IMG/VR virus record: IMGVR_UViG_3300034375_003040
Coordinates: 1-52,196 of that record
Origin: a virus
Reading direction: 5' to 3' (one strand)
DNA length: 52,196 bases
Shown: piece by piece, positions 1 to 52,196 of the stretch
How positions within the stretch are numbered: the stretch's first letter is position 1
How the letters are laid out: every line of letters begins with the position of its first letter
The notes under the pieces: generated by a model
What the model was told of the DNA's origin: nothing
The model's database searches: none
Seen by the model: only the letters and a program-made list of their open reading frames with translations
Made by a program: the position numbers and the translations under genes

Positions 1-2
1 AT

Positions 3-1832
3 CTTACGGGAACTCACTACATGTACCTCCAGTGGTCGAAAATAGACGTTGGTGCTCCAGACTTTCGTGAAGCTAATAGGTTGTTTTTTATATTTTGGGA
101 AGCTTGCAAAGCTGATAAAAGATGTTATGGTATGTGTTATCTTAAAAATAGGCGTTCTGGTTTTTCTTTTATGAGCTCTGCTGAAACCGTTAACTTAGCT
201 ACAATATCGAGTGATAGTAGATATGGAATACTATCCAAAAGTGGAGCTGATGCAAAAAAGATGTTTACCGACAAGGTTGTACCTATATCAATAAACTATC
301 CTTTTTTCTTCAAACCTATACAAGATGGTATGGATAGACCAAAGTCTGAATTAGCATATCGTGTACCAGCGAGTAAGTTTACTCGTAAAAAAATAGAGGT
401 TAACGAACAGCTAGAAGATATAAAAGGTCTAGACACCACGATTGACTGGAAAAACACTGGAGACAACAGTTATGATGGTGAGAAACTTTCTTTACTTGTA
501 CACGATGAAAGTGGTAAGTGGGAAAGGCCTGACAATATACTTAACAACTGGCGAGTTACAAAGACTTGTCTTAGACTAGGTTCTAGAATAGTTGGCAAGT
601 GTATGATGGGTTCAACAAGTAATGCCTTGGATAAAGGTGGTGATAATTTTAAAAAGTTATATCAAGATAGTGATGTAACGCAAAGAAATAGAAATGGTCA
701 AACACGTTCTGGTTTATACTCTCTGTTTATCCCAATGGAATGGAACTATGAAGGATTCATTGATGAATATGGAAGCCCTGTCTTTAATACTCCCGGACAA
801 GACGTTTATGGACCCGACGGTGAATTAATAGACATAGGTATTATTGAGCACTGGGACAATGAGGCTGATGGATTAAAAGGAGATCAAGATGGTTTAAATG
901 AATTTTACCGTCAGTTTCCTAGAACAGAAGAACACGCTTTCAGAGATGAGGCAAAAAACAGTATATTTAACTTAGTTAAGATATACGAACAAATAGATTA
1001 TAATGAAGGCATTAGAAATAGCTCTGTAGTTAATACAGGTAATTTCCAATGGGTGAACGGAGTAAAAGATACAAAGGTTGTTTTTTATCCAGATCCAAAA
1101 GGTAGGTTTAACATTAGTTGGGTACCGCCTACAAACCTTCAGAATAGAGTTATAATAAAGAACGGAGTTAAATACCCGGGTAACGAACACGTTGGTGCGT
1201 TTGGGTGTGATAGCTACGATATTAGTGGAACAGTAGACGGTAAAGGATCTAAAGGTGCTTTGCATGGTTTAACAAAGTTTTCTATGGAAGACGCTCCACC
1301 AAATCACATGTTCTTAGAATATATTGCAAGACCACAAACCGCTGAAATATTTTTTGAAGATGTACTAATGGCATTAGTATTTTATGGTATGCCACTACTC
1401 GCGGAAAATAACAAACCTAGATTACTTTACTATTTAAAACGTAGAGGATATAGAGGTTTCAGTATGAATAGACCAGATAAAATATGGAACAAGCTATCTG
1501 TAGCAGAAAAAGAAGTTGGTGGTATACCAAACTCTAGTGAGGATATAAAACAAGCTCACGCTGCAGCAATAGAAATGTACATACAAGACCATGTCGGACA
1601 TTTAGGTGATGGTAACTATGGCAACATATACTTTAACCAAACACTAAATGAGTGGAGTAGGTTTGATATAAACAAACGTACAAAGTTTGATGCCGCGATA
1701 AGTTCTGGTTTAGCTATAATGGCTTGTAATAGACACTTGTATAGACCACACGGAGAAATTAAAAAACCAAAGTTAAACCTTAACATATCCAGATATAGTA
1801 ACACTGGTAACACATCAAAAATAATAAAATAA
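3..1832 (+). CDS. terL: Terminase large subunit (5' partial)
   Basis: ATPase-nuclease motor that packages phage DNA into the prohead. The frame is open through the left edge, so the N-terminus is missing; the first ATG at 21 is internal. Counting from that Met, a divergent Walker A (KNRRSGFSF) lies at 42-50, Walker B (LLVHDES) at 158-164, and a coupling motif (GSTSN) at 197-201. The C-terminal nuclease is indicated by FGCDSYD near 395-400 and a late Asp in TKFDAAISSG. The next gene, the portal, starts 4 nt after the stop. The 'GxHYxYL' opening followed by the RRSGFSF-type Walker A resembles terminases of Bacteroidota phages, from memory of the family. Function is secure; lineage is inference. 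Confidence 0.9.
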   Translation, partial: LTGTHYMYLQWSKIDVGAPDFREANRLFFIFWEACKADKRCYGMCYLKNRRSGFSFMSSAETVNLATISSDSRYGILSKSGADAKKMFTDKVVPISINYPFFFKPIQDGMDRPKSELAYRVPASKFTRKKIEVNEQLEDIKGLDTTIDWKNTGDNSYDGEKLSLLVHDESGKWERPDNILNNWRVTKTCLRLGSRIVGKCMMGSTSNALDKGGDNFKKLYQDSDVTQRNRNGQTRSGLYSLFIPMEWNYEGFIDEYGSPVFNTPGQDVYGPDGELIDIGIIEHWDNEADGLKGDQDGLNEFYRQFPRTEEHAFRDEAKNSIFNLVKIYEQIDYNEGIRNSSVVNTGNFQWVNGVKDTKVVFYPDPKGRFNISWVPPTNLQNRVIIKNGVKYPGNEHVGAFGCDSYDISGTVDGKGSKGALHGLTKFSMEDAPPNHMFLEYIARPQTAEIFFEDVLMALVFYGMPLLAENNKPRLLYYLKRRGYRGFSMNRPDKIWNKLSVAEKEVGGIPNSSEDIKQAHAAAIEMYIQDHVGHLGDGNYGNIYFNQTLNEWSRFDINKRTKFDAAISSGLAIMACNRHLYRPHGEIKKPKLNLNISRYSNTGNTSKIIK

Positions 1833-1836
1833 AAAT

Positions 1837-4254
1837 ATGGCAGAGTCTGTTGTAAGTAATTATTTTCCAAGTCAAGTCGTTAGCGATGCAGAAAAAATAA
1901 GCTATGACTATGGTTTAAAGGTAGCTAAAGCTATCGAGTCAGAATGGTTTAACGATAACAATGGTAGTCACAGATATGAAGACTATCAAAATGATTTTCA
2001 CAAGCTAAGGCTATACGCTAGAGGCGAACAATCAATAAAAAAATATAAAGACGAGCTTTCTATAAACGGTGATTTATCGTATTTAAACTTAGACTGGACG
2101 CCAGTGCCAATCATACCAAAGTTTGTAGATATTGTGGTTAACGGTATAGCAGAACGCGTATATGATATTAAAGCGTATTCGCAAGACCCTAACGGCGTTG
2201 CTAAAAGAACAGAGTATATGGAAAGTATACTTGGCGACATGGCGGCTAGAGAAATGAATGACTTTGCCGCTGAAGAGTTTGGCATGAACTTGTACGAAAA
2301 CGACCCTGAAACCTTACCGCAAACACAAGAAGAACTAGAGCTTCACATGCAGCTAACATATAAGCAGGCTGTAGAGATAGCTGAAGAGCAAGCTATAAAA
2401 GTTTTGATGGAGGGTAGCAACTACGATTTGATTAAGAAGCAGTTTTTCTACGACCTCACTGTGTTAGGTATTGGCGCGGTAAAAACTAGCTTTAATACTT
2501 CTGAGGGTGTAGTTGTAGACTATGTTGACCCTGCTGACTTAGTTTACTCTTACACAGAGTCGCCATACTTTGACGATATATACTACGTGGGTGAAGTTAA
2601 AGAAATACCTATAAACGAATTAGTTAAGCAGTTTCCTCACTTAGAGCAATCTGACTTAGAAGAAATACAACAAGCTGGAGTAAACACTTCTTCAAATAGA
2701 AATAAAAGTAGAGGCTACAGCCGAGAAGACAATAACAAAGTTCAAGTTTTGTATTTTAACTACAAGACCTACATGAACGAAGTTTATAAAATAAAAGAAA
2801 CAGGTAGCGGCGCTGATAAAGCTATAGAAAAAGACGATAACTTTAATCCGCCTGAAGACGTTGAAAACTTTTCTAAACTACAGAGATCAATAGAGTGCTT
2901 ATACGAAGGCGCTATGGTTTTAGGTACAGACAAACTTCTTAAGTGGGAAATGTCTAAGAACATGATGAGACCTAAGAGCGATTTTACTAAAGTTAAAATG
3001 AACTATAGTATTGTAGCTCCTAGAATGTACAAAGGTAGAATAGAATCTTTAGTTAAGCGTATTACAGGTTTTGCTGATATGATACAGCTTACACACTTGA
3101 AGCTACAGCAAGTAATGTCTAAGATGGTTCCAGACGGTGTTTATCTTGACGCAGATGGTTTAGCTGAAATAGACTTAGGCAATGGAACTAACTATAGCCC
3201 ACAAGAAGCTTTAAACATGTTCTTCCAAACGGGTAGTGTTATTGGACGAAGCTTTACTTCTGAGGGTGATATGAATCCAGGTAAAGTACCTATTCAAGAA
3301 ATTACATCTGGATCTGGTGGTAACAAGATACAAGCGCTAATAGGTAATTACAACTATTACTTGCAAATGATACGTGATACAACCGGGCTTAACGAAGCTA
3401 GAGACGGTAGTACTCCTGACGAAAGAGCTTTAGTTGGTGTTCAAAAAATGGCCGCGGCTAATTCAAACACCGCTACTAGACATATATTAAACTCTGGTTT
3501 GTATTTAACAACTGAGGTTGCAGAGCAACTATCACTTAGAATATCTGACATCATAGAGTACTCGCCGACAAAAGATGCGTTTATACAAAGTATTGGTGTG
3601 CACAATGTAGCTACGCTAGAAGAAATGTCTAACTTACATCTGTATGACTTTGGCATATTCTTAGATTTAGCACCAGACGAAGAAGAGCAAGCTAAGTTAG
3701 AAAACAATATACAGCAAGCCTTAGCTCAACAAACTATAGACTTAGAGGACGTTATTGATTTAAGAGAGATAAAGAACATTAAGCTTGCTAATCAACTTCT
3801 TAAGATACGTAGGAAGAAGAAAATGCAAAGAGATCAGCAAATACAACAACAAAATATTCAAGCTCAGTCTCAAGCCAACATACAGCAACAACAAGCTTCT
3901 GCTCAAATGGAAGTACAAAAGCAACAAGCGCTTAAGCAGGCTGAAGCTCAGCTAGCACAAATGCAGGCGCAGCTTGACGCTCAGAAACTGCAAGCAGAGT
4001 CTGTCATTAAAGAAAGACTTATGGCGCAAGAGTTTCAGTATAACATGCAGTTAAGAGCTATGGATAATCAGACGCTGATGAATAGAGAAAAAGAAAAAGA
4101 AGATCGTAAAGATAATAGAACTAAAATCCAAGCTACGCAACAATCAGAGCTTATAGATCAAAGAAAATCAGGTAAACCACCTAAAAACTTTGAGTCATCA
4201 GGTAATGATACTATTGGAAGTGGATTTAATCTAGGTGCATACGAACCTAAATAA
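1837..4254 (+). CDS. Portal protein
   Basis: Dodecameric portal through which DNA is packaged and ejected. It directly follows terminase and is 805 aa, in the range of large podovirus portals. The N-terminal third contains a DWTPVPIIPKFVDIVVNG segment (about residues 87-104) that I associate with crAss-like portals. The C-terminal part (about 655-780) is a Gln-rich, highly helical coiled coil, as expected for the barrel/crown of P22-like portals. No Shine-Dalgarno site precedes it; the start follows an A-rich leader (ataaaaat). Assigned from gene order, size and architecture; not confirmed by alignment. Confidence 0.82.
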   Translation: MAESVVSNYFPSQVVSDAEKISYDYGLKVAKAIESEWFNDNNGSHRYEDYQNDFHKLRLYARGEQSIKKYKDELSINGDLSYLNLDWTPVPIIPKFVDIVVNGIAERVYDIKAYSQDPNGVAKRTEYMESILGDMAAREMNDFAAEEFGMNLYENDPETLPQTQEELELHMQLTYKQAVEIAEEQAIKVLMEGSNYDLIKKQFFYDLTVLGIGAVKTSFNTSEGVVVDYVDPADLVYSYTESPYFDDIYYVGEVKEIPINELVKQFPHLEQSDLEEIQQAGVNTSSNRNKSRGYSREDNNKVQVLYFNYKTYMNEVYKIKETGSGADKAIEKDDNFNPPEDVENFSKLQRSIECLYEGAMVLGTDKLLKWEMSKNMMRPKSDFTKVKMNYSIVAPRMYKGRIESLVKRITGFADMIQLTHLKLQQVMSKMVPDGVYLDADGLAEIDLGNGTNYSPQEALNMFFQTGSVIGRSFTSEGDMNPGKVPIQEITSGSGGNKIQALIGNYNYYLQMIRDTTGLNEARDGSTPDERALVGVQKMAAANSNTATRHILNSGLYLTTEVAEQLSLRISDIIEYSPTKDAFIQSIGVHNVATLEEMSNLHLYDFGIFLDLAPDEEEQAKLENNIQQALAQQTIDLEDVIDLREIKNIKLANQLLKIRRKKKMQRDQQIQQQNIQAQSQANIQQQQASAQMEVQKQQALKQAEAQLAQMQAQLDAQKLQAESVIKERLMAQEFQYNMQLRAMDNQTLMNREKEKEDRKDNRTKIQATQQSELIDQRKSGKPPKNFESSGNDTIGSGFNLGAYEPK

Positions 4255-4277
4255 ATTACTAATTTATATTTTATATT

Positions 4278-5471
4278 ATGGAAGAAAACGAAAACGTAGT
4301 TGAAGAAACTACACAAGAACAACCCGTAGAAAAGGTTGAAGAGAGTAAATTTAATTCTGCTGACGACGATAGCGTTTTTAAAGTAGATTTAAGTAAACCA
4401 ATTGAAGATGAAAAACCAGAAGAAACAACAGAAGTTGCAGATGGCCCAACTGACGACACAGGAGTGGTTGGAAGCGATGAAAGTGCCGACGCCACACCGG
4501 AACAAGAAGAAGTACAGCCGGAAGCCGAAGCACAAGATGCAGTACTAGAAGAAATTACTGATGAAGAGCCGAACGAGGCTTTGAAAGAGTTGGTTGATGA
4601 AGTAGAGGAGGCTGTAGAAGAAGCCGCGGTTACTGGTCAGCCACTACCAGAAAACATTCAAAAGTTAGTTGACTTTATGAATGATACTGGCGGTACATTA
4701 GAAGACTATGTTAACTTAAACAGAGATTACTCTGGTTTAGACAACTTAACTCTTCTAAGAGAATATTATAAGCAAACTAAACCTCATCTAGACGCGGAAG
4801 AAATAGACTTCATGATGGAGGATCAATTTTCTTTTGACGAAGAAATGGACGAGGATATAGATATAAAAAGAAAGAAATTAGCTTTGAAGGAGCAAGTTGC
4901 TCAAGCAAAGAACCACTTGGAGAGTGTAAAATCCAACTACTATGATGAAATTAAAAATGGCTCAAAGTTAACAAAAGAACAACAGAAAGCTATTGATTTT
5001 TTCAACAGGTATAACAAGGAGTCGGAAGAGTCCAAAAAAGTAGCTGAAAAGCGACTCAGTACTTTTAAACAGAAAACTGATAATCTTTTCAACGACAAGT
5101 TCAAAGGTTTTGAATACAACGTCGGTGATAAAAAGTATAGGTTTAATGTTAAGAATAAAGAGTCGGTTAAAGAAACGCAGAGTGATATTAACAACTTCAT
5201 CAAAAAGTTTTTGAACGAAGACAATACAATCTCTGATGCTAAAGGTTATCATAAATCTTTATATACAGCTATGAACCCAGATGCTATAGCACAGCATTTT
5301 TACGAGCAAGGCAAAGCTGACGCTCTAAAAGATAGTGTTGCTAAATCTAAAAACGTTAGTATGAATCCTCGCCAAGAACACGGTAGAGAGATTGAGGCTG
5401 GCGGAGTAAAGGTTAGAGTAGTGGGTGAAAATTCTTCTGATTTTAAGTTTAAAATTAATAAACGAAAATAA
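4278..5471 (+). CDS. Scaffold-like / capsid assembly protein
   Basis: Sits between portal and major capsid, the usual place for a scaffold. The first ~130 residues are strongly acidic and low-complexity (runs of Glu, Asp, Val, Thr, Pro). The middle, about 190-260, is a charged helix likely to form a coiled coil, and the C-terminus is basic (ends KINKRK). An acidic helical body with a basic tail that contacts the coat is the usual scaffold design. No catalytic motif is visible, so there is no sign of a fused protease. It could instead be a head-interior cargo protein. The role is inferred from position and composition. Confidence 0.55.
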   Translation: MEENENVVEETTQEQPVEKVEESKFNSADDDSVFKVDLSKPIEDEKPEETTEVADGPTDDTGVVGSDESADATPEQEEVQPEAEAQDAVLEEITDEEPNEALKELVDEVEEAVEEAAVTGQPLPENIQKLVDFMNDTGGTLEDYVNLNRDYSGLDNLTLLREYYKQTKPHLDAEEIDFMMEDQFSFDEEMDEDIDIKRKKLALKEQVAQAKNHLESVKSNYYDEIKNGSKLTKEQQKAIDFFNRYNKESEESKKVAEKRLSTFKQKTDNLFNDKFKGFEYNVGDKKYRFNVKNKESVKETQSDINNFIKKFLNEDNTISDAKGYHKSLYTAMNPDAIAQHFYEQGKADALKDSVAKSKNVSMNPRQEHGREIEAGGVKVRVVGENSSDFKFKINKRK

Positions 5472-5500
5472 ATTATTAACCCATTTAAAATAAATTAAAA

Positions 5501-6934
5501 ATGGCAATTAACAGTTACACTCCGGCTGGTAAAGACTTTACTCAAAAGGTTATCGGATCGGAAAATTATTTAGACCTACAAAACAGTGGGTGGGCACAGC
5601 AATATCTTCCAGACTTAATCGCTGAAGAAGCTGAGGTTTTTGGTAAAAGAACTATCTCAGGATTCTTAGGTCAAGTAAGTGCTGAAGAAGCTATGTCTGC
5701 TGATCAAGTTGTATGGTCAGAGCAAGGTAGGTTACACTTATCTTATGAATGTACTATTACGTCTGCCGAGGCTTCTACAATGAAGGTGGCTAAAACTCAA
5801 GACGGTGTAAATCAAACTTCAGATCACGGTATTAGAGTTGGTGACATGGTATTAATCGCTGGTGGTGGTCAAACTATTACAGCTCGCGTAAGTGATGCTG
5901 ATGCTGGCACTGACGCTTTTACAGTTACTCCTTATGGATATGAGCATTTAGATGATGCTGGCTTCGCAGATACTGATGATACTTGTAAAGTTTTAGTATT
6001 CGGTTCTGAGTTCGCTAAAGGAACTAACAACCAAACAAGAGCTAACGAGCCTGTTTTCCAAACTTACACTAACAAGCCAATCATCATCAAAGACATGTAC
6101 GAAGTATCTGGATCTGATGCTGCTCAAATCGGTTGGGTTGAAGTTTCTGGTGAAGACGGACAAAACGGTTATTACTGGTACTTAAAAGCTGCTGGTGATA
6201 CTAAAGCTCGTTTCAACGACTACCTAGAAATGGTATGTATTGAAGCTGAAAAAGCGGCTGAAGAATCAATCGTATTAGGCGCTGCTAACGACGCTCTTGG
6301 ACTTCACGGTACTGAAGGTCTTTTCAAAGCGATTACTTCAAGAGGCCACCAATCATCTGGTGTTACTGGTGTTAACGCTGCTACTGATTTAGCTGAGTTT
6401 GACGCTATGCTAGCTGCCTTTGATGAAAACGGCGCTATTGAAGAAAACATGATGTTTGTAAACAGAGCTACGTCTCTTGCTATCGACGATATGTTAGCTT
6501 CAATGAACTCTTACGGTGCTGGTGGTACTTCTTACGGAGTATTCGACAACTCTGAAGATATGGCATTAAACTTAGGTTTCTCTGGTTTCCGTAGAGGTTC
6601 TTACGACTTCTATAAGTCTGACTGGAAATACTTAAACGATAAGCAAACTAGAGGCGGTATCAATGCTGCTGCAACTGGTGGTGAAGCTATTCGTGGTGTT
6701 GTTATCCCAGCTGGTGTATCTAATGTGTACGACCAAGGTTTAGGTAAAAACCTTAAGCGTCCATTCTTACACGTACGTTACCGCGCTTCTAACATGGAAA
6801 GCAGAAAGAACAAATCTTGGGTTACAGGATCTGTTGGAGCTGTTACTTCTGACTTAGACGCAATGACAATGAACTTCTTATCTGAAAGATGTATGATTGT
6901 TCAAGGTGCAAACAACTTCTGCTTGTTTAACTAA
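5501..6934 (+). CDS. Major capsid protein
   Basis: Probable HK97-fold coat protein of 477 aa. It is placed after the scaffold-like gene and starts MAINSYTPAGKDF, a short N-terminal arm. Codon use differs from its neighbours: many C-ending Asn, Phe, Tyr and Asp codons (aac, ttc, tac, gac), typical of very highly expressed genes. A strong intrinsic terminator follows within 20 nt of the stop, which would protect the message. An internal segment (about 85-150) looks like an inserted beta-rich domain (GDMVLIAGGGQ and following). The call rests on position, size and codon bias; the fold is inferred. Confidence 0.8.
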   Translation: MAINSYTPAGKDFTQKVIGSENYLDLQNSGWAQQYLPDLIAEEAEVFGKRTISGFLGQVSAEEAMSADQVVWSEQGRLHLSYECTITSAEASTMKVAKTQDGVNQTSDHGIRVGDMVLIAGGGQTITARVSDADAGTDAFTVTPYGYEHLDDAGFADTDDTCKVLVFGSEFAKGTNNQTRANEPVFQTYTNKPIIIKDMYEVSGSDAAQIGWVEVSGEDGQNGYYWYLKAAGDTKARFNDYLEMVCIEAEKAAEESIVLGAANDALGLHGTEGLFKAITSRGHQSSGVTGVNAATDLAEFDAMLAAFDENGAIEENMMFVNRATSLAIDDMLASMNSYGAGGTSYGVFDNSEDMALNLGFSGFRRGSYDFYKSDWKYLNDKQTRGGINAAATGGEAIRGVVIPAGVSNVYDQGLGKNLKRPFLHVRYRASNMESRKNKSWVTGSVGAVTSDLDAMTMNFLSERCMIVQGANNFCLFN

Positions 6935-6948
6935 GCGTTTGTATTAAT

Positions 6949-6984
6949 AGAGGGGAGGATAATCTCCTCCTCTCTTTTTTTTTT
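6949..6984 (+). terminator. Intrinsic terminator after major capsid gene
   Basis: An 11-bp stem (6949-6959 with 6963-6973; two G-T pairs and one mismatch) closes a 3-nt loop and is followed by ten consecutive T at 6975-6984. It starts 15 nt after the capsid stop codon. Read-through would still feed the downstream structural genes. Confidence 0.88.
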
Positions 6985-7004
6985 AATTATTATTATATTA
7001 TATC

Positions 7005-7847
7005 ATGGCAAAAAAACAAACAAAAAAAGCTGAGGTAGAACAGCCAGAAATAAAAGCTACAAATGAAATGAAACCAGTTACTGTCGAGGTGAAAGAAAAA
7101 CCTTTACCAACGCCAGTAAAAGATACTTGGGAAATAAAAGATAGATTTTACATGCTTAAAAGCAACGACAAGCCATTAAGCAAGTTGATAAAAGGTAGTA
7201 ATATTTATTATTTCGACGAAGAAAAAGGTTATGAAAGAGAGTTAAAATATTGTTCAAACCAACGAACTGTATTTGTTGATGAAATGCAAGGTGACCAGAG
7301 GTTAGAGCATATTATATTTAGAAACGGCGTTTTAAACGTTCCTAAAAACAAAACTGTACTTCAAAAACTTTTGTCTTTATATCACCCACAAAGAGACAAG
7401 ATTTTTTACGAGCATAAGCCCGCTGCTATCGCTAGCAATCAGGTTGAGATGATACAAGTAGAAATCGAAGCATTAAACGCGGCTCAAAGCTTAGATATTG
7501 ATATGGCTGAAGCTGTAATGCGTGTAGAGCTTGGCTCTAAGGTGTCTAAGATGAGTTCTAAGGAGCTTAAAAGAGATTTACTATTATATGCTAAAAGAAA
7601 TCCTTCTTTATTCCTAGAACTAGTAAACGATGACAACGTTCAGCTTAGAAACTTTGGTATCAAAGCGAATGAGCTTGGAATCATTAAATTATCATCAGAT
7701 CAAAGAACTTTTAGTTGGGGATCTAACGATAGAAAACTAATGACAGTTCCGTTTGATGAGCACCCATATTCTGCTTTAGCCGCATGGTTTAAAACAGATG
7801 AAGGTATGGAGATATACTCCAACATAGAAAAGCGATTAAACGCGTAA
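7005..7847 (+). CDS. Conserved head-region protein, unknown function
   Basis: 280 aa, directly downstream of the capsid terminator and therefore probably a head or connector component. The first ~45 residues are Lys/Glu/Pro-rich and look disordered. The folded part contains FVDEMQGDQRLEHIIFRNG (about 100-118) and a helical C-terminal half (about 150-280). I recall similar sequences encoded near capsid genes of marine phages, but have no function for them. Start is the ATG after a T/A-rich leader without a Shine-Dalgarno site. No catalytic signature seen. Confidence 0.6.
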   Translation: MAKKQTKKAEVEQPEIKATNEMKPVTVEVKEKPLPTPVKDTWEIKDRFYMLKSNDKPLSKLIKGSNIYYFDEEKGYERELKYCSNQRTVFVDEMQGDQRLEHIIFRNGVLNVPKNKTVLQKLLSLYHPQRDKIFYEHKPAAIASNQVEMIQVEIEALNAAQSLDIDMAEAVMRVELGSKVSKMSSKELKRDLLLYAKRNPSLFLELVNDDNVQLRNFGIKANELGIIKLSSDQRTFSWGSNDRKLMTVPFDEHPYSALAAWFKTDEGMEIYSNIEKRLNA

Positions 7848-7853
7848 TCATCC

Positions 7854-7895
7854 TATAGTAGAGCAGCCACTCTTCGGGGTGGTTGCTTAACTATA
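7854..7895 (+). promoter_or_regulatory. UUCG-capped hairpin between structural genes
   Basis: An 11-bp stem (7862-7872 with 7877-7887) encloses a TTCG tetraloop closed by C-G, an exceptionally stable RNA cap. A second perfect 6-bp stem (7854-7859 with 7890-7895) extends it across a 2x2 internal loop. It fills the gap between two structural genes. There is no T-tract, so RNA processing or 3'-end protection is more likely than classical termination. Confidence 0.75.
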
Positions 7896-7908
7896 AAAAT
7901 AAAACATA

Positions 7909-8634
7909 ATGGCGGAACAATTTGCAAACGTAGATACTGTCTACCAGACAGTGTTAGCATTAGCTAACAAAGAACAAAGAGGTTACATTACGCCTCAAGA
8001 GTTTAACTTATTCGCTAGACAAGCTCAGATGGAAATATTTGAGCAATACTTTTACGATCTTGATCAAATTAAAAGAGGTGTTCAAGCAACTAGCTCTAGT
8101 TTTTCGCCTAACTTAAAGCAAATTTTAGAAGACTATTTATCTAAGTTTATAACAACCGCTAATCTGACTATTCCATCAGCTACTTTACCTTCTGATCATT
8201 ACAAGTGCTCTTCAGCAATACTTATAGCTGATCAAAATAGGTACAATATAGAAAAAATTAATAGAGCTGATAGCTTAAAAATTACTAGTAGCGGTTATTT
8301 AACAAAGCCAAATGTAAAAAGGCCAAACTACTATGTGGCTGGCAACACGTTTTACTTAATGGCAAATATTGAAGAAAGTTACGCTGCGAATCATGTTGTT
8401 TCTTACTCTTATTTTAGAAAGCCTACTGATCCTAACTGGACATATTTAGTTGTTAATGAAAAAGCAATATGGGCGCCCAATAATTCTACTCGACATTTTG
8501 AGTTAGACAAGGCTGAAGAAAGAACCTTGATTTTAAAAATACTACAGTACGCAGGAGTATCTATAAAAGAGCTTACGTTAACTCAAGTGGCGGGTCAAGC
8601 CGATGCTAATACGACTGCTCAACAAAAACAATAA
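7909..8634 (+). CDS. Probable connector / ring protein
   Basis: 241 aa. The N-terminus carries GYITPQEFNLFARQAQMEIF (about residues 24-43), a helical motif I associate with crAss-like and marine phage connector or ring proteins. The rest is mixed alpha/beta with a YFRKPTDPNW segment (about 165-174). The next gene starts 3 nt after the stop, so the two are likely co-translated parts of the head-tail junction. The role is inferred from position and family memory; no enzymatic motif is present. Confidence 0.6.
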   Translation: MAEQFANVDTVYQTVLALANKEQRGYITPQEFNLFARQAQMEIFEQYFYDLDQIKRGVQATSSSFSPNLKQILEDYLSKFITTANLTIPSATLPSDHYKCSSAILIADQNRYNIEKINRADSLKITSSGYLTKPNVKRPNYYVAGNTFYLMANIEESYAANHVVSYSYFRKPTDPNWTYLVVNEKAIWAPNNSTRHFELDKAEERTLILKILQYAGVSIKELTLTQVAGQADANTTAQQKQ

Positions 8635-8637
8635 AAA

Positions 8638-10209
8638 ATGGGATATTTATACGGTAAAACAGACTTAAGCTATTACGAAGGTTCAGAGCACGGTGACTAT
8701 CAGTTTTGTTCTTTAGATGATATTATAGAGCAATTTATGGTTGTTTATGTTGGTGATGAAAAACTAATAACTAATGTTAGTAGAACAGACGTGCAGTTTC
8801 ACGCGTATAGAGCTTTAGCTGAGCTTTCTTTTGACACTTTTAAATCTGTAAAAGCTCAACAGATAGAGGTGCCGCCAAGCTTAACCATGATATTGCCAAA
8901 AGACTATGTCAACTACACAAGGCTTAGTTGGGTTGATTCTTCTGGTGTTAAACATCCTCTATACCCTACAAAAGATACTTCAAATCCATTTGAAATAAAG
9001 CAAAACTCAGATGGCACTTATGAGTTTCCAACTCAAGCAGATCTTTTTCAAAACGCAAGTTTTACAGATGGCTTAGAAGGTTGGACAAAAAGCCCACAAG
9101 TAGTAAGACCTCCTTCTGTAGGCGGAGTTGTAACTAGTATTTCAGTAGACGCCTCCGCAGAAAATCCAGTTGTAAAGTTTCAAAACCACGCTACAATAGG
9201 AAGTTCTAATGGTAATTCTTCTTATGGCTATTGCACATATATATATCAAGAGATAGACGCTACAGATCTTGGCGCTATATCTTTTGGAGCTACAGCAACT
9301 ACCAATGCCTCTTCAAGTTTAACCATTACAGAGGCTGAAGCTGCTGCAGCTATTACAAACTACGGTACCGCTGGAACTTTCACTAAACCTGGTAGTACAG
9401 TTAGAGTTGGGCTTTCTACTCAGCCACCTTCCGACGAAATCTCTATGCAAAACTATGTTTGGCAAGGCGTACAGTACCACGCTCCCACTCCAAATGCTAA
9501 TCCAAACTATTTTGACTTAGGCTATATAGAGTGGACACAGGGTGAAAGCGGTCTTAAAAATTACGAAGGAGAGCTTATAGACTTGACAAATGCTACTGGC
9601 GCGATATATTTGGTTGCGTTAAGTATTATTGATCACACGGATATTGATGTTACGGCCTACAACAGTAGCCTGCTATTTGACACGGCTACTGTAGATGATA
9701 TAGCAATATCAAATCTTAATGTTAAGCCTTCTTTAACAGAAGTAGATTCTGGAGTTTCTTCAACTTTTAAAAATTATAAAGCAAACACACCTCACGAAAA
9801 TCAAACTGAGGATTACGAAGACGATACGTATTGGCCTCAGCAAGGTGAAAGATATGGCCTTGAACCAACAAGAGCTCAAATAAACGGATCTTACTATATA
9901 GACAACAGAATGGGCAAAATAAACTTTAGCTCTAACATTGCTGGAAAAACTGTGATATTAGATTATATAAGTGATAGCCTTGGCACCGACGGCGAAATGA
10001 AAGTACACAAGTTTGCTGAAGATGCAATATACAAATGGATAACCCACTCGGTGTTATCAAGCAGGATAAACATACCTGAGTATATAGTTCAGCGTGCTAA
10101 AAAAGAGAAGTTTGCTGCAACTAGACAAGCAAAGCTAAGACTATCAAACATTAAGTTAGAGGAGATTACTCAAATACTTAGAGGTAAGTCTAAGCAAATA
10201 AAACACTAG
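8638..10209 (+). CDS. crAss-like ring/tail-tube protein with inserted jelly-roll-like domain
   Basis: 523 aa. The N-terminal ~125 residues (IIEQFMVVYVGDEKLI, SRTDVQFHAYRALAELSF, KDYVNYTRLSW) and the C-terminal ~130 residues (YYIDNRMGKINFSS, GTDGEMKVHKFAEDAIYKW, LRGKSKQIKH) read like one conserved ring protein of crAss-like phages. Between them, about 140-362, sits a beta-rich module starting FTDGLEGWT and ending VDDIAISNL, the opening and closing pattern of carbohydrate-binding jelly rolls. The insertion is in frame and no break is visible. The ring role is inferred from family memory; sugar binding is a hypothesis. Confidence 0.72.
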   Translation: MGYLYGKTDLSYYEGSEHGDYQFCSLDDIIEQFMVVYVGDEKLITNVSRTDVQFHAYRALAELSFDTFKSVKAQQIEVPPSLTMILPKDYVNYTRLSWVDSSGVKHPLYPTKDTSNPFEIKQNSDGTYEFPTQADLFQNASFTDGLEGWTKSPQVVRPPSVGGVVTSISVDASAENPVVKFQNHATIGSSNGNSSYGYCTYIYQEIDATDLGAISFGATATTNASSSLTITEAEAAAAITNYGTAGTFTKPGSTVRVGLSTQPPSDEISMQNYVWQGVQYHAPTPNANPNYFDLGYIEWTQGESGLKNYEGELIDLTNATGAIYLVALSIIDHTDIDVTAYNSSLLFDTATVDDIAISNLNVKPSLTEVDSGVSSTFKNYKANTPHENQTEDYEDDTYWPQQGERYGLEPTRAQINGSYYIDNRMGKINFSSNIAGKTVILDYISDSLGTDGEMKVHKFAEDAIYKWITHSVLSSRINIPEYIVQRAKKEKFAATRQAKLRLSNIKLEEITQILRGKSKQIKH

Positions 10210-10212
10210 TAG

Positions 10213-13200
10213 ATGGCAGAAATAAAAAACACATTTCTTAAAGGTAAAATGAATAAAGACCTTGACGAAAGATTAGTGCCTAAAGGAGAATATATAGACG
10301 CTATGAACGTTGAGGTTTCTACTTCAGAAGGATCTAATGTTGGTACAGTACAAAATATACTAGGTAACTATAGAGTAGCAGGTCTTCCTAACGCTGAGTT
10401 TAGGTGTATAGGCTCTATAACTGACGAGCAAAACAATAGAATTTATTGGTTTGTTACATCTACTACTGTGGACATGATATTAGAGTGGGACGACCAACTG
10501 CAAAAGTCTACCCTTGTTTTTGTTGACCCTAACAAAAGAAACAGTAATTCAGCTTTAAACTTTCCAAATACACATGTTACTGGAATAAACATTATTGATG
10601 ACTTTCTGTATTGGACTGACGGTATAGGAGAGCCTAAAAAAATAAACGTTAGACTTTGCAAGCTAGGAACAGATCAAAATCAAACTACAGGCTTAAACAA
10701 GCATACTACTTACGTTACACCTCAAAATGAGGTTACAGACACTTTGCTTACTGAAGACTTTATAACTGTAATAAAGAAAAGACCTTTATCTCCTCCTTTT
10801 GTAAAAATAAATCATAACAAAAACAAATCTGAAAAAGGTATATTTGAAAGAGTAATGCCTAGGTTTTGCTTTAGGTATAAATATAGAGACGGCGAATACT
10901 CTGCTTTTGGACCTTTTACAAACGTAGTATTTAGCGCTAAGCATCAAGACGGCACAAGCGCCTCTGATTTTTACTCTAATAAAGAAGTTTACAACAAGTC
11001 AATGGTCAACACCATAAAGTCTGTTGAGCTTATGGATTTTATACCAGCTGATATTCCAGCTGATGTTGTTCAAGTAGACTTACTATATAAAAGCGAGGGC
11101 TCAAACGTAGTTTACTCTATAGCAAACATAAAACCTTCTGACGATGAGTTTAAAGCCGATGGATCTACTCAAGGAGTTGACAATCTTTATGGAGCGCAGG
11201 AAAACAACAAAGGTAGATATTTAGTTACAACAGAAAACATATACGCTGCTTTGCCTGAAAACCAAATGCTTAGATCTTGGGATAATGTACCTAGAAAAGC
11301 TGCTGCTCAAGAAATGACTGGAAATAGATTAGTTTACGCAAACTATACTCAAGGCTACGATATGCCAAGCTCTAGCGTTAAACTAAAGTCTAGTTACGAA
11401 AAGAAAAGCTTAAAAAACAACAACGCTCTAAGTGGAGGGCTTGAGTCTGTAAAGTCTTTAAGAGATTATCAGCTTGGCGTTGTCTATGGCGATAAGTACG
11501 GTAGAGAAACACCAGTGTTTTCTTCTACAAACGCATCTGTTAATATTCCTTGGGTAGGCGCTAATAGTGATAGGCCTAATTTTTTAAGCCCGATGGTGTT
11601 AACTAGCAGTATTAAAACGCCAACGCCAGACTGGGCTAAATACTTTAAGTTTTATATAAAAGAAACATCTGGAGAATATTATAATTTATTAATGGATAAA
11701 TTGTATATTCCAAGCATAAGCACAGATTTTGACAATAAAGAAGAGCATGTTTGGCTTTCATTTCCTTCTTCTGAAATAAACAAAATAACAACAGAAGATT
11801 ATTTAATCTTAAAAAAAGTTTCAAGCTCTACAGACAACCACGTAGAAGATGCTAATAGATATAAAGTTATAGATGTGAAGCCAGAGGCTCCTGACTCTGT
11901 AGCTTACGTATACTTACCCGTTGGTGAAGTTTCAAACTTAACAACATCTACAAACCTAGCAAACGGTGGCACTGAAGGCTCATTGTTTCAAGACAGCGAG
12001 TTTAGAATAGACAAACAAACAGATATTGTAGAAATTGACAAGTCTTCTTGGTTTACTTTTGGTTATCCAGTTTTAAGAGGTACGGGTGCGCCAAGCGTTT
12101 CGGGTGTAGACAATACTGAGTTTGTAGATAATATATATATTTCTTGGAAAACAGTAGATGCTAGTGGATTTGAGGTTCACTCAAGAAGATACCAAGCGGT
12201 TTCTATAGAAGTTGGTACTGCTATGAGGTTAAAACTACGCGAAAAAATACACGTAGATGACGCGGCTTTAGCTGCTAATAGTGCTGACGAATTAAATCAT
12301 GATTTAGTATTTACGGTTTATAGAAAAGAAAAGCGAGATGCTGAAGAGTTTTCTGGTAAGTTTTTTGTTAAGATACTGTCTGACGAAGTTATAAAAAATA
12401 ATATAACTACAATAAAGTCAAACAAGTCTATAAGTGAGTTTATTTCTGCTTCTAAAGATATGTTTTGGTGGGCAGACACAATTGGCACACATGAAGATCA
12501 AGGCTTAGACAACATGCCTAGTTTTGGACAAGCTCCTGAAAGCCAGCCTAAAGACGAAGATGAAATAAGTGGTGTATCAAATAAAGCCTCTGAGTGGGAT
12601 GCTCTGCTTACAAGTTATTCAAAAGCTTTTTTTATAGACAACATGCACATGTCTGCTGCTAACTTATCTTCTAGCAGCTATGCTAAAGAAGCAGGTCAAG
12701 GCGTTGTTGCAAATGAATTAACCTACGGTAAAGTAGAGTGGAACTCTGAAGGTGAAGAATATCCTTGGGACTTAAATCAATATACAACTTGGTCTTTAGC
12801 TGATATATCAAGCTACAGTACGTGGCAAAGTAGAGTTAGATCGTTTATACCTGGCGTCTTAACTACTACTAACGACCAAGTAAACGGCTTTTATAGATGG
12901 AAAAACGATATATTTAGTCAAGAAACAAACGAAACTTACGGCGAAGAAGCCGGCGGTCACTACATGCACGTTTCTTTTTTCGCGCCTGGAAAAAATTTAT
13001 TTGATTCTTCTGGGATTAGCTTAAATGACATAGAAGTTACCGGTGCTAATGGCTTAGGTAAAATACTACAAGGTATATGGGGCGGGGGTGCTTTTACTAA
13101 CGAGCAAGGAACTTCGCTAGGAAACAACGATGACGAAAATGCTGTAAAGTTTGTTGAGTTAGAAGGAAACTACATTGACGACGAACCTTTAGGCGAGGCT

Positions 13201-16200
13201 CCATCGCCAGGCGTAGGTATAGGTTATGACTTGGAGTATAAAGAACTGCATGAAAGACAGTGGGACCCAACCTTTTCACCTACAAAGTGGACACAGTCAA
13301 GCTCTACTCAAACAGACAAAAACATTGAAGACTTTGTTAAGAACTTAGCTATTGGCAAAAAGTTTAAGTTTGAGAAAGACAGCAACGATGTTATATACAC
13401 TATACTAGACGTTTCTATAAAACACGTGTACAACCACACTCCTTTTAGATCTAAATTTGTTTTTGCCCATACCGACGAAGGTGGAATACATAGGCACGAA
13501 GATCAAAAAAGTGTTGAAGAGTGCGCTGTTGAGTGGGCTACAGCTAAGCTAACAGGCTCGGTTGACGGTGAAGACACGGCTCTACTTGCTAAGTTAGAAG
13601 ACTTTGGTAAAGCTAGTAATAGAAGAACTGTATTTGTGCTAAAACTAGACAAAGCTCCGCAAGATCAAACTAACAGCCCTATTATAGGCGGTACATCTTC
13701 AGCTATGGCTATCGATATAGATACGTCTATGAAAATGCAGTTTATAGACGATAAAGCTCAAGCTTTGTCTGGGGCTGTTAAAGATGTTTCTGCTGTGTTT
13801 GAAACAGAGCCCAAAGACTCTTTAGACTTAAATATATTTTACGAAACTGGTGGTGCAATCCCAACAGAATTAACAATAGATAACGTTAGTCAGTTTGCTC
13901 CTGTAGGGTCAAGAATTGAGTTTGTTGATTTACCTAGCGCTACTAGGGGTGAAGATACTATAACCGACAATATATATGTAAAAAGTTGGGAGTATGCCGA
14001 AGGAGTAGGGCTTTATTTTAACACTGAAGGCGAAAGCGCTACAGCTAGTTCTAACGGTTTAGGTTTTAACATAAAAAACAATGAAGACGTACAAATAGAC
14101 TACGTTAACACTAGAATTAGATTTTATAGACCAGACGGCAGCTTTACAACCTGTAGGCTTGGACCACATTATGAGCTTGAAAGCGATGCTAGTCAAAGAG
14201 CTATTTTTATAGTAAACCCTATGGTAGACGCTTCTTTAGAAACTGGATTAAGCTGGTATAACTGCTTTACGTTTGGAGACGGTGTTGAGTCTAATAGACT
14301 AAGAGATGATTTTAACGCTACGTTTATAGGCAATGGCGCTAAGGCTTCTACCACGTTAGAAGAGCCTTACTCTGAAGAAAACAGAAAGCACGGTTTAATT
14401 TATTCAGGCCTTTACAATGCTAGCAGTGGATTAAATAACTTAAATCAGTTTATACAAGCAGAAAAAATAACAAAAGACTTAAATCCTACTTACGGAAGTA
14501 TACAAAAGCTTTTTTCAAGAAGAGCTGATCTTATAGCTTTCTGCGAAGATAGAGTTGTTAAAATACTAGCAAACAAAGACGCTTTATTTAACGCTGATGG
14601 TAATACTAACATTGTAGCAACTACAAACGTTTTAGGTCAAGCTACACCTTTTGTTGGCGACTACGGTATATCTAAAAATCCTGAGTCGTTTGCGTTTGAG
14701 TCGTACAGAGCGTATTTTACTGATAAACAAAGAGGCGCTGTGCTAAGACTATCTATGGACGGGTTAACGCCTATATCCGACGCTGGTATGCACGATTATT
14801 TTAGAGATAATCTTCCTAAGTCTGGAGCGTTGTTAGGTACTTATGACGAATATAAAAGACAATACAACTTAACGCTTAACGACTACATATACAACAACTT
14901 AATACAAAACTCTTACATTTCAGAAGGTGAAGAGCTAAGCGTGTCTTCTTATGTTACAGAAATAATAGATAATCCTAACCTTGAGTCTGGTATTGAATAT
15001 ACGGCTGTTGATATAGCTAGCATATATGATAACGCAACGGAGGGTGATGAAAATCTTCCTGTCGTTAACTCATCAATAGATTCTGAAGTTACAATAATAA
15101 ACTGGCCAGAAATACCAGTTGGAGCTATAAGCCAAGCTTGGGACAATTTTAGTACAATAGTATCATACAACGAGGCTTACGCAGACGAAATACTACCAAA
15201 CTATGGAGCTATAATGGTTCCGGGTAATGCAAGTAATGGCGCTGAACAATATCAAACAAACGTAGGCGCTCAAACTCTTGTTACTACTCAAAATTTACAA
15301 AACGCTGTTTGGCCAACTTTTGGTAGCGGTAGCTACATGATCAGAAAAGAAACTTTTGGCACAAACTGGCAAGTAGACGGGCAAGAAGATCAAGAATCTA
15401 CCGCAACCTTTAGCATACCAGGTAATGTATCTGGCGTTATAGAAACTAACGGCGCTCCTTCAACTACAAATAACGCTCCTAGCGATGGCGCGGTTGGCTT
15501 GCGCACTAACACTGATTACTTAACATTTCCATACGGTCATTCTGGCGCAAACAATCAAGTTCCCTCTGCAATGCTAGCAGAGTTTCCTGACGCGACAAAC
15601 ATGAGCGTATTTAATGGAGAAGAAATTTGGGTAAAAATAAATTATTCAGTAGAGTATTATAGACCTGGCTTTTCGGCTTTTTCACAAGACGACTACTGGC
15701 CTAGTAATATGGATATTAAAATTACACTAAGAGATTCTGACGGCAGTAACGATCATTTTAGAAGTACACCGTTATTTTCGGCAAACATTCCAGAGGTATG
15801 GACCGGCGCGGGTGGAGCAACTGACAATACGCCGTTTCACTCTACTGGAAGTTTGGGTAGTAATAACTTTAATGCGACTAACAACAACTTAGAATCACAT
15901 GGGTATGCTCAATATTCTTGGTCTAATTCTGATGAAAGCGCTTTGTACGCTCCCTCTGGACCGGTTAGCTCTTGGACTCCAGACTATACTTTTACTGTTC
16001 CAGGGGTAAGTGGTGTTCATGACAACTCTAACGACACTGGGTATATTCTTAACAGCAATGAGTACGATGGAGTTTGGAATAATAGTTATGAGAGCGACAA
16101 TATTTACGGAATGGATATTGTTAGTACTACGTACAACCAAAAAAGATTTTTTACTGGCTTTAGAACCATGATTGTTAAGTTTAAAATTTTTACTGATGAA

Positions 16201-18933
16201 GAAGTAATGAGTCCTTCTGGAAGTGCTTTAAAAATTGTAGACAATCTTCAGGTTAAAGTAGAAAGAACTAGTAACGCCCCGCTTACAAGTAATGGTCGCC
16301 ACGCTCTTTGGATTCGAGGTATGGCCATTTACAAAACCCGCGAAATGAAAACTACGGGAAGTGCTTACGTTCCTTTAGCGCAAGAATATCAAGATGACGC
16401 TCCTGAGTACGCGTATTATGATGTAGATGCTCAAGTATATCAAACTGCCGCGGACGGAACTGAATACGGGACTTTATCTGAAGCTCAAGGGACAGCTGCA
16501 GAAAACTTAGGCAACATTGACACTGGCGTAGACATAGAGCTTGATCCAGTCCCTGTCTTTGGAACCGAATCTACACCGGCGGTTCCTAGTTCTACAATAC
16601 CAGCTTGGGCAGAAGTTATACACGCTTTACCGTCAGGCTACAATTCGTACGGAGTAACTCAACTTAACTACGCTGCGCTGCAACAGTACGGTCAAGAAAA
16701 CCCTGGAACGTGGCAAACAGTATCGATTACTCAAGAGGGTGTTACAAACGACTATCAATATTACACAGGCACCGACAACGGCGTAACAACGTATCAACAG
16801 CATGGTGCGGGTGAGGCTTATGATAACCACAATGGAGCGGCCTTGTCTTCTTACAACATTGCCGGAGTAACGCATCACGTTGTAGACGGCTCAATAGGAA
16901 CGCTAGACACAGGGCAAAACACTGCAGGGTTTAAAGTAGACGTGGAACTAGTAGATGGTGATTGGTACATGGTTGATCTTGGTTACGATCCAGACTCTGT
17001 CACTATTAACACGCCGGACACAAGTAACTTTTTAAGATTAAACGGAGATGTTATTCCTATAATATATGGTTGTATACCTTCAGCAGTCGGTGGTGGCGAC
17101 GCGTACAAAACAATTCCTGGTGACGCAAATTATCCAAATGGCTATTTTGGCCAAATGTTTAGATCCCCGGGCGCAACAGGAAACACGGACAGTAGCGGAA
17201 GTATAACAACTCCAGTTGGTGGTGTAATATGTATGCCAACAACGGCTACAGAGTATGGAGAACAAAGACCCGTGCTTAGAGCGGTGTTTCAAGCTAGTAG
17301 CCAAGCTTATGAAGGCTTAGACAAAATTAGACTTAGTTTGCGGAACTGTCAAAATGGACTTGTTGAAATTAATGATATTACAGTAATTAACATTTCTGAA
17401 ACTGGTGATTTAGGTGGCTTCTCTGAAGAGTGGAACGCTCAAACAACAAACAATTTAATAAACGCTTTAAGCGAGCCTATTTCTTATTATCAAAACGGCG
17501 GTTGGGTTTGGAATATACCAGAGATGTACAGCGGTAATGGAGCGGCTAATAGAATAGATTACAACTGGTCAGGCGACGAGCTTACTAGCGCTACTTCAGC
17601 CGGTTATGCTTTGAAGTTTGGAATACAGCCAAACCCAGACACAGGGACTGTCGAAGGAAAGCTATATATAAGAGTTGAAACCCCTGAGTGGGAAGATGGT
17701 CAAACTAGAGTTATTAGAGCTATAGTAGACGCAGCTGGCGACTATTCTGTGTTTTTTAATCTTGATGGATCAGGCATATCAAGCATAGTGCAACCAGAAG
17801 GTTCTAACGCTAGCATTTCAATGAGCACTCAGCCTCCAGATATACCCGGCATATACGCTAGACCTATAAATCAAGATGGCTCTACTGGTAACGTCGTGCC
17901 AAATTGGTTTGTTGGTAAAATAGATTATTTATCTATAATAGACGAAACTTCTATAGTAAGTGGAGGCGTTGTAGGTTCGTGGGTGTTTAGCGAAATAGAT
18001 TATGAGGGTAGTGAAATAAACACTCTTAGTGCAGACAACCTTAATAATCTTTTATTTGCAGAAGAACAAATTAAATGGGATGAGGCGTTAAAAGGATTAA
18101 GAGTTTCTCAAGCTATAGAACAAGAAATATTGGTTGGTCAAAAATACGACGTTAGCTTTAACGTAACTTCTTTTACCTCTGGTTCTATTGAAGTTGCTTA
18201 TTACGCTAGTCCAACGGCAGGGTTTGTGTTTACTGTAGATGGAAGCTCACTTAATATTTCAGAAACTGTAGATATACAAAGCATTGACTCTTTTGACTCT
18301 AATCAACATGTAATAGGTTCTTTAATGATAACATCTTCTAGTGAAGACTCTTTAACAACCATGTCTATAGACAACATTACAATGACTCAAATTGCTTTTC
18401 CTGAAGTAACAAAGCAAACTATATCTTATAGCGAAGAGGTAAAAGGTTGGACTAGCTTTAAGTCGTTTATTCCTGAAAGTGGAACTAGTGTTTCTAAAAA
18501 GTATTTTACTTTTAAAAACGGAGAAGCTTATCAGCACTACCATCAAGAAGCTACACCAAACACTTTCTACAATATACAGTCAGTGCCCTCAACAATAACA
18601 ACGCTTTTAAACGATGCGCCTGAGCTTATTAAAAACTTTAAGACAATAAACTACGAAGGATCGCAAGCTCACGTTCCTAATAGTGACACAATTTTAGGTG
18701 TTACAGACTCAGACTTACACAATCAGTTTACTAAGCTTGGATGGAAAGTGTCAAGCATAGATACAAATATGGAAAGCGGCTCTATAAAAGAGTTTATAGA
18801 AAAAGAAAACAAGTGGTTTAATTACATAAAAGGAAAAGGTGAGCCTAAAACATCTGATTTTACATTTCAAGGTATAGGAGTTTTGTCGGCAAATCCTATA
18901 GAGCTAGTGCCAGAAAACATTGAAGAAGAGTAG
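10213..18933 (+). CDS. Giant muzzle / tail stabilisation protein with ~1180-aa insertion
   Basis: 2906 aa. The N-terminus (NTFLKGKMNKDLDERLVPKG, residues 6-25) and the region around 1430-1555 (TYGSIQKLFSR, CEDRVVKILANKDALFNADG, FVGDYGISKNPESFA, YFTDKQRGAVLRLSMDG) read like crAss-like muzzle proteins, which resemble P22 gp10 packaged-DNA stabilisation protein. The C-terminus (EEVKGWTSFKSFIPE, from ~2742) is also of that family. Residues ~1557-2735 are extra: Gly/Ser/Thr/Asn-rich beta sequence with at least one jelly-roll-like module at ~2590-2730 (VGQKYDVSFNVTSF ... SIDNITM). It lies 3 nt after the ring-protein stop. It probably caps the tail and, through the insertion, contacts the host surface; that last point is inference. 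Confidence 0.75.
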   Translation: MAEIKNTFLKGKMNKDLDERLVPKGEYIDAMNVEVSTSEGSNVGTVQNILGNYRVAGLPNAEFRCIGSITDEQNNRIYWFVTSTTVDMILEWDDQLQKSTLVFVDPNKRNSNSALNFPNTHVTGINIIDDFLYWTDGIGEPKKINVRLCKLGTDQNQTTGLNKHTTYVTPQNEVTDTLLTEDFITVIKKRPLSPPFVKINHNKNKSEKGIFERVMPRFCFRYKYRDGEYSAFGPFTNVVFSAKHQDGTSASDFYSNKEVYNKSMVNTIKSVELMDFIPADIPADVVQVDLLYKSEGSNVVYSIANIKPSDDEFKADGSTQGVDNLYGAQENNKGRYLVTTENIYAALPENQMLRSWDNVPRKAAAQEMTGNRLVYANYTQGYDMPSSSVKLKSSYEKKSLKNNNALSGGLESVKSLRDYQLGVVYGDKYGRETPVFSSTNASVNIPWVGANSDRPNFLSPMVLTSSIKTPTPDWAKYFKFYIKETSGEYYNLLMDKLYIPSISTDFDNKEEHVWLSFPSSEINKITTEDYLILKKVSSSTDNHVEDANRYKVIDVKPEAPDSVAYVYLPVGEVSNLTTSTNLANGGTEGSLFQDSEFRIDKQTDIVEIDKSSWFTFGYPVLRGTGAPSVSGVDNTEFVDNIYISWKTVDASGFEVHSRRYQAVSIEVGTAMRLKLREKIHVDDAALAANSADELNHDLVFTVYRKEKRDAEEFSGKFFVKILSDEVIKNNITTIKSNKSISEFISASKDMFWWADTIGTHEDQGLDNMPSFGQAPESQPKDEDEISGVSNKASEWDALLTSYSKAFFIDNMHMSAANLSSSSYAKEAGQGVVANELTYGKVEWNSEGEEYPWDLNQYTTWSLADISSYSTWQSRVRSFIPGVLTTTNDQVNGFYRWKNDIFSQETNETYGEEAGGHYMHVSFFAPGKNLFDSSGISLNDIEVTGANGLGKILQGIWGGGAFTNEQGTSLGNNDDENAVKFVELEGNYIDDEPLGEAPSPGVGIGYDLEYKELHERQWDPTFSPTKWTQSSSTQTDKNIEDFVKNLAIGKKFKFEKDSNDVIYTILDVSIKHVYNHTPFRSKFVFAHTDEGGIHRHEDQKSVEECAVEWATAKLTGSVDGEDTALLAKLEDFGKASNRRTVFVLKLDKAPQDQTNSPIIGGTSSAMAIDIDTSMKMQFIDDKAQALSGAVKDVSAVFETEPKDSLDLNIFYETGGAIPTELTIDNVSQFAPVGSRIEFVDLPSATRGEDTITDNIYVKSWEYAEGVGLYFNTEGESATASSNGLGFNIKNNEDVQIDYVNTRIRFYRPDGSFTTCRLGPHYELESDASQRAIFIVNPMVDASLETGLSWYNCFTFGDGVESNRLRDDFNATFIGNGAKASTTLEEPYSEENRKHGLIYSGLYNASSGLNNLNQFIQAEKITKDLNPTYGSIQKLFSRRADLIAFCEDRVVKILANKDALFNADGNTNIVATTNVLGQATPFVGDYGISKNPESFAFESYRAYFTDKQRGAVLRLSMDGLTPISDAGMHDYFRDNLPKSGALLGTYDEYKRQYNLTLNDYIYNNLIQNSYISEGEELSVSSYVTEIIDNPNLESGIEYTAVDIASIYDNATEGDENLPVVNSSIDSEVTIINWPEIPVGAISQAWDNFSTIVSYNEAYADEILPNYGAIMVPGNASNGAEQYQTNVGAQTLVTTQNLQNAVWPTFGSGSYMIRKETFGTNWQVDGQEDQESTATFSIPGNVSGVIETNGAPSTTNNAPSDGAVGLRTNTDYLTFPYGHSGANNQVPSAMLAEFPDATNMSVFNGEEIWVKINYSVEYYRPGFSAFSQDDYWPSNMDIKITLRDSDGSNDHFRSTPLFSANIPEVWTGAGGATDNTPFHSTGSLGSNNFNATNNNLESHGYAQYSWSNSDESALYAPSGPVSSWTPDYTFTVPGVSGVHDNSNDTGYILNSNEYDGVWNNSYESDNIYGMDIVSTTYNQKRFFTGFRTMIVKFKIFTDEEVMSPSGSALKIVDNLQVKVERTSNAPLTSNGRHALWIRGMAIYKTREMKTTGSAYVPLAQEYQDDAPEYAYYDVDAQVYQTAADGTEYGTLSEAQGTAAENLGNIDTGVDIELDPVPVFGTESTPAVPSSTIPAWAEVIHALPSGYNSYGVTQLNYAALQQYGQENPGTWQTVSITQEGVTNDYQYYTGTDNGVTTYQQHGAGEAYDNHNGAALSSYNIAGVTHHVVDGSIGTLDTGQNTAGFKVDVELVDGDWYMVDLGYDPDSVTINTPDTSNFLRLNGDVIPIIYGCIPSAVGGGDAYKTIPGDANYPNGYFGQMFRSPGATGNTDSSGSITTPVGGVICMPTTATEYGEQRPVLRAVFQASSQAYEGLDKIRLSLRNCQNGLVEINDITVINISETGDLGGFSEEWNAQTTNNLINALSEPISYYQNGGWVWNIPEMYSGNGAANRIDYNWSGDELTSATSAGYALKFGIQPNPDTGTVEGKLYIRVETPEWEDGQTRVIRAIVDAAGDYSVFFNLDGSGISSIVQPEGSNASISMSTQPPDIPGIYARPINQDGSTGNVVPNWFVGKIDYLSIIDETSIVSGGVVGSWVFSEIDYEGSEINTLSADNLNNLLFAEEQIKWDEALKGLRVSQAIEQEILVGQKYDVSFNVTSFTSGSIEVAYYASPTAGFVFTVDGSSLNISETVDIQSIDSFDSNQHVIGSLMITSSSEDSLTTMSIDNITMTQIAFPEVTKQTISYSEEVKGWTSFKSFIPESGTSVSKKYFTFKNGEAYQHYHQEATPNTFYNIQSVPSTITTLLNDAPELIKNFKTINYEGSQAHVPNSDTILGVTDSDLHNQFTKLGWKVSSIDTNMESGSIKEFIEKENKWFNYIKGKGEPKTSDFTFQGIGVLSANPIELVPENIEEE

Positions 18934-18936
18934 ATT

Positions 18937-20154
18937 ATGAAGTTAATAAAATCAATACAACTAAACACTGGCGATATACCTAAGGAAGGCGCCGTAAGAA
19001 GCTTTACTATAAGAGGTGATGAAGGCGCTAAGTTTATATTTATAGTAAGTAATTCTTCTGGATCTTATTACGACTTTACTGACAAAACTTTTTCTACAGG
19101 ACACTCTCCTCAAAAAATGATTAAAAGTGGATTATTAGGCGGTAGCTACGATGGTGAAATAGAATTTCCAGACGCCGCTGGATCTTTATATGATATACTT
19201 TTAATTGCTGATCCAACAGATGAAACAGAAATGAAGTTTGGCAAAGCAATAAATAAAAGAATAGCTCAGCTAGGTAATACAACTTTAACGCTAGCCTTAG
19301 CTTCAACAGCTAACTCCAGTTCTTACAAGACGTTTCCTAGTAACGCAACTGTTGTCGGTAGTCCAACAAGCTCTGCTTCTAAAAGCATTAGTTGGAATAT
19401 AGAAAACGCTGATACAGACGCTAATGGTTTTGGTCTTATTCTCAACGAAGATGAACCTACTACAAACTTAATAATACAAGACAAAGCTTGGTATTTTTCA
19501 AATACACAAACCGTAGACGGTGATGTTTCTTCTTCTACTACAATTAAACTTGATTCGGTAAGCGATCTTATAGTAGGCATGAGAGTTTACAGCGGAGCCG
19601 GTTTGTCTGGCACTCCTAACATACGGTCAGTAGATACTACAACTAATACTATAACTATATCTAGCGCTCAGACAATTTCAGACGGAGTAACTTTAACGTT
19701 TAGAGCATCAGGAATGTCTTTAATAAATAGCGTGTTAGGTTGTTCCATAATACCAAGCTTAAGACTTACAGACTTAGTTAGAGTAACTTCAACTGTAAGA
19801 GGTACTGTTAGTAACAGCACGGTAGTGACACTTAATGGAACTTACGGCATTCCAGGCGGAGACATTGCTACCTACACTGGCAACGGTGTTAACAATTCTA
19901 GCACCAACACTGTAACAAACAACAGAACTGCTATTGGCAACAACGTGGCCTCAGCTACTGCTGGAGAAATGGTAGTAACACTTGCTCAAACATTTAAAGG
20001 CGGTGAGGTACTAACCTTTGATGTTGCTCCGCCTAAACTTTTAGCTGACTCAATAACTCTTTCTGGCGGTGTAGTTGTAAACTCACAGCCAAGCGCTAAC
20101 AGAACAATATACTTAGATTTAGATTTTATAATAACCCCAGGAACAGCCTCATAA
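18937..20154 (+). CDS. Beta-rich virion protein with two degenerate repeats
   Basis: 405 aa, starting 3 nt after the muzzle-like gene. The N-terminal ~115 residues (RSFTIRGDEGAKFIFIVSN) form one domain. From about 190 there is a module with SSTTIKLDSVSDLIVGMRVY and TTNTITISSAQTISDG, and from ~285 a diverged second copy (NSTVVTLNGTYG, EMVVTLAQTF). Such TTNTITLSSAQ-type modules are common in marine phage structural proteins. It is Ser/Thr/Val-rich with no enzymatic motif. Probably a tail or appendage protein that assembles with the muzzle-like protein. Confidence 0.55.
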   Translation: MKLIKSIQLNTGDIPKEGAVRSFTIRGDEGAKFIFIVSNSSGSYYDFTDKTFSTGHSPQKMIKSGLLGGSYDGEIEFPDAAGSLYDILLIADPTDETEMKFGKAINKRIAQLGNTTLTLALASTANSSSYKTFPSNATVVGSPTSSASKSISWNIENADTDANGFGLILNEDEPTTNLIIQDKAWYFSNTQTVDGDVSSSTTIKLDSVSDLIVGMRVYSGAGLSGTPNIRSVDTTTNTITISSAQTISDGVTLTFRASGMSLINSVLGCSIIPSLRLTDLVRVTSTVRGTVSNSTVVTLNGTYGIPGGDIATYTGNGVNNSSTNTVTNNRTAIGNNVASATAGEMVVTLAQTFKGGEVLTFDVAPPKLLADSITLSGGVVVNSQPSANRTIYLDLDFIITPGTAS

Positions 20155-20155
20155 T

Positions 20156-20524
20156 ATGCCAGATACATTTCACAAATTAACAGTTAACGTTGAGGGTAGC
20201 CTAAACGCTTCTTTGCAGTCTGGAGATATAGCTTATAAAGTTACTCAACAGACTTATACTTCTACTAACAACGTTTCGTACGCTCAAAACTCTCCAGTTA
20301 AGATCGGTGAAATAAGTAAAGTTGAAAATAACAACTTGTATATTAAAAACATGATTACAGATAACGCGCCTCAAACTGGTGACTTAATTATGTTTGCTAA
20401 AAACAAAACTGTCAACAAATCTGGCATAAAAGGTTATTATGCAAAGGTAAAGCTAGAAAACAACTCAGACGAGCTAGTAGAGCTGTTTTCAATAGCGTCG
20501 GAGATTTCTCCAAGCAGTAAATAG
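20156..20524 (+). CDS. Small structural protein, unknown
   Basis: 122 aa. The start follows the previous stop by 1 nt. The composition is beta-type (many Val, Thr, Asn, Ser) with no cysteines and no membrane segment. Its place between two virion genes suggests a tail or appendage part. I do not recognise the family. Confidence 0.5.
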   Translation: MPDTFHKLTVNVEGSLNASLQSGDIAYKVTQQTYTSTNNVSYAQNSPVKIGEISKVENNNLYIKNMITDNAPQTGDLIMFAKNKTVNKSGIKGYYAKVKLENNSDELVELFSIASEISPSSK

Positions 20525-20565
20525 TAGCTCATTAATGTAACTATAAATAGATAAAATATAATATT

Positions 20566-21807
20566 ATGGCAATATACGGTTCACGCTCGCCTTTTAAAAA
20601 AACTGAAGGCAAAGAAAGCCCCATGAAGACTTTTGGCTTTTTAGCGGCGCCAGGCGCTAGCGCTGCAATTTCTTTAGGAGGGGCTGTACTAGGAGCTTTC
20701 GGAAAGCGTAAAGCTAGAAGACAAGCTAGAAGACAACAGCGAGCAGATCAACAAAGGTTTAATGAAATGCAAGCTCAATACAACGCTATTGAGTTTCAAA
20801 ACCCATACGAAGGATTAACAAATCCATACGCTAATCTTACTAATCAAATGTCAGGCCTTGCTAATCAGTATGAAGGTATGACTAATCAATTTGCAGGTCT
20901 TACTAACCAATACGCTGGCTTACAAAGTCAATATGGCGGTATGGAAAATCAGTTTGCTGGGTTAACAAATCAATACGCTGGTTTACAAAATAGATTCTCT
21001 GACATGCAAAATACTATGGAGGATTTAAGAGTTGACACTAGAGCCGCAGAGTTTGCTAGAGAACAATCACAGCAACAACAAGCTAACCTGCTAAGCAGTT
21101 TAGGTGGGGCGGCTGGTTCTAGCGGCGTGGCTGGTTTAGCGCAAAGTTTAGCCGCGGCTGGCAACCAACAAGCAAGGCAAGCTTCTTTAGATATTGCTCA
21201 GCAAGAAAGACAAAACCAAATGGCGTCTCGCGGAGAGGCTAGTAGAATACAACAAATGCAGTTAGGCGAAGCTTCTAGACTTGATCAATTAAGAGCTGGT
21301 GAAACAGCAAGGCTACAAGGCATGACAGCTCAAGAAGCCGCTAGAATAGACCAACTACAAAGAGGTGATAGAGGTAGAATACAACAATTACAAATGGGTG
21401 AAAGAGCTAGACTACAAGGTCTTACTGCTCAGGAAGCTGGTAGGTTAGATCAACTGCAAAGAGGTGAAGCTTCAAGGCTTCAAGGATTGAGCGCTGGCGA
21501 ACAAAGTAGATTAGATCAACTTATAGCTAGCGGCGCTTTTCAAGTAGACATGCTAGATCGCAAAGGCCAACAGTATGTTGAACAACAAAACATAAACAGA
21601 ATAACAAACATGTACGGCTTAAGCGCTAGCAACTTAGCTTCATCTACCGCTGTAAATCAACAAACTCCAGGTTACGCTGGTGATTTGTTAACAGCTTTTG
21701 GAAGCGCGGCAAGCGAAGGAGCTTTTGCTGATGGCTCTTTTTTACAAAACTTGTTTAAGCCTAAGAATCCTGGCTACAACGTAGAAGACAATCCTATTTT
21801 TGGATAA
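20566..21807 (+). CDS. Internal virion protein candidate with heptad and hendecad repeats
   Basis: 413 aa. Residues ~28-46 are hydrophobic and Gly/Ala-rich (a possible membrane segment), followed by a highly basic stretch (RKARRQARRQQR). Residues 79-155 are eleven 7-residue units of the type NQYAGLT/NQFAGLT. Residues 223-343 are about eleven 11-residue units of the type GEASRLDQLRA, which predicts a long straight coiled coil. This design fits an ejected internal protein that spans the cell envelope. It begins the trio of likely internal proteins (413, 557, 2587 aa). The functional claim is inference; the repeats are directly visible. Confidence 0.6.
   Translation: MAIYGSRSPFKKTEGKESPMKTFGFLAAPGASAAISLGGAVLGAFGKRKARRQARRQQRADQQRFNEMQAQYNAIEFQNPYEGLTNPYANLTNQMSGLANQYEGMTNQFAGLTNQYAGLQSQYGGMENQFAGLTNQYAGLQNRFSDMQNTMEDLRVDTRAAEFAREQSQQQQANLLSSLGGAAGSSGVAGLAQSLAAAGNQQARQASLDIAQQERQNQMASRGEASRIQQMQLGEASRLDQLRAGETARLQGMTAQEAARIDQLQRGDRGRIQQLQMGERARLQGLTAQEAGRLDQLQRGEASRLQGLSAGEQSRLDQLIASGAFQVDMLDRKGQQYVEQQNINRITNMYGLSASNLASSTAVNQQTPGYAGDLLTAFGSAASEGAFADGSFLQNLFKPKNPGYNVEDNPIFG
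20800..21030 (+). repeat. Eleven 21-bp (7-residue) coding repeats
   Basis: In-frame units N-[PQ]-[YFM]-x-[GND]-[LM]-x over residues 79-155 of the 413-aa protein. Units 4-9 are the best conserved (NQYEGMT, NQFAGLT, NQYAGLQ and so on). The DNA copies vary at synonymous positions, so selection acts on the protein repeat. Confidence 0.85.
21232..21594 (+). repeat. Eleven 33-bp (11-residue) coding repeats
   Basis: Units begin at residues 223, 234, 245, 256, 267, 278, 289, 300, 311, 322 and 333 of the 413-aa protein. The consensus is [GQ]-E-x-[SAG]-R-[LI]-x-[QG]-[LM]-x-[AR]. Units alternate between RLDQL and RLQG(M/L)(T/S)A forms. The last two units are diverged. Confidence 0.88.
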
Positions 21808-21818
21808 AATAATATATT

Positions 21819-23492
21819 ATGGCAGAAGATAAAGACAAACAAGGCAACGAGCTTTTAGGTCAAGACTTTCTTGGCGATATGCAAAAAAATGTTGACAGCA
21901 TGCCGGCTACTGGTTTGTTTGACAAACTAGCTAAGCTTGGAGCACAACAAAGATTACAACCTTTAGCAGATCAAAAAAGGTTTGAAAGTGGCTATAAGCC
22001 TCTTCTTAAAATGGTAGAAAACGCTGAAGACAGAGTTACGGCTGGCATGCTAGCATATAAGTTAGCTAATCCTGATATAGATGACTCAAAACTACACGGC
22101 GGTGTTGGAGATTTAGTTACTAGTACTATGACTGAAAACAACGCTAGGTTTAAAGAGCTAAACAGGCAGCTAGCATATATGTCGCCTAGAAACCCTAAGT
22201 ACGCTGACATAGTGGCTGAAATAGCAGATATAAACAAAAACTCTTTAGGTTTACGTGATCAAAACGCAAAGCTCATGGAAATAAAAAACACCATGAACGA
22301 CGCTAACTTTAACCTTGAAGAAATGTCTAAAGGTAACGCGCCGGGTGTTAAGAACATGTATTCTGATATTCAGCAAGGCGTATCGGATAACTTTCAAACT
22401 ATAGACGGTAAACTTTATTGGGTAGATCCTAATCCCGATATTGCTGATGATGATCCTGATAAAAGAATATCTATAGAGTCAATAAAAGCAGGAACGCCTG
22501 AAATGACTTATGGCGCAGCTTTTGACTCTCACATCGATATGCTAGCCGCCGTTTCTGATATGCCAGCAGAAAGCCCTAACTACGATCAAAACATACACTA
22601 CCAAGTTAACAATATGTTTAGCGATCTTGGTCAAGGCGGCGTTAAGTCGTTAATATTTGACTCTGAGCATAGCTTAGAAGATGACGAAGGAAATCTAGTA
22701 GGTTATAGCAAAAACGGAGACATGTTTAACACTTCAAACTGGTTTAATAAGTTTTATGAAGACCTAGGAGTAACAGATTCAAATGAAATGATAGACGTTA
22801 GGCAAGCTATACAGAAGAATGGTGTTAACCACAAAATAACAGGTGCTGACGGTAAAGAAAGAAAAGTAATTGATCATTTTAGAAAGTGGTATACTGATGA
22901 ACTTAAGAAAGTTGAAAAGTCTGAAAAAGGTAAGCCTAAGGCTACAACTGATCTAAACGATTTTGACGACACTAGAGGCGACGGTGACGACACCGATGTA
23001 ACTTTAAACACTACTGAAAGCGAAGAAACTAACGAGCTTATAGCTAACATAGCTGGTCCTAAACTTGAAAACGGAGTATACCAAAGCCAAACAGGGTCAG
23101 GAATTAACTTTGGAGATGACTTTAGTCCGTTTGCTGGTATAACACAATACGGTTGGGGCGAGCTAAGTGCAAACGATCATATTTTTGAGCTTGGAAAAGG
23201 CGTGCCTGAAACTCTTACTAAAGCTTATTCAGAATACGGGTTTGAGTTTAGTAACGTTGGACAGGTTGAAGATATTCTTTTAGTAAAATACGATCCAAAA
23301 ATACCAGGAGTAAGACCTATAACTAAAACGTTTGAATTCGATAATTACTCAGGTGGAGATATGGCTGGAGATGGCGACGAAGATCATATACAAGCGCTAG
23401 AGTTGCAAAAGTGGATGCACGAAGCAATCGGCTACAAGTCAGATTACGGCTTTAGTGTTGATGATTTAGAAGCAAAACTAGCAGGTCAATAA
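21819..23492 (+). CDS. Probable internal/cargo virion protein
   Basis: 557 aa. The N-terminal third is charged and helical (DKLAKLGAQQRLQPLADQK around 35-53). The central part is acidic, with a low-complexity Asp/Thr-rich linker near 385-408. No enzymatic motif or signal peptide is seen. It lies between the repeat-rich 413-aa protein and the 2587-aa protein; the next gene begins 6 nt downstream. The position matches internal or cargo proteins in short-tailed Bacteroidota phages. I do not recognise a named family. Confidence 0.5.
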   Translation: MAEDKDKQGNELLGQDFLGDMQKNVDSMPATGLFDKLAKLGAQQRLQPLADQKRFESGYKPLLKMVENAEDRVTAGMLAYKLANPDIDDSKLHGGVGDLVTSTMTENNARFKELNRQLAYMSPRNPKYADIVAEIADINKNSLGLRDQNAKLMEIKNTMNDANFNLEEMSKGNAPGVKNMYSDIQQGVSDNFQTIDGKLYWVDPNPDIADDDPDKRISIESIKAGTPEMTYGAAFDSHIDMLAAVSDMPAESPNYDQNIHYQVNNMFSDLGQGGVKSLIFDSEHSLEDDEGNLVGYSKNGDMFNTSNWFNKFYEDLGVTDSNEMIDVRQAIQKNGVNHKITGADGKERKVIDHFRKWYTDELKKVEKSEKGKPKATTDLNDFDDTRGDGDDTDVTLNTTESEETNELIANIAGPKLENGVYQSQTGSGINFGDDFSPFAGITQYGWGELSANDHIFELGKGVPETLTKAYSEYGFEFSNVGQVEDILLVKYDPKIPGVRPITKTFEFDNYSGGDMAGDGDEDHIQALELQKWMHEAIGYKSDYGFSVDDLEAKLAGQ

Positions 23493-23498
23493 AACTAT

Positions 23499-26400
23499 AT
23501 GAACAATATACAGCATTTATATAAAGCTTTAATAGAAAGCAATCTTTTAAACATATCGTTTGACAAGTTTTCTCAGTTCTACGAGAACGACAAGTACAAG
23601 CAAAATGTTTTTTCTGCTATTAAAGAAAAAGGCTTGTTTGAGGGAGACTTTGAAAAGTTTTCAAGCATGTACAGCCTACCTAAAGCAAAGCCCGGCGTTG
23701 ATGCTGATGGTAATGACATTATGATTGGCGGTAAAGTTAGTCAAGAAAAAAACACTTGGATAGAAAATGCTTTTGGTAAAAACACCGTAACAGACTTTGT
23801 AGGCGATTTATATAGATCTGGCAAACAAGGTTGGGCTGCGGGACAAAGCGTAGATGAAGCTTTAGAAGTATATAAAAAAGGTAGAAACTTATCTGCAGAA
23901 GATTTACAAGCTTTTTTAGACGCTAACAAGCGTATGCAAGAAGCTGGCGTTACAGATGAAATGCTTAACTACCAGAAGATGTACGAAGAAAATGGCGGTG
24001 GTATGTGGGGCGCTGTAAAAGCTTTTGCTGCAAATCCTACTATAGCTCCCTCTGTAATCGTAAGCTCCATAGCTCAAATGATTTCTTCTGCTGAAGACTC
24101 TGAAGAAGTTCTTGGTATGGCCGCTTTATCTTCAGGTGCTGGTGCTGCCGCGGGTGCTGCTATAGGTTCTGCAGGTTTTTCTCTTGGACCTCTTGGTGTA
24201 TTAACGACTGGTGGTGGTGCCGTGTCTGGCGCTGTTGGTGGTTTCTTTGGTGGTCTTACCGGTGTAATGGAAACTGGTAATACTCTAGCTCAACTACTAC
24301 AAGAAGAGATTGGTGAAGGTGTAGAGATGACAAAAGAAAACGTTAGAGCTATACTAGAAGATACCGATAAGTTTCAAGACTTAAAAGACAAAGCTGTAGC
24401 TAGAGGTTTAACTATAGGTGCTATTGAGGGTATAACAGCTGGAATATCAAGAGGTATAGGTAGTGTTGCTGTTAAAGGAGCTACTACCATGGGTAAAGGC
24501 GGTAAAAAAGTTCAAAAAGCTTTAACCGCAACGCAGAAAGGTAGGTTAGCAAAACAAGTTGCTGCGTTAGAAATGGGCGCTGGTGCTGGTGGTGAAGCTT
24601 TAGGTCAAAAGGCCGCTGGACAAGACCTTGACGCTAGTGAAATATTTTTAGAAGGTATAGCTGAAGCTAAAGGTGTTGCAAACGTAGCTGACATACTAGC
24701 TAAAAAGTCTTACACGTTAAACGGTGGTGCTGCAACTAGAAAAGATATAGAAAGCTTTTTAAACAACGAAAACATATCAAACGAAGACAAAGCTAAAGCT
24801 AACATAGAGGTTATTGGCGACAAGTCTTTAAAAGCTTTTGTTGATCAAACTCAAGGCAAGGCAATAGCAGACTCTCAAATAGATTCTAAGATAACAGATA
24901 AAGCCGATAGAGAAGCTTTAGTTGAACTTGAGCAGAAAAGAGTAGATCTAAATAAAAAAGCAGAAAAGAAAGGTATAGAGAAAGTACCTAACGCCGCAGA
25001 ACAACTTGCTACAGTAGAAGCTGAAATAGAAGCTATCATAGGTAAATACGAGGGTGCTGTAGAAATAGGTAAGTCTGAAGGCGCTCAAAAAGTAAGAAGA
25101 GCTAGGCTAGATATACTTAAAGATGAAATAACCGGTAAGGTTAAAAAAATGAAAGCCTACAAAGACATGGACATCGATACTTTTGAAGGAAGTATAGATG
25201 AAATTGTAGAGCAATACACCAATAACTTAGTTGAAAACGCTAGCTACGACATACAAGTGTTAGAAGCAGAGCTTAAAGGTTACCAAGAAAAAGGTGACAC
25301 AAAGTCTGTTAAGAAAGTTCAAGAGATGATAGCTGATCGTCAGTCAATACTTGAAGACGCTGCTAAAGGTTTAACGCAAGACGAAAAAGGTAAAAAGATA
25401 AAAATATCTGAAGCTGTTAACGCTGGTACTTATGGTATGCTTCTTGAAGACAACGCTACTGGTAAGTTAAAAATGGTGTTGAACAACGAAGCGGATATTA
25501 CTGATGAAAAAGGGTATATTAACGTAGCTGCACACGAGTTTTTACATGCTGCTTTACGTAAAACGTTTTTTAAAAAATCTGACGTTGTAGCTGGCATGAC
25601 CGAAGCAAGAGGCGCTGGTATACAGACGGGTCAAAAACTTATTAATCATTTACTTGAGTCTGGCGAGGTTGAGTTTCTTAACGAGATTAAATCTAGGCTA
25701 GAAGCTTATGGCGCTGTAGACAAAGATGGTAAAATTAATTTAACAGAAGACTTGCAAGCGCAAGAGGTTTTAAACCTGCTTTCTGACTCAATGGTTAATG
25801 AAATATACAAGGCTGAAAACGAAGGTTTCTTTGTTAAGCTTGGTAACATTATATCAGAGCAAATACAAAGCTTATTGCCCGCTAGCTACGCTAAAAAATT
25901 ACAGTTTAAAGATGGTAAGCAAGTGTTTGACTTTGTCAAAACTTTTGGTAAAGCTGTAGCTGGAGATAAAGCTGCTGGTAAAGTAATATCGAGAGCTGCT
26001 AAAGAAGGTATTGACGTAGGACCTATTAAAGGAAAAGAAGGCGCTAGAGTTACCGCTCAAAAGTCTTCTGTAATACAAGAAAAAGTTGACGGCTTTGCGT
26101 TAAATGAAGACGGCTCTAAAATGACTAAGCAAGAGTACGACGATAAAGGTAGCGTCGATGCTTACATGTATTTAATAGGCGAGCAAAACATAGATCCTTT
26201 AATTAACAAACAGCTAGTAAAAGCTGGCATAGACATTAATGCTACAGACGCTAACGTAAATGGCGTGCCACTAGAAGAGTTTTTAGAGCGTGTAAGAGAG
26301 TTGTTAATTCCAGATATATTAGGCTTTGATCCAGGTAGAGAAACTACTAAAGATGGCAAGTTTGGTTTATCTGGACACGTAAACAGTCGTATAGCTTTTA

Positions 26401-29400
26401 GAGTTGGCGACGCCGCTAAAAAAGCTAAAAAACAAGTTGCAGCAAGCTCTCTTGACAAAGACGTAAGTGGTGACGGTAAAATGACAGCCGCTGACTTTAT
26501 AGCAGATGAACAAGATGCTATGATTGAGGATTTTGAAAGTCGAGATCAAAGCATATTTGCCGATCCAATAGAAGAGCGTGGTGTCGTAAAGTCTGAATAT
26601 AGACAAAAACTAAAAAGAAAAGACGGTAAAAAGTTTATTGCCGAACAGCAAGAAGAAGATATAAGACAAGGCGTAAGAGATATAGTTAAGTCTCAAAAGA
26701 CTGAAATATCTGAAAAAGACTTTATGCTTAAGTTTGAAAACAATGTTAAGAAGAAAATGAAAAACATTGTGCAGCAAGCTATGGGCAGTGGCAAAAGTTT
26801 TATTGACTTTGTTTATGATAATATTGATGTTATACTAGAATATTCTACAATACAAGATCTTGTTGCAATGGAAAGGCTTGTTGGTCAAAAGTTTCCTGAA
26901 GGCAAAAGAATATTTAGCGTTATAGTAAAGAAAAACATAAGCCCAACAGAGGTTGACAACGCTATAAACAAGGGTAAAATAAAACCTGACGTTGGCAGAA
27001 CTACTGGCCCTGACTTATACGAAAAGCGTAAGCCAACAAAAGCAGAGGTTGAAGCTTTCTTTTTAGGTAAAACTTTTGATGGCCAAACAATGGCAGAAGT
27101 ATTGAACTACGAAATAGGTAGATCAACTAGAGGTACTAGAAAAGATGGCTTATCTCGTATGATGATTTCTACACTAGCTCTTGACGCCGTAATGGAAACA
27201 ATACAGGAGCCTGGCGTTATGGAAGAGGCGAGTGTATTTTCACCGAGCATAAACAAAGAAGTTCAACTTCAAGAGTTAGCGCTAAAAGTTAACAGAGGTA
27301 TTAACACTCAGTTTTCTTATGCTGGTGAAACGCAAGTGATAGAGCTAACAGATCTTCTTGAAAAGAACGGTCAAAAATCTAGCAAGGTCTTAGCATACAT
27401 TAAAAACAACAATATTTCTAAAGAAGTTGAAAACGAAGCTTTAAGAAGATTTGGAGGTAGAGGCCACGATCATCAAGGCGACTTAAATAAGTTACCCGGA
27501 TTTAAACAAAACTTAAAAAATGTTAAAATTGGGCGAGAACCTAGGCATAAATCTTTAGAAAGACTAGTACTTAAAAACTTGTATGATGGCGTAGAAAACA
27601 TTAAAAGCAAAACTAAAGAGGCTATAATGATGATGACTGAGCCTATGGAAGGTTTTATGCCAGACGCTATGCTAATGTTTCAACAAGGCGTAAAAAATAT
27701 TTTAGCAAGCTTTGAAGTTAAAGCAGACATAGCTAGAGGCGTTGCTAAAAGTTTTTGGTTTTCTAGTAAAGATCCTAGCGGTAAAAATCTTAAAACAAGA
27801 AAAGCTTTTGCCGAACAGCGAGACATGGACACTTTTTTAGGTTTATATAAAAAAGCTTTTGTAGAAATTAAAAAAATACCTAAACTTTTAGGCTTAGATT
27901 CTATTGACGGTGACACAATTATATCTCCAGTGCAATGGCAAAAAATAAAAGACAGTAAAATAGCGGCGGCTATATCTGGAATTACAATTGAAATAGATAG
28001 CGATTGGATCTCTAGAGCTTACGCTGCTAAAGAAATAGTAACTCACTACATAAACGTTGGTGCTGCCGGCCTGTTTCATCTTGGCGACGCTAAAAACGAT
28101 GTGTTAAATCTTGGCACGAAGTCTTTTGACGGCACTAAAATAATGTTAAACATTAGACTTGTTTGGAGCGGTAGTATGGGAAGCAAACCCGGCACAAAAA
28201 ACTACGGCAAACCTAAAGGCGGCACAATAAGGCTAAAAGTATATCCTGAAATAAACTCAAAAGATTTTGGAAAATCTAAAATAGGTAACTTAGTTAATCC
28301 TGTCGACGCTGAAGCTATAATGCAAAAAGCAAATCTTAAGCCTCAGGTGTCTAAGAGCAGAGCTAAAAACCAAAGAACAATTAATAATGCTTATAGCAAA
28401 GCTAGGCTTATAAACTCTGACACTGAGGCCAAAGGTATAAGTATATTTGATTTTGACGAAACTGTTGGTGTAAGCGAAAACTTTGTAATCGCAACTAAAG
28501 GCAAACAAACTAAGCGTATAGCTTCTGATGAGTGGCCGTTTGTTGGCGACGTGTTAGCTAGCGAAGGCTGGAACTTTGACTTTACAGACTTTAACAGAGT
28601 TACTAAAGGTAAACCAGGTCCGTTAATGCAAAAGCTTAAAAATCAAATAAAAAAGTACGGCGCTAAAGACGTATACATACTTACAGCTAGAGCACCTGAA
28701 AGTCAAAAAGCAATATATGACTGGTTAAAAACACAAGGCGTAAACTTACCTTACGAAAATATTACTGGGTTAGGCAACAGCACCGGCGAAGCTAAAGCTA
28801 TGTGGATATTAGATAAGTACGCTAACGAAGGATATAATGATATTTACTTTGTAGACGACGCTATACCAAATGTTGAGGCTGTAAAAAATATAATGGATCA
28901 GCTAGACATTAAGTCTAAGTCTGTTCAAGCAAGAGTACAATTTAGTAAAGGTTTAGGCAAAAAGTTTAATGGCATTATAGAACAAAACAAAGGTGTAGAT
29001 GCTGATAAAATATTTTCAGACGTATCTGCTAAAAAGTTTGGAAAAAGAAATAATCCGTTTAGATTTTTTGTACCACCAAGTGCAGACGACTTTTTAGGCT
29101 TGCTTAGATACTTTGTTGGTAAAGGTAAAGTTGGTGAAGCTCAAATGGAGTTCTTTAAAAAAGCTTTAATTGATCCGTTTGCTAGAGCTTATAAAGAAAT
29201 GAACTCTGCTAAGATGGCCATACTTAACGACTATAAAGAGCTATTGAAACAGTTCCCTGACGTTAAAAAGAAGTTAGGTAAGCTTATACCTGGGTCTGAG
29301 TTTACTTATGACAATGCTGTTAGAGTATACTTGTTTAATAAGGCTGGTCATAGTATACCAGGCTTGTCAGACAAAGAAGTTGCTGAGCTCTCTGACGTTG

Positions 29401-31262
29401 TGACTTCTGATCCAGAGCTTTTAGCTTTTGCAGAAACGTTAAGTGCTATATCTAGGGTTAAAGAAGGTTATGCTAAGCCAAGTGATACTTGGTCTGTAGA
29501 GAACGTAGCTATGGATATGCAGAACGCTGTTGATAAAATTGGTAGAGCTAAATACCTAGAAGAGTGGCAAGCTAACGTTGATGAAATGTTTGACAAGGAC
29601 AACATGAACAAAATAGAAGCCGTATACGGTAATGACGTTAGAGAAGCTTTAGAGGACATGCTTTACGCTATGAAGACTGGTAGAAACAGACCTCAAAAAA
29701 GCACTAAAATATCTAATGCTTTTATGAACTGGATTAACAACTCTGTTGGTGCTATCATGTTCTTTAACGCTAGATCTGCAATACTACAGTTAATATCTAT
29801 AGTTAACTTTACAAACTTTGAAGAGAATAATATATTTGCTCAAGCAAAAATGTTTGCTAATCAAAAGCAGTTTTGGTCAGACTTTTCTTTTATATTTAAT
29901 TCTGATTATCTAAAAGCTAGAAGATCAGGGTTAAAAATGAATATCAACGAGGCTGAACTTCAAAACGCTGTAGCAGGCGCTACAAACAAAGCGCTAGCAG
30001 CTCTTAGATATATTCTTTCTTTAGGTTTTACACCAACGCAAATAGCGGATAGTGTTGCTATTGCTTTTGGTGGCGCTAACTTTTATAGATCAAAACTTAA
30101 AAAGTATTTAGCAGAAGGCATGTCTCAAAAAGAGGCTCAAGAAAAAGCGTTTTTAGACTTTCAAGAGATTGCAGAAGAAAGCCAACAGTCTGCTAGACCT
30201 GATAAAATATCACAACAACAAAGATCTGTAATAGGTAGAATTATATTAAACTTTGCCAACACACCAATGCAGATGGCTAGACTTACTAAAAAAGCAGCTC
30301 AAGACTTAATAGCTGGTAGAGGTGATTGGAAAGCTAATGTATCAAGAATACTTTATTACGGCTTTGTACAAAACTTAATATTTTCTGCTTTACAACAAGC
30401 TATATTTGCTATAGGCTTTGATGAAGAAGAAGACGATGAAAAGAAAAAGAAAAAGCAAGATACTAAAGTAGAAAGAATATTTAACGGTGCTCTTGACTCT
30501 TTACTTCGTGGTTCTGGTATATACGGTGCTGTTATTTCTACAGTAAAGAATACTATATATAAGTTTATAGATGAGCGAGAAAAAGGTTTTAGAGGAGATC
30601 TTGGTAATGTTCTTGTTGAAGCTCTTAACTTATCACCTAGTATTGGCTCTAAGTTTAGAAAGCTATATAGCGCTATGAAGACTGATAAGTTTAATAAACA
30701 TGTTTACGATCGCATGGGCTATGATACTTTAGAAAACCCTGTTTATCAATCTATAACACTAGGCGTTGAAGGTACAACGAACATACCTATTAACCGCATG
30801 CTTAGAAAGATAGACAACTTAAAAGCGTCTACAGACAGTGAGCTACATGCTCTTCAAAGAATATTTGTATTTTTAGGTTGGGATCAATGGAGCTTGGGTA
30901 TAGACTCAAGAGAAGAAGTTGATAAGGTTAAAGACGAAATAAAGCAAGAGAAAAAGGACGCTAAGAAAGAAGAGGTTAAAAAAGATAGAAAGCAGAAAAA
31001 AGAAGAGTCTGAAAAACAATACGAGTTAGATCAAAAGAAAGAAAGAAAAGACGGTAAGAAAAATATAACTTGTAGTGGCGCAAAGTCTGACGGTACAAGG
31101 TGTACAAGAAAACCTATTAAAAACGGTAAGTGTACAATACACGAAAAAGTAGAAATACACCCTACGGGTAAATATATTCAATGTAGAAAAAGAAAAGCTG
31201 ACGGTAATAGGTGTAAAATGCAAACTAACAGCAAAAGTGGATTCTGCTATTATCACGATTAA
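23499..31262 (+). CDS. Giant polyvalent internal virion protein (HExxH, HAD, tandem Zn motif)
   Basis: 2587 aa, probably packaged and ejected with the genome. Order of elements: an N-terminal motif (DKFSQFYENDKYK, ~22-34); a hydrophobic Gly/Ala-rich segment at ~208-260; charged coiled coils (~430-640); a zincin-type HEFLH at 679-683; a HAD-like domain at ~1645-1810 with DFDET (1651-1655), ILTAR (1727-1731) and VDD (1785-1787); a helical region with hydrophobic segments (~2080-2340); a Lys/Glu coiled coil (~2455-2520); and two C-x9-C-x9/10-C-x2-H motifs (2525-2548 and 2562-2586). Multi-enzyme proteins of this kind are known as polyvalent proteins of phages. Individual activities are predicted from motifs only; the reading frame is intact throughout. 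Confidence 0.72.
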   Translation: MNNIQHLYKALIESNLLNISFDKFSQFYENDKYKQNVFSAIKEKGLFEGDFEKFSSMYSLPKAKPGVDADGNDIMIGGKVSQEKNTWIENAFGKNTVTDFVGDLYRSGKQGWAAGQSVDEALEVYKKGRNLSAEDLQAFLDANKRMQEAGVTDEMLNYQKMYEENGGGMWGAVKAFAANPTIAPSVIVSSIAQMISSAEDSEEVLGMAALSSGAGAAAGAAIGSAGFSLGPLGVLTTGGGAVSGAVGGFFGGLTGVMETGNTLAQLLQEEIGEGVEMTKENVRAILEDTDKFQDLKDKAVARGLTIGAIEGITAGISRGIGSVAVKGATTMGKGGKKVQKALTATQKGRLAKQVAALEMGAGAGGEALGQKAAGQDLDASEIFLEGIAEAKGVANVADILAKKSYTLNGGAATRKDIESFLNNENISNEDKAKANIEVIGDKSLKAFVDQTQGKAIADSQIDSKITDKADREALVELEQKRVDLNKKAEKKGIEKVPNAAEQLATVEAEIEAIIGKYEGAVEIGKSEGAQKVRRARLDILKDEITGKVKKMKAYKDMDIDTFEGSIDEIVEQYTNNLVENASYDIQVLEAELKGYQEKGDTKSVKKVQEMIADRQSILEDAAKGLTQDEKGKKIKISEAVNAGTYGMLLEDNATGKLKMVLNNEADITDEKGYINVAAHEFLHAALRKTFFKKSDVVAGMTEARGAGIQTGQKLINHLLESGEVEFLNEIKSRLEAYGAVDKDGKINLTEDLQAQEVLNLLSDSMVNEIYKAENEGFFVKLGNIISEQIQSLLPASYAKKLQFKDGKQVFDFVKTFGKAVAGDKAAGKVISRAAKEGIDVGPIKGKEGARVTAQKSSVIQEKVDGFALNEDGSKMTKQEYDDKGSVDAYMYLIGEQNIDPLINKQLVKAGIDINATDANVNGVPLEEFLERVRELLIPDILGFDPGRETTKDGKFGLSGHVNSRIAFRVGDAAKKAKKQVAASSLDKDVSGDGKMTAADFIADEQDAMIEDFESRDQSIFADPIEERGVVKSEYRQKLKRKDGKKFIAEQQEEDIRQGVRDIVKSQKTEISEKDFMLKFENNVKKKMKNIVQQAMGSGKSFIDFVYDNIDVILEYSTIQDLVAMERLVGQKFPEGKRIFSVIVKKNISPTEVDNAINKGKIKPDVGRTTGPDLYEKRKPTKAEVEAFFLGKTFDGQTMAEVLNYEIGRSTRGTRKDGLSRMMISTLALDAVMETIQEPGVMEEASVFSPSINKEVQLQELALKVNRGINTQFSYAGETQVIELTDLLEKNGQKSSKVLAYIKNNNISKEVENEALRRFGGRGHDHQGDLNKLPGFKQNLKNVKIGREPRHKSLERLVLKNLYDGVENIKSKTKEAIMMMTEPMEGFMPDAMLMFQQGVKNILASFEVKADIARGVAKSFWFSSKDPSGKNLKTRKAFAEQRDMDTFLGLYKKAFVEIKKIPKLLGLDSIDGDTIISPVQWQKIKDSKIAAAISGITIEIDSDWISRAYAAKEIVTHYINVGAAGLFHLGDAKNDVLNLGTKSFDGTKIMLNIRLVWSGSMGSKPGTKNYGKPKGGTIRLKVYPEINSKDFGKSKIGNLVNPVDAEAIMQKANLKPQVSKSRAKNQRTINNAYSKARLINSDTEAKGISIFDFDETVGVSENFVIATKGKQTKRIASDEWPFVGDVLASEGWNFDFTDFNRVTKGKPGPLMQKLKNQIKKYGAKDVYILTARAPESQKAIYDWLKTQGVNLPYENITGLGNSTGEAKAMWILDKYANEGYNDIYFVDDAIPNVEAVKNIMDQLDIKSKSVQARVQFSKGLGKKFNGIIEQNKGVDADKIFSDVSAKKFGKRNNPFRFFVPPSADDFLGLLRYFVGKGKVGEAQMEFFKKALIDPFARAYKEMNSAKMAILNDYKELLKQFPDVKKKLGKLIPGSEFTYDNAVRVYLFNKAGHSIPGLSDKEVAELSDVVTSDPELLAFAETLSAISRVKEGYAKPSDTWSVENVAMDMQNAVDKIGRAKYLEEWQANVDEMFDKDNMNKIEAVYGNDVREALEDMLYAMKTGRNRPQKSTKISNAFMNWINNSVGAIMFFNARSAILQLISIVNFTNFEENNIFAQAKMFANQKQFWSDFSFIFNSDYLKARRSGLKMNINEAELQNAVAGATNKALAALRYILSLGFTPTQIADSVAIAFGGANFYRSKLKKYLAEGMSQKEAQEKAFLDFQEIAEESQQSARPDKISQQQRSVIGRIILNFANTPMQMARLTKKAAQDLIAGRGDWKANVSRILYYGFVQNLIFSALQQAIFAIGFDEEEDDEKKKKKQDTKVERIFNGALDSLLRGSGIYGAVISTVKNTIYKFIDEREKGFRGDLGNVLVEALNLSPSIGSKFRKLYSAMKTDKFNKHVYDRMGYDTLENPVYQSITLGVEGTTNIPINRMLRKIDNLKASTDSELHALQRIFVFLGWDQWSLGIDSREEVDKVKDEIKQEKKDAKKEEVKKDRKQKKEESEKQYELDQKKERKDGKKNITCSGAKSDGTRCTRKPIKNGKCTIHEKVEIHPTGKYIQCRKRKADGNRCKMQTNSKSGFCYYHD

Positions 31263-31292
31263 ATGAAAGGTAAAACAAGTAATATTTAAACT

Positions 31293-31568
31293 ATGGCTTA
31301 TATCCAACACAATAACCCTCTTAAAATGAGAAAGACTACCAAAGGTAAAGGTAGAACGTTTAGGACTGCAGAAGAGGGCGCTGGGATGACTTCTAAGGGA
31401 GTTAAACAATATCGTAAAGAAAACCCAGGAAGTAAGCTAAAAACCGCTGTAACAGGAGATGTTAAACCAGGCAGTAAAGCTGCTAAACGTAGAAAATCAT
31501 TCTGCGCTAGGTCTAGAGGTTGGACAGGTGAAAGAGGTCGAGCGGCTAGACGTAGATGGAGATGTTAA
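31293..31568 (+). CDS. Small basic conserved phage protein (DUF6321-like)
   Basis: 91 aa, very basic. Contains GAGMTSKGVKQYRKENPGSK (30-49), KAAKRRKSFCARS (63-75) and the ending ARRRWRC. I recall this as a conserved small protein of marine phages, there with a longer linker between the two Cys segments; here the linker is short. Function unknown; nucleic-acid binding is plausible from charge. Confidence 0.65.
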   Translation: MAYIQHNNPLKMRKTTKGKGRTFRTAEEGAGMTSKGVKQYRKENPGSKLKTAVTGDVKPGSKAAKRRKSFCARSRGWTGERGRAARRRWRC

Positions 31569-31581
31569 AAAAAAACTAGAT

Positions 31582-31707
31582 ATGGCATTTAAAATGAAAA
31601 GCCCTTTAAGAAAAAAAGGCCCTTGTTGGAAAGGTTATGAGATGGTTGGCACTAAGAAGAAAGGTGGCCGAAAAGTTCCTAATTGCGTGCCAAAGAAAAA
31701 GAAATAA
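31582..31707 (+). CDS. Small basic protein with GPCWKGYEM motif
   Basis: 41 aa. A longer in-frame opening exists upstream, but this ATG gives the conserved form: MAFKMKSPLRKKGPCWKGYE, then Lys/Gly-rich, with a second Cys near the C-terminus (PNCVPK). It usually accompanies the preceding basic protein in marine phages, from memory. The stop overlaps the next start as TAATG (31705-31709). Function unknown. Confidence 0.62.
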   Translation: MAFKMKSPLRKKGPCWKGYEMVGTKKKGGRKVPNCVPKKKK

Positions 31708-31946
31708 TGGCAACGGTTGACAAAGAAATAGCATTAATGCAGCAGAGAATGGATCAGATGGATAAAAAACTCGACAAAATGGACGAGAAATTAGACATGC
31801 TTACTAAGCAACTATTAGACCCTGACACTGGCGTAGCCGCTAGGGTTAATCAAAATACTACAGCTAGAAAAACCTTGTCGAAAGCTATGTGGATATTGTA
31901 TGGTATTGTTGCTGCTGCTATTGCTAAAATGTTTTTTGGATCTTAA
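31707..31946 (+). CDS. Coiled-coil protein with C-terminal membrane anchor
   Basis: 79 aa. Start chosen at the ATG overlapping the upstream stop (TAATG). Residues ~8-40 form a coiled coil (repeated MDxMDKKLDKMDEKL pattern). Residues ~58-77 are a hydrophobic membrane segment (WILYGIVAAAIAKMFF). A holin-like or envelope-anchoring role is possible from its place beside two other small membrane proteins; this is inference. Confidence 0.6.
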   Translation: MATVDKEIALMQQRMDQMDKKLDKMDEKLDMLTKQLLDPDTGVAARVNQNTTARKTLSKAMWILYGIVAAAIAKMFFGS

Positions 31947-31947
31947 T

Positions 31948-32160
31948 ATGGAGGAAGTTTTAAAATTAGTAGAAAATTACGGCCTATCTGTGGTGTTATT
32001 AATGGGTGCGTTGTATGTGCTTTATAAGTTTACCTTTTTTAGTATCAACGAAGTTAAAGTTGGATTTGAAAAACGTCATGAGGCTTTGCACAATCAAATG
32101 ATAGAGGTTAGAGAAAAGCTTAATATAATTCTTGAATTTATCAAGAAAAATGATAAGTAA
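31948..32160 (+). CDS. Small membrane protein, holin candidate
   Basis: 70 aa. Start is the ATG 1 nt after the previous stop; an upstream in-frame opening overlaps the preceding gene and is less likely. Residues ~12-31 are a membrane helix (GLSVVLLMGALYVLYKF), followed by a charged helical tail (EKRHEALHNQMIEVREKL). One membrane segment plus a cytoplasmic helix resembles phage holins of this size. No direct evidence for lysis. Confidence 0.55.
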   Translation: MEEVLKLVENYGLSVVLLMGALYVLYKFTFFSINEVKVGFEKRHEALHNQMIEVREKLNIILEFIKKNDK

Positions 32161-32368
32161 AAACCTTGAAATATCAGTTGGCAATATAATATGGATAATA
32201 GGTATTATATTTACCATGGGCATAGCTTACAGTCAAATAGGCCAGCTAGACGAAGATATAAAAGTCTTAGAGCAAAGACTTGAAAAGAAAATAAAAGTTA
32301 TTAACGAGAACGAAGATCGTATTGTTGAGCTTGAAAAAGAAATAGCTAAACTAAAATCTTGCAAATGA
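32150..32368 (+). CDS. Small membrane/coiled-coil protein, spanin-like candidate
   Basis: 72 aa, overlapping the previous gene by 11 nt; the ATG at 32150 is preferred over an upstream TTG. It has an N-terminal membrane helix (IIWIIGIIFTMGIAYS, ~14-29) and a periplasm-type coiled coil (LEQRLEKKIKVINENEDRIVELEKEI). This is the layout of inner-membrane spanins (Rz-type), but no outer-membrane partner was found. The ATG of a small remnant reading frame overlaps its 3' end. Confidence 0.5.
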   Translation: MISKNLEISVGNIIWIIGIIFTMGIAYSQIGQLDEDIKVLEQRLEKKIKVINENEDRIVELEKEIAKLKSCK

Positions 32369-32421
32369 AATTACAAGTATTAAGATTTAGCAGCCAGGCG
32401 AATAATGTGTATAGCAAATAA
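32365..32421 (+). pseudogene. Truncated duplicate of the DUF5675-like gene start
   Basis: An 18-codon frame, MKLQVLRFSSQANNVYSK, whose first ten residues match the start of the intact gene at 32487 (MKLKVLRFSS). The DNA of the two starts differs at only two of the first 27 bases. The remaining ~65 nt before 32487 show no gene. It looks like a decayed or recombined first copy. Confidence 0.6.
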
Positions 32422-32486
32422 TATTACTGCGCTAAAGTTATATCTTTAAGTGTGGTGTTAATTATGTAATCTTTTAAGCGTATAGT

Positions 32487-32954
32487 ATGAAGTTAAAAGT
32501 ATTAAGATTTAGCTCAGAAAAAGACTCTACTCACGGTTTGTTATTCGAAGAAAACGATTTAGGAAATCAATTTCTTTGTTACACGCTTGAAGACGAGCAG
32601 AGAGCTTTAAAGGTTAGAGGTGAAACAAGAGTGCCGGCTGGGGTTTATAATATTGAGCTTAGAAAAGAAGGTGGGTTTCATGAAAGATACAGTAAAAAAT
32701 ACCCTGGTGTACACCGTGGTATGCTTCACGTCGTTGATGTTCCTGGGTTTGAGTATATTCTTATACACACTGGAAACACTGACGAACATACTGCTGGCTG
32801 CTTGCTTGTGGGCGACAGCCAAGAAAATAACCAATTGCTACCTGACGGTTTCATTGGTAAGAGCGTTAACGCTTACAAAAGAATTTATCCTCGTATTGCG
32901 CAAGCAATAGAGCAGGGGCAAGAAGTAATAATAGAATATATAGATTTTGATTAA
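32487..32954 (+). CDS. DUF5675-family protein, possible lysis-associated enzyme
   Basis: 155 aa. Contains LCYTLEDEQRALKV (~31-44), the VPAGVYNIELR strand, and HTGNTDEHTAGCLLVG (~94-109) with conserved His, Thr and Cys. This pattern is what I know as DUF5675, a family common in phages and often sited beside lysis genes, but without a proven reaction. The HTGNT...GC layout recalls L,D-transpeptidase-like active sites; that is speculation. It follows three small membrane proteins, consistent with a lysis cassette. Confidence 0.65.
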   Translation: MKLKVLRFSSEKDSTHGLLFEENDLGNQFLCYTLEDEQRALKVRGETRVPAGVYNIELRKEGGFHERYSKKYPGVHRGMLHVVDVPGFEYILIHTGNTDEHTAGCLLVGDSQENNQLLPDGFIGKSVNAYKRIYPRIAQAIEQGQEVIIEYIDFD

Positions 32955-32956
32955 CT

Positions 32957-33361
32957 ATGGCAACAACTACAGCAACAATAACTATAGCTAGCACAGACTT
33001 ACTGTCTGATGAAATAGCTTTAACATCTTCTGCTACTTTAACAGGCGCTGGTAACTCTACTGGAATATTAAACACATCTGGTTTAAGTAGAAAAACTACT
33101 GGAGATACTTCTGAATACACTTTGTTTGCAGCAGCAAGCTACACTGACGACAAAGCGCATAAACTATATTTAAAAAATGTATCAACAACAGCCGCTGAGT
33201 ATTTCATAGTAGAAGTAGCCGGCACTGTTGTAGGTAGAATATACGCCGGCGACTGGGCTTTAATTCCTTGGGCGGCTGATACTACAGGTACAAACTGTGA
33301 CGTAGACATTACTCCATCCGCGAGTGACATGACGTTAGAGTATATGCTTTTTGTAGACTAA
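32957..33361 (+). CDS. Beta-rich virion protein, paralogue 1
   Basis: 134 aa, first of three tandem paralogues. Shared features: MATxxAxIxxAS start, a Ser/Thr-rich middle, GRIYAGDWALIPW near residues 95-107, and an acidic end with xxLEYxLF. The small, beta-rich, secreted-looking composition without a signal peptide suggests a virion decoration or fibre-associated protein. It lies upstream of the large fibre gene. Confidence 0.6.
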   Translation: MATTTATITIASTDLLSDEIALTSSATLTGAGNSTGILNTSGLSRKTTGDTSEYTLFAAASYTDDKAHKLYLKNVSTTAAEYFIVEVAGTVVGRIYAGDWALIPWAADTTGTNCDVDITPSASDMTLEYMLFVD

Positions 33362-33387
33362 TAAATTAACAATAACAATAGATAAAA

Positions 33388-33822
33388 ATGGCAACAACAG
33401 CAACTTTTACATTAACAAGTGCAGACATTGCTGGTGATCCAGTTAATGTCTCTAAAACGGCTACCTGCACAAAAGCAGGCGCTACAACTGATTTAGATCA
33501 AACAACTGGACTTAGTAGAGTTCATTTAAGAAACGCTAGTAACAAAGTTTTATTAGCAGCTAACGCTGAAGGTAATGACTTAGCGGCTAAGGTTTACATT
33601 ATAAACAAATCTACAGATCCTAGTCTTTACGTTACAGTAACAATAAACACTCAAACAATAGGTAAGCTTTATGCTGGAGACTGGATGTTTATTCCTTGGA
33701 GTCAAACAGATACGGCGGCCTCTATTGAAGTAGCAGCAACCAACTGGACATCGTCAACTGGTGATATACCTGTTGAGTACGCGTTGTTCCACGAAGACAC
33801 AGACTTTTTAACTAACGCTTAA
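33388..33822 (+). CDS. Beta-rich virion protein, paralogue 2
   Basis: 144 aa. Same layout as the preceding gene: MATTATFTLTSAD start, a TGLSRVHL strand, GKLYAGDWMFIPW at about 91-103, and an ending VEYALFHED. Separated from paralogue 1 by 26 nt and from paralogue 3 by 11 nt. Sequence divergence is high outside the GDW motif, so the duplication is old. Confidence 0.6.
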   Translation: MATTATFTLTSADIAGDPVNVSKTATCTKAGATTDLDQTTGLSRVHLRNASNKVLLAANAEGNDLAAKVYIINKSTDPSLYVTVTINTQTIGKLYAGDWMFIPWSQTDTAASIEVAATNWTSSTGDIPVEYALFHEDTDFLTNA

Positions 33823-33833
33823 TAAATAAAGAC

Positions 33834-34232
33834 ATGGCAACAGTAAACGCATCAATTTCTTTGGCTAGCGATATTACAGATAGTAATATAAACGTTAGCA
33901 ACACCAGCACTTTATTTACGGCTGGTTCTACTACAGGTCTAAATACAATGACTTCTGTAACTAAAGTATTGTCAAGCACTTCTCAAGCTGACTTAATTAC
34001 TACAGGTAGTGTTTCTACAACACACGCTTACGTATATATTAACAACCCTTCTTCAGATCACACTGAGTATTTTAAAATTACTATTGGAGCTCACGACGGT
34101 GGTGATGTTGAAGAGATAGGTAGACTATACGGCGGCGACTGGATGTGGTTTCCTTGGGATGTAGATGACGATATAACTGTTATACCTAGCGTAGCTACTG
34201 ATATGACAATTGAATATCAAGTATTTAGCTAA
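33834..34232 (+). CDS. Beta-rich virion protein, paralogue 3
   Basis: 132 aa. Same fold signature: MATVNASISLAS start, GRLYGGDWMWFPW near 100-112, ending IEYQVFS. An inserted acidic stretch (GAHDGGDVEE) precedes the GDW motif. The next gene starts 2 nt downstream. Probably forms part of the same appendage or capsid decoration as the other two copies. Confidence 0.6.
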   Translation: MATVNASISLASDITDSNINVSNTSTLFTAGSTTGLNTMTSVTKVLSSTSQADLITTGSVSTTHAYVYINNPSSDHTEYFKITIGAHDGGDVEEIGRLYGGDWMWFPWDVDDDITVIPSVATDMTIEYQVFS

Positions 34233-34234
34233 AT

Positions 34235-34594
34235 ATGGCTGCAATAAGGAGACATAGTATAACCTACGACGGTGGGCTATTCCATAATGGAGTAGCCTCT
34301 GGAGTAGACATAGAGCTTTTGTTTCCTGGTGACGGCGTTAACAATATCAACTCTATACTAATAACTAACACCCACGCGTCAGCAGATGCTACTGTTAGTT
34401 TATTTATACAAGACTCTCCTGCGGCTGCAGCATCTAAAACTTTCTTTTTAATAAGCTTAGTTAAAATACCGTCTGGCACATCTCTTTTATTAGACGATGC
34501 TAGTATGTTTTCTTTTTCTAACAGCTCACCTACAGGCTTTGGTTTATACGCTACAGTAGGATCAACTGACACTGTAGATATATTAATAAATTAA
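34235..34594 (+). CDS. Small structural protein upstream of fibre
   Basis: 119 aa, beta-rich. Contains SITNTHA-like strand pairs and FFLISLVKIPSGTSLLLDD (~69-87). Not visibly paralogous to the three genes before it. It reads like a trimeric jelly-roll-type virion protein seen in marine phages, but I cannot name it. The fibre gene starts 3 nt after its stop. Confidence 0.5.
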   Translation: MAAIRRHSITYDGGLFHNGVASGVDIELLFPGDGVNNINSILITNTHASADATVSLFIQDSPAAAASKTFFLISLVKIPSGTSLLLDDASMFSFSNSSPTGFGLYATVGSTDTVDILIN

Positions 34595-34597
34595 CCT

Positions 34598-37500
34598 ATG
34601 AAATGGATAGGTCAACACATATACGATCTAATTGCAAGGTTTAGATCAGATGTTTATTTTGAAAACTTATCTGAGACAGAAGAAACTAGAGGTCTTGTTG
34701 TTGATGCTGACGGTAAAGTTAGTATAAATCCTGCGACTGGTGAAGAATACGCTACTCATATATACGAAAGAGTAAGGAACGACGAAGGCAGCACAATACC
34801 TGTAGGCACACCCGTATACTCTAAAGGTGAAATAGGTGGTAGCGAAAGAATAAAGGTAGGCATTGCTGACGCGTCTGATCCTACTAAAATGCCAGCTATT
34901 GGTATCACAGACACAGAACTTACAACTACTGGTAGCACTAAAGATGGTCGTATAACTCTTGTTGGTGTTTACAATACTAACATATCAGGTTTTACTGGTC
35001 TTAGTGAAAATGATATTGTATACGTAGCTATAGGTGGTGGTCTTACTATTACAAAGCCTACAGGTGTAAACTTAATACAAAACGTAGGTATAATACTAAA
35101 AACAAACGGTAATACAATACAAGGCCTTCAAGTTGCTTGTATTGGTAGAACTAACGACGTACCTACACCACTATATATTGACCACGCTAATCAAAGGCTT
35201 GGTATTGGAGCTACTAGTCCTTCTACTAAACTACACATAGAAGATTCTAGTCATGTATATTCCACTTTACAATCAACTGGCGCTAACACAGAAGTAGCGC
35301 ATAAATATAGAAGTAGTACTTTAACTTCAGGTTATTACTGGTGGACAGGGTTAAACAATTACGACAAGTATCAAATAGCGTACGGCACAAGTTTTGATAA
35401 TGCTGGCACAGCTCTTTGCATTGACACGTCTGGCAACGTCGGTATCGGTACAACTTCGCCGTCATACCCTCTTCACATTGCAACAGATAGTTCATTACAC
35501 GCCGCGTATATTAAAAATACTAATAATAATGGTGGAGGTCTTGTTGTTGCCGCCGCAAATGGTGGAGGTGGAACAAATACAATTTTAAGTCTAAGAGATA
35601 AAAATGACAATTCAAAAGTTTCAGTTATTGAAAACGGCAACGTCGGGATTGGAACGACTAGCCCAAACGCTTTATTAGACGTTGACAATAGAATATACTT
35701 ACAAAACGACGGAACTGTTAAGTGGGGAGCTTCTGCTAATGCTGGACATTTAACTTGGGACACAAATCAGGCTATTGTAAAGGGTTTGTCAGGGCAGGCT
35801 TTATTGTTAGGCTCAAATAATACTAGCGCTAGAATGACGATAGACACGTCGGGCAACGTTGGTATTGGAACAACTAGTCCGAGTAAAGAGTTGCATATAA
35901 AAAGTTACGCGCCAAGATTACTAATAGAAGGCACTGGAGCATCAGCAGAAAACGAAGAAATATCAAGAGTATCAGGGCTTTGGGATGGAACATATGTAGC
36001 AGATATACAATTTTTAGCAGGAGATGATACTGCAAATAAAGATAATGGAAAAATAGCGTTTAGAACATATACTTCAGATGGCGCGGTAGGTACAAGAATG
36101 TTGATTGATGAGGTTGGCAACGTCGGTATCGGGACGACTAGTCCTGCTAGTAAACTGCATATTAACGGTACAGGTTCTCCTAGTATAATTATACAAGACA
36201 GTGACGGCACAGATCAATACGCAACTATAAATCACAATAATGGCGCTAATCAATATATAGCTAGAAATAACACCAGCAATGGGCAACACGTTTGGTTTGG
36301 TCAAACAGGAGTTAGTAGTTTTACTGAGCGTATGCGCATTGACGCCTCAGGAAACGTAGGCATTGGAACTACTAGTCCTGGTAGAAAACTTGAAGTTGAT
36401 TTTACGGGTTCTGTTACTGGTGCGAAATTTACTAGAAGTGACGCTGCTGGAAGTTCTCTTGTAGAGTTTGCCAATAGTGCTGGGGTTAAAAGCATAATTG
36501 GATATGACGCTGGTCTTGATGGTTATAAAATCGGAACATCATCTGCAACTAATCTTTTTGTAAAACAATCTGGCAACGTCGGTATAGGAACGACTAGTCC
36601 AACACATAAACTTGAGGTAAGAGGTGGAGATGTACACTTTGAAAACGCGTCATCTTCAAACACTTTTCTTGACGTTAAAGGTTCGTCAGCAAACGGATAT
36701 ATAAGAGCATACAGTGATTCTAATTCAGTTTGGCTTTATCAAGGAGGTAGCAATTCTTATTTACAAGCTCAAAGCGGTTCTACGTTAAGACTTGGTTCTG
36801 GTACAGCTAACGTAGTTATAACAGACACTTCTGGCGAAGTCATGAGAACATCTTCAGGCAACGTCGGTATTGGAACTGCTAGTCCTTCTGAAAAGTTAGA
36901 GGTATCAGGTAAGATATTAGCGACTGGAGGACAAATTAGAGCTGGGTCGTATTTAGAAAGTTATCCATCATTTAGTTTTGCAGACGACATTGATACTGGT
37001 ATGTTTAGCGATACTGCTAATCAACTAGAATTTGTAACAGGTGGTAGTTCAAGAGTAACCATTAATTCTAGTGGCAACGTAGGTGTTGGAACTACAAGCC
37101 CTGGGTATAGGTTTGTTGTAAACAGCTATTCAGCAGACACAGTCGCTAAGTTTGAGTCTACAGATTCTATAGCAAGGTTAGAGTTAAAAGATAATAATGA
37201 CGCGGCTTACGTTGGAACTCAAAACAACAAGGCTTTTATTGGTATGGAAGCTAACGCTACAGGAACAAACAATCTTATAGTGACGTCGGATGGTAAGGTA
37301 GGCATTGGAACTACATCGCCTTCTGAAAAATTAGAGGTTAATGGTAACATATCTTTAACTGGTAGTGTACAAAAACAAATACAAGTATTTCCAATGAACT
37401 TTGTAGATGATTTAGGTACAGACAAACATTTTATGCCGTTTGTAACTAATGTAGAACAAACAGTTGTTTATCAAGAAGAGGCGGCTATGGTTATGCCGGC

Positions 37501-37849
37501 GGATGGTAGAGTTGTATCTGTAACAGTACATTATGCTCAAATGGATGGCACGGATGGAAACATAACTGTTGGTATTGAAACATCGGCTTGCGGTCAATCT
37601 TACGCTAATCCTTGGACTGTAGAAGAAACAGAAACTATATCGGCATCTGTAGCTGATGACCATCATGTATTTCATTTTGCTTTTGACAATGCTAAGCATT
37701 TTGAATCTACAGATAAAATGGCAATATCAATACAGCAATCTACAGATATGCAAAGTGCCGCTAGGTTTTTCTGGGTAACAGCGGTAATAGAATACGACTG
37801 GTCGACTTTCTTAGGTGGAACTAGCGCAGAATATACAACAACACCTTAA
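34598..37849 (+). CDS. Tail fibre with ten GIGTTSP repeats
   Basis: 1083 aa. The N-terminal ~195 residues (MKWIGQHIYDLIARF ... GTPVYSKGE) are a virion-attachment domain I know from marine phage fibres. Ten NVGIGTTSPxxKL-type repeats follow from ~200 to ~915, each ending a 70-100-residue beta segment. The C-terminal ~165 residues (from about VFPMNFVDDLG) form a distinct domain, probably the tip, with no visible chaperone (peptidase S74) triad. Likely trimeric and host-binding. It is the last rightward gene; the opposing operon's terminator lies 40-80 nt downstream. Confidence 0.8.
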   Translation: MKWIGQHIYDLIARFRSDVYFENLSETEETRGLVVDADGKVSINPATGEEYATHIYERVRNDEGSTIPVGTPVYSKGEIGGSERIKVGIADASDPTKMPAIGITDTELTTTGSTKDGRITLVGVYNTNISGFTGLSENDIVYVAIGGGLTITKPTGVNLIQNVGIILKTNGNTIQGLQVACIGRTNDVPTPLYIDHANQRLGIGATSPSTKLHIEDSSHVYSTLQSTGANTEVAHKYRSSTLTSGYYWWTGLNNYDKYQIAYGTSFDNAGTALCIDTSGNVGIGTTSPSYPLHIATDSSLHAAYIKNTNNNGGGLVVAAANGGGGTNTILSLRDKNDNSKVSVIENGNVGIGTTSPNALLDVDNRIYLQNDGTVKWGASANAGHLTWDTNQAIVKGLSGQALLLGSNNTSARMTIDTSGNVGIGTTSPSKELHIKSYAPRLLIEGTGASAENEEISRVSGLWDGTYVADIQFLAGDDTANKDNGKIAFRTYTSDGAVGTRMLIDEVGNVGIGTTSPASKLHINGTGSPSIIIQDSDGTDQYATINHNNGANQYIARNNTSNGQHVWFGQTGVSSFTERMRIDASGNVGIGTTSPGRKLEVDFTGSVTGAKFTRSDAAGSSLVEFANSAGVKSIIGYDAGLDGYKIGTSSATNLFVKQSGNVGIGTTSPTHKLEVRGGDVHFENASSSNTFLDVKGSSANGYIRAYSDSNSVWLYQGGSNSYLQAQSGSTLRLGSGTANVVITDTSGEVMRTSSGNVGIGTASPSEKLEVSGKILATGGQIRAGSYLESYPSFSFADDIDTGMFSDTANQLEFVTGGSSRVTINSSGNVGVGTTSPGYRFVVNSYSADTVAKFESTDSIARLELKDNNDAAYVGTQNNKAFIGMEANATGTNNLIVTSDGKVGIGTTSPSEKLEVNGNISLTGSVQKQIQVFPMNFVDDLGTDKHFMPFVTNVEQTVVYQEEAAMVMPADGRVVSVTVHYAQMDGTDGNITVGIETSACGQSYANPWTVEETETISASVADDHHVFHFAFDNAKHFESTDKMAISIQQSTDMQSAARFFWVTAVIEYDWSTFLGGTSAEYTTTP
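35197..37345 (+). repeat. Ten spaced GNVGIGTTSP coding repeats
   Basis: Copies start near 35197, 35432, 35636, 35851, 36115, 36350, 36571, 36857, 37071 and 37290. Each has a ~30-bp core encoding [SN]GNVG(I/V)GTTSPS followed by xLxV or xLHI. The intervals are ~205-290 bp and unrelated to one another. The core codons are mostly synonymous variants (ggcaacgtcggt, ggaaacgtaggc), but close enough to allow recombination. Confidence 0.88.
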
Positions 37850-37889
37850 TATAGCTTTACCATAAACAAAAGATAACAATTACTTAATA

Positions 37890-37930
37890 TAAAAAACGGC
37901 CCACAAGGTAACTATAACCCTATGGACCGT
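37890..37930 (-). terminator. Terminator of the leftward operon
   Basis: Read on the minus strand, 37919-37930 pairs with 37896-37908 through 12 pairs (two G-U, one bulge) and is followed by a run of six T. On the plus strand the same stem has mismatches and no T-tract, so it mainly serves leftward transcription. It prevents antisense reading into the fibre gene. Confidence 0.78.
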
Positions 37931-37996
37931 AAAATTGATATAAGCAAAGTGCTTTACGTAGCAATAATGATTATTGTTTACGTTATAGCCGTCTAA
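37922..37996 (+). CDS. Possible 24-residue membrane peptide
   Basis: MDRKIDISKVLYVAIMIIVY then VIAV: a charged start followed by an almost pure hydrophobic helix. It overlaps the 3' end of the opposing histone-like gene and part of the terminator stem. No clear leader signal. Possibly a small membrane peptide; chance is a fair alternative. Confidence 0.25.
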   Translation: MDRKIDISKVLYVAIMIIVYVIAV

Positions 37997-38184
37997 GCTG
38001 CAACAGCGTTTTTTTGCTCTTGAACCTCAACTCTAATTGTTTGAGCTAAGTTTTTGACATTTTGCATGGTCTTGCGGATTCTAGTTCCCGCAGACTTATT
38101 GCCTTCTGCAAACTTTTCTACATCATCAATGCTGTTCTGCAGCATCACTAACATTTCTTCGTAATAATTTTCAATTTTGTTCAT
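37993..38184 (-). CDS. Histone H1-like DNA-binding protein
   Basis: 63 aa. A helical protein with KSAGTRIRKTMQNVKNLAQT at ~30-49, matching the pattern of the small histone H1-like proteins found in marine phages and bacteria. The N-terminal half is acidic and the C-terminal half basic and Gln/Lys-rich. It is the most promoter-distal gene of the leftward operon. It may compact DNA or influence host nucleoid structure; this is inferred from the family pattern. Confidence 0.58.
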   Translation of the reverse strand: MNKIENYYEEMLVMLQNSIDDVEKFAEGNKSAGTRIRKTMQNVKNLAQTIRVEVQEQKNAVAA

Positions 38185-38200
38185 AATATTAAATTTAAGA

Positions 38201-40054
38201 TTAAATTACTTCACAGTTACCACCAGCACAAGCAAGCTCGCCTGATAGGTCTGTGTTATCGTCCATCTCAACAACCTTTGTTAAATCAACGTCAGATAAT
38301 ACTTTGGACATTTTATTAAATGTAGCTTCGTTAATGTCCTCAAACGGAGCTTGAGTATATGTACCACCATTGTATGGTAATACTGAAAGACCATTGTAAT
38401 GATCTCTATTGTCCCACATCCATTCACCAGCTTTATCCCATTCATCATCTTTTAAAGATATGGTAGCCGACACATTGTGGGAGTTAGAACCAACACGATG
38501 ACCTGACTTCACCCATTCAGTAGCAACGCGCTTCACTCTCTCAAGTGTATCGAACGGTGATTCAGTTCTTAATATTGATCCTTCAGGAGCTTTTTGAGGT
38601 ACAGAAATAACTGCAGTGTCGTGAGGTCTGAAGTACTCGTCTTCAATTAACTCAGGATGGTGTACAGATAAATATGTATATATAGCCTCATTCTTTCCTA
38701 CGCGCATTCTACGGACATAATAATCATTATGCCAAGCATGAATGCCCGAAGACGTTCCTAGCACCAGAGATGTCGTCCCTGCAGGCTTTACAGTCGTACA
38801 TCTTGCTGACTTGTTTATTCCGATTACCTTAGCAACACGGGCGTTCTCACGCTTAACAATATCAGCAGCTTTGGTCATGTCGTAATTTAATACGGCGCCA
38901 GAGCCAATACCAGTCATTGACACTCCGATCAACGCGTCTTTCTCAGTTGTCTCTTTCCATATCTCTCTCAAGTAGTGGAAGTCGGTGTAACCAGCTTGCA
39001 ACGTGCCTATGAACGCGGCGGCTTTTACCCTCGCGTTAAAATCATCTTGATCTTTAATGTCAGAGACGTTAACTTCGCATAGGTTACAAAACTGAAAAGG
39101 TCGTAGAGCAATTTCACAACATGGATTAGTTCCCCAGTCCTTGTCGTTATTAAGATAAATACCAGGCTCACCAGCGCCAGATAGTTCTACACGCTTCCAT
39201 AGATCCATAAAAAAGTCTTTAGTAATTTTATGTCTCATAAGCACAGCTGAGTTGTTAGCTCTACCACGCTGTGGATTTGTTTCCCACCAATCGCCAGACT
39301 TGCAGCTTATCATCTCATCATCTGCAGCAGAGAAAAGACTAATAAGAGCCGCACGACGTATACCGCCAGCCAAAACAGCATCAGCAATATGGCAGATAAT
39401 ATCGTGAACCTCAAGAGACGTAAGTTGCGTTCCATCTTTTTTAGCATTTAATATTCCTTCTACTTTAATTAAACATTCTTTTAACGGCTGTGGACCTGGA
39501 GCTTTGCCACCAGAAGTCACAAGCCTTGCGCCTTTAGGTCTAATATCAGTATAATCAAACACTATTTTAGACGTACGCTTTTCACCAAGATAAGACTTAA
39601 CTAAAACCTTAACAGCGTCAGACCAACCTTCAATACTGTCGCCAATAACAAAACGTCTACTGCGTTTGTCAAATGGTTTTATAATAGCTGGTAGCTTTTT
39701 AATATGATGCTGTTGAACTGAATATCCTACGCCACACCCAGACAATAACAAAAACATTATTTCATTAAAAGCATCAATACTATCAGCAGGAAGATATGAG
39801 CAGTTATATAAACGGTTCGGTGATATTTCAATTGGCTTGCCTGCGAACTGAAGCGAACGCATGCTTGGTAAAATCTTTTTATTATATACATATTTATATA
39901 CTTCGTCTATTTGTTCTGTTAATTGTGGATATTTCTTTTTGTGCATTGCTACATTACGGTCTACAAGCTCTTCCCAAGTTTCCCTACGATTTAACTCAGG
40001 GATGTACTTAGCGTACTTCATGTGGACAGTAATATCTGAGAGGATATTATTCAT
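38201..40054 (-). CDS. nrdJ: Class II (adenosylcobalamin) ribonucleotide reductase
   Basis: 617 aa. Reduces ribonucleoside triphosphates to dNTPs using a cobalamin-derived radical. Residues map onto the monomeric Lactobacillus-type enzyme: Cys85 (NCSY) for Cys119, Cys312 in NPCCE for the thiyl Cys408, Cys323 (11 residues later) for Cys419, Glu314 for the catalytic Glu, and C-terminal Cys609-x4-Cys614 for the reductant pair. Also GGIRRAALISLFS (230-242) and CTTVKPAGTTS. It is about 120 aa shorter than the ~739-aa bacterial enzyme. Oxygen independence suits any marine host, but cobalamin must come from the cell. Confidence 0.93.
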   Translation of the reverse strand: MNNILSDITVHMKYAKYIPELNRRETWEELVDRNVAMHKKKYPQLTEQIDEVYKYVYNKKILPSMRSLQFAGKPIEISPNRLYNCSYLPADSIDAFNEIMFLLLSGCGVGYSVQQHHIKKLPAIIKPFDKRSRRFVIGDSIEGWSDAVKVLVKSYLGEKRTSKIVFDYTDIRPKGARLVTSGGKAPGPQPLKECLIKVEGILNAKKDGTQLTSLEVHDIICHIADAVLAGGIRRAALISLFSAADDEMISCKSGDWWETNPQRGRANNSAVLMRHKITKDFFMDLWKRVELSGAGEPGIYLNNDKDWGTNPCCEIALRPFQFCNLCEVNVSDIKDQDDFNARVKAAAFIGTLQAGYTDFHYLREIWKETTEKDALIGVSMTGIGSGAVLNYDMTKAADIVKRENARVAKVIGINKSARCTTVKPAGTTSLVLGTSSGIHAWHNDYYVRRMRVGKNEAIYTYLSVHHPELIEDEYFRPHDTAVISVPQKAPEGSILRTESPFDTLERVKRVATEWVKSGHRVGSNSHNVSATISLKDDEWDKAGEWMWDNRDHYNGLSVLPYNGGTYTQAPFEDINEATFNKMSKVLSDVDLTKVVEMDDNTDLSGELACAGGNCEVI

Positions 40055-40057
40055 TGA

Positions 40058-40195
40058 TTAGTTTTTATAAATTGTTAAACATGCGTCTAAGAATCCTACG
40101 TATAATACGTGATTCGTTTTGTATTGCTCTTGGTATGTTCTAACACCAAAGAGTAACCCCGGAAATGTTCCGAAGCTTAATTCCCAATCTTTCAT
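40058..40195 (-). CDS. Small conserved phage protein (45 aa)
   Basis: MKDWELSFGTFPGLLFGVRT then YQEQYKTNHVLYVGFLDACL and TIYKN. The pattern (hydrophobic PGxLxGxR, then HVxYxxFLDxCLTIY) is one I recall from small proteins of marine phages. Its start overlaps the stop of the upstream endonuclease gene as ATGA (40192-40195), and it ends 4 nt before the RNR start, so it fills the gap exactly. Function unknown. Confidence 0.75.
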   Translation of the reverse strand: MKDWELSFGTFPGLLFGVRTYQEQYKTNHVLYVGFLDACLTIYKN

Positions 40196-40650
40196 TTGTT
40201 TTGATTTTGGATTAATTTAATAGTTTCGTCACAGTCTTTCTGATTCTGAGGTTTATATAAAGTTACATGTGGTAAATTTTCTTTTACATACTTTTTAAAC
40301 ATTTTCCATCGCATTGGAAAACTTTCGTTTGCTCGGCCTTTACATTCAATAATAAAGCCCTTACCAACAAAGTCTGGAGTATATTTAACTGGTAGTATTT
40401 TTTTGTTACCTCTGTTTCTATATTCACCCTTACCATTAGACTGCTTTTCGTATGCAGCTTGAGTAAACTCAAAGCCTTCTTGCACAACGTAGGTTTCGCC
40501 TTCGTACGCGGCTTTGATCTTTGCTTTTTTCAGGGCCAGATACATATATCGCTCTAGCCCTGAAGCAAAGTTAATACCGTCTTGCATAACACGCTTAGCC
40601 CTTACCGGACCGCGCTTACGGCCTTTCCTAGATCTTTTAATCATCTTCAA
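40192..40650 (-). CDS. PD-(D/E)XK endonuclease (T7 endonuclease I-like)
   Basis: 152 aa with a strongly basic N-terminus (RSRKGRKRGPVRAKR). Catalytic pattern: Glu33 (SGLERYMYL), Asp93 (YTPDFV), Glu102-x-Lys104 (IIECKGR). This matches the E...D-x9-ExK layout of T7 endonuclease I-type Holliday-junction resolvases. Probable role: resolving branched DNA before packaging and, possibly, breaking down host DNA. The stop is coupled to the small downstream gene through ATGA. Confidence 0.78.
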   Translation of the reverse strand: MKMIKRSRKGRKRGPVRAKRVMQDGINFASGLERYMYLALKKAKIKAAYEGETYVVQEGFEFTQAAYEKQSNGKGEYRNRGNKKILPVKYTPDFVGKGFIIECKGRANESFPMRWKMFKKYVKENLPHVTLYKPQNQKDCDETIKLIQNQNK

Positions 40651-40897
40651 ACTTTCTAATTAAAGCTTCTTCAGACAAATCTTGAAGCTCTTCACGCGCG
40701 GCTTGTATATATAAAACCGCATCCATAAGCTCTTCTTGTATGTCGTTAAGATAACCAATAAGATCTTTCATGCCAGTCGTACGCTCAGTATCTAGCGTTT
40801 GGCCATATTTATTAAAGCCCACGTCAGATCGCTTTACAAACTTGTTTACAACGTTTCTAACTACTGGATCTCTAAATTTAATTGTTTGCTCTGTCAT
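40637..40897 (-). CDS. Small MazG-superfamily-like protein
   Basis: 86 aa from the ATG that overlaps the upstream stop as TAATG (40895-40899); a longer upstream extension would overlap that gene. Motifs: NKYGQTLDTERTTG and EELMDAVLYIQAA (about 59-71), the ExxxD helix type of all-alpha NTP pyrophosphatases. It could be a small dNTP-hydrolysing or regulatory partner of the larger MazG protein nearby. The family call is tentative. Confidence 0.5.
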   Translation of the reverse strand: MTEQTIKFRDPVVRNVVNKFVKRSDVGFNKYGQTLDTERTTGMKDLIGYLNDIQEELMDAVLYIQAAREELQDLSEEALIRKFEDD

Positions 40898-41124
40898 TAT
40901 GCTAATGTTGTTAAAATATAATAAAATAATACTGGCGCTACTGTAGCAAGCACATCCCATTTATCGAACACGCCATAATCGAGATAGTCATAAACTTCTT
41001 TAGCTATACCAACCATTAGCACTAGCAACAGTGTTGTTAACGCTGGTAAGTTAAGCTCTGTAAATATAATCGCGAATATAATACCCGCAATAGCGTGTTT
41101 GTATTTGTCTTTTCCTATATACAT
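40897..41124 (-). CDS. Small membrane protein with KHxxAG...GxxKExYD motif
   Basis: 75 aa. Two or three membrane helices (~8-38 and ~57-74). Conserved-looking pattern: KYKHAIAG near 7-14, GIAKEVYDYLDYG (~39-51) and a later DxxDxLAT. This resembles small YfiM-type membrane proteins encoded by many phages. Stop and next start overlap as TAATG. Function unknown. Confidence 0.55.
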   Translation of the reverse strand: MYIGKDKYKHAIAGIIFAIIFTELNLPALTTLLLVLMVGIAKEVYDYLDYGVFDKWDVLATVAPVLFYYILTTLA

Positions 41125-41126
41125 AA

Positions 41127-42056
41127 TTATCTTTTTTGTGTTAAATTAGCTCTTCCGTAGCTAGTTATTGGTTGATCTTTTACAAACGTACCGTTGACCA
41201 TTTTACCTGTACGTTTTGCGATAACATCGTAAGCTGACTGTATACACTCTTCAATCGGCACGCCAATTAGCTCAGCTAAGTTAGTTAATACAACTACAGC
41301 ATCGCCAATACCATCGACGATCTCATTTGTATCATCTTTTAAAATAGCTCTGCCGATCTCGCCAGTTTCTTCCATTAACTTAATGTATTGAGTCTTTGGA
41401 TCACCTTTGTCGTATAAGCCACGCTCATCAGCCCACTCTCTAATGCAATCAAATATAGGCTTATGGCAGTCTTTACAATTAACGTCAGGGTTTTCAAACA
41501 CCCTACCATTTACTCTTGCTAGCTCTCTTTCAGAAGCTTGTTTAAATACATCAGCTTTATGAGTTGTACCAACAGTAATATTTCTATGCGGATCATGGTC
41601 ATAATATTTAGCCAAAGCTTTGTTATATATATAACATCTATCACCACTGTATTGCGACGTCTTTACGTTAGCCATAATCCAGTTTATAGTTGGCTGCGTT
41701 ATTGTAAACTCACCGTGATCGGTTTCCCACTGCATGCCAAGCTCGTCCATTAGTTGACCTTTCAATTTATTTATAGGGCACGGAAAGGTAGTCGTTGCCT
41801 CTGTTACATTAATTTTCATTTTATTAAATTCTTTAAAATCGTTATCAAAAAGTTTTTCATAAAGTTTTTCATCAACAGGATAGCCATATTGAACCTGCAT
41901 CTCACGCTCTAATGTAGAAATGTAAGATATGTCGTCAGACCAAGCTAGTATTTCATACTCGCCAGGCTCGTAACCTTGTTGCTCTTCAACTCTATATTTC
42001 AAGTTGTTTGTTACCCCTATTTTTTTACCTGGGATGTGGTACAGTGCGTATTTCAT
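41127..42056 (-). CDS. GIY-YIG-like domain fused to MazG pyrophosphohydrolase
   Basis: 309 aa. The C-terminus (~203-295) is a MazG domain: Glu229, Glu230 and Glu233 in LMEETGE, then Glu245-x2-Asp248 and Asp252 in EIVDGIGDAVV, the ExxE12-28ExxD metal site. The N-terminus (1-70) reads like a GIY-YIG fold: YALYHIPGKKIGVT, then Arg22 and Glu50/52 (TLEREMQ). A middle domain (~88-155, FPCPINKLKGQLMDELGMQW) is unassigned, and Cys194/Cys197/Cys204 may bind metal. MazG hydrolyses NTP/dNTPs and can lower host ppGpp. The start overlaps the stop of the TS-like gene as ATGA. Confidence 0.72.
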   Translation of the reverse strand: MKYALYHIPGKKIGVTNNLKYRVEEQQGYEPGEYEILAWSDDISYISTLEREMQVQYGYPVDEKLYEKLFDNDFKEFNKMKINVTEATTTFPCPINKLKGQLMDELGMQWETDHGEFTITQPTINWIMANVKTSQYSGDRCYIYNKALAKYYDHDPHRNITVGTTHKADVFKQASERELARVNGRVFENPDVNCKDCHKPIFDCIREWADERGLYDKGDPKTQYIKLMEETGEIGRAILKDDTNEIVDGIGDAVVVLTNLAELIGVPIEECIQSAYDVIAKRTGKMVNGTFVKDQPITSYGRANLTQKR

Positions 42057-42736
42057 AAGTGAAAGTTTCTAGTTTTAGTTTCTGGTAGTTTGTCGTTGTA
42101 CAAATGCAAGTTATGCGCAAAGTGATAGTACGTGCCAACTGGCAAATTAAGCTGATAGGCGACATACATTTGTAAATTTGAAAACTGATACTGATCATTA
42201 CAGAAACCGTACCAGAGATCATTAGAACGCATTACAACAGACATATTAAGCTTGCCATTCAATATCGTAAACTGTACAGCGTATGTACATGGCGTGTCGT
42301 TAGAGTAATTAGTTATCTCTTTACCGTCATATATACTTATTGCTGCCTGTCTAGTTTCAGGGTTGGCTTTTAACATATTTATAACCAAGTCAAGTTGGTC
42401 GTTACGTTTCCATTGATGACCATAGTTAGAGTTTACATAGCCAAACTTATCAGCCATACGCTTCCATATAGCTGGAACTTTACCGTATATTTCGCCAAGC
42501 TTTTCTACGCTAGGATCACCAGATAAATACCATTGCCACTCGGCTTCAGCATATTCTTGCGACCAGTTGCGTTTTACGCGACCATTGTGTATAGCATTGT
42601 GCGCTGGAAACTTTATTTCAAAGCCTACATTAAACAAAGCTTTAGTACCTGCAAAATCTACACCGTCACGAACTATACGCCAGTATAAAGCGTGAAAGGC
42701 ATTGTCAGCCGTTTGAAAGCTATGCATAAACATCAC
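42053..42736 (-). CDS. Thymidylate synthase-family enzyme (possible dCMP-acting)
   Basis: 227 aa, shorter than E. coli ThyA (264). Catalytic Cys150 (TPCTY) and Arg170-Ser171-x-Asp173 keep the E. coli C146/R166 spacing of 20. Tyr105 (NYGHQW) and His211-x-Tyr213 match H207/Y209. At the position of TS Asn177 there is Asp181 (GFCND), the residue found in dCMP hydroxymethylases and in TS mutants that prefer dCMP. The usual His after the catalytic Cys is Thr151. It may make a modified pyrimidine rather than dTMP. Alternative starts at the 2nd and 4th Met are possible; its stop overlaps the MazG start (ATGA). Confidence 0.72.
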   Translation of the reverse strand: MMFMHSFQTADNAFHALYWRIVRDGVDFAGTKALFNVGFEIKFPAHNAIHNGRVKRNWSQEYAEAEWQWYLSGDPSVEKLGEIYGKVPAIWKRMADKFGYVNSNYGHQWKRNDQLDLVINMLKANPETRQAAISIYDGKEITNYSNDTPCTYAVQFTILNGKLNMSVVMRSNDLWYGFCNDQYQFSNLQMYVAYQLNLPVGTYYHFAHNLHLYNDKLPETKTRNFHL

Positions 42737-42815
42737 ATTTAATGTTGTACCAAGAACTTAATCCTAATGTGCTAAGTCTTTTAGTAACGATTATTGTTTT
42801 ACCGTGCATAGTCAT
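42720..42815 (-). CDS. Possible 31-residue protein
   Basis: MTMHGKTIIVTKRLSTLGLS then SWYNIKCDVYA. It fills the 90-nt gap between two genes and its stop overlaps the TS-like gene's candidate start (ATGCATAG). The sequence looks protein-like (KTIIVTKRL, SWYNIKC), but its start is not linked to the upstream stop. Function unknown. Confidence 0.42.
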   Translation of the reverse strand: MTMHGKTIIVTKRLSTLGLSSWYNIKCDVYA

Positions 42816-42825
42816 TGCTATAGCT

Positions 42826-43095
42826 TTATGATTTAGCACTTTCATTATATTTGTCATAATAGTAGTTATAATATTCTAATTGTTTAATTAATACTTCGTC
42901 TTTCTTAAAGTTTGGGCTAAAGTTAGATTTATCTTTAATAATTATTTCAACACAAAAGTCTAGGCCTGAGCCAGTATAGTTTTGAGCAGGGACAACACAG
43001 CATTTAATGCCGTTATTAATACACCAAGAAATTTTATGATAATCTTCTTTAGTCCAAGAATAAAACCCAGGCTTAAATGGTCTACGCTTAGCCAT
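42826..43095 (-). CDS. Conserved phage protein, unknown (89 aa)
   Basis: Start at the Met of MAKRRPFKPGFYSWTKEDYH, whose ATG overlaps the primase stop as TAATG (43093-43097). The N-terminus is basic with FKPGFYSWTKEDY; the middle has two adjacent Cys (KCCVVP) and a Tyr-rich tail. I recall similar proteins beside primases of marine phages, without known function. Confidence 0.6.
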   Translation of the reverse strand: MAKRRPFKPGFYSWTKEDYHKISWCINNGIKCCVVPAQNYTGSGLDFCVEIIIKDKSNFSPNFKKDEVLIKQLEYYNYYYDKYNESAKS

Positions 43096-44810
43096 TATGT
43101 TTCCCAAGGCATTGGCTCATTCTCTTCAAGGTCTGCAGCTATAGGTAAGAAACTACCCGATCTGTATTCCCACTTAAAATGAGCTTCAGCTCCGTTTTCA
43201 CCAAGGTTTTGAAACTTAACTTTTAAGACTTTAGCCTTAACAGTTTTAGCCTCATAATCCCTGTGAACCAATAAGCCGTGATAACTAGCATCGTACCATT
43301 CACCACCGCCTTTAATGTTATACATTGTTGGTTCTTCAATCTTGCCATCTTTGTCTTTATACATTTTAGTAGGGTGAGCTACTACAATAACTAACACATC
43401 ATACTTTTTAGCAAAGACTTCAATTTTCTGTAAATACTCAAGCGTATAACGGTTTACGTCGTCTGAGTTAGCATTAACATCTCTAACCTTATTAAACGGA
43501 TCAATAACAAGGCATTTAATACCTTTACGCTTTACAAGCTCAGCGCCTTTACGCAATACAGCCTCAAGCGAGTACTTATCCATATCAATAAAGAAAAAGT
43601 TATCATTAACGTGATCAGCAACTTGATTCCATTTATCGCCATCAATATCTTCAGCCGAAGGCATATCTTGCCAAACTTTACGCATCAACTTGTGAGCGTG
43701 CAAAAACGTAGGTTGATTTTCAGGACTAGCAAATGCAGTCTTCCAACCATAGTTCTTATTATAGCCTACACACATTTGGTCAACAAAATCAGACTTACCA
43801 GAGCTAGGTATACCAGTAACAGTAATAAACTGGGACGTGTATGTAGAAAAGATTTTATCGAAGTTTTCGATACCAATTTGAAAACCTGGTTTAAAACCAT
43901 TTTGCACAAAATCTTTAAGCTCATCTTCTATATCTTTTAATGTTGATACTCCTTCAAGCGGCACTGGCTTAGCGCCTTCTATAACAGACTTTAATCTGCC
44001 TTTACCGTACTTAACTAAATAATCGTTTGCGTCTTTACAATCCTCAAAGTCAACTAAATGGCAGACCTCAGCGCCAAGACGTCGTATAAACTCTTGTTTC
44101 AACGCTTGACCAGGTTCATCAGCATCAACTGCTAATATAACCTTTTCTTTGTCTTCAAAATAATCGATGCAATTATCTAAATAATCGAGGTTGTTTGAAT
44201 TTAACGTAGCGCCATTAGGCACTGATATTACGTTTTTAATTCCCGCTTCGTGCATTGCAAGCACATCCATTTCACCCTCAACTATAATACAAGAATCATA
44301 GCCTACGATACTGTTGATATTGTAAAATATCTTTTCAGCGCCTTTGTAGAGCTTAAAATTCTTACGACCATCTCTATACTTTACGTTTATAAGTTGGTCA
44401 CCCATAAAATAGTTGAACTGTATTGTATTCTCTGACTTGCCAGTTTGAGGCATAAACTCAGGACCTTCAGTTACCCAAAGATCCTGTAGCGTTTGCTTTG
44501 ATATACCTCGCGTTGCGAACCAATCAACAACTTTAGTATCAGGTATTGTCGTAGCTACTTCGTGCGTTGGCCTTGCGTAGACCTTTTCAGAAGCACCTTT
44601 ACGCTGATATGTGTGTAGTTGAAAACTAGTATCACAATTGTGACATGTGCCGAGACCACGTTCCCAGTCATAAGAAGCGCATTTAGCTTTCTTATTTTCA
44701 GGTTTCCTAGTGTGAGAGCACAAAGGACAAACCCCTTGTGACTTCCCAGCTTCTAGGTCGTATTGATTGAACTCATCAATCAAAAATCCATTGATCTCTC
44801 TACTCTCCAT
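43095..44810 (-). CDS. Primase-helicase (T7 gp4-like)
   Basis: 571 aa, bifunctional replication protein. Zinc finger: Cys28, Cys31, Cys44 and Cys56/Cys59. Toprim primase core: IIVEGEMDVLAMHE (175-188; Glu178 and Glu180) and AVDADEPGQ (227-235; Asp229 and Asp231). RecA/DnaB-type helicase: Walker A GIPSSGKS (333-340), Walker B CLVIDP (433-438) and VVAHPTK (476-482). Length and domain order match T7 gp4 (566 aa). An SSB-like gene lies immediately upstream in the operon. No DNA polymerase is seen in the window. Confidence 0.92.
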   Translation of the reverse strand: MESREINGFLIDEFNQYDLEAGKSQGVCPLCSHTRKPENKKAKCASYDWERGLGTCHNCDTSFQLHTYQRKGASEKVYARPTHEVATTIPDTKVVDWFATRGISKQTLQDLWVTEGPEFMPQTGKSENTIQFNYFMGDQLINVKYRDGRKNFKLYKGAEKIFYNINSIVGYDSCIIVEGEMDVLAMHEAGIKNVISVPNGATLNSNNLDYLDNCIDYFEDKEKVILAVDADEPGQALKQEFIRRLGAEVCHLVDFEDCKDANDYLVKYGKGRLKSVIEGAKPVPLEGVSTLKDIEDELKDFVQNGFKPGFQIGIENFDKIFSTYTSQFITVTGIPSSGKSDFVDQMCVGYNKNYGWKTAFASPENQPTFLHAHKLMRKVWQDMPSAEDIDGDKWNQVADHVNDNFFFIDMDKYSLEAVLRKGAELVKRKGIKCLVIDPFNKVRDVNANSDDVNRYTLEYLQKIEVFAKKYDVLVIVVAHPTKMYKDKDGKIEEPTMYNIKGGGEWYDASYHGLLVHRDYEAKTVKAKVLKVKFQNLGENGAEAHFKWEYRSGSFLPIAADLEENEPMPWET

Positions 44811-44813
44811 TTA

Positions 44814-45122
44814 TTAAAACGGTAAGTCGTTATCAGAAACTTCAGCTTTAGCTGGCGCAGGAGGCATATTGTCTCTTGGCGCAGCGTCAACGTTTGTGCC
44901 GTTAGTCCAAACAACCTTAACGTTACCTAAGTAAGTCTTAGCTGCTTTAGCATCACGCTCGTCTTTTGTTTGCTCCACAATAACTGGACCTTGGTTACCG
45001 AACTGATCAGGTTCGTCATTTAGGGTAATTGCAATAGGTAAATATTTACCCTTTTTACCCACGATAATTTTGTCTTTAGGAATCTCATTAAGATTAATAG
45101 ACGCTTTAATAATACTTGCCAT
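44814..45122 (-). CDS. SSB-like single-stranded DNA-binding protein
   Basis: 102 aa, small. Beta-rich body with KKGKYLPIAITL and KTYLGNVKVVW strands, a Pro/Ala linker, and an acidic C-terminal tip, DNDLPF, of the SSB type used to recruit partner proteins. It is next to primase-helicase and recombination genes. The OB fold is inferred; the tail is directly visible. The leader contains three TTAA-type repeats (45133-45152). Confidence 0.75.
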   Translation of the reverse strand: MASIIKASINLNEIPKDKIIVGKKGKYLPIAITLNDEPDQFGNQGPVIVEQTKDERDAKAAKTYLGNVKVVWTNGTNVDAAPRDNMPPAPAKAEVSDNDLPF

Positions 45123-45156
45123 AATAAATAAAATTAGTTAATTAATTAATTAAAAG

Positions 45157-45882
45157 TTACAGTGTCTCTGTTTTAAGATACTGTTTTGGATCAAAGTTGT
45201 CATTTTTAAAGAACAAATCATATTGCTCGCTAGCCATTTCAACTTTTTTAGATCCTTGTTCATAAAACTGCGGCGAACAGTCAAACAAACCTATTTGTTG
45301 AGTTGTTTTGTCTATTACAATAAACAACATTTCATAGCCAAACAGCTTACTATATATGTAGGCTTGGCTGTCGTAGTTATATTTCTTAGCGTTCCATCTA
45401 AACTTATCAATATCAGACGTAGTTTTAAGATCTATAACTAGTTTTTCTTCGTGATTGATAACATCTGCTTTGCCTTTCCATTTGTTACCAAATAGTTCGG
45501 TTACACCAGGTTCTTCAAATACACAATCTGCGCCGTGTATTAGGCCACGACAAACGTCGTTCTCTAAAACTGTGTCAATCAGTAGTTGGGCATTATCTAC
45601 TTCTGACTGCAACAAGCACATTTCACCACCAGAAAGCTCTTTATAAGCTTTGGTATTACGATTAGTAGCTTCTACAATTTTAAAGCTCTTCAGCTTGTCT
45701 GGCTCTAATATAGCAGTATGAAAATAACCACCGACTAAAAAAGCTGGTATTTTTTTCTGCGGATCACGTAGTGACAGCGGGTTTTTAAGCAACGTAGATA
45801 TATTAGAGTTACTTAAATATTGCTGACCAAACTCACCGTAGTAGTCTTCGTCGTTTCTTAGTCGATCAATTATTTCTTTCAT
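45157..45882 (-). CDS. RecB/exonuclease VIII-type PD-(D/E)XK nuclease
   Basis: 241 aa. Motifs: GGYFHTAILEP (His55), GKADV (Asp140), LVIDLKTT (Asp151-x-Lys153), and the helix with Gln173xxxTyr177. This is the RecB/Cas4-like order G-H, GxxD, DxK, QxxxY. It pairs with the ERF annealase directly upstream as a two-component recombination system (exonuclease plus annealing protein). The start overlaps the ERF stop as TAATG (45880-45884). Confidence 0.85.
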   Translation of the reverse strand: MKEIIDRLRNDEDYYGEFGQQYLSNSNISTLLKNPLSLRDPQKKIPAFLVGGYFHTAILEPDKLKSFKIVEATNRNTKAYKELSGGEMCLLQSEVDNAQLLIDTVLENDVCRGLIHGADCVFEEPGVTELFGNKWKGKADVINHEEKLVIDLKTTSDIDKFRWNAKKYNYDSQAYIYSKLFGYEMLFIVIDKTTQQIGLFDCSPQFYEQGSKKVEMASEQYDLFFKNDNFDPKQYLKTETL

Positions 45883-46433
45883 TACTTAGTTAATTGTTTT
45901 TCCTGCGCTGCAGTTAACTTATACTTGTTTTTAATAGCCGCAATATCACCACCACCAGCAACGTACTCAACAGCTTTTACTAACTGTTCTTTCGTAATAG
46001 CAGGCTTAACTTTGGCTACAACCTTCGCAGCTACACCTTTACCATGTTGATTTGTAGCGTCAGCGTCTTCGGTATCATCAATTAAGAATAAATTACCAAG
46101 AGCATATTTTTTAGCGTACGTAGATGCTGCACCAAACTGTTGAGCAGTCTGCATACCTTTTTGTTGCATATCAACGCCGACAACAGCTGTAGCGTGTATA
46201 GCATCGGCGCCGTCGCTAATTGTAGCAGTAGACTTAATCATTGGAACAGGATCTGTAGCGATTAGTTCTTCTGATATTGTTACTGATATGTTATGTTGTA
46301 ATAAAAAAGGCTTTACACCCTCTAAGATGTCTTCAGCTTTACGGAAGTAATACTTACCAAAGCTATTGTATGAAGACTTTTTTGCTTTTAGCTTTGTCTG
46401 AACATCAGCTAATTTTTTAGTTAACTCTTTCAT
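45882..46433 (-). CDS. erf: ERF-family single-strand annealing protein
   Basis: 183 aa. Contains the ERF signature FGAASTYAKKYALGNLFLID (about 101-120) followed by DTEDADA. Anneals complementary single strands during phage recombination and end joining. The C-terminal ~50 residues (KVVAKVKPAITKEQLVKAV) form a separate small helical domain. The gene is coupled to the nuclease downstream. The leader ends ACCAATTATG, shared with a gene at 48546. Confidence 0.88.
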   Translation of the reverse strand: MKELTKKLADVQTKLKAKKSSYNSFGKYYFRKAEDILEGVKPFLLQHNISVTISEELIATDPVPMIKSTATISDGADAIHATAVVGVDMQQKGMQTAQQFGAASTYAKKYALGNLFLIDDTEDADATNQHGKGVAAKVVAKVKPAITKEQLVKAVEYVAGGGDIAAIKNKYKLTAAQEKQLTK

Positions 46434-46492
46434 AATTGGTATATTGGTTTATTTAATAATTACATATTAGCGTTTTACTTTTAACGCGTAAC

Positions 46493-47239
46493 TTACAGTA
46501 AATCAATCACTTGCGAGTGACCAATTGCATTTTTTAGTTTTTGTATTGCTTGTCTTTTTAATTGAGAAACTCTTACATAAGAGCTTGTACCGTTTATATT
46601 TAGATGGCTAGCTATTTCTGATGCTGATTTTTTTTCGCAGTCTAAACCGTAGCTCATTCTTATTACATCGTACTCTCTAGTATCTAAATGCTCTTTAAGC
46701 AATTTCATTAATAATTCATTTAAGTCTTTGTTGTTAGGCTCATCTTCTGTTTCAGGTATTTCATATACCATCTCATCAGTACCTAACGACTCTAAAGATG
46801 TAAACACTGAGTTGAAAAACGACTCAACAGCTTTTTCATCTTTATCAAAAGACTTTCTTATTTCATTTAACCTGTGTTCAGGTATTCGCATTGTACCTCT
46901 GTTATTGTCAATGGCTCTACGTATAGCGCCTTTAACTCTTTTGGCTAAAAAAGATTTTAATCTTTTCTCAGGATCTTCTGCTTCATTAATTGTTTCCCAT
47001 ATAATTTTATCTACAGCTTTTATTAATCCTATAACGCCTTCTTGTATCATGTCAGTAATAGTCATAACGCCTGATGCTTGTTGAGCTGTAGAGAACTTAC
47101 GCGCTAGGTTTTCTGCTAGTGGCATAAACTTAACTATAAGCTCATCTCTAGTATACTCATCCCAATTTTTATCATTAGGTAAAGAAGACTTTAAATCTTC
47201 TTTGTATCGTCTGTAGTTACTATTGTTATAATTTTTCAT
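46493..47239 (-). CDS. Phage-encoded sigma-70 family factor
   Basis: 248 aa. Redirects host RNA polymerase. Region 2 at ~28-110 (LIVKFMPLAENLARKF, ITDMIQEGVIGLIKAVDK), region 3 start RIPEHRLNEIRKSF (~118-131), and region 4 at ~185-240 (YDVIRMSYGLD, SASEIASHLNI, VSQLKRQAIQKL). Region 1.1 is absent, as in minimal sigma factors. The start lies 4 nt after a TATATTTG box, the Bacteroidota -7 element, which implies a leaderless message. Together with the HTH gene upstream it is the obvious transcription switch of the genome. Confidence 0.9.
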   Translation of the reverse strand: MKNYNNSNYRRYKEDLKSSLPNDKNWDEYTRDELIVKFMPLAENLARKFSTAQQASGVMTITDMIQEGVIGLIKAVDKIIWETINEAEDPEKRLKSFLAKRVKGAIRRAIDNNRGTMRIPEHRLNEIRKSFDKDEKAVESFFNSVFTSLESLGTDEMVYEIPETEDEPNNKDLNELLMKLLKEHLDTREYDVIRMSYGLDCEKKSASEIASHLNINGTSSYVRVSQLKRQAIQKLKNAIGHSQVIDLL

Positions 47240-47243
47240 TGTA

Positions 47244-47251
47244 CAAATATA
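47244..47251 (-). promoter_or_regulatory. Bacteroidota-type -7 box before sigma gene
   Basis: TATATTTG on the minus strand, matching TAnnTTTG, 4 nt upstream of the sigma ATG. No TTTG-like -33 element is seen at the expected distance. By spacing the transcript would start at or near the ATG. Confidence 0.5.
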
Positions 47252-47263
47252 CGAAATTTAATG

Positions 47264-47329
47264 TTACGATGGCCATATAGTTACTAACGGCTCTTTGTTA
47301 GTATCTTTTTTAGTTTTAGGTTTTAACAT
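47264..47329 (-). CDS. Possible 21-residue peptide
   Basis: MLKPKTKKDTNKEPLVTIWP then S. Its ATG overlaps the stop of the upstream HTH gene (ATGTTAA) and it ends just before the sigma -7 box. Basic and short. It may be a real coupled peptide or chance. Confidence 0.32.
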   Translation of the reverse strand: MLKPKTKKDTNKEPLVTIWPS

Positions 47330-47949
47330 AATTGTTGGTTTAATAGTTCTTTTTCTTTTTTCAATTCATTTGGCATGTTACGATGTACAGTTCGTGTTGA
47401 CACGTTTAACGCTGCAGAGATTGATTGTATCGTTATCTTTTTATTATCATGATGCAAATGTAACATAACGTCATAGATGTCGTCAGAATTGATCTTTTTA
47501 GATCGACCAACCATTTGACCTACGATTTTAAGCTTTTGCTCTTGTGTTAAACCGCAGTTCCAGTTAAATATTATCTTGCGAGCTTTATTAACTGGCGGAT
47601 GCTCAAGATCACACATGCTAACCTCATATATAATAGATTTAAGTAAATGCTCTGATACTTTAAATGTTACGTAACCGTTTTCTTTTTTTACGATGTCTTG
47701 AGCTATGCTTTCAAAGTCATCTTGATCAAGTTGTGGGTTAAGATACCATATAACTAGCAAATGCCATTTAAGAGATTTGTAAGTATTAATTTTTGCCTTA
47801 CTTCTAAACAACGCGTAATGTTGATGTGTACCATATTCATAGTAGTTGCCCCAGTCATAAACCTCTGTAGGTTGATCTGTTACTGGCGGCCTTATATATA
47901 TTAACTTACGTCTGTTTAGTATATCCATATTCCTGTCAAACTGTGACAT
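47323..47949 (-). CDS. Helix-turn-helix protein, possible regulator or replication factor
   Basis: 208 aa. The C-terminal HTH is clear: TIQSISAALNVSTRTVHRNM (about 173-192). The N-terminal ~100 residues have WGNYYEYGTHQHYALFRSK and a helical middle, without a recognised fold. The ATG overlaps the stop of the 46-aa gene upstream (TAATG). It is adjacent to the sigma factor, so a transcription role is likely; replication initiation is the alternative. Confidence 0.6.
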   Translation of the reverse strand: MSQFDRNMDILNRRKLIYIRPPVTDQPTEVYDWGNYYEYGTHQHYALFRSKAKINTYKSLKWHLLVIWYLNPQLDQDDFESIAQDIVKKENGYVTFKVSEHLLKSIIYEVSMCDLEHPPVNKARKIIFNWNCGLTQEQKLKIVGQMVGRSKKINSDDIYDVMLHLHHDNKKITIQSISAALNVSTRTVHRNMPNELKKEKELLNQQLC

Positions 47950-48089
47950 TAGCCTGTTACTCCTCTATATTCACAGCCTATTGTCACACTGCAAGGTTTT
48001 AACGTTGCAATAATAATTCTTTTACTCTTATCTTTTGCAAATTTAATTTCATTAAATTGCTTAATACGTTGTCTTAGGTCTTTCTTCAT
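47949..48089 (-). CDS. Small overlapping gene (46 aa)
   Basis: MKKDLRQRIKQFNEIKFAKD then KSKRIIIATLKPCSVTIGCE and YRGVTG. It starts inside the upstream gene (29-nt overlap) and its stop shares bases with the next ATG (TAATG at 47947-47951). A strand-like core, RIIIATLKPCSVTIGCEY, with two Cys suggests a small beta protein. Function unknown. The exact double coupling argues it is real. Confidence 0.7.
   Translation of the reverse strand: MKKDLRQRIKQFNEIKFAKDKSKRIIIATLKPCSVTIGCEYRGVTG
48038..48045 (-). promoter_or_regulatory. Possible internal -7 box
   Basis: TAAATTTG on the minus strand (followed by C), matching TAnnTTTG, about 90 nt upstream of the HTH gene. It lies inside the 46-aa gene. 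No -33 element seen; chance matches are expected in DNA this AT-rich. Confidence 0.25.
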
Positions 48090-48546
48090 ACAATTTTTCG
48101 GTTTTAGGGTTTGCAATATTCTTTTTTCCGCCTATGTAATAATTCCAATAAGCTTGTATACTACATTCGTCTTTGTATTCATCAGGCATACACTGCGGAG
48201 GTTGCTCAAAGCCTGTATAAACTAATTCGCCAGGCATTATGTTAAGCTTATCTTTACACTTAGTGTAAGACAAATGCTCTTTACCATAACGTCTTTTGTA
48301 TTCAGCAGATAAAGCTACAAAATGATGATACAACCACTCGTAGTTGTTAGCTGATCGCCTAGCCCATACAGTAGACGGGTGGTTTCTGTGAGCAGCTTTG
48401 TAAGGTACGTCAGCTTCATCACCTAATATACAATGATGCGCTGTACATAACATTTGTGCTGATTCTAATACCATTTTAACAATATGCTTATTGTACTGAT
48501 ATTTAGCGGCTTGATGTGGGTTTTGGTGTAAGAAAAATATATTCAT
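48061..48546 (-). CDS. Conserved phage protein, unknown (161 aa)
   Basis: The N-terminus HQAAKYQYNKHIVKMVLESA (~11-30) and LCTAHHC are of a type I recall in many marine phages (xxPxxAAxxxxDKHVVKMxxExAQ). His-rich and Cys-containing; PSTVWARRSANNYEWLYHH (~57-75) follows. It may be a metal-binding enzyme, but no reaction is known to me. Leader ACCAATTATG. The 46-aa gene starts within its last 29 nt. Confidence 0.6.
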   Translation of the reverse strand: MNIFFLHQNPHQAAKYQYNKHIVKMVLESAQMLCTAHHCILGDEADVPYKAAHRNHPSTVWARRSANNYEWLYHHFVALSAEYKRRYGKEHLSYTKCKDKLNIMPGELVYTGFEQPPQCMPDEYKDECSIQAYWNYYIGGKKNIANPKTEKLYEERPKTTY

Positions 48547-48571
48547 AATTGGTTTTGGTTTGTGTATAGCA

Positions 48572-48847
48572 CTACAAGTTGCTTACAATTTCTTCTAATC
48601 GTTTAATATGTTGGTTTACTAAATGGCATTTTTCATACTCTTCACGATCTTGATAAAGGTTTAACAGTGTCATTAGCCTAGCTAATTCACCAACAGCTTC
48701 ATCATCTTCGCGATCGCATTGCCATACTCTATTGTCTCTCGGATCTTCTATATCGTTAGCTACACCGTATATACGTTTAACTAAACCGTCTGCTAGTCCA
48801 TCTATTAACTTTTTTAATTGTGCGTCTGTCATTTTAATATTATCCAT
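48572..48847 (-). CDS. Unknown acidic helical protein (91 aa)
   Basis: Helical and charged: KLIDGLADGLVKRIYG (~13-28), an acidic centre (QCDREDDEAVGEL) and a C-terminal helix (EEYEKCHLVNQHIKRLEEI). The start could be Met1 or Met6. No recognised domain. It sits in the array of small early genes. Confidence 0.5.
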   Translation of the reverse strand: MDNIKMTDAQLKKLIDGLADGLVKRIYGVANDIEDPRDNRVWQCDREDDEAVGELARLMTLLNLYQDREEYEKCHLVNQHIKRLEEIVSNL

Positions 48848-48859
48848 GAGTAATCGTTT

Positions 48860-49270
48860 TTAGTTTGTATACTTATTTATAAGATCACACGGTTTACCGA
48901 CAAACAGACATTCATCAGAGTCATATCTGAATATGCTAATCCATATTTCATCGCCGCGACCAGTCCACACGTAGTATGAATAGTCAAGATCTCCGTGCTG
49001 TTTTTCAGGGTGTTCTAAATATACAATACCTTTACAAACTTCAAGCTTGTCATAGTGTAGCCCCAGTTTTAGCTTGCATAGCAAGTGTGCAGCTAGACAG
49101 TCTGTATCGTTATAATCTGCGTTATCTACGAATTTAGCTATAGCTACGCCTAAAAAGTCTGGGTAGCCATCGTAGTGATGGTATATTTGATGTGTAACAT
49201 CTTTTGGTTTATTGGCAAATGATTGCCCTGGTGTGCGTTCTGCAAACCTAATTGCTGCTCTCGTACTCAT
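48860..49270 (-). CDS. Conserved phage protein with MSTRAAIRF start
   Basis: 136 aa. MSTRAAIRFAER, then IYHHYDGYPDFLGVAIAKF (~29-47) and YYVWTGRGDEIWISIF (~99-114). The STRAxI...H.DGYP pattern is shared by many phage proteins of unknown role. It overlaps the upstream gene by 23 nt. No catalytic motif assigned. Confidence 0.6.
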   Translation of the reverse strand: MSTRAAIRFAERTPGQSFANKPKDVTHQIYHHYDGYPDFLGVAIAKFVDNADYNDTDCLAAHLLCKLKLGLHYDKLEVCKGIVYLEHPEKQHGDLDYSYYVWTGRGDEIWISIFRYDSDECLFVGKPCDLINKYTN

Positions 49271-49508
49271 GGTATTTATCTATTAATGTGTTAATAATTT
49301 CTCTTCCGTTTGCTGTTTGAAAACCATAACTATGCGTATGTAATGCGTCAATAGGTTTGTTTTCTAACAACAACTGCATAATTCTATAAGAATCAAACTC
49401 TAGTTCGTTAGACACGTCGTTTATAGCTTTAGATAAAGACCTACAGTTGTGTCTTGGGTTAGAGCTTAATTCTGTTTTAATATAACTTTCTATCTGTTCT
49501 GCTGTCAT
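49248..49508 (-). CDS. Unknown small protein (86 aa)
   Basis: Mostly helical: IESYIKTELS, SLSKAINDVSNEL, MQLLLENKPI, ending NTLIDKYHEYESSN. It reads like a winged-helix-like fold, but the match is weak. Overlaps the next gene by 23 nt and follows the previous by 2 nt. Confidence 0.5.
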   Translation of the reverse strand: MTAEQIESYIKTELSSNPRHNCRSLSKAINDVSNELEFDSYRIMQLLLENKPIDALHTHSYGFQTANGREIINTLIDKYHEYESSN

Positions 49509-49510
49509 AA

Positions 49511-49765
49511 CTAATCTAATAATACGTAATACGCTTCAACATTGTTTTTTCTGAACCACGTAAGACCTTTACGCATATCGTCAAGTGTTTTTGGTGCATA
49601 CATACCCATTTCCATAAGTTGATTTGCACCTATTATAAAGTCATACATACTTAGCTCTTCAGCTGTAAGTTCGTAGCTTTGGCCACTGTAAGGGTTTGTA
49701 ACTTCTCCGCCTTCGCTGTATAGTTCGCCGTTGAACCATTTTGGTAATTTAGTTTCTGTCGTCAT
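49511..49765 (-). CDS. Conserved phage protein with KWFNGELY...NPYSG motif
   Basis: 84 aa. KWFNGELYSEGGEVTNPYSG (9-28), then LTAEELSMYDFIIGA and a C-terminal WFRKNNVEAYYVLLD. This pattern recurs in marine and enteric phages with no assigned function. Its start lies within the small membrane gene upstream (17-nt overlap). Confidence 0.6.
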   Translation of the reverse strand: MTTETKLPKWFNGELYSEGGEVTNPYSGQSYELTAEELSMYDFIIGANQLMEMGMYAPKTLDDMRKGLTWFRKNNVEAYYVLLD

Positions 49766-49856
49766 CTTCTAATTCTTTAAATTTATAATTCTGTTCTATT
49801 ACTGTTTGTATAAGTATATAGGCAATATAGCCTAAGTATAAATATAATGCTAACAT
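49749..49856 (-). CDS. Small membrane protein (35 aa)
   Basis: MLALYLYLGYIAYILIQTVI then EQNYKFKELEDDDRN: one membrane helix with an acidic cytoplasmic-type tail. It starts 1 nt after the upstream stop and overlaps the next gene by 17 nt, filling the gap exactly. Function unknown; possibly a small inhibitor or envelope peptide. Confidence 0.58.
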   Translation of the reverse strand: MLALYLYLGYIAYILIQTVIEQNYKFKELEDDDRN

Positions 49857-49857
49857 A

Positions 49858-50463
49858 TTAGTGAAATATTAGACCAACTTTGTTGGTTTTGTTAAACCAT
49901 TTTGTCGCCATCAAGTCAATATTAGAAGCGTCAGTATAACCAGCAGAAATAAGCTCGCTATGGCTATGAAATATTCTGGTGTGTCGATCTTTCTTTTCAT
50001 CTATCATGTGTTTTTGTTTGCCTGAATCACTGAATATAATGTCGTAATTGTCAGGCAGATTAGTATTTTTAAGCATTTCTACGCAGTTTGTATAGCTGTA
50101 AAAGCGTACGTGTGGGTTGTGTATAGCAACAGCGAGCCATTTGTCAAGATAAGCTCTTGAATAATAGTCGCCGCTGTCATGCACCCTTACATAATCAGGA
50201 CGTTTTTTAGCTATTTCCTGATTCATAATATTAACAAAGTCGTCTGTCTTACTGAGTTGATAGCGCTTTTCAAACGCTGGTTGAACGTTTGACCATATAT
50301 ATGCACCTTTTTTGGCATAACAAAACTTCACGCACGCATCAGCGAACGGGCATGTCAACTTACCCGATGCTGATTTGTACGCTGGAATACCAAAATTAAA
50401 TACTCGTAACCCTAGCGACTTGCTAGTCTTTTTGAGCTTGCTGTTTTGTGTTAGCAAATTCAT
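49858..50463 (-). CDS. Gene product 88-like protein (GP88 family)
   Basis: 201 aa. The Cys cluster LTCPFADACVKFCYAKKGAY (~36-55), then YVRVHDSGDYYSRAYLDKWL (~91-110) and VRFYSYTN, is the pattern of the phage GP88 family. Its role is unknown; three closely spaced Cys suggest metal binding. Overlaps the upstream gene as ATGA (50460-50463). Confidence 0.68.
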   Translation of the reverse strand: MNLLTQNSKLKKTSKSLGLRVFNFGIPAYKSASGKLTCPFADACVKFCYAKKGAYIWSNVQPAFEKRYQLSKTDDFVNIMNQEIAKKRPDYVRVHDSGDYYSRAYLDKWLAVAIHNPHVRFYSYTNCVEMLKNTNLPDNYDIIFSDSGKQKHMIDEKKDRHTRIFHSHSELISAGYTDASNIDLMATKWFNKTNKVGLIFH

Positions 50464-50696
50464 TTTTCTTTTATTAAAAATTTATCGCCAAATGCCCAGT
50501 CTTCAAATGTAAGAGAACCTAAAGGCGTGTCTGTAAAAGATACAAAGTCTCTAACTTGAGATACTGTTAAGCGTGACCATAGTTCATTATAGTGTAATGA
50601 CTTTTTAATAGACATAATAGTAGCAGGATATTCTTTTGCGTGAGCTTCTAATCTGTCTCTGTATTCTGGTTTTATACTGTTATATAATGTTTTCAT
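50460..50696 (-). CDS. Unknown small protein (78 aa)
   Basis: Basic helical start (IKPEYRDRLEAHAKEYP), then LWSRLTVSQVRDFVSF and an acidic/aromatic end (FEDWAFGDKFLIKEK). Its stop is coupled to the GP88-like gene. Not recognised. Confidence 0.5.
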   Translation of the reverse strand: MKTLYNSIKPEYRDRLEAHAKEYPATIMSIKKSLHYNELWSRLTVSQVRDFVSFTDTPLGSLTFEDWAFGDKFLIKEK

Positions 50697-50697
50697 A

Positions 50698-51069
50698 TTA
50701 GTCTTGGTTTAATTGGTTATCATCTTCTTTAATCTCAGCAAATATTTCACGTGCTTCATCATATACTACGCGTAATAACTCATCAGCGTTTTGAAATGAC
50801 ATACTTTCAATAGCTATTCTGTTGTCATAGTCAATGTGAAAATCAACGTCAAAATTATCAGCATCGTCAAAGTCAAACGATTCAATACCTTGCTCTATAG
50901 CTTGATATAGCTCATCGAGTTGTAATGCTGTAAGCTTTGGTTTATTTAAGTCTTTTAACTCGTCGTTAAGTCTTTCGATTTGAGCAGCGTAGTCATTTAA
51001 CTCTTCGTTTTTTTGCAATACAAGGTTTTGCAGTGTTGAGATTTTAATCTCTAATTCATCTTTAGTCAT
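50698..51069 (-). CDS. Coiled-coil acidic protein (123 aa)
   Basis: Residues ~4-42 form a coiled coil (ELEIKISTLQNLVLQKNEEL). The C-terminal half is acidic (FDFDDADNFDVDFHIDYD). No known domain. The leader ends AAACCATTATG, similar to two other leaders in the operon. Could be a DNA-mimic-like protein from its acidity; that is speculation. Confidence 0.5.
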   Translation of the reverse strand: MTKDELEIKISTLQNLVLQKNEELNDYAAQIERLNDELKDLNKPKLTALQLDELYQAIEQGIESFDFDDADNFDVDFHIDYDNRIAIESMSFQNADELLRVVYDEAREIFAEIKEDDNQLNQD

Positions 51070-51118
51070 AATGGTTTAATTTAATTTGGTTTATAATATT
51101 ATCTGTTAGTAATCGTAT

Positions 51119-51268
51119 TTATTTTGTGTCACTGTAAAACGTTGCGTAAACTTTAGTACCTTTAACTTCTTTAATAAGTATTTGCTTATCAATAGGTTTC
51201 TCCGCAGCTTTAGTTTGTGCTATAGTTCTGTACTTAGGGTTTTTACTGTTTAATTTTCTTTTTTTCAT
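51119..51268 (-). CDS. Small basic protein (49 aa)
   Basis: MKKRKLNSKNPKYRTIAQTK then AAEKPIDKQILIKEVKGTKV and YATFYSDTK. Lys-rich N-terminus and a strand-like C-terminus. Its ATG overlaps the upstream stop as ATGA (51265-51268), supporting a real gene. Function unknown. Confidence 0.68.
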   Translation of the reverse strand: MKKRKLNSKNPKYRTIAQTKAAEKPIDKQILIKEVKGTKVYATFYSDTK

Positions 51269-51468
51269 AATGTGTTTATTTTATCAAAGTCTTCTTTTTC
51301 ATAATACAAAGCGTATAATTGTGCTCTATAATCATTTACTTTAGCTTGCCAATAATTCACGTCGTTTATAAAGCCATACTCTTTATAATGGTCGTACTGC
51401 TTTTCAGCGTGTGACAATAGCTGCTTAAGTGTTCTTTCGTTCTTGTATCTTACTGTTAATTTAGTCAT
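51265..51468 (-). CDS. Small helical basic protein (67 aa)
   Basis: Start chosen at MTKLTVRYKNERTLKQLLSH, whose ATG overlaps the upstream stop (ATGA at 51465-51468); a longer frame would run into that gene. Helical, with HAEKQYDHYKEYG and a Tyr-rich end. Not recognised. Confidence 0.55.
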   Translation of the reverse strand: MTKLTVRYKNERTLKQLLSHAEKQYDHYKEYGFINDVNYWQAKVNDYRAQLYALYYEKEDFDKINTL

Positions 51469-51671
51469 TCTAATATATAATCTGTTATACACTCGCCTGA
51501 TGGTTGGCCGTCGATGTATAGCATAGCGCTTGGGCAAATGCCTTCGCTTAATACTATGTCGACCAACTCTTCTATTGTGCTAGCGCCAAGCCATTGCTCG
51601 TCGTTAACTTTAATACTGTATTCATGTGCAGACTTACCGTACACTACTGTATCTCTATAAAATGCACTCAT
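51465..51671 (-). CDS. Unknown small protein (68 aa)
   Basis: Mixed alpha/beta with YSIKVNDEQWLGASTIEELV (~18-37), Cys46 and Cys61. Both ends are ATGA-coupled to neighbours (51465-51468 and 51668-51671). Not recognised. Confidence 0.55.
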   Translation of the reverse strand: MSAFYRDTVVYGKSAHEYSIKVNDEQWLGASTIEELVDIVLSEGICPSAMLYIDGQPSGECITDYILE

Positions 51672-52177
51672 GATAAATTGTATCTGTGTCCGTTAACTAT
51701 TACTTGTACTTCATCGCCAAATGGCAATCTATTGCTTGGCTTGTTGTTATAATCTCTTACATACGCTTCGCGCAAGCAGTCCATAACGTAATCACTCATT
51801 ATATACGTAGGTTTTTGATAGTAGTTCTTGATAATGAACTTAGCTAAATATATAAGACGTTCTTCCCAACCGTCAATGAGTATACGCTCTTTGCCTGTCA
51901 TGCCTGATTCGTACACTACTGGCTTAGTTTTATTGATTTGGTAAGAACTTGATAAGCCTTCGGTGACGTTACGTACATAACCTGTAGTATACGTAGCAAA
52001 GCGTAAAGGTTTAGGGTTTAGTGTTTGCCACACTTGGCTGATTGGTAGTTCATATACTGTTGTACCGTTACTACGTTGACGGTCTGTAGTGACATCTTTG
52101 ATACCTAGTATCTTGAAGATAGTATTTGCCTCGCGGGCTGATTTAATTTCTGTTGATAAGTATTCCATATTATTCAA
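51668..52177 (-). CDS. Unknown protein (169 aa) at right edge
   Basis: ELPISQVWQTLNPKPLRFAT (~43-62), YTTGYVRNVTEG, and a helical C-terminal part ending GHRYNLS. Start Met1 or Met4. The window ends 19 nt upstream, so its promoter or preceding gene is not visible. Not recognised. Confidence 0.5.
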   Translation of the reverse strand: MNNMEYLSTEIKSAREANTIFKILGIKDVTTDRQRSNGTTVYELPISQVWQTLNPKPLRFATYTTGYVRNVTEGLSSSYQINKTKPVVYESGMTGKERILIDGWEERLIYLAKFIIKNYYQKPTYIMSDYVMDCLREAYVRDYNNKPSNRLPFGDEVQVIVNGHRYNLS

Positions 52178-52196
52178 ACATATCTAATTTAGTTAT

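What the first reader, a model, noticed from the sequence alone, without database searches (positions are those of the whole stretch)
14880..18420. About 1180-residue insertion inside the muzzle-like protein
Conserved family segments end near residue 1555 and resume near 2736. The extra part is Gly/Ser/Asn-rich beta sequence with a jelly-roll-like module at its end. A stabilisation protein may have become a host-recognition device.
Basis: partly seen in the sequence, partly recalled or inferred. Interest (0 to 1): 0.68.

Follow-up and report, generated by a model that had tools for sequence, protein, structure and literature searches.

The report
Swappable adhesin block in phage muzzle
A marine crAss-like phage carries a 1,180-residue block of sugar-binding-like domains spliced into one hairpin loop of its tail-tip 'muzzle' protein; relatives have no insert there, have swapped pieces of it, or have the gene cut in two at that loop, so the site looks like a socket for exchangeable host-binding parts.

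Summary
ORF 10213-18933 (2906 aa) is a crAss-like muzzle protein. Conserved profile anchors end at residue 1555 and resume at 2736. In cultured phage phi38:1 the same junction is about 5 aa. Among 74 further relatives with both anchors in one ORF, 60 have 3-51 aa there and 14 have 113-1436. By profile alignment the site is a hairpin turn in a beta-propeller blade, outside the crass/IG2 region where published length variation lies. The insert is a chain of beta-rich modules. The last two are tandem paralogues, and a homologous insert in a relative matches solved carbohydrate-binding modules (TM 0.50-0.56, prob 1.00). Modules are exchanged between phages with near-identical cores, and module B has raised dN/dS (0.47 against 0.03-0.07 in the core). 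Not in the finding: the site gained or lost inserts at least 6 times; in some relatives, including cultured phi13:2, the gene is split at exactly this loop, and in phi13:2 the freed end carries a cadherin/Big_9 domain. Best reading: an in-frame adhesin cassette on the tail tip, working like the CBM-loaded 'evolved Dit' of siphophages. Host binding is inferred, not shown. Verdict: a real new variant of a known kind.

The parts
10213..18933 (+). Muzzle (tail-tip gatekeeper) gene, 2906 aa
   Evidence: phrog_14478 E 6e-131; PF25729 crAss_MUZ_C; same gene order as phi38:1 (terL-portal-...-ring-muzzle)
14227..14877 (+). Anchor A, residues 1339-1555: conserved propeller part that ends in the strand '...GTYDEYKRQYNLTL'
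   Evidence: HMM anchor; profile alignment to crAss001 gp44 with prob 95
14878..18417 (+). The insert, residues 1556-2735 (1180 aa)
   Evidence: Absent (3-51 aa junction) in most relatives; no tblastn match in 50,697 phage records at E<=1
14878..15282 (+). Module A, residues 1556-1690: moderately conserved lead-in, no confident fold
   Evidence: Alignment A2; pLDDT below 50
15283..16422 (+). Module B, residues 1691-2070: hypervariable, exchanged module
   Evidence: Replaced by a 26-31% identical allele in L001 whose core is about 95% identical; blastn break points 15287 and 16405; dN/dS 0.47 against L002
16423..17382 (+). Module C, about residues 2071-2390: beta-rich, fold uncertain
   Evidence: Alignment A2; low to moderate pLDDT
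17383..17937 (+). Module D, about residues 2391-2575: beta-sandwich repeat 1
   Evidence: 143-147 columns align to module E at prob 96-97 by hhalign; pLDDT about 70-80 in its second half
17938..18417 (+). Module E, about residues 2576-2735: beta-sandwich repeat 2, CBM-like
   Evidence: pLDDT about 75-85; homologous L010 insert matches solved CBMs
18418..18930 (+). Anchor B and C-terminal part, residues 2736-2906: the chain re-enters the same blade ('TISYSEEVKGWTSFKSF'), then crAss_MUZ_C
   Evidence: HMM anchor; PF25729; aligns to gp44 about 1201-1281
20156..20524 (+). 122-aa protein homologous to the C-terminal tail domain that is fused to the muzzle in phi38:1, Panino and elemoA
   Evidence: phrog_18548 positions 143-236; phmmer to Panino 2.6e-10 and elemoA 2e-7 tails

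Best explanation
The insert is an in-frame adhesin cassette: a chain of roughly five beta-rich modules, at least the last one or two being CBM-type beta-sandwiches. It is spliced into a hairpin loop of one propeller blade of the muzzle at the tip of a crAss-like phage tail. The core keeps its gating job. Assuming the hexamer seen in crAss001, six copies (about 0.75 MDa by residue count) would ring the tip and bind surface or capsular glycans of the bacterial host, either helping adsorption or coupling binding to opening of the gate. Specificity sits mainly in module B and the tandem repeats, which are exchanged by recombination between phages that share a core. Shown here: site, insert, homologues, module swaps, selection signal. 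Supported by prediction: CBM-type fold of the end module. Inferred: hexamer, outward position, glycan binding, coupling to the gate.
For: Precise empty site in most relatives. Repeated gain or loss at the same site: 10 parsimony changes, at least 6 forced by strongly supported branches. Module exchange with a near-identical core: window against L001 (core about 95%, module B 26-31%); L012 against L013 (core about 100%, insert 51-60%); L004 against L009 (core 81-100%, insert 32-39% over residues 1701-2000), while L004 module B is 88-94% identical to L040 although their cores are only about 75% identical; L009 against L039 (2301-2400 31%, 2401-2600 53-57%). dN/dS in module B against L002 is 0.47 with ordinary dS, against 0.03-0.07 in the core; codon positions 1+2 versus 3 are 71:46 against 73:244, Fisher p 6e-13. 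Fold: model of the homologous L010 insert against solved porphyran-binding CBM, CBM22, CBM11, CBM61, CBM16 and CBM15 (TM 0.50-0.56, prob 1.00); window insert against a tandem CBM22 and the CBM4-type 1ulo, and against phage tail proteins with CBM-cenC, concanavalin and F5/8C domains. D and E are tandem paralogues. The same site in cultured phi13:2 carries a Big_9/cadherin-type domain, E 4e-21. Literature: the crAss001 muzzle tip is proposed to contact the cell (PMC10172136).
Against: No member of the insert alignment hits a Pfam CBM at E<=1, and profiles of its modules hit no solved CBM by sequence. Mean pLDDT of the insert model is only 49 and its first part is unmodelled; the L010 model is low overall, 41. 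The phage has a separate tail-fibre gene (34598-37849), which also differs strongly in L002, so the muzzle insert need not be the main receptor binder. Module B is not the only variable stretch: cargo proteins also have highly divergent patches. dN/dS of 0.47 is below 1, so relaxed constraint is not excluded. A few rows inside the long-insert clade lack the insert (L044, L064, L065), so it is dispensable in some lineages.
Confidence: 0.62

Rival explanations
1. A decorative or stabilising extension: the domains form an outer shell that braces the muzzle or tail barrel or protects it, with no ligand.
For: Long chain of beta-rich modules; the ring protein just upstream has also expanded (523 aa against 283 aa in phi38:1); strong lysine depletion suits a solvent-exposed shell.
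Against: A brace should co-evolve with its contacts, but here modules are swapped between near-identical cores and evolve much faster than the core. Many relatives assemble without it.
Confidence: 0.15
2. The modules bind environmental polysaccharide (algal cell wall, particle gel or mucus-like matrix) rather than the bacterial receptor, and keep the phage where its hosts feed.
For: The best solved matches include a porphyran-binding CBM and xylan/beta-glucan CBMs; related cultured phages infect marine Flavobacteriia, many of which live on algal polysaccharide (own knowledge).
Against: Rapid exchange and replacement change at the tail tip fit host variation better than a shared matrix. The fold matches are too remote to name a ligand.
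Confidence: 0.13
3. The insert is under relaxed constraint, a tolerated loop expansion with no selected function.
For: The site tolerates 3 to 1436 aa and even a chain break; dN/dS is below 1.
Against: Module architecture and motifs persist across a clade at about 20% identity; a 3.5-kb frame has stayed open in many contigs; donor modules arrive in frame from other lineages.
Confidence: 0.07
4. A mis-assembly or chimeric contig.
For: Composition differs from the core.
Against: Same insert in L001, L002 and L003 from different datasets, and homologous inserts in more than a dozen other contigs.
Confidence: 0.01

Closest known systems
crAss001 muzzle protein gp44 (Pfam crAss_MUZ / crAss_MUZ_C; PMC10172136)
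   Same: Homologous C-terminal propeller part and crAss_MUZ_C; same place in the gene order; profile match prob 95
   Different: gp44 is 1371 aa. Its published length variation is in the crass and IG2 regions (318-1021). The window's insert lies at the position of gp44 about 1200, in a propeller hairpin that in gp44 is a short turn.
'Evolved Dit' proteins of siphophages: CBMs inserted in loops of a conserved tail hub (PMC10688798, PMC7291167)
   Same: Works the same way by design: CBM-type modules spliced into a loop of a conserved tail-tip ring protein, present or absent among relatives
   Different: Unrelated scaffold protein (galectin-domain Dit against beta-propeller muzzle), podovirus-type tail, much larger insert (1180 aa), and also natural gene fission at the site
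[quoted passage not shown]
   Same: Tandem beta-sandwich repeats in a crAss-like tail-region protein, fast evolving, proposed to bind the host surface
   Different: BACON is an Ig-like domain in a separate ORF; no BACON match in this insert
Cellulophaga phage phi13:2 gp120/gp121
   Same: Same loop carries extra sequence, including a Big_9/cadherin-type domain
   Different: The muzzle is two genes there: gp120 ends 503 aa after anchor A, and gp121 starts with anchor B at its residue 4
Cellulophaga phage phi38:1 gp097
   Same: Full homologue of the core, cultured
   Different: 1324 aa, no insert (about 5 aa), and the C-terminal tail domain is still fused

Membership tests
Crassvirales-type muzzle protein (crAss_MUZ / phrog_14478) | Sequence homology to the muzzle family | tested here: met
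   phrog_14478 E 6e-131; PF25729 E 4.6e-5 (below its cut-off for the window, but above it, E 1e-20, for split relative MW202828); hhalign to gp44 prob 95
Crassvirales-type muzzle protein (crAss_MUZ / phrog_14478) | Position after the ring protein and before the cargo genes | tested here: met
   Ring protein 8638-10209 upstream; order matches phi38:1
Crassvirales-type muzzle protein (crAss_MUZ / phrog_14478) | Hexamer at the tail tip with gate loop and crass fold | not testable with these tools
   No coordinates or particle for this phage
Carbohydrate-binding module (any CAZy CBM family) | Significant sequence match to a CBM family | tested here: not met
   No Pfam CBM at E<=1 for any of 18 inserts; no solved CBM by profile
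Carbohydrate-binding module (any CAZy CBM family) | CBM-type beta-sandwich fold | tested here: inconclusive
   Domain-level matches TM 0.50-0.56, prob 1.00 for the homologous L010 insert; weaker (TMt up to 0.45) for the window's own model; models of low overall confidence
Carbohydrate-binding module (any CAZy CBM family) | Binds a carbohydrate | not testable with these tools
   Needs a binding assay
'Evolved' tail-tip protein (works like evolved Dit) | Adhesin-type domains inserted in a loop of a conserved tail-tip protein, absent in relatives | tested here: met
   Insertion and absence shown; adhesin type by fold prediction only
'Evolved' tail-tip protein (works like evolved Dit) | Scaffold is a Dit/galectin protein | tested here: not met
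   Scaffold is a muzzle/propeller protein; analogy only
BACON tandem-repeat protein | BACON (PF13004) domains | tested here: not met
   No hit
DGR-diversified protein | Changes concentrated at adenines in a variable repeat | tested here: not met
   Module B substitutions show no marked adenine bias; the window was not searched specifically for a reverse transcriptase

The most novel reading that the evidence does not exclude
One propeller hairpin of the crAss-like muzzle is a general natural socket. Across marine crAss-like phages it exists as a closed turn, as an in-frame adhesin cassette of up to about 1,400 aa, or as a chain break where two genes complete one propeller blade and the freed end bears an adhesin. 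Phages would change host range by exchanging modules at this socket, with binding mechanically linked to the gate.
Probability: 0.42. Interest if true: 0.72.

Novelty: new variant of a known kind. Interest (0 to 1): 0.57.

Why it matters
CrAss-like phages are extremely abundant, yet how they recognise hosts and what opens the muzzle gate are open questions. A single defined loop where relatives differ by presence, absence, swap or gene fission of adhesin-like modules, on an otherwise conserved gatekeeper, gives a testable place to look. Cultured phages of both types exist: closed in phi38:1, split with a cadherin-type extension in phi13:2. It also extends the 'evolved Dit' idea to a different tail scaffold.

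Tried and rejected
1) Enzymatic insert (depolymerase): no Pfam or solved-structure sequence match; not claimed. 2) Same domain family at the other variable sites of the muzzle (between N1-N2, N2-N3, crass region), in the ring protein or in the 405-aa neighbour: hhalign gave no relation. 3) DGR diversification: no marked adenine bias. 4) Solved homologue of the muzzle by sequence: none found with P0001 or profile A1, so mapping was done on the crAss001 gp44 sequence. 5) Fold of the junction: the L010 C-half was folded, but the propeller part is low confidence, so the assignment of the site to the loop between strands B and C, and its facing the tip, rests on the sequence pattern of the blades and is an inference. 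6) Host by genome scan: no relative in 84,980 prokaryote genomes. 7) Donor of the L001 and window B modules: none found beyond the window's own close relatives. 8) The first tree, of 38 core rows, suggested one clean gain of the long insert; the larger 114-row tree shows several gains or losses, so the single-gain reading was dropped. 9) Panino appeared split at the site, but its break is inside anchor A; not used as a split example.

Full report
WHAT IS THERE. The window is part of a crAss-like phage genome (terminase, portal, ring and muzzle genes in the order of Cellulophaga phage phi38:1). ORF 10213-18933 encodes a 2906-aa protein that matches the crAss-like virion protein family phrog_14478 in several stretches, and the muzzle C-terminal domain. 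Iterated HMMs of the conserved parts end at residue 1555 (...GTYDEYKRQYNLTL) and resume at residue 2736 (TISYSEEVKGWTSFKSF...), leaving 1180 residues at window 14878-18417. The finding's coordinates are right to within a few bases.

IS IT AN INSERTION. In phi38:1 the two anchors are about 5 aa apart, in elemoA 19 aa, and in most of the first set of IMG/VR relatives without an insert 8-22 aa. Of 80 further relatives fetched with anchor A (at least 591 exist), 74 have both anchors in one ORF: 60 have 3-51 aa between them, 4 have 113-228, one 508 and nine 931-1436. A tree of 114 relatives built from the two anchors needs 10 gains or losses of an insert, at least 6 of them forced by strongly supported branches. 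Long inserts cluster in the window's clade (24 of 27 rows). So the site is a recurrent hot spot, and the window's clade holds most of the large versions.

WHERE IT SITS. Profile alignment to crAss001 gp44 (prob 95) puts the site at gp44 residue about 1200, 'DVYFTYK|DHCLCYSELINQF'. The crAss001 paper says that known length variation lies in the crass and IG2 regions, and gives IG2 as residues 318-1021. The window's site is therefore a different one, in the propeller part that follows. The sequence rhythm of the blades suggests the loop between the second and third strand of a blade, which lies on the same face as the blade-to-blade loop that bears IG1 in gp44, hence toward the tip. This last step is inference: the fold of the junction was not confident.

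THE CHAIN CAN EVEN BE CUT THERE. In IMG/VR relatives L089 and L077 the first gene stops after anchor A and a new ATG opens the second gene a few residues before anchor B. In L089 the stop comes right after the strand and the new start follows within a few bases: '...DEYNITIIE* / MAYTLTFREDVKGWVSF'; in L077 a 43-residue Ser-rich tail precedes the stop. The circular complete genome MW202828 has the same split, with 354 further residues after anchor A and a separate 183-aa gene between the halves. Cultured Cellulophaga phage phi13:2 has gp120 (anchor A ends at 1110 of 1613) and gp121 (anchor B starts at residue 4); its 503-aa extension holds a Big_9/cadherin-type domain, E 4e-21. phrog_18548, which matched the window's C-terminus, is matched end to end by gp121, so it is the family of such second halves. 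I found no description of this split or of inserts at this site in the papers searched.

WHAT THE INSERT IS MADE OF. No Pfam CBM match in any of 18 inserts and no homologue of the insert in 50,697 phage records. The AlphaFold model is confident only in the last 280 residues, which form beta-sandwiches, and partly so in module B. The last two modules are paralogous repeats (hhalign 143-147 columns, prob 96-97). Structure search of the window insert gives multi-sandwich proteins, among them a tandem CBM22 and CBM4-type 1ulo, and phage tail proteins with CBM-cenC, concanavalin or F5/8C domains. The homologous insert of L010 gives domain-level matches to porphyran-binding CBM, CBM22, CBM11, CBM61, CBM16 and CBM15 at TM 0.50-0.56. 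Whole-chain TM values are low, and the top-ranked multi-domain entries should be read only as 'strings of CBM-like sandwiches'.

HOW IT EVOLVES. L001 shares about 95% of the core but residues about 1692-2065 are replaced by an allele with 26-31% identity; blastn breaks at window 15287 and 16405. L012 and L013 have near-identical cores and diverged module B. L004 has the core of L009 but module B of L040. L009 and L039 differ in the repeat modules. Against L002 module B has dN/dS 0.47 with ordinary dS, against 0.03-0.07 in the core; replacement positions are strongly enriched (p 6e-13). Other variable stretches exist in cargo proteins, and the tail fibre differs in L002, so this is one of several variable regions, but within the muzzle it is the most variable one in these pairs.

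MECHANISM. The most economical account is an adhesin cassette hung from the tail-tip gatekeeper. The core forms the gate; the insert presents CBM-like modules, in six copies if the crAss001 hexamer applies, about 0.75 MDa in all by residue count. Binding could aid adsorption through capsule or help trigger the opening that the crAss001 authors expect from contact at the tip. What is shown is the site, the modules, the exchange and the selection signal. Ligand and coupling are inferred. Close parallels by design are the evolved Dits of siphophages, where CBM insertions in a tail hub protein aid adsorption to polysaccharide-bearing hosts (PMC10688798; PMC7291167).

VERDICT. Observation confirmed; interpretation partly supported and broadened. 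A new variant of a known kind (adhesin modules grafted on a conserved tail-tip protein), at a site and on a scaffold not described before in the papers I could search.

Noticed in passing
window 8638-10209: Ring-protein gene is 523 aa against 283 aa in phi38:1: both ends match, and about 240 aa in the middle are extra. Length varies from about 286 to 745 aa in relatives. Not related to the muzzle insert by profile comparison.
   Followed up: partly
window 18937-20154: 405-aa gene with no family match sits between the muzzle and its former tail domain; homologues found only in part of the long-insert clade (L001-L003, L005, L008, L013, L014, L016).
   Followed up: partly
window 20156-20524: The muzzle's C-terminal tail domain of phi38:1, elemoA and Panino is a free-standing 122-aa gene here, a second fission of the muzzle.
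   Followed up: partly
muzzle residues 82-122 and 199-211 (window about 10456-10845): Lineages with the long insert have only 36-58 and 11-13 aa at two earlier sites, where most lineages without it carry about 130-213 and 100-170 aa: alternative places of elaboration.
   Followed up: partly
window 34598-37849: Tail-fibre gene with many 'VGIGTTSP' repeats; in close relative L002 the fibre ORF is only 539 aa and matches well only in the last 223 residues (71%) plus about 46 at the start.
   Followed up: partly
window 32957-34594: Four small beta-rich proteins (119-144 aa) in a row, at least three looking like paralogues ('IGRLYAGDWMFIPW' type motif).
   Followed up: no
window 21819-23492 and 23499-28800: Cargo-protein genes contain highly divergent patches against L001 and L002, nearly as divergent as the muzzle insert.
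   Followed up: no
L089 6642-10490: After the split, the second muzzle protein carries about 1,100 extra residues made largely of repeated 'GCTDPxAxNYxxxAxxDDGSC' cysteine-rich units.
   Followed up: no
L048 11998-15911 (Maribacter phage Panino): Muzzle annotated as two ORFs broken inside anchor A rather than at the insertion loop; cause unknown.
   Followed up: partly
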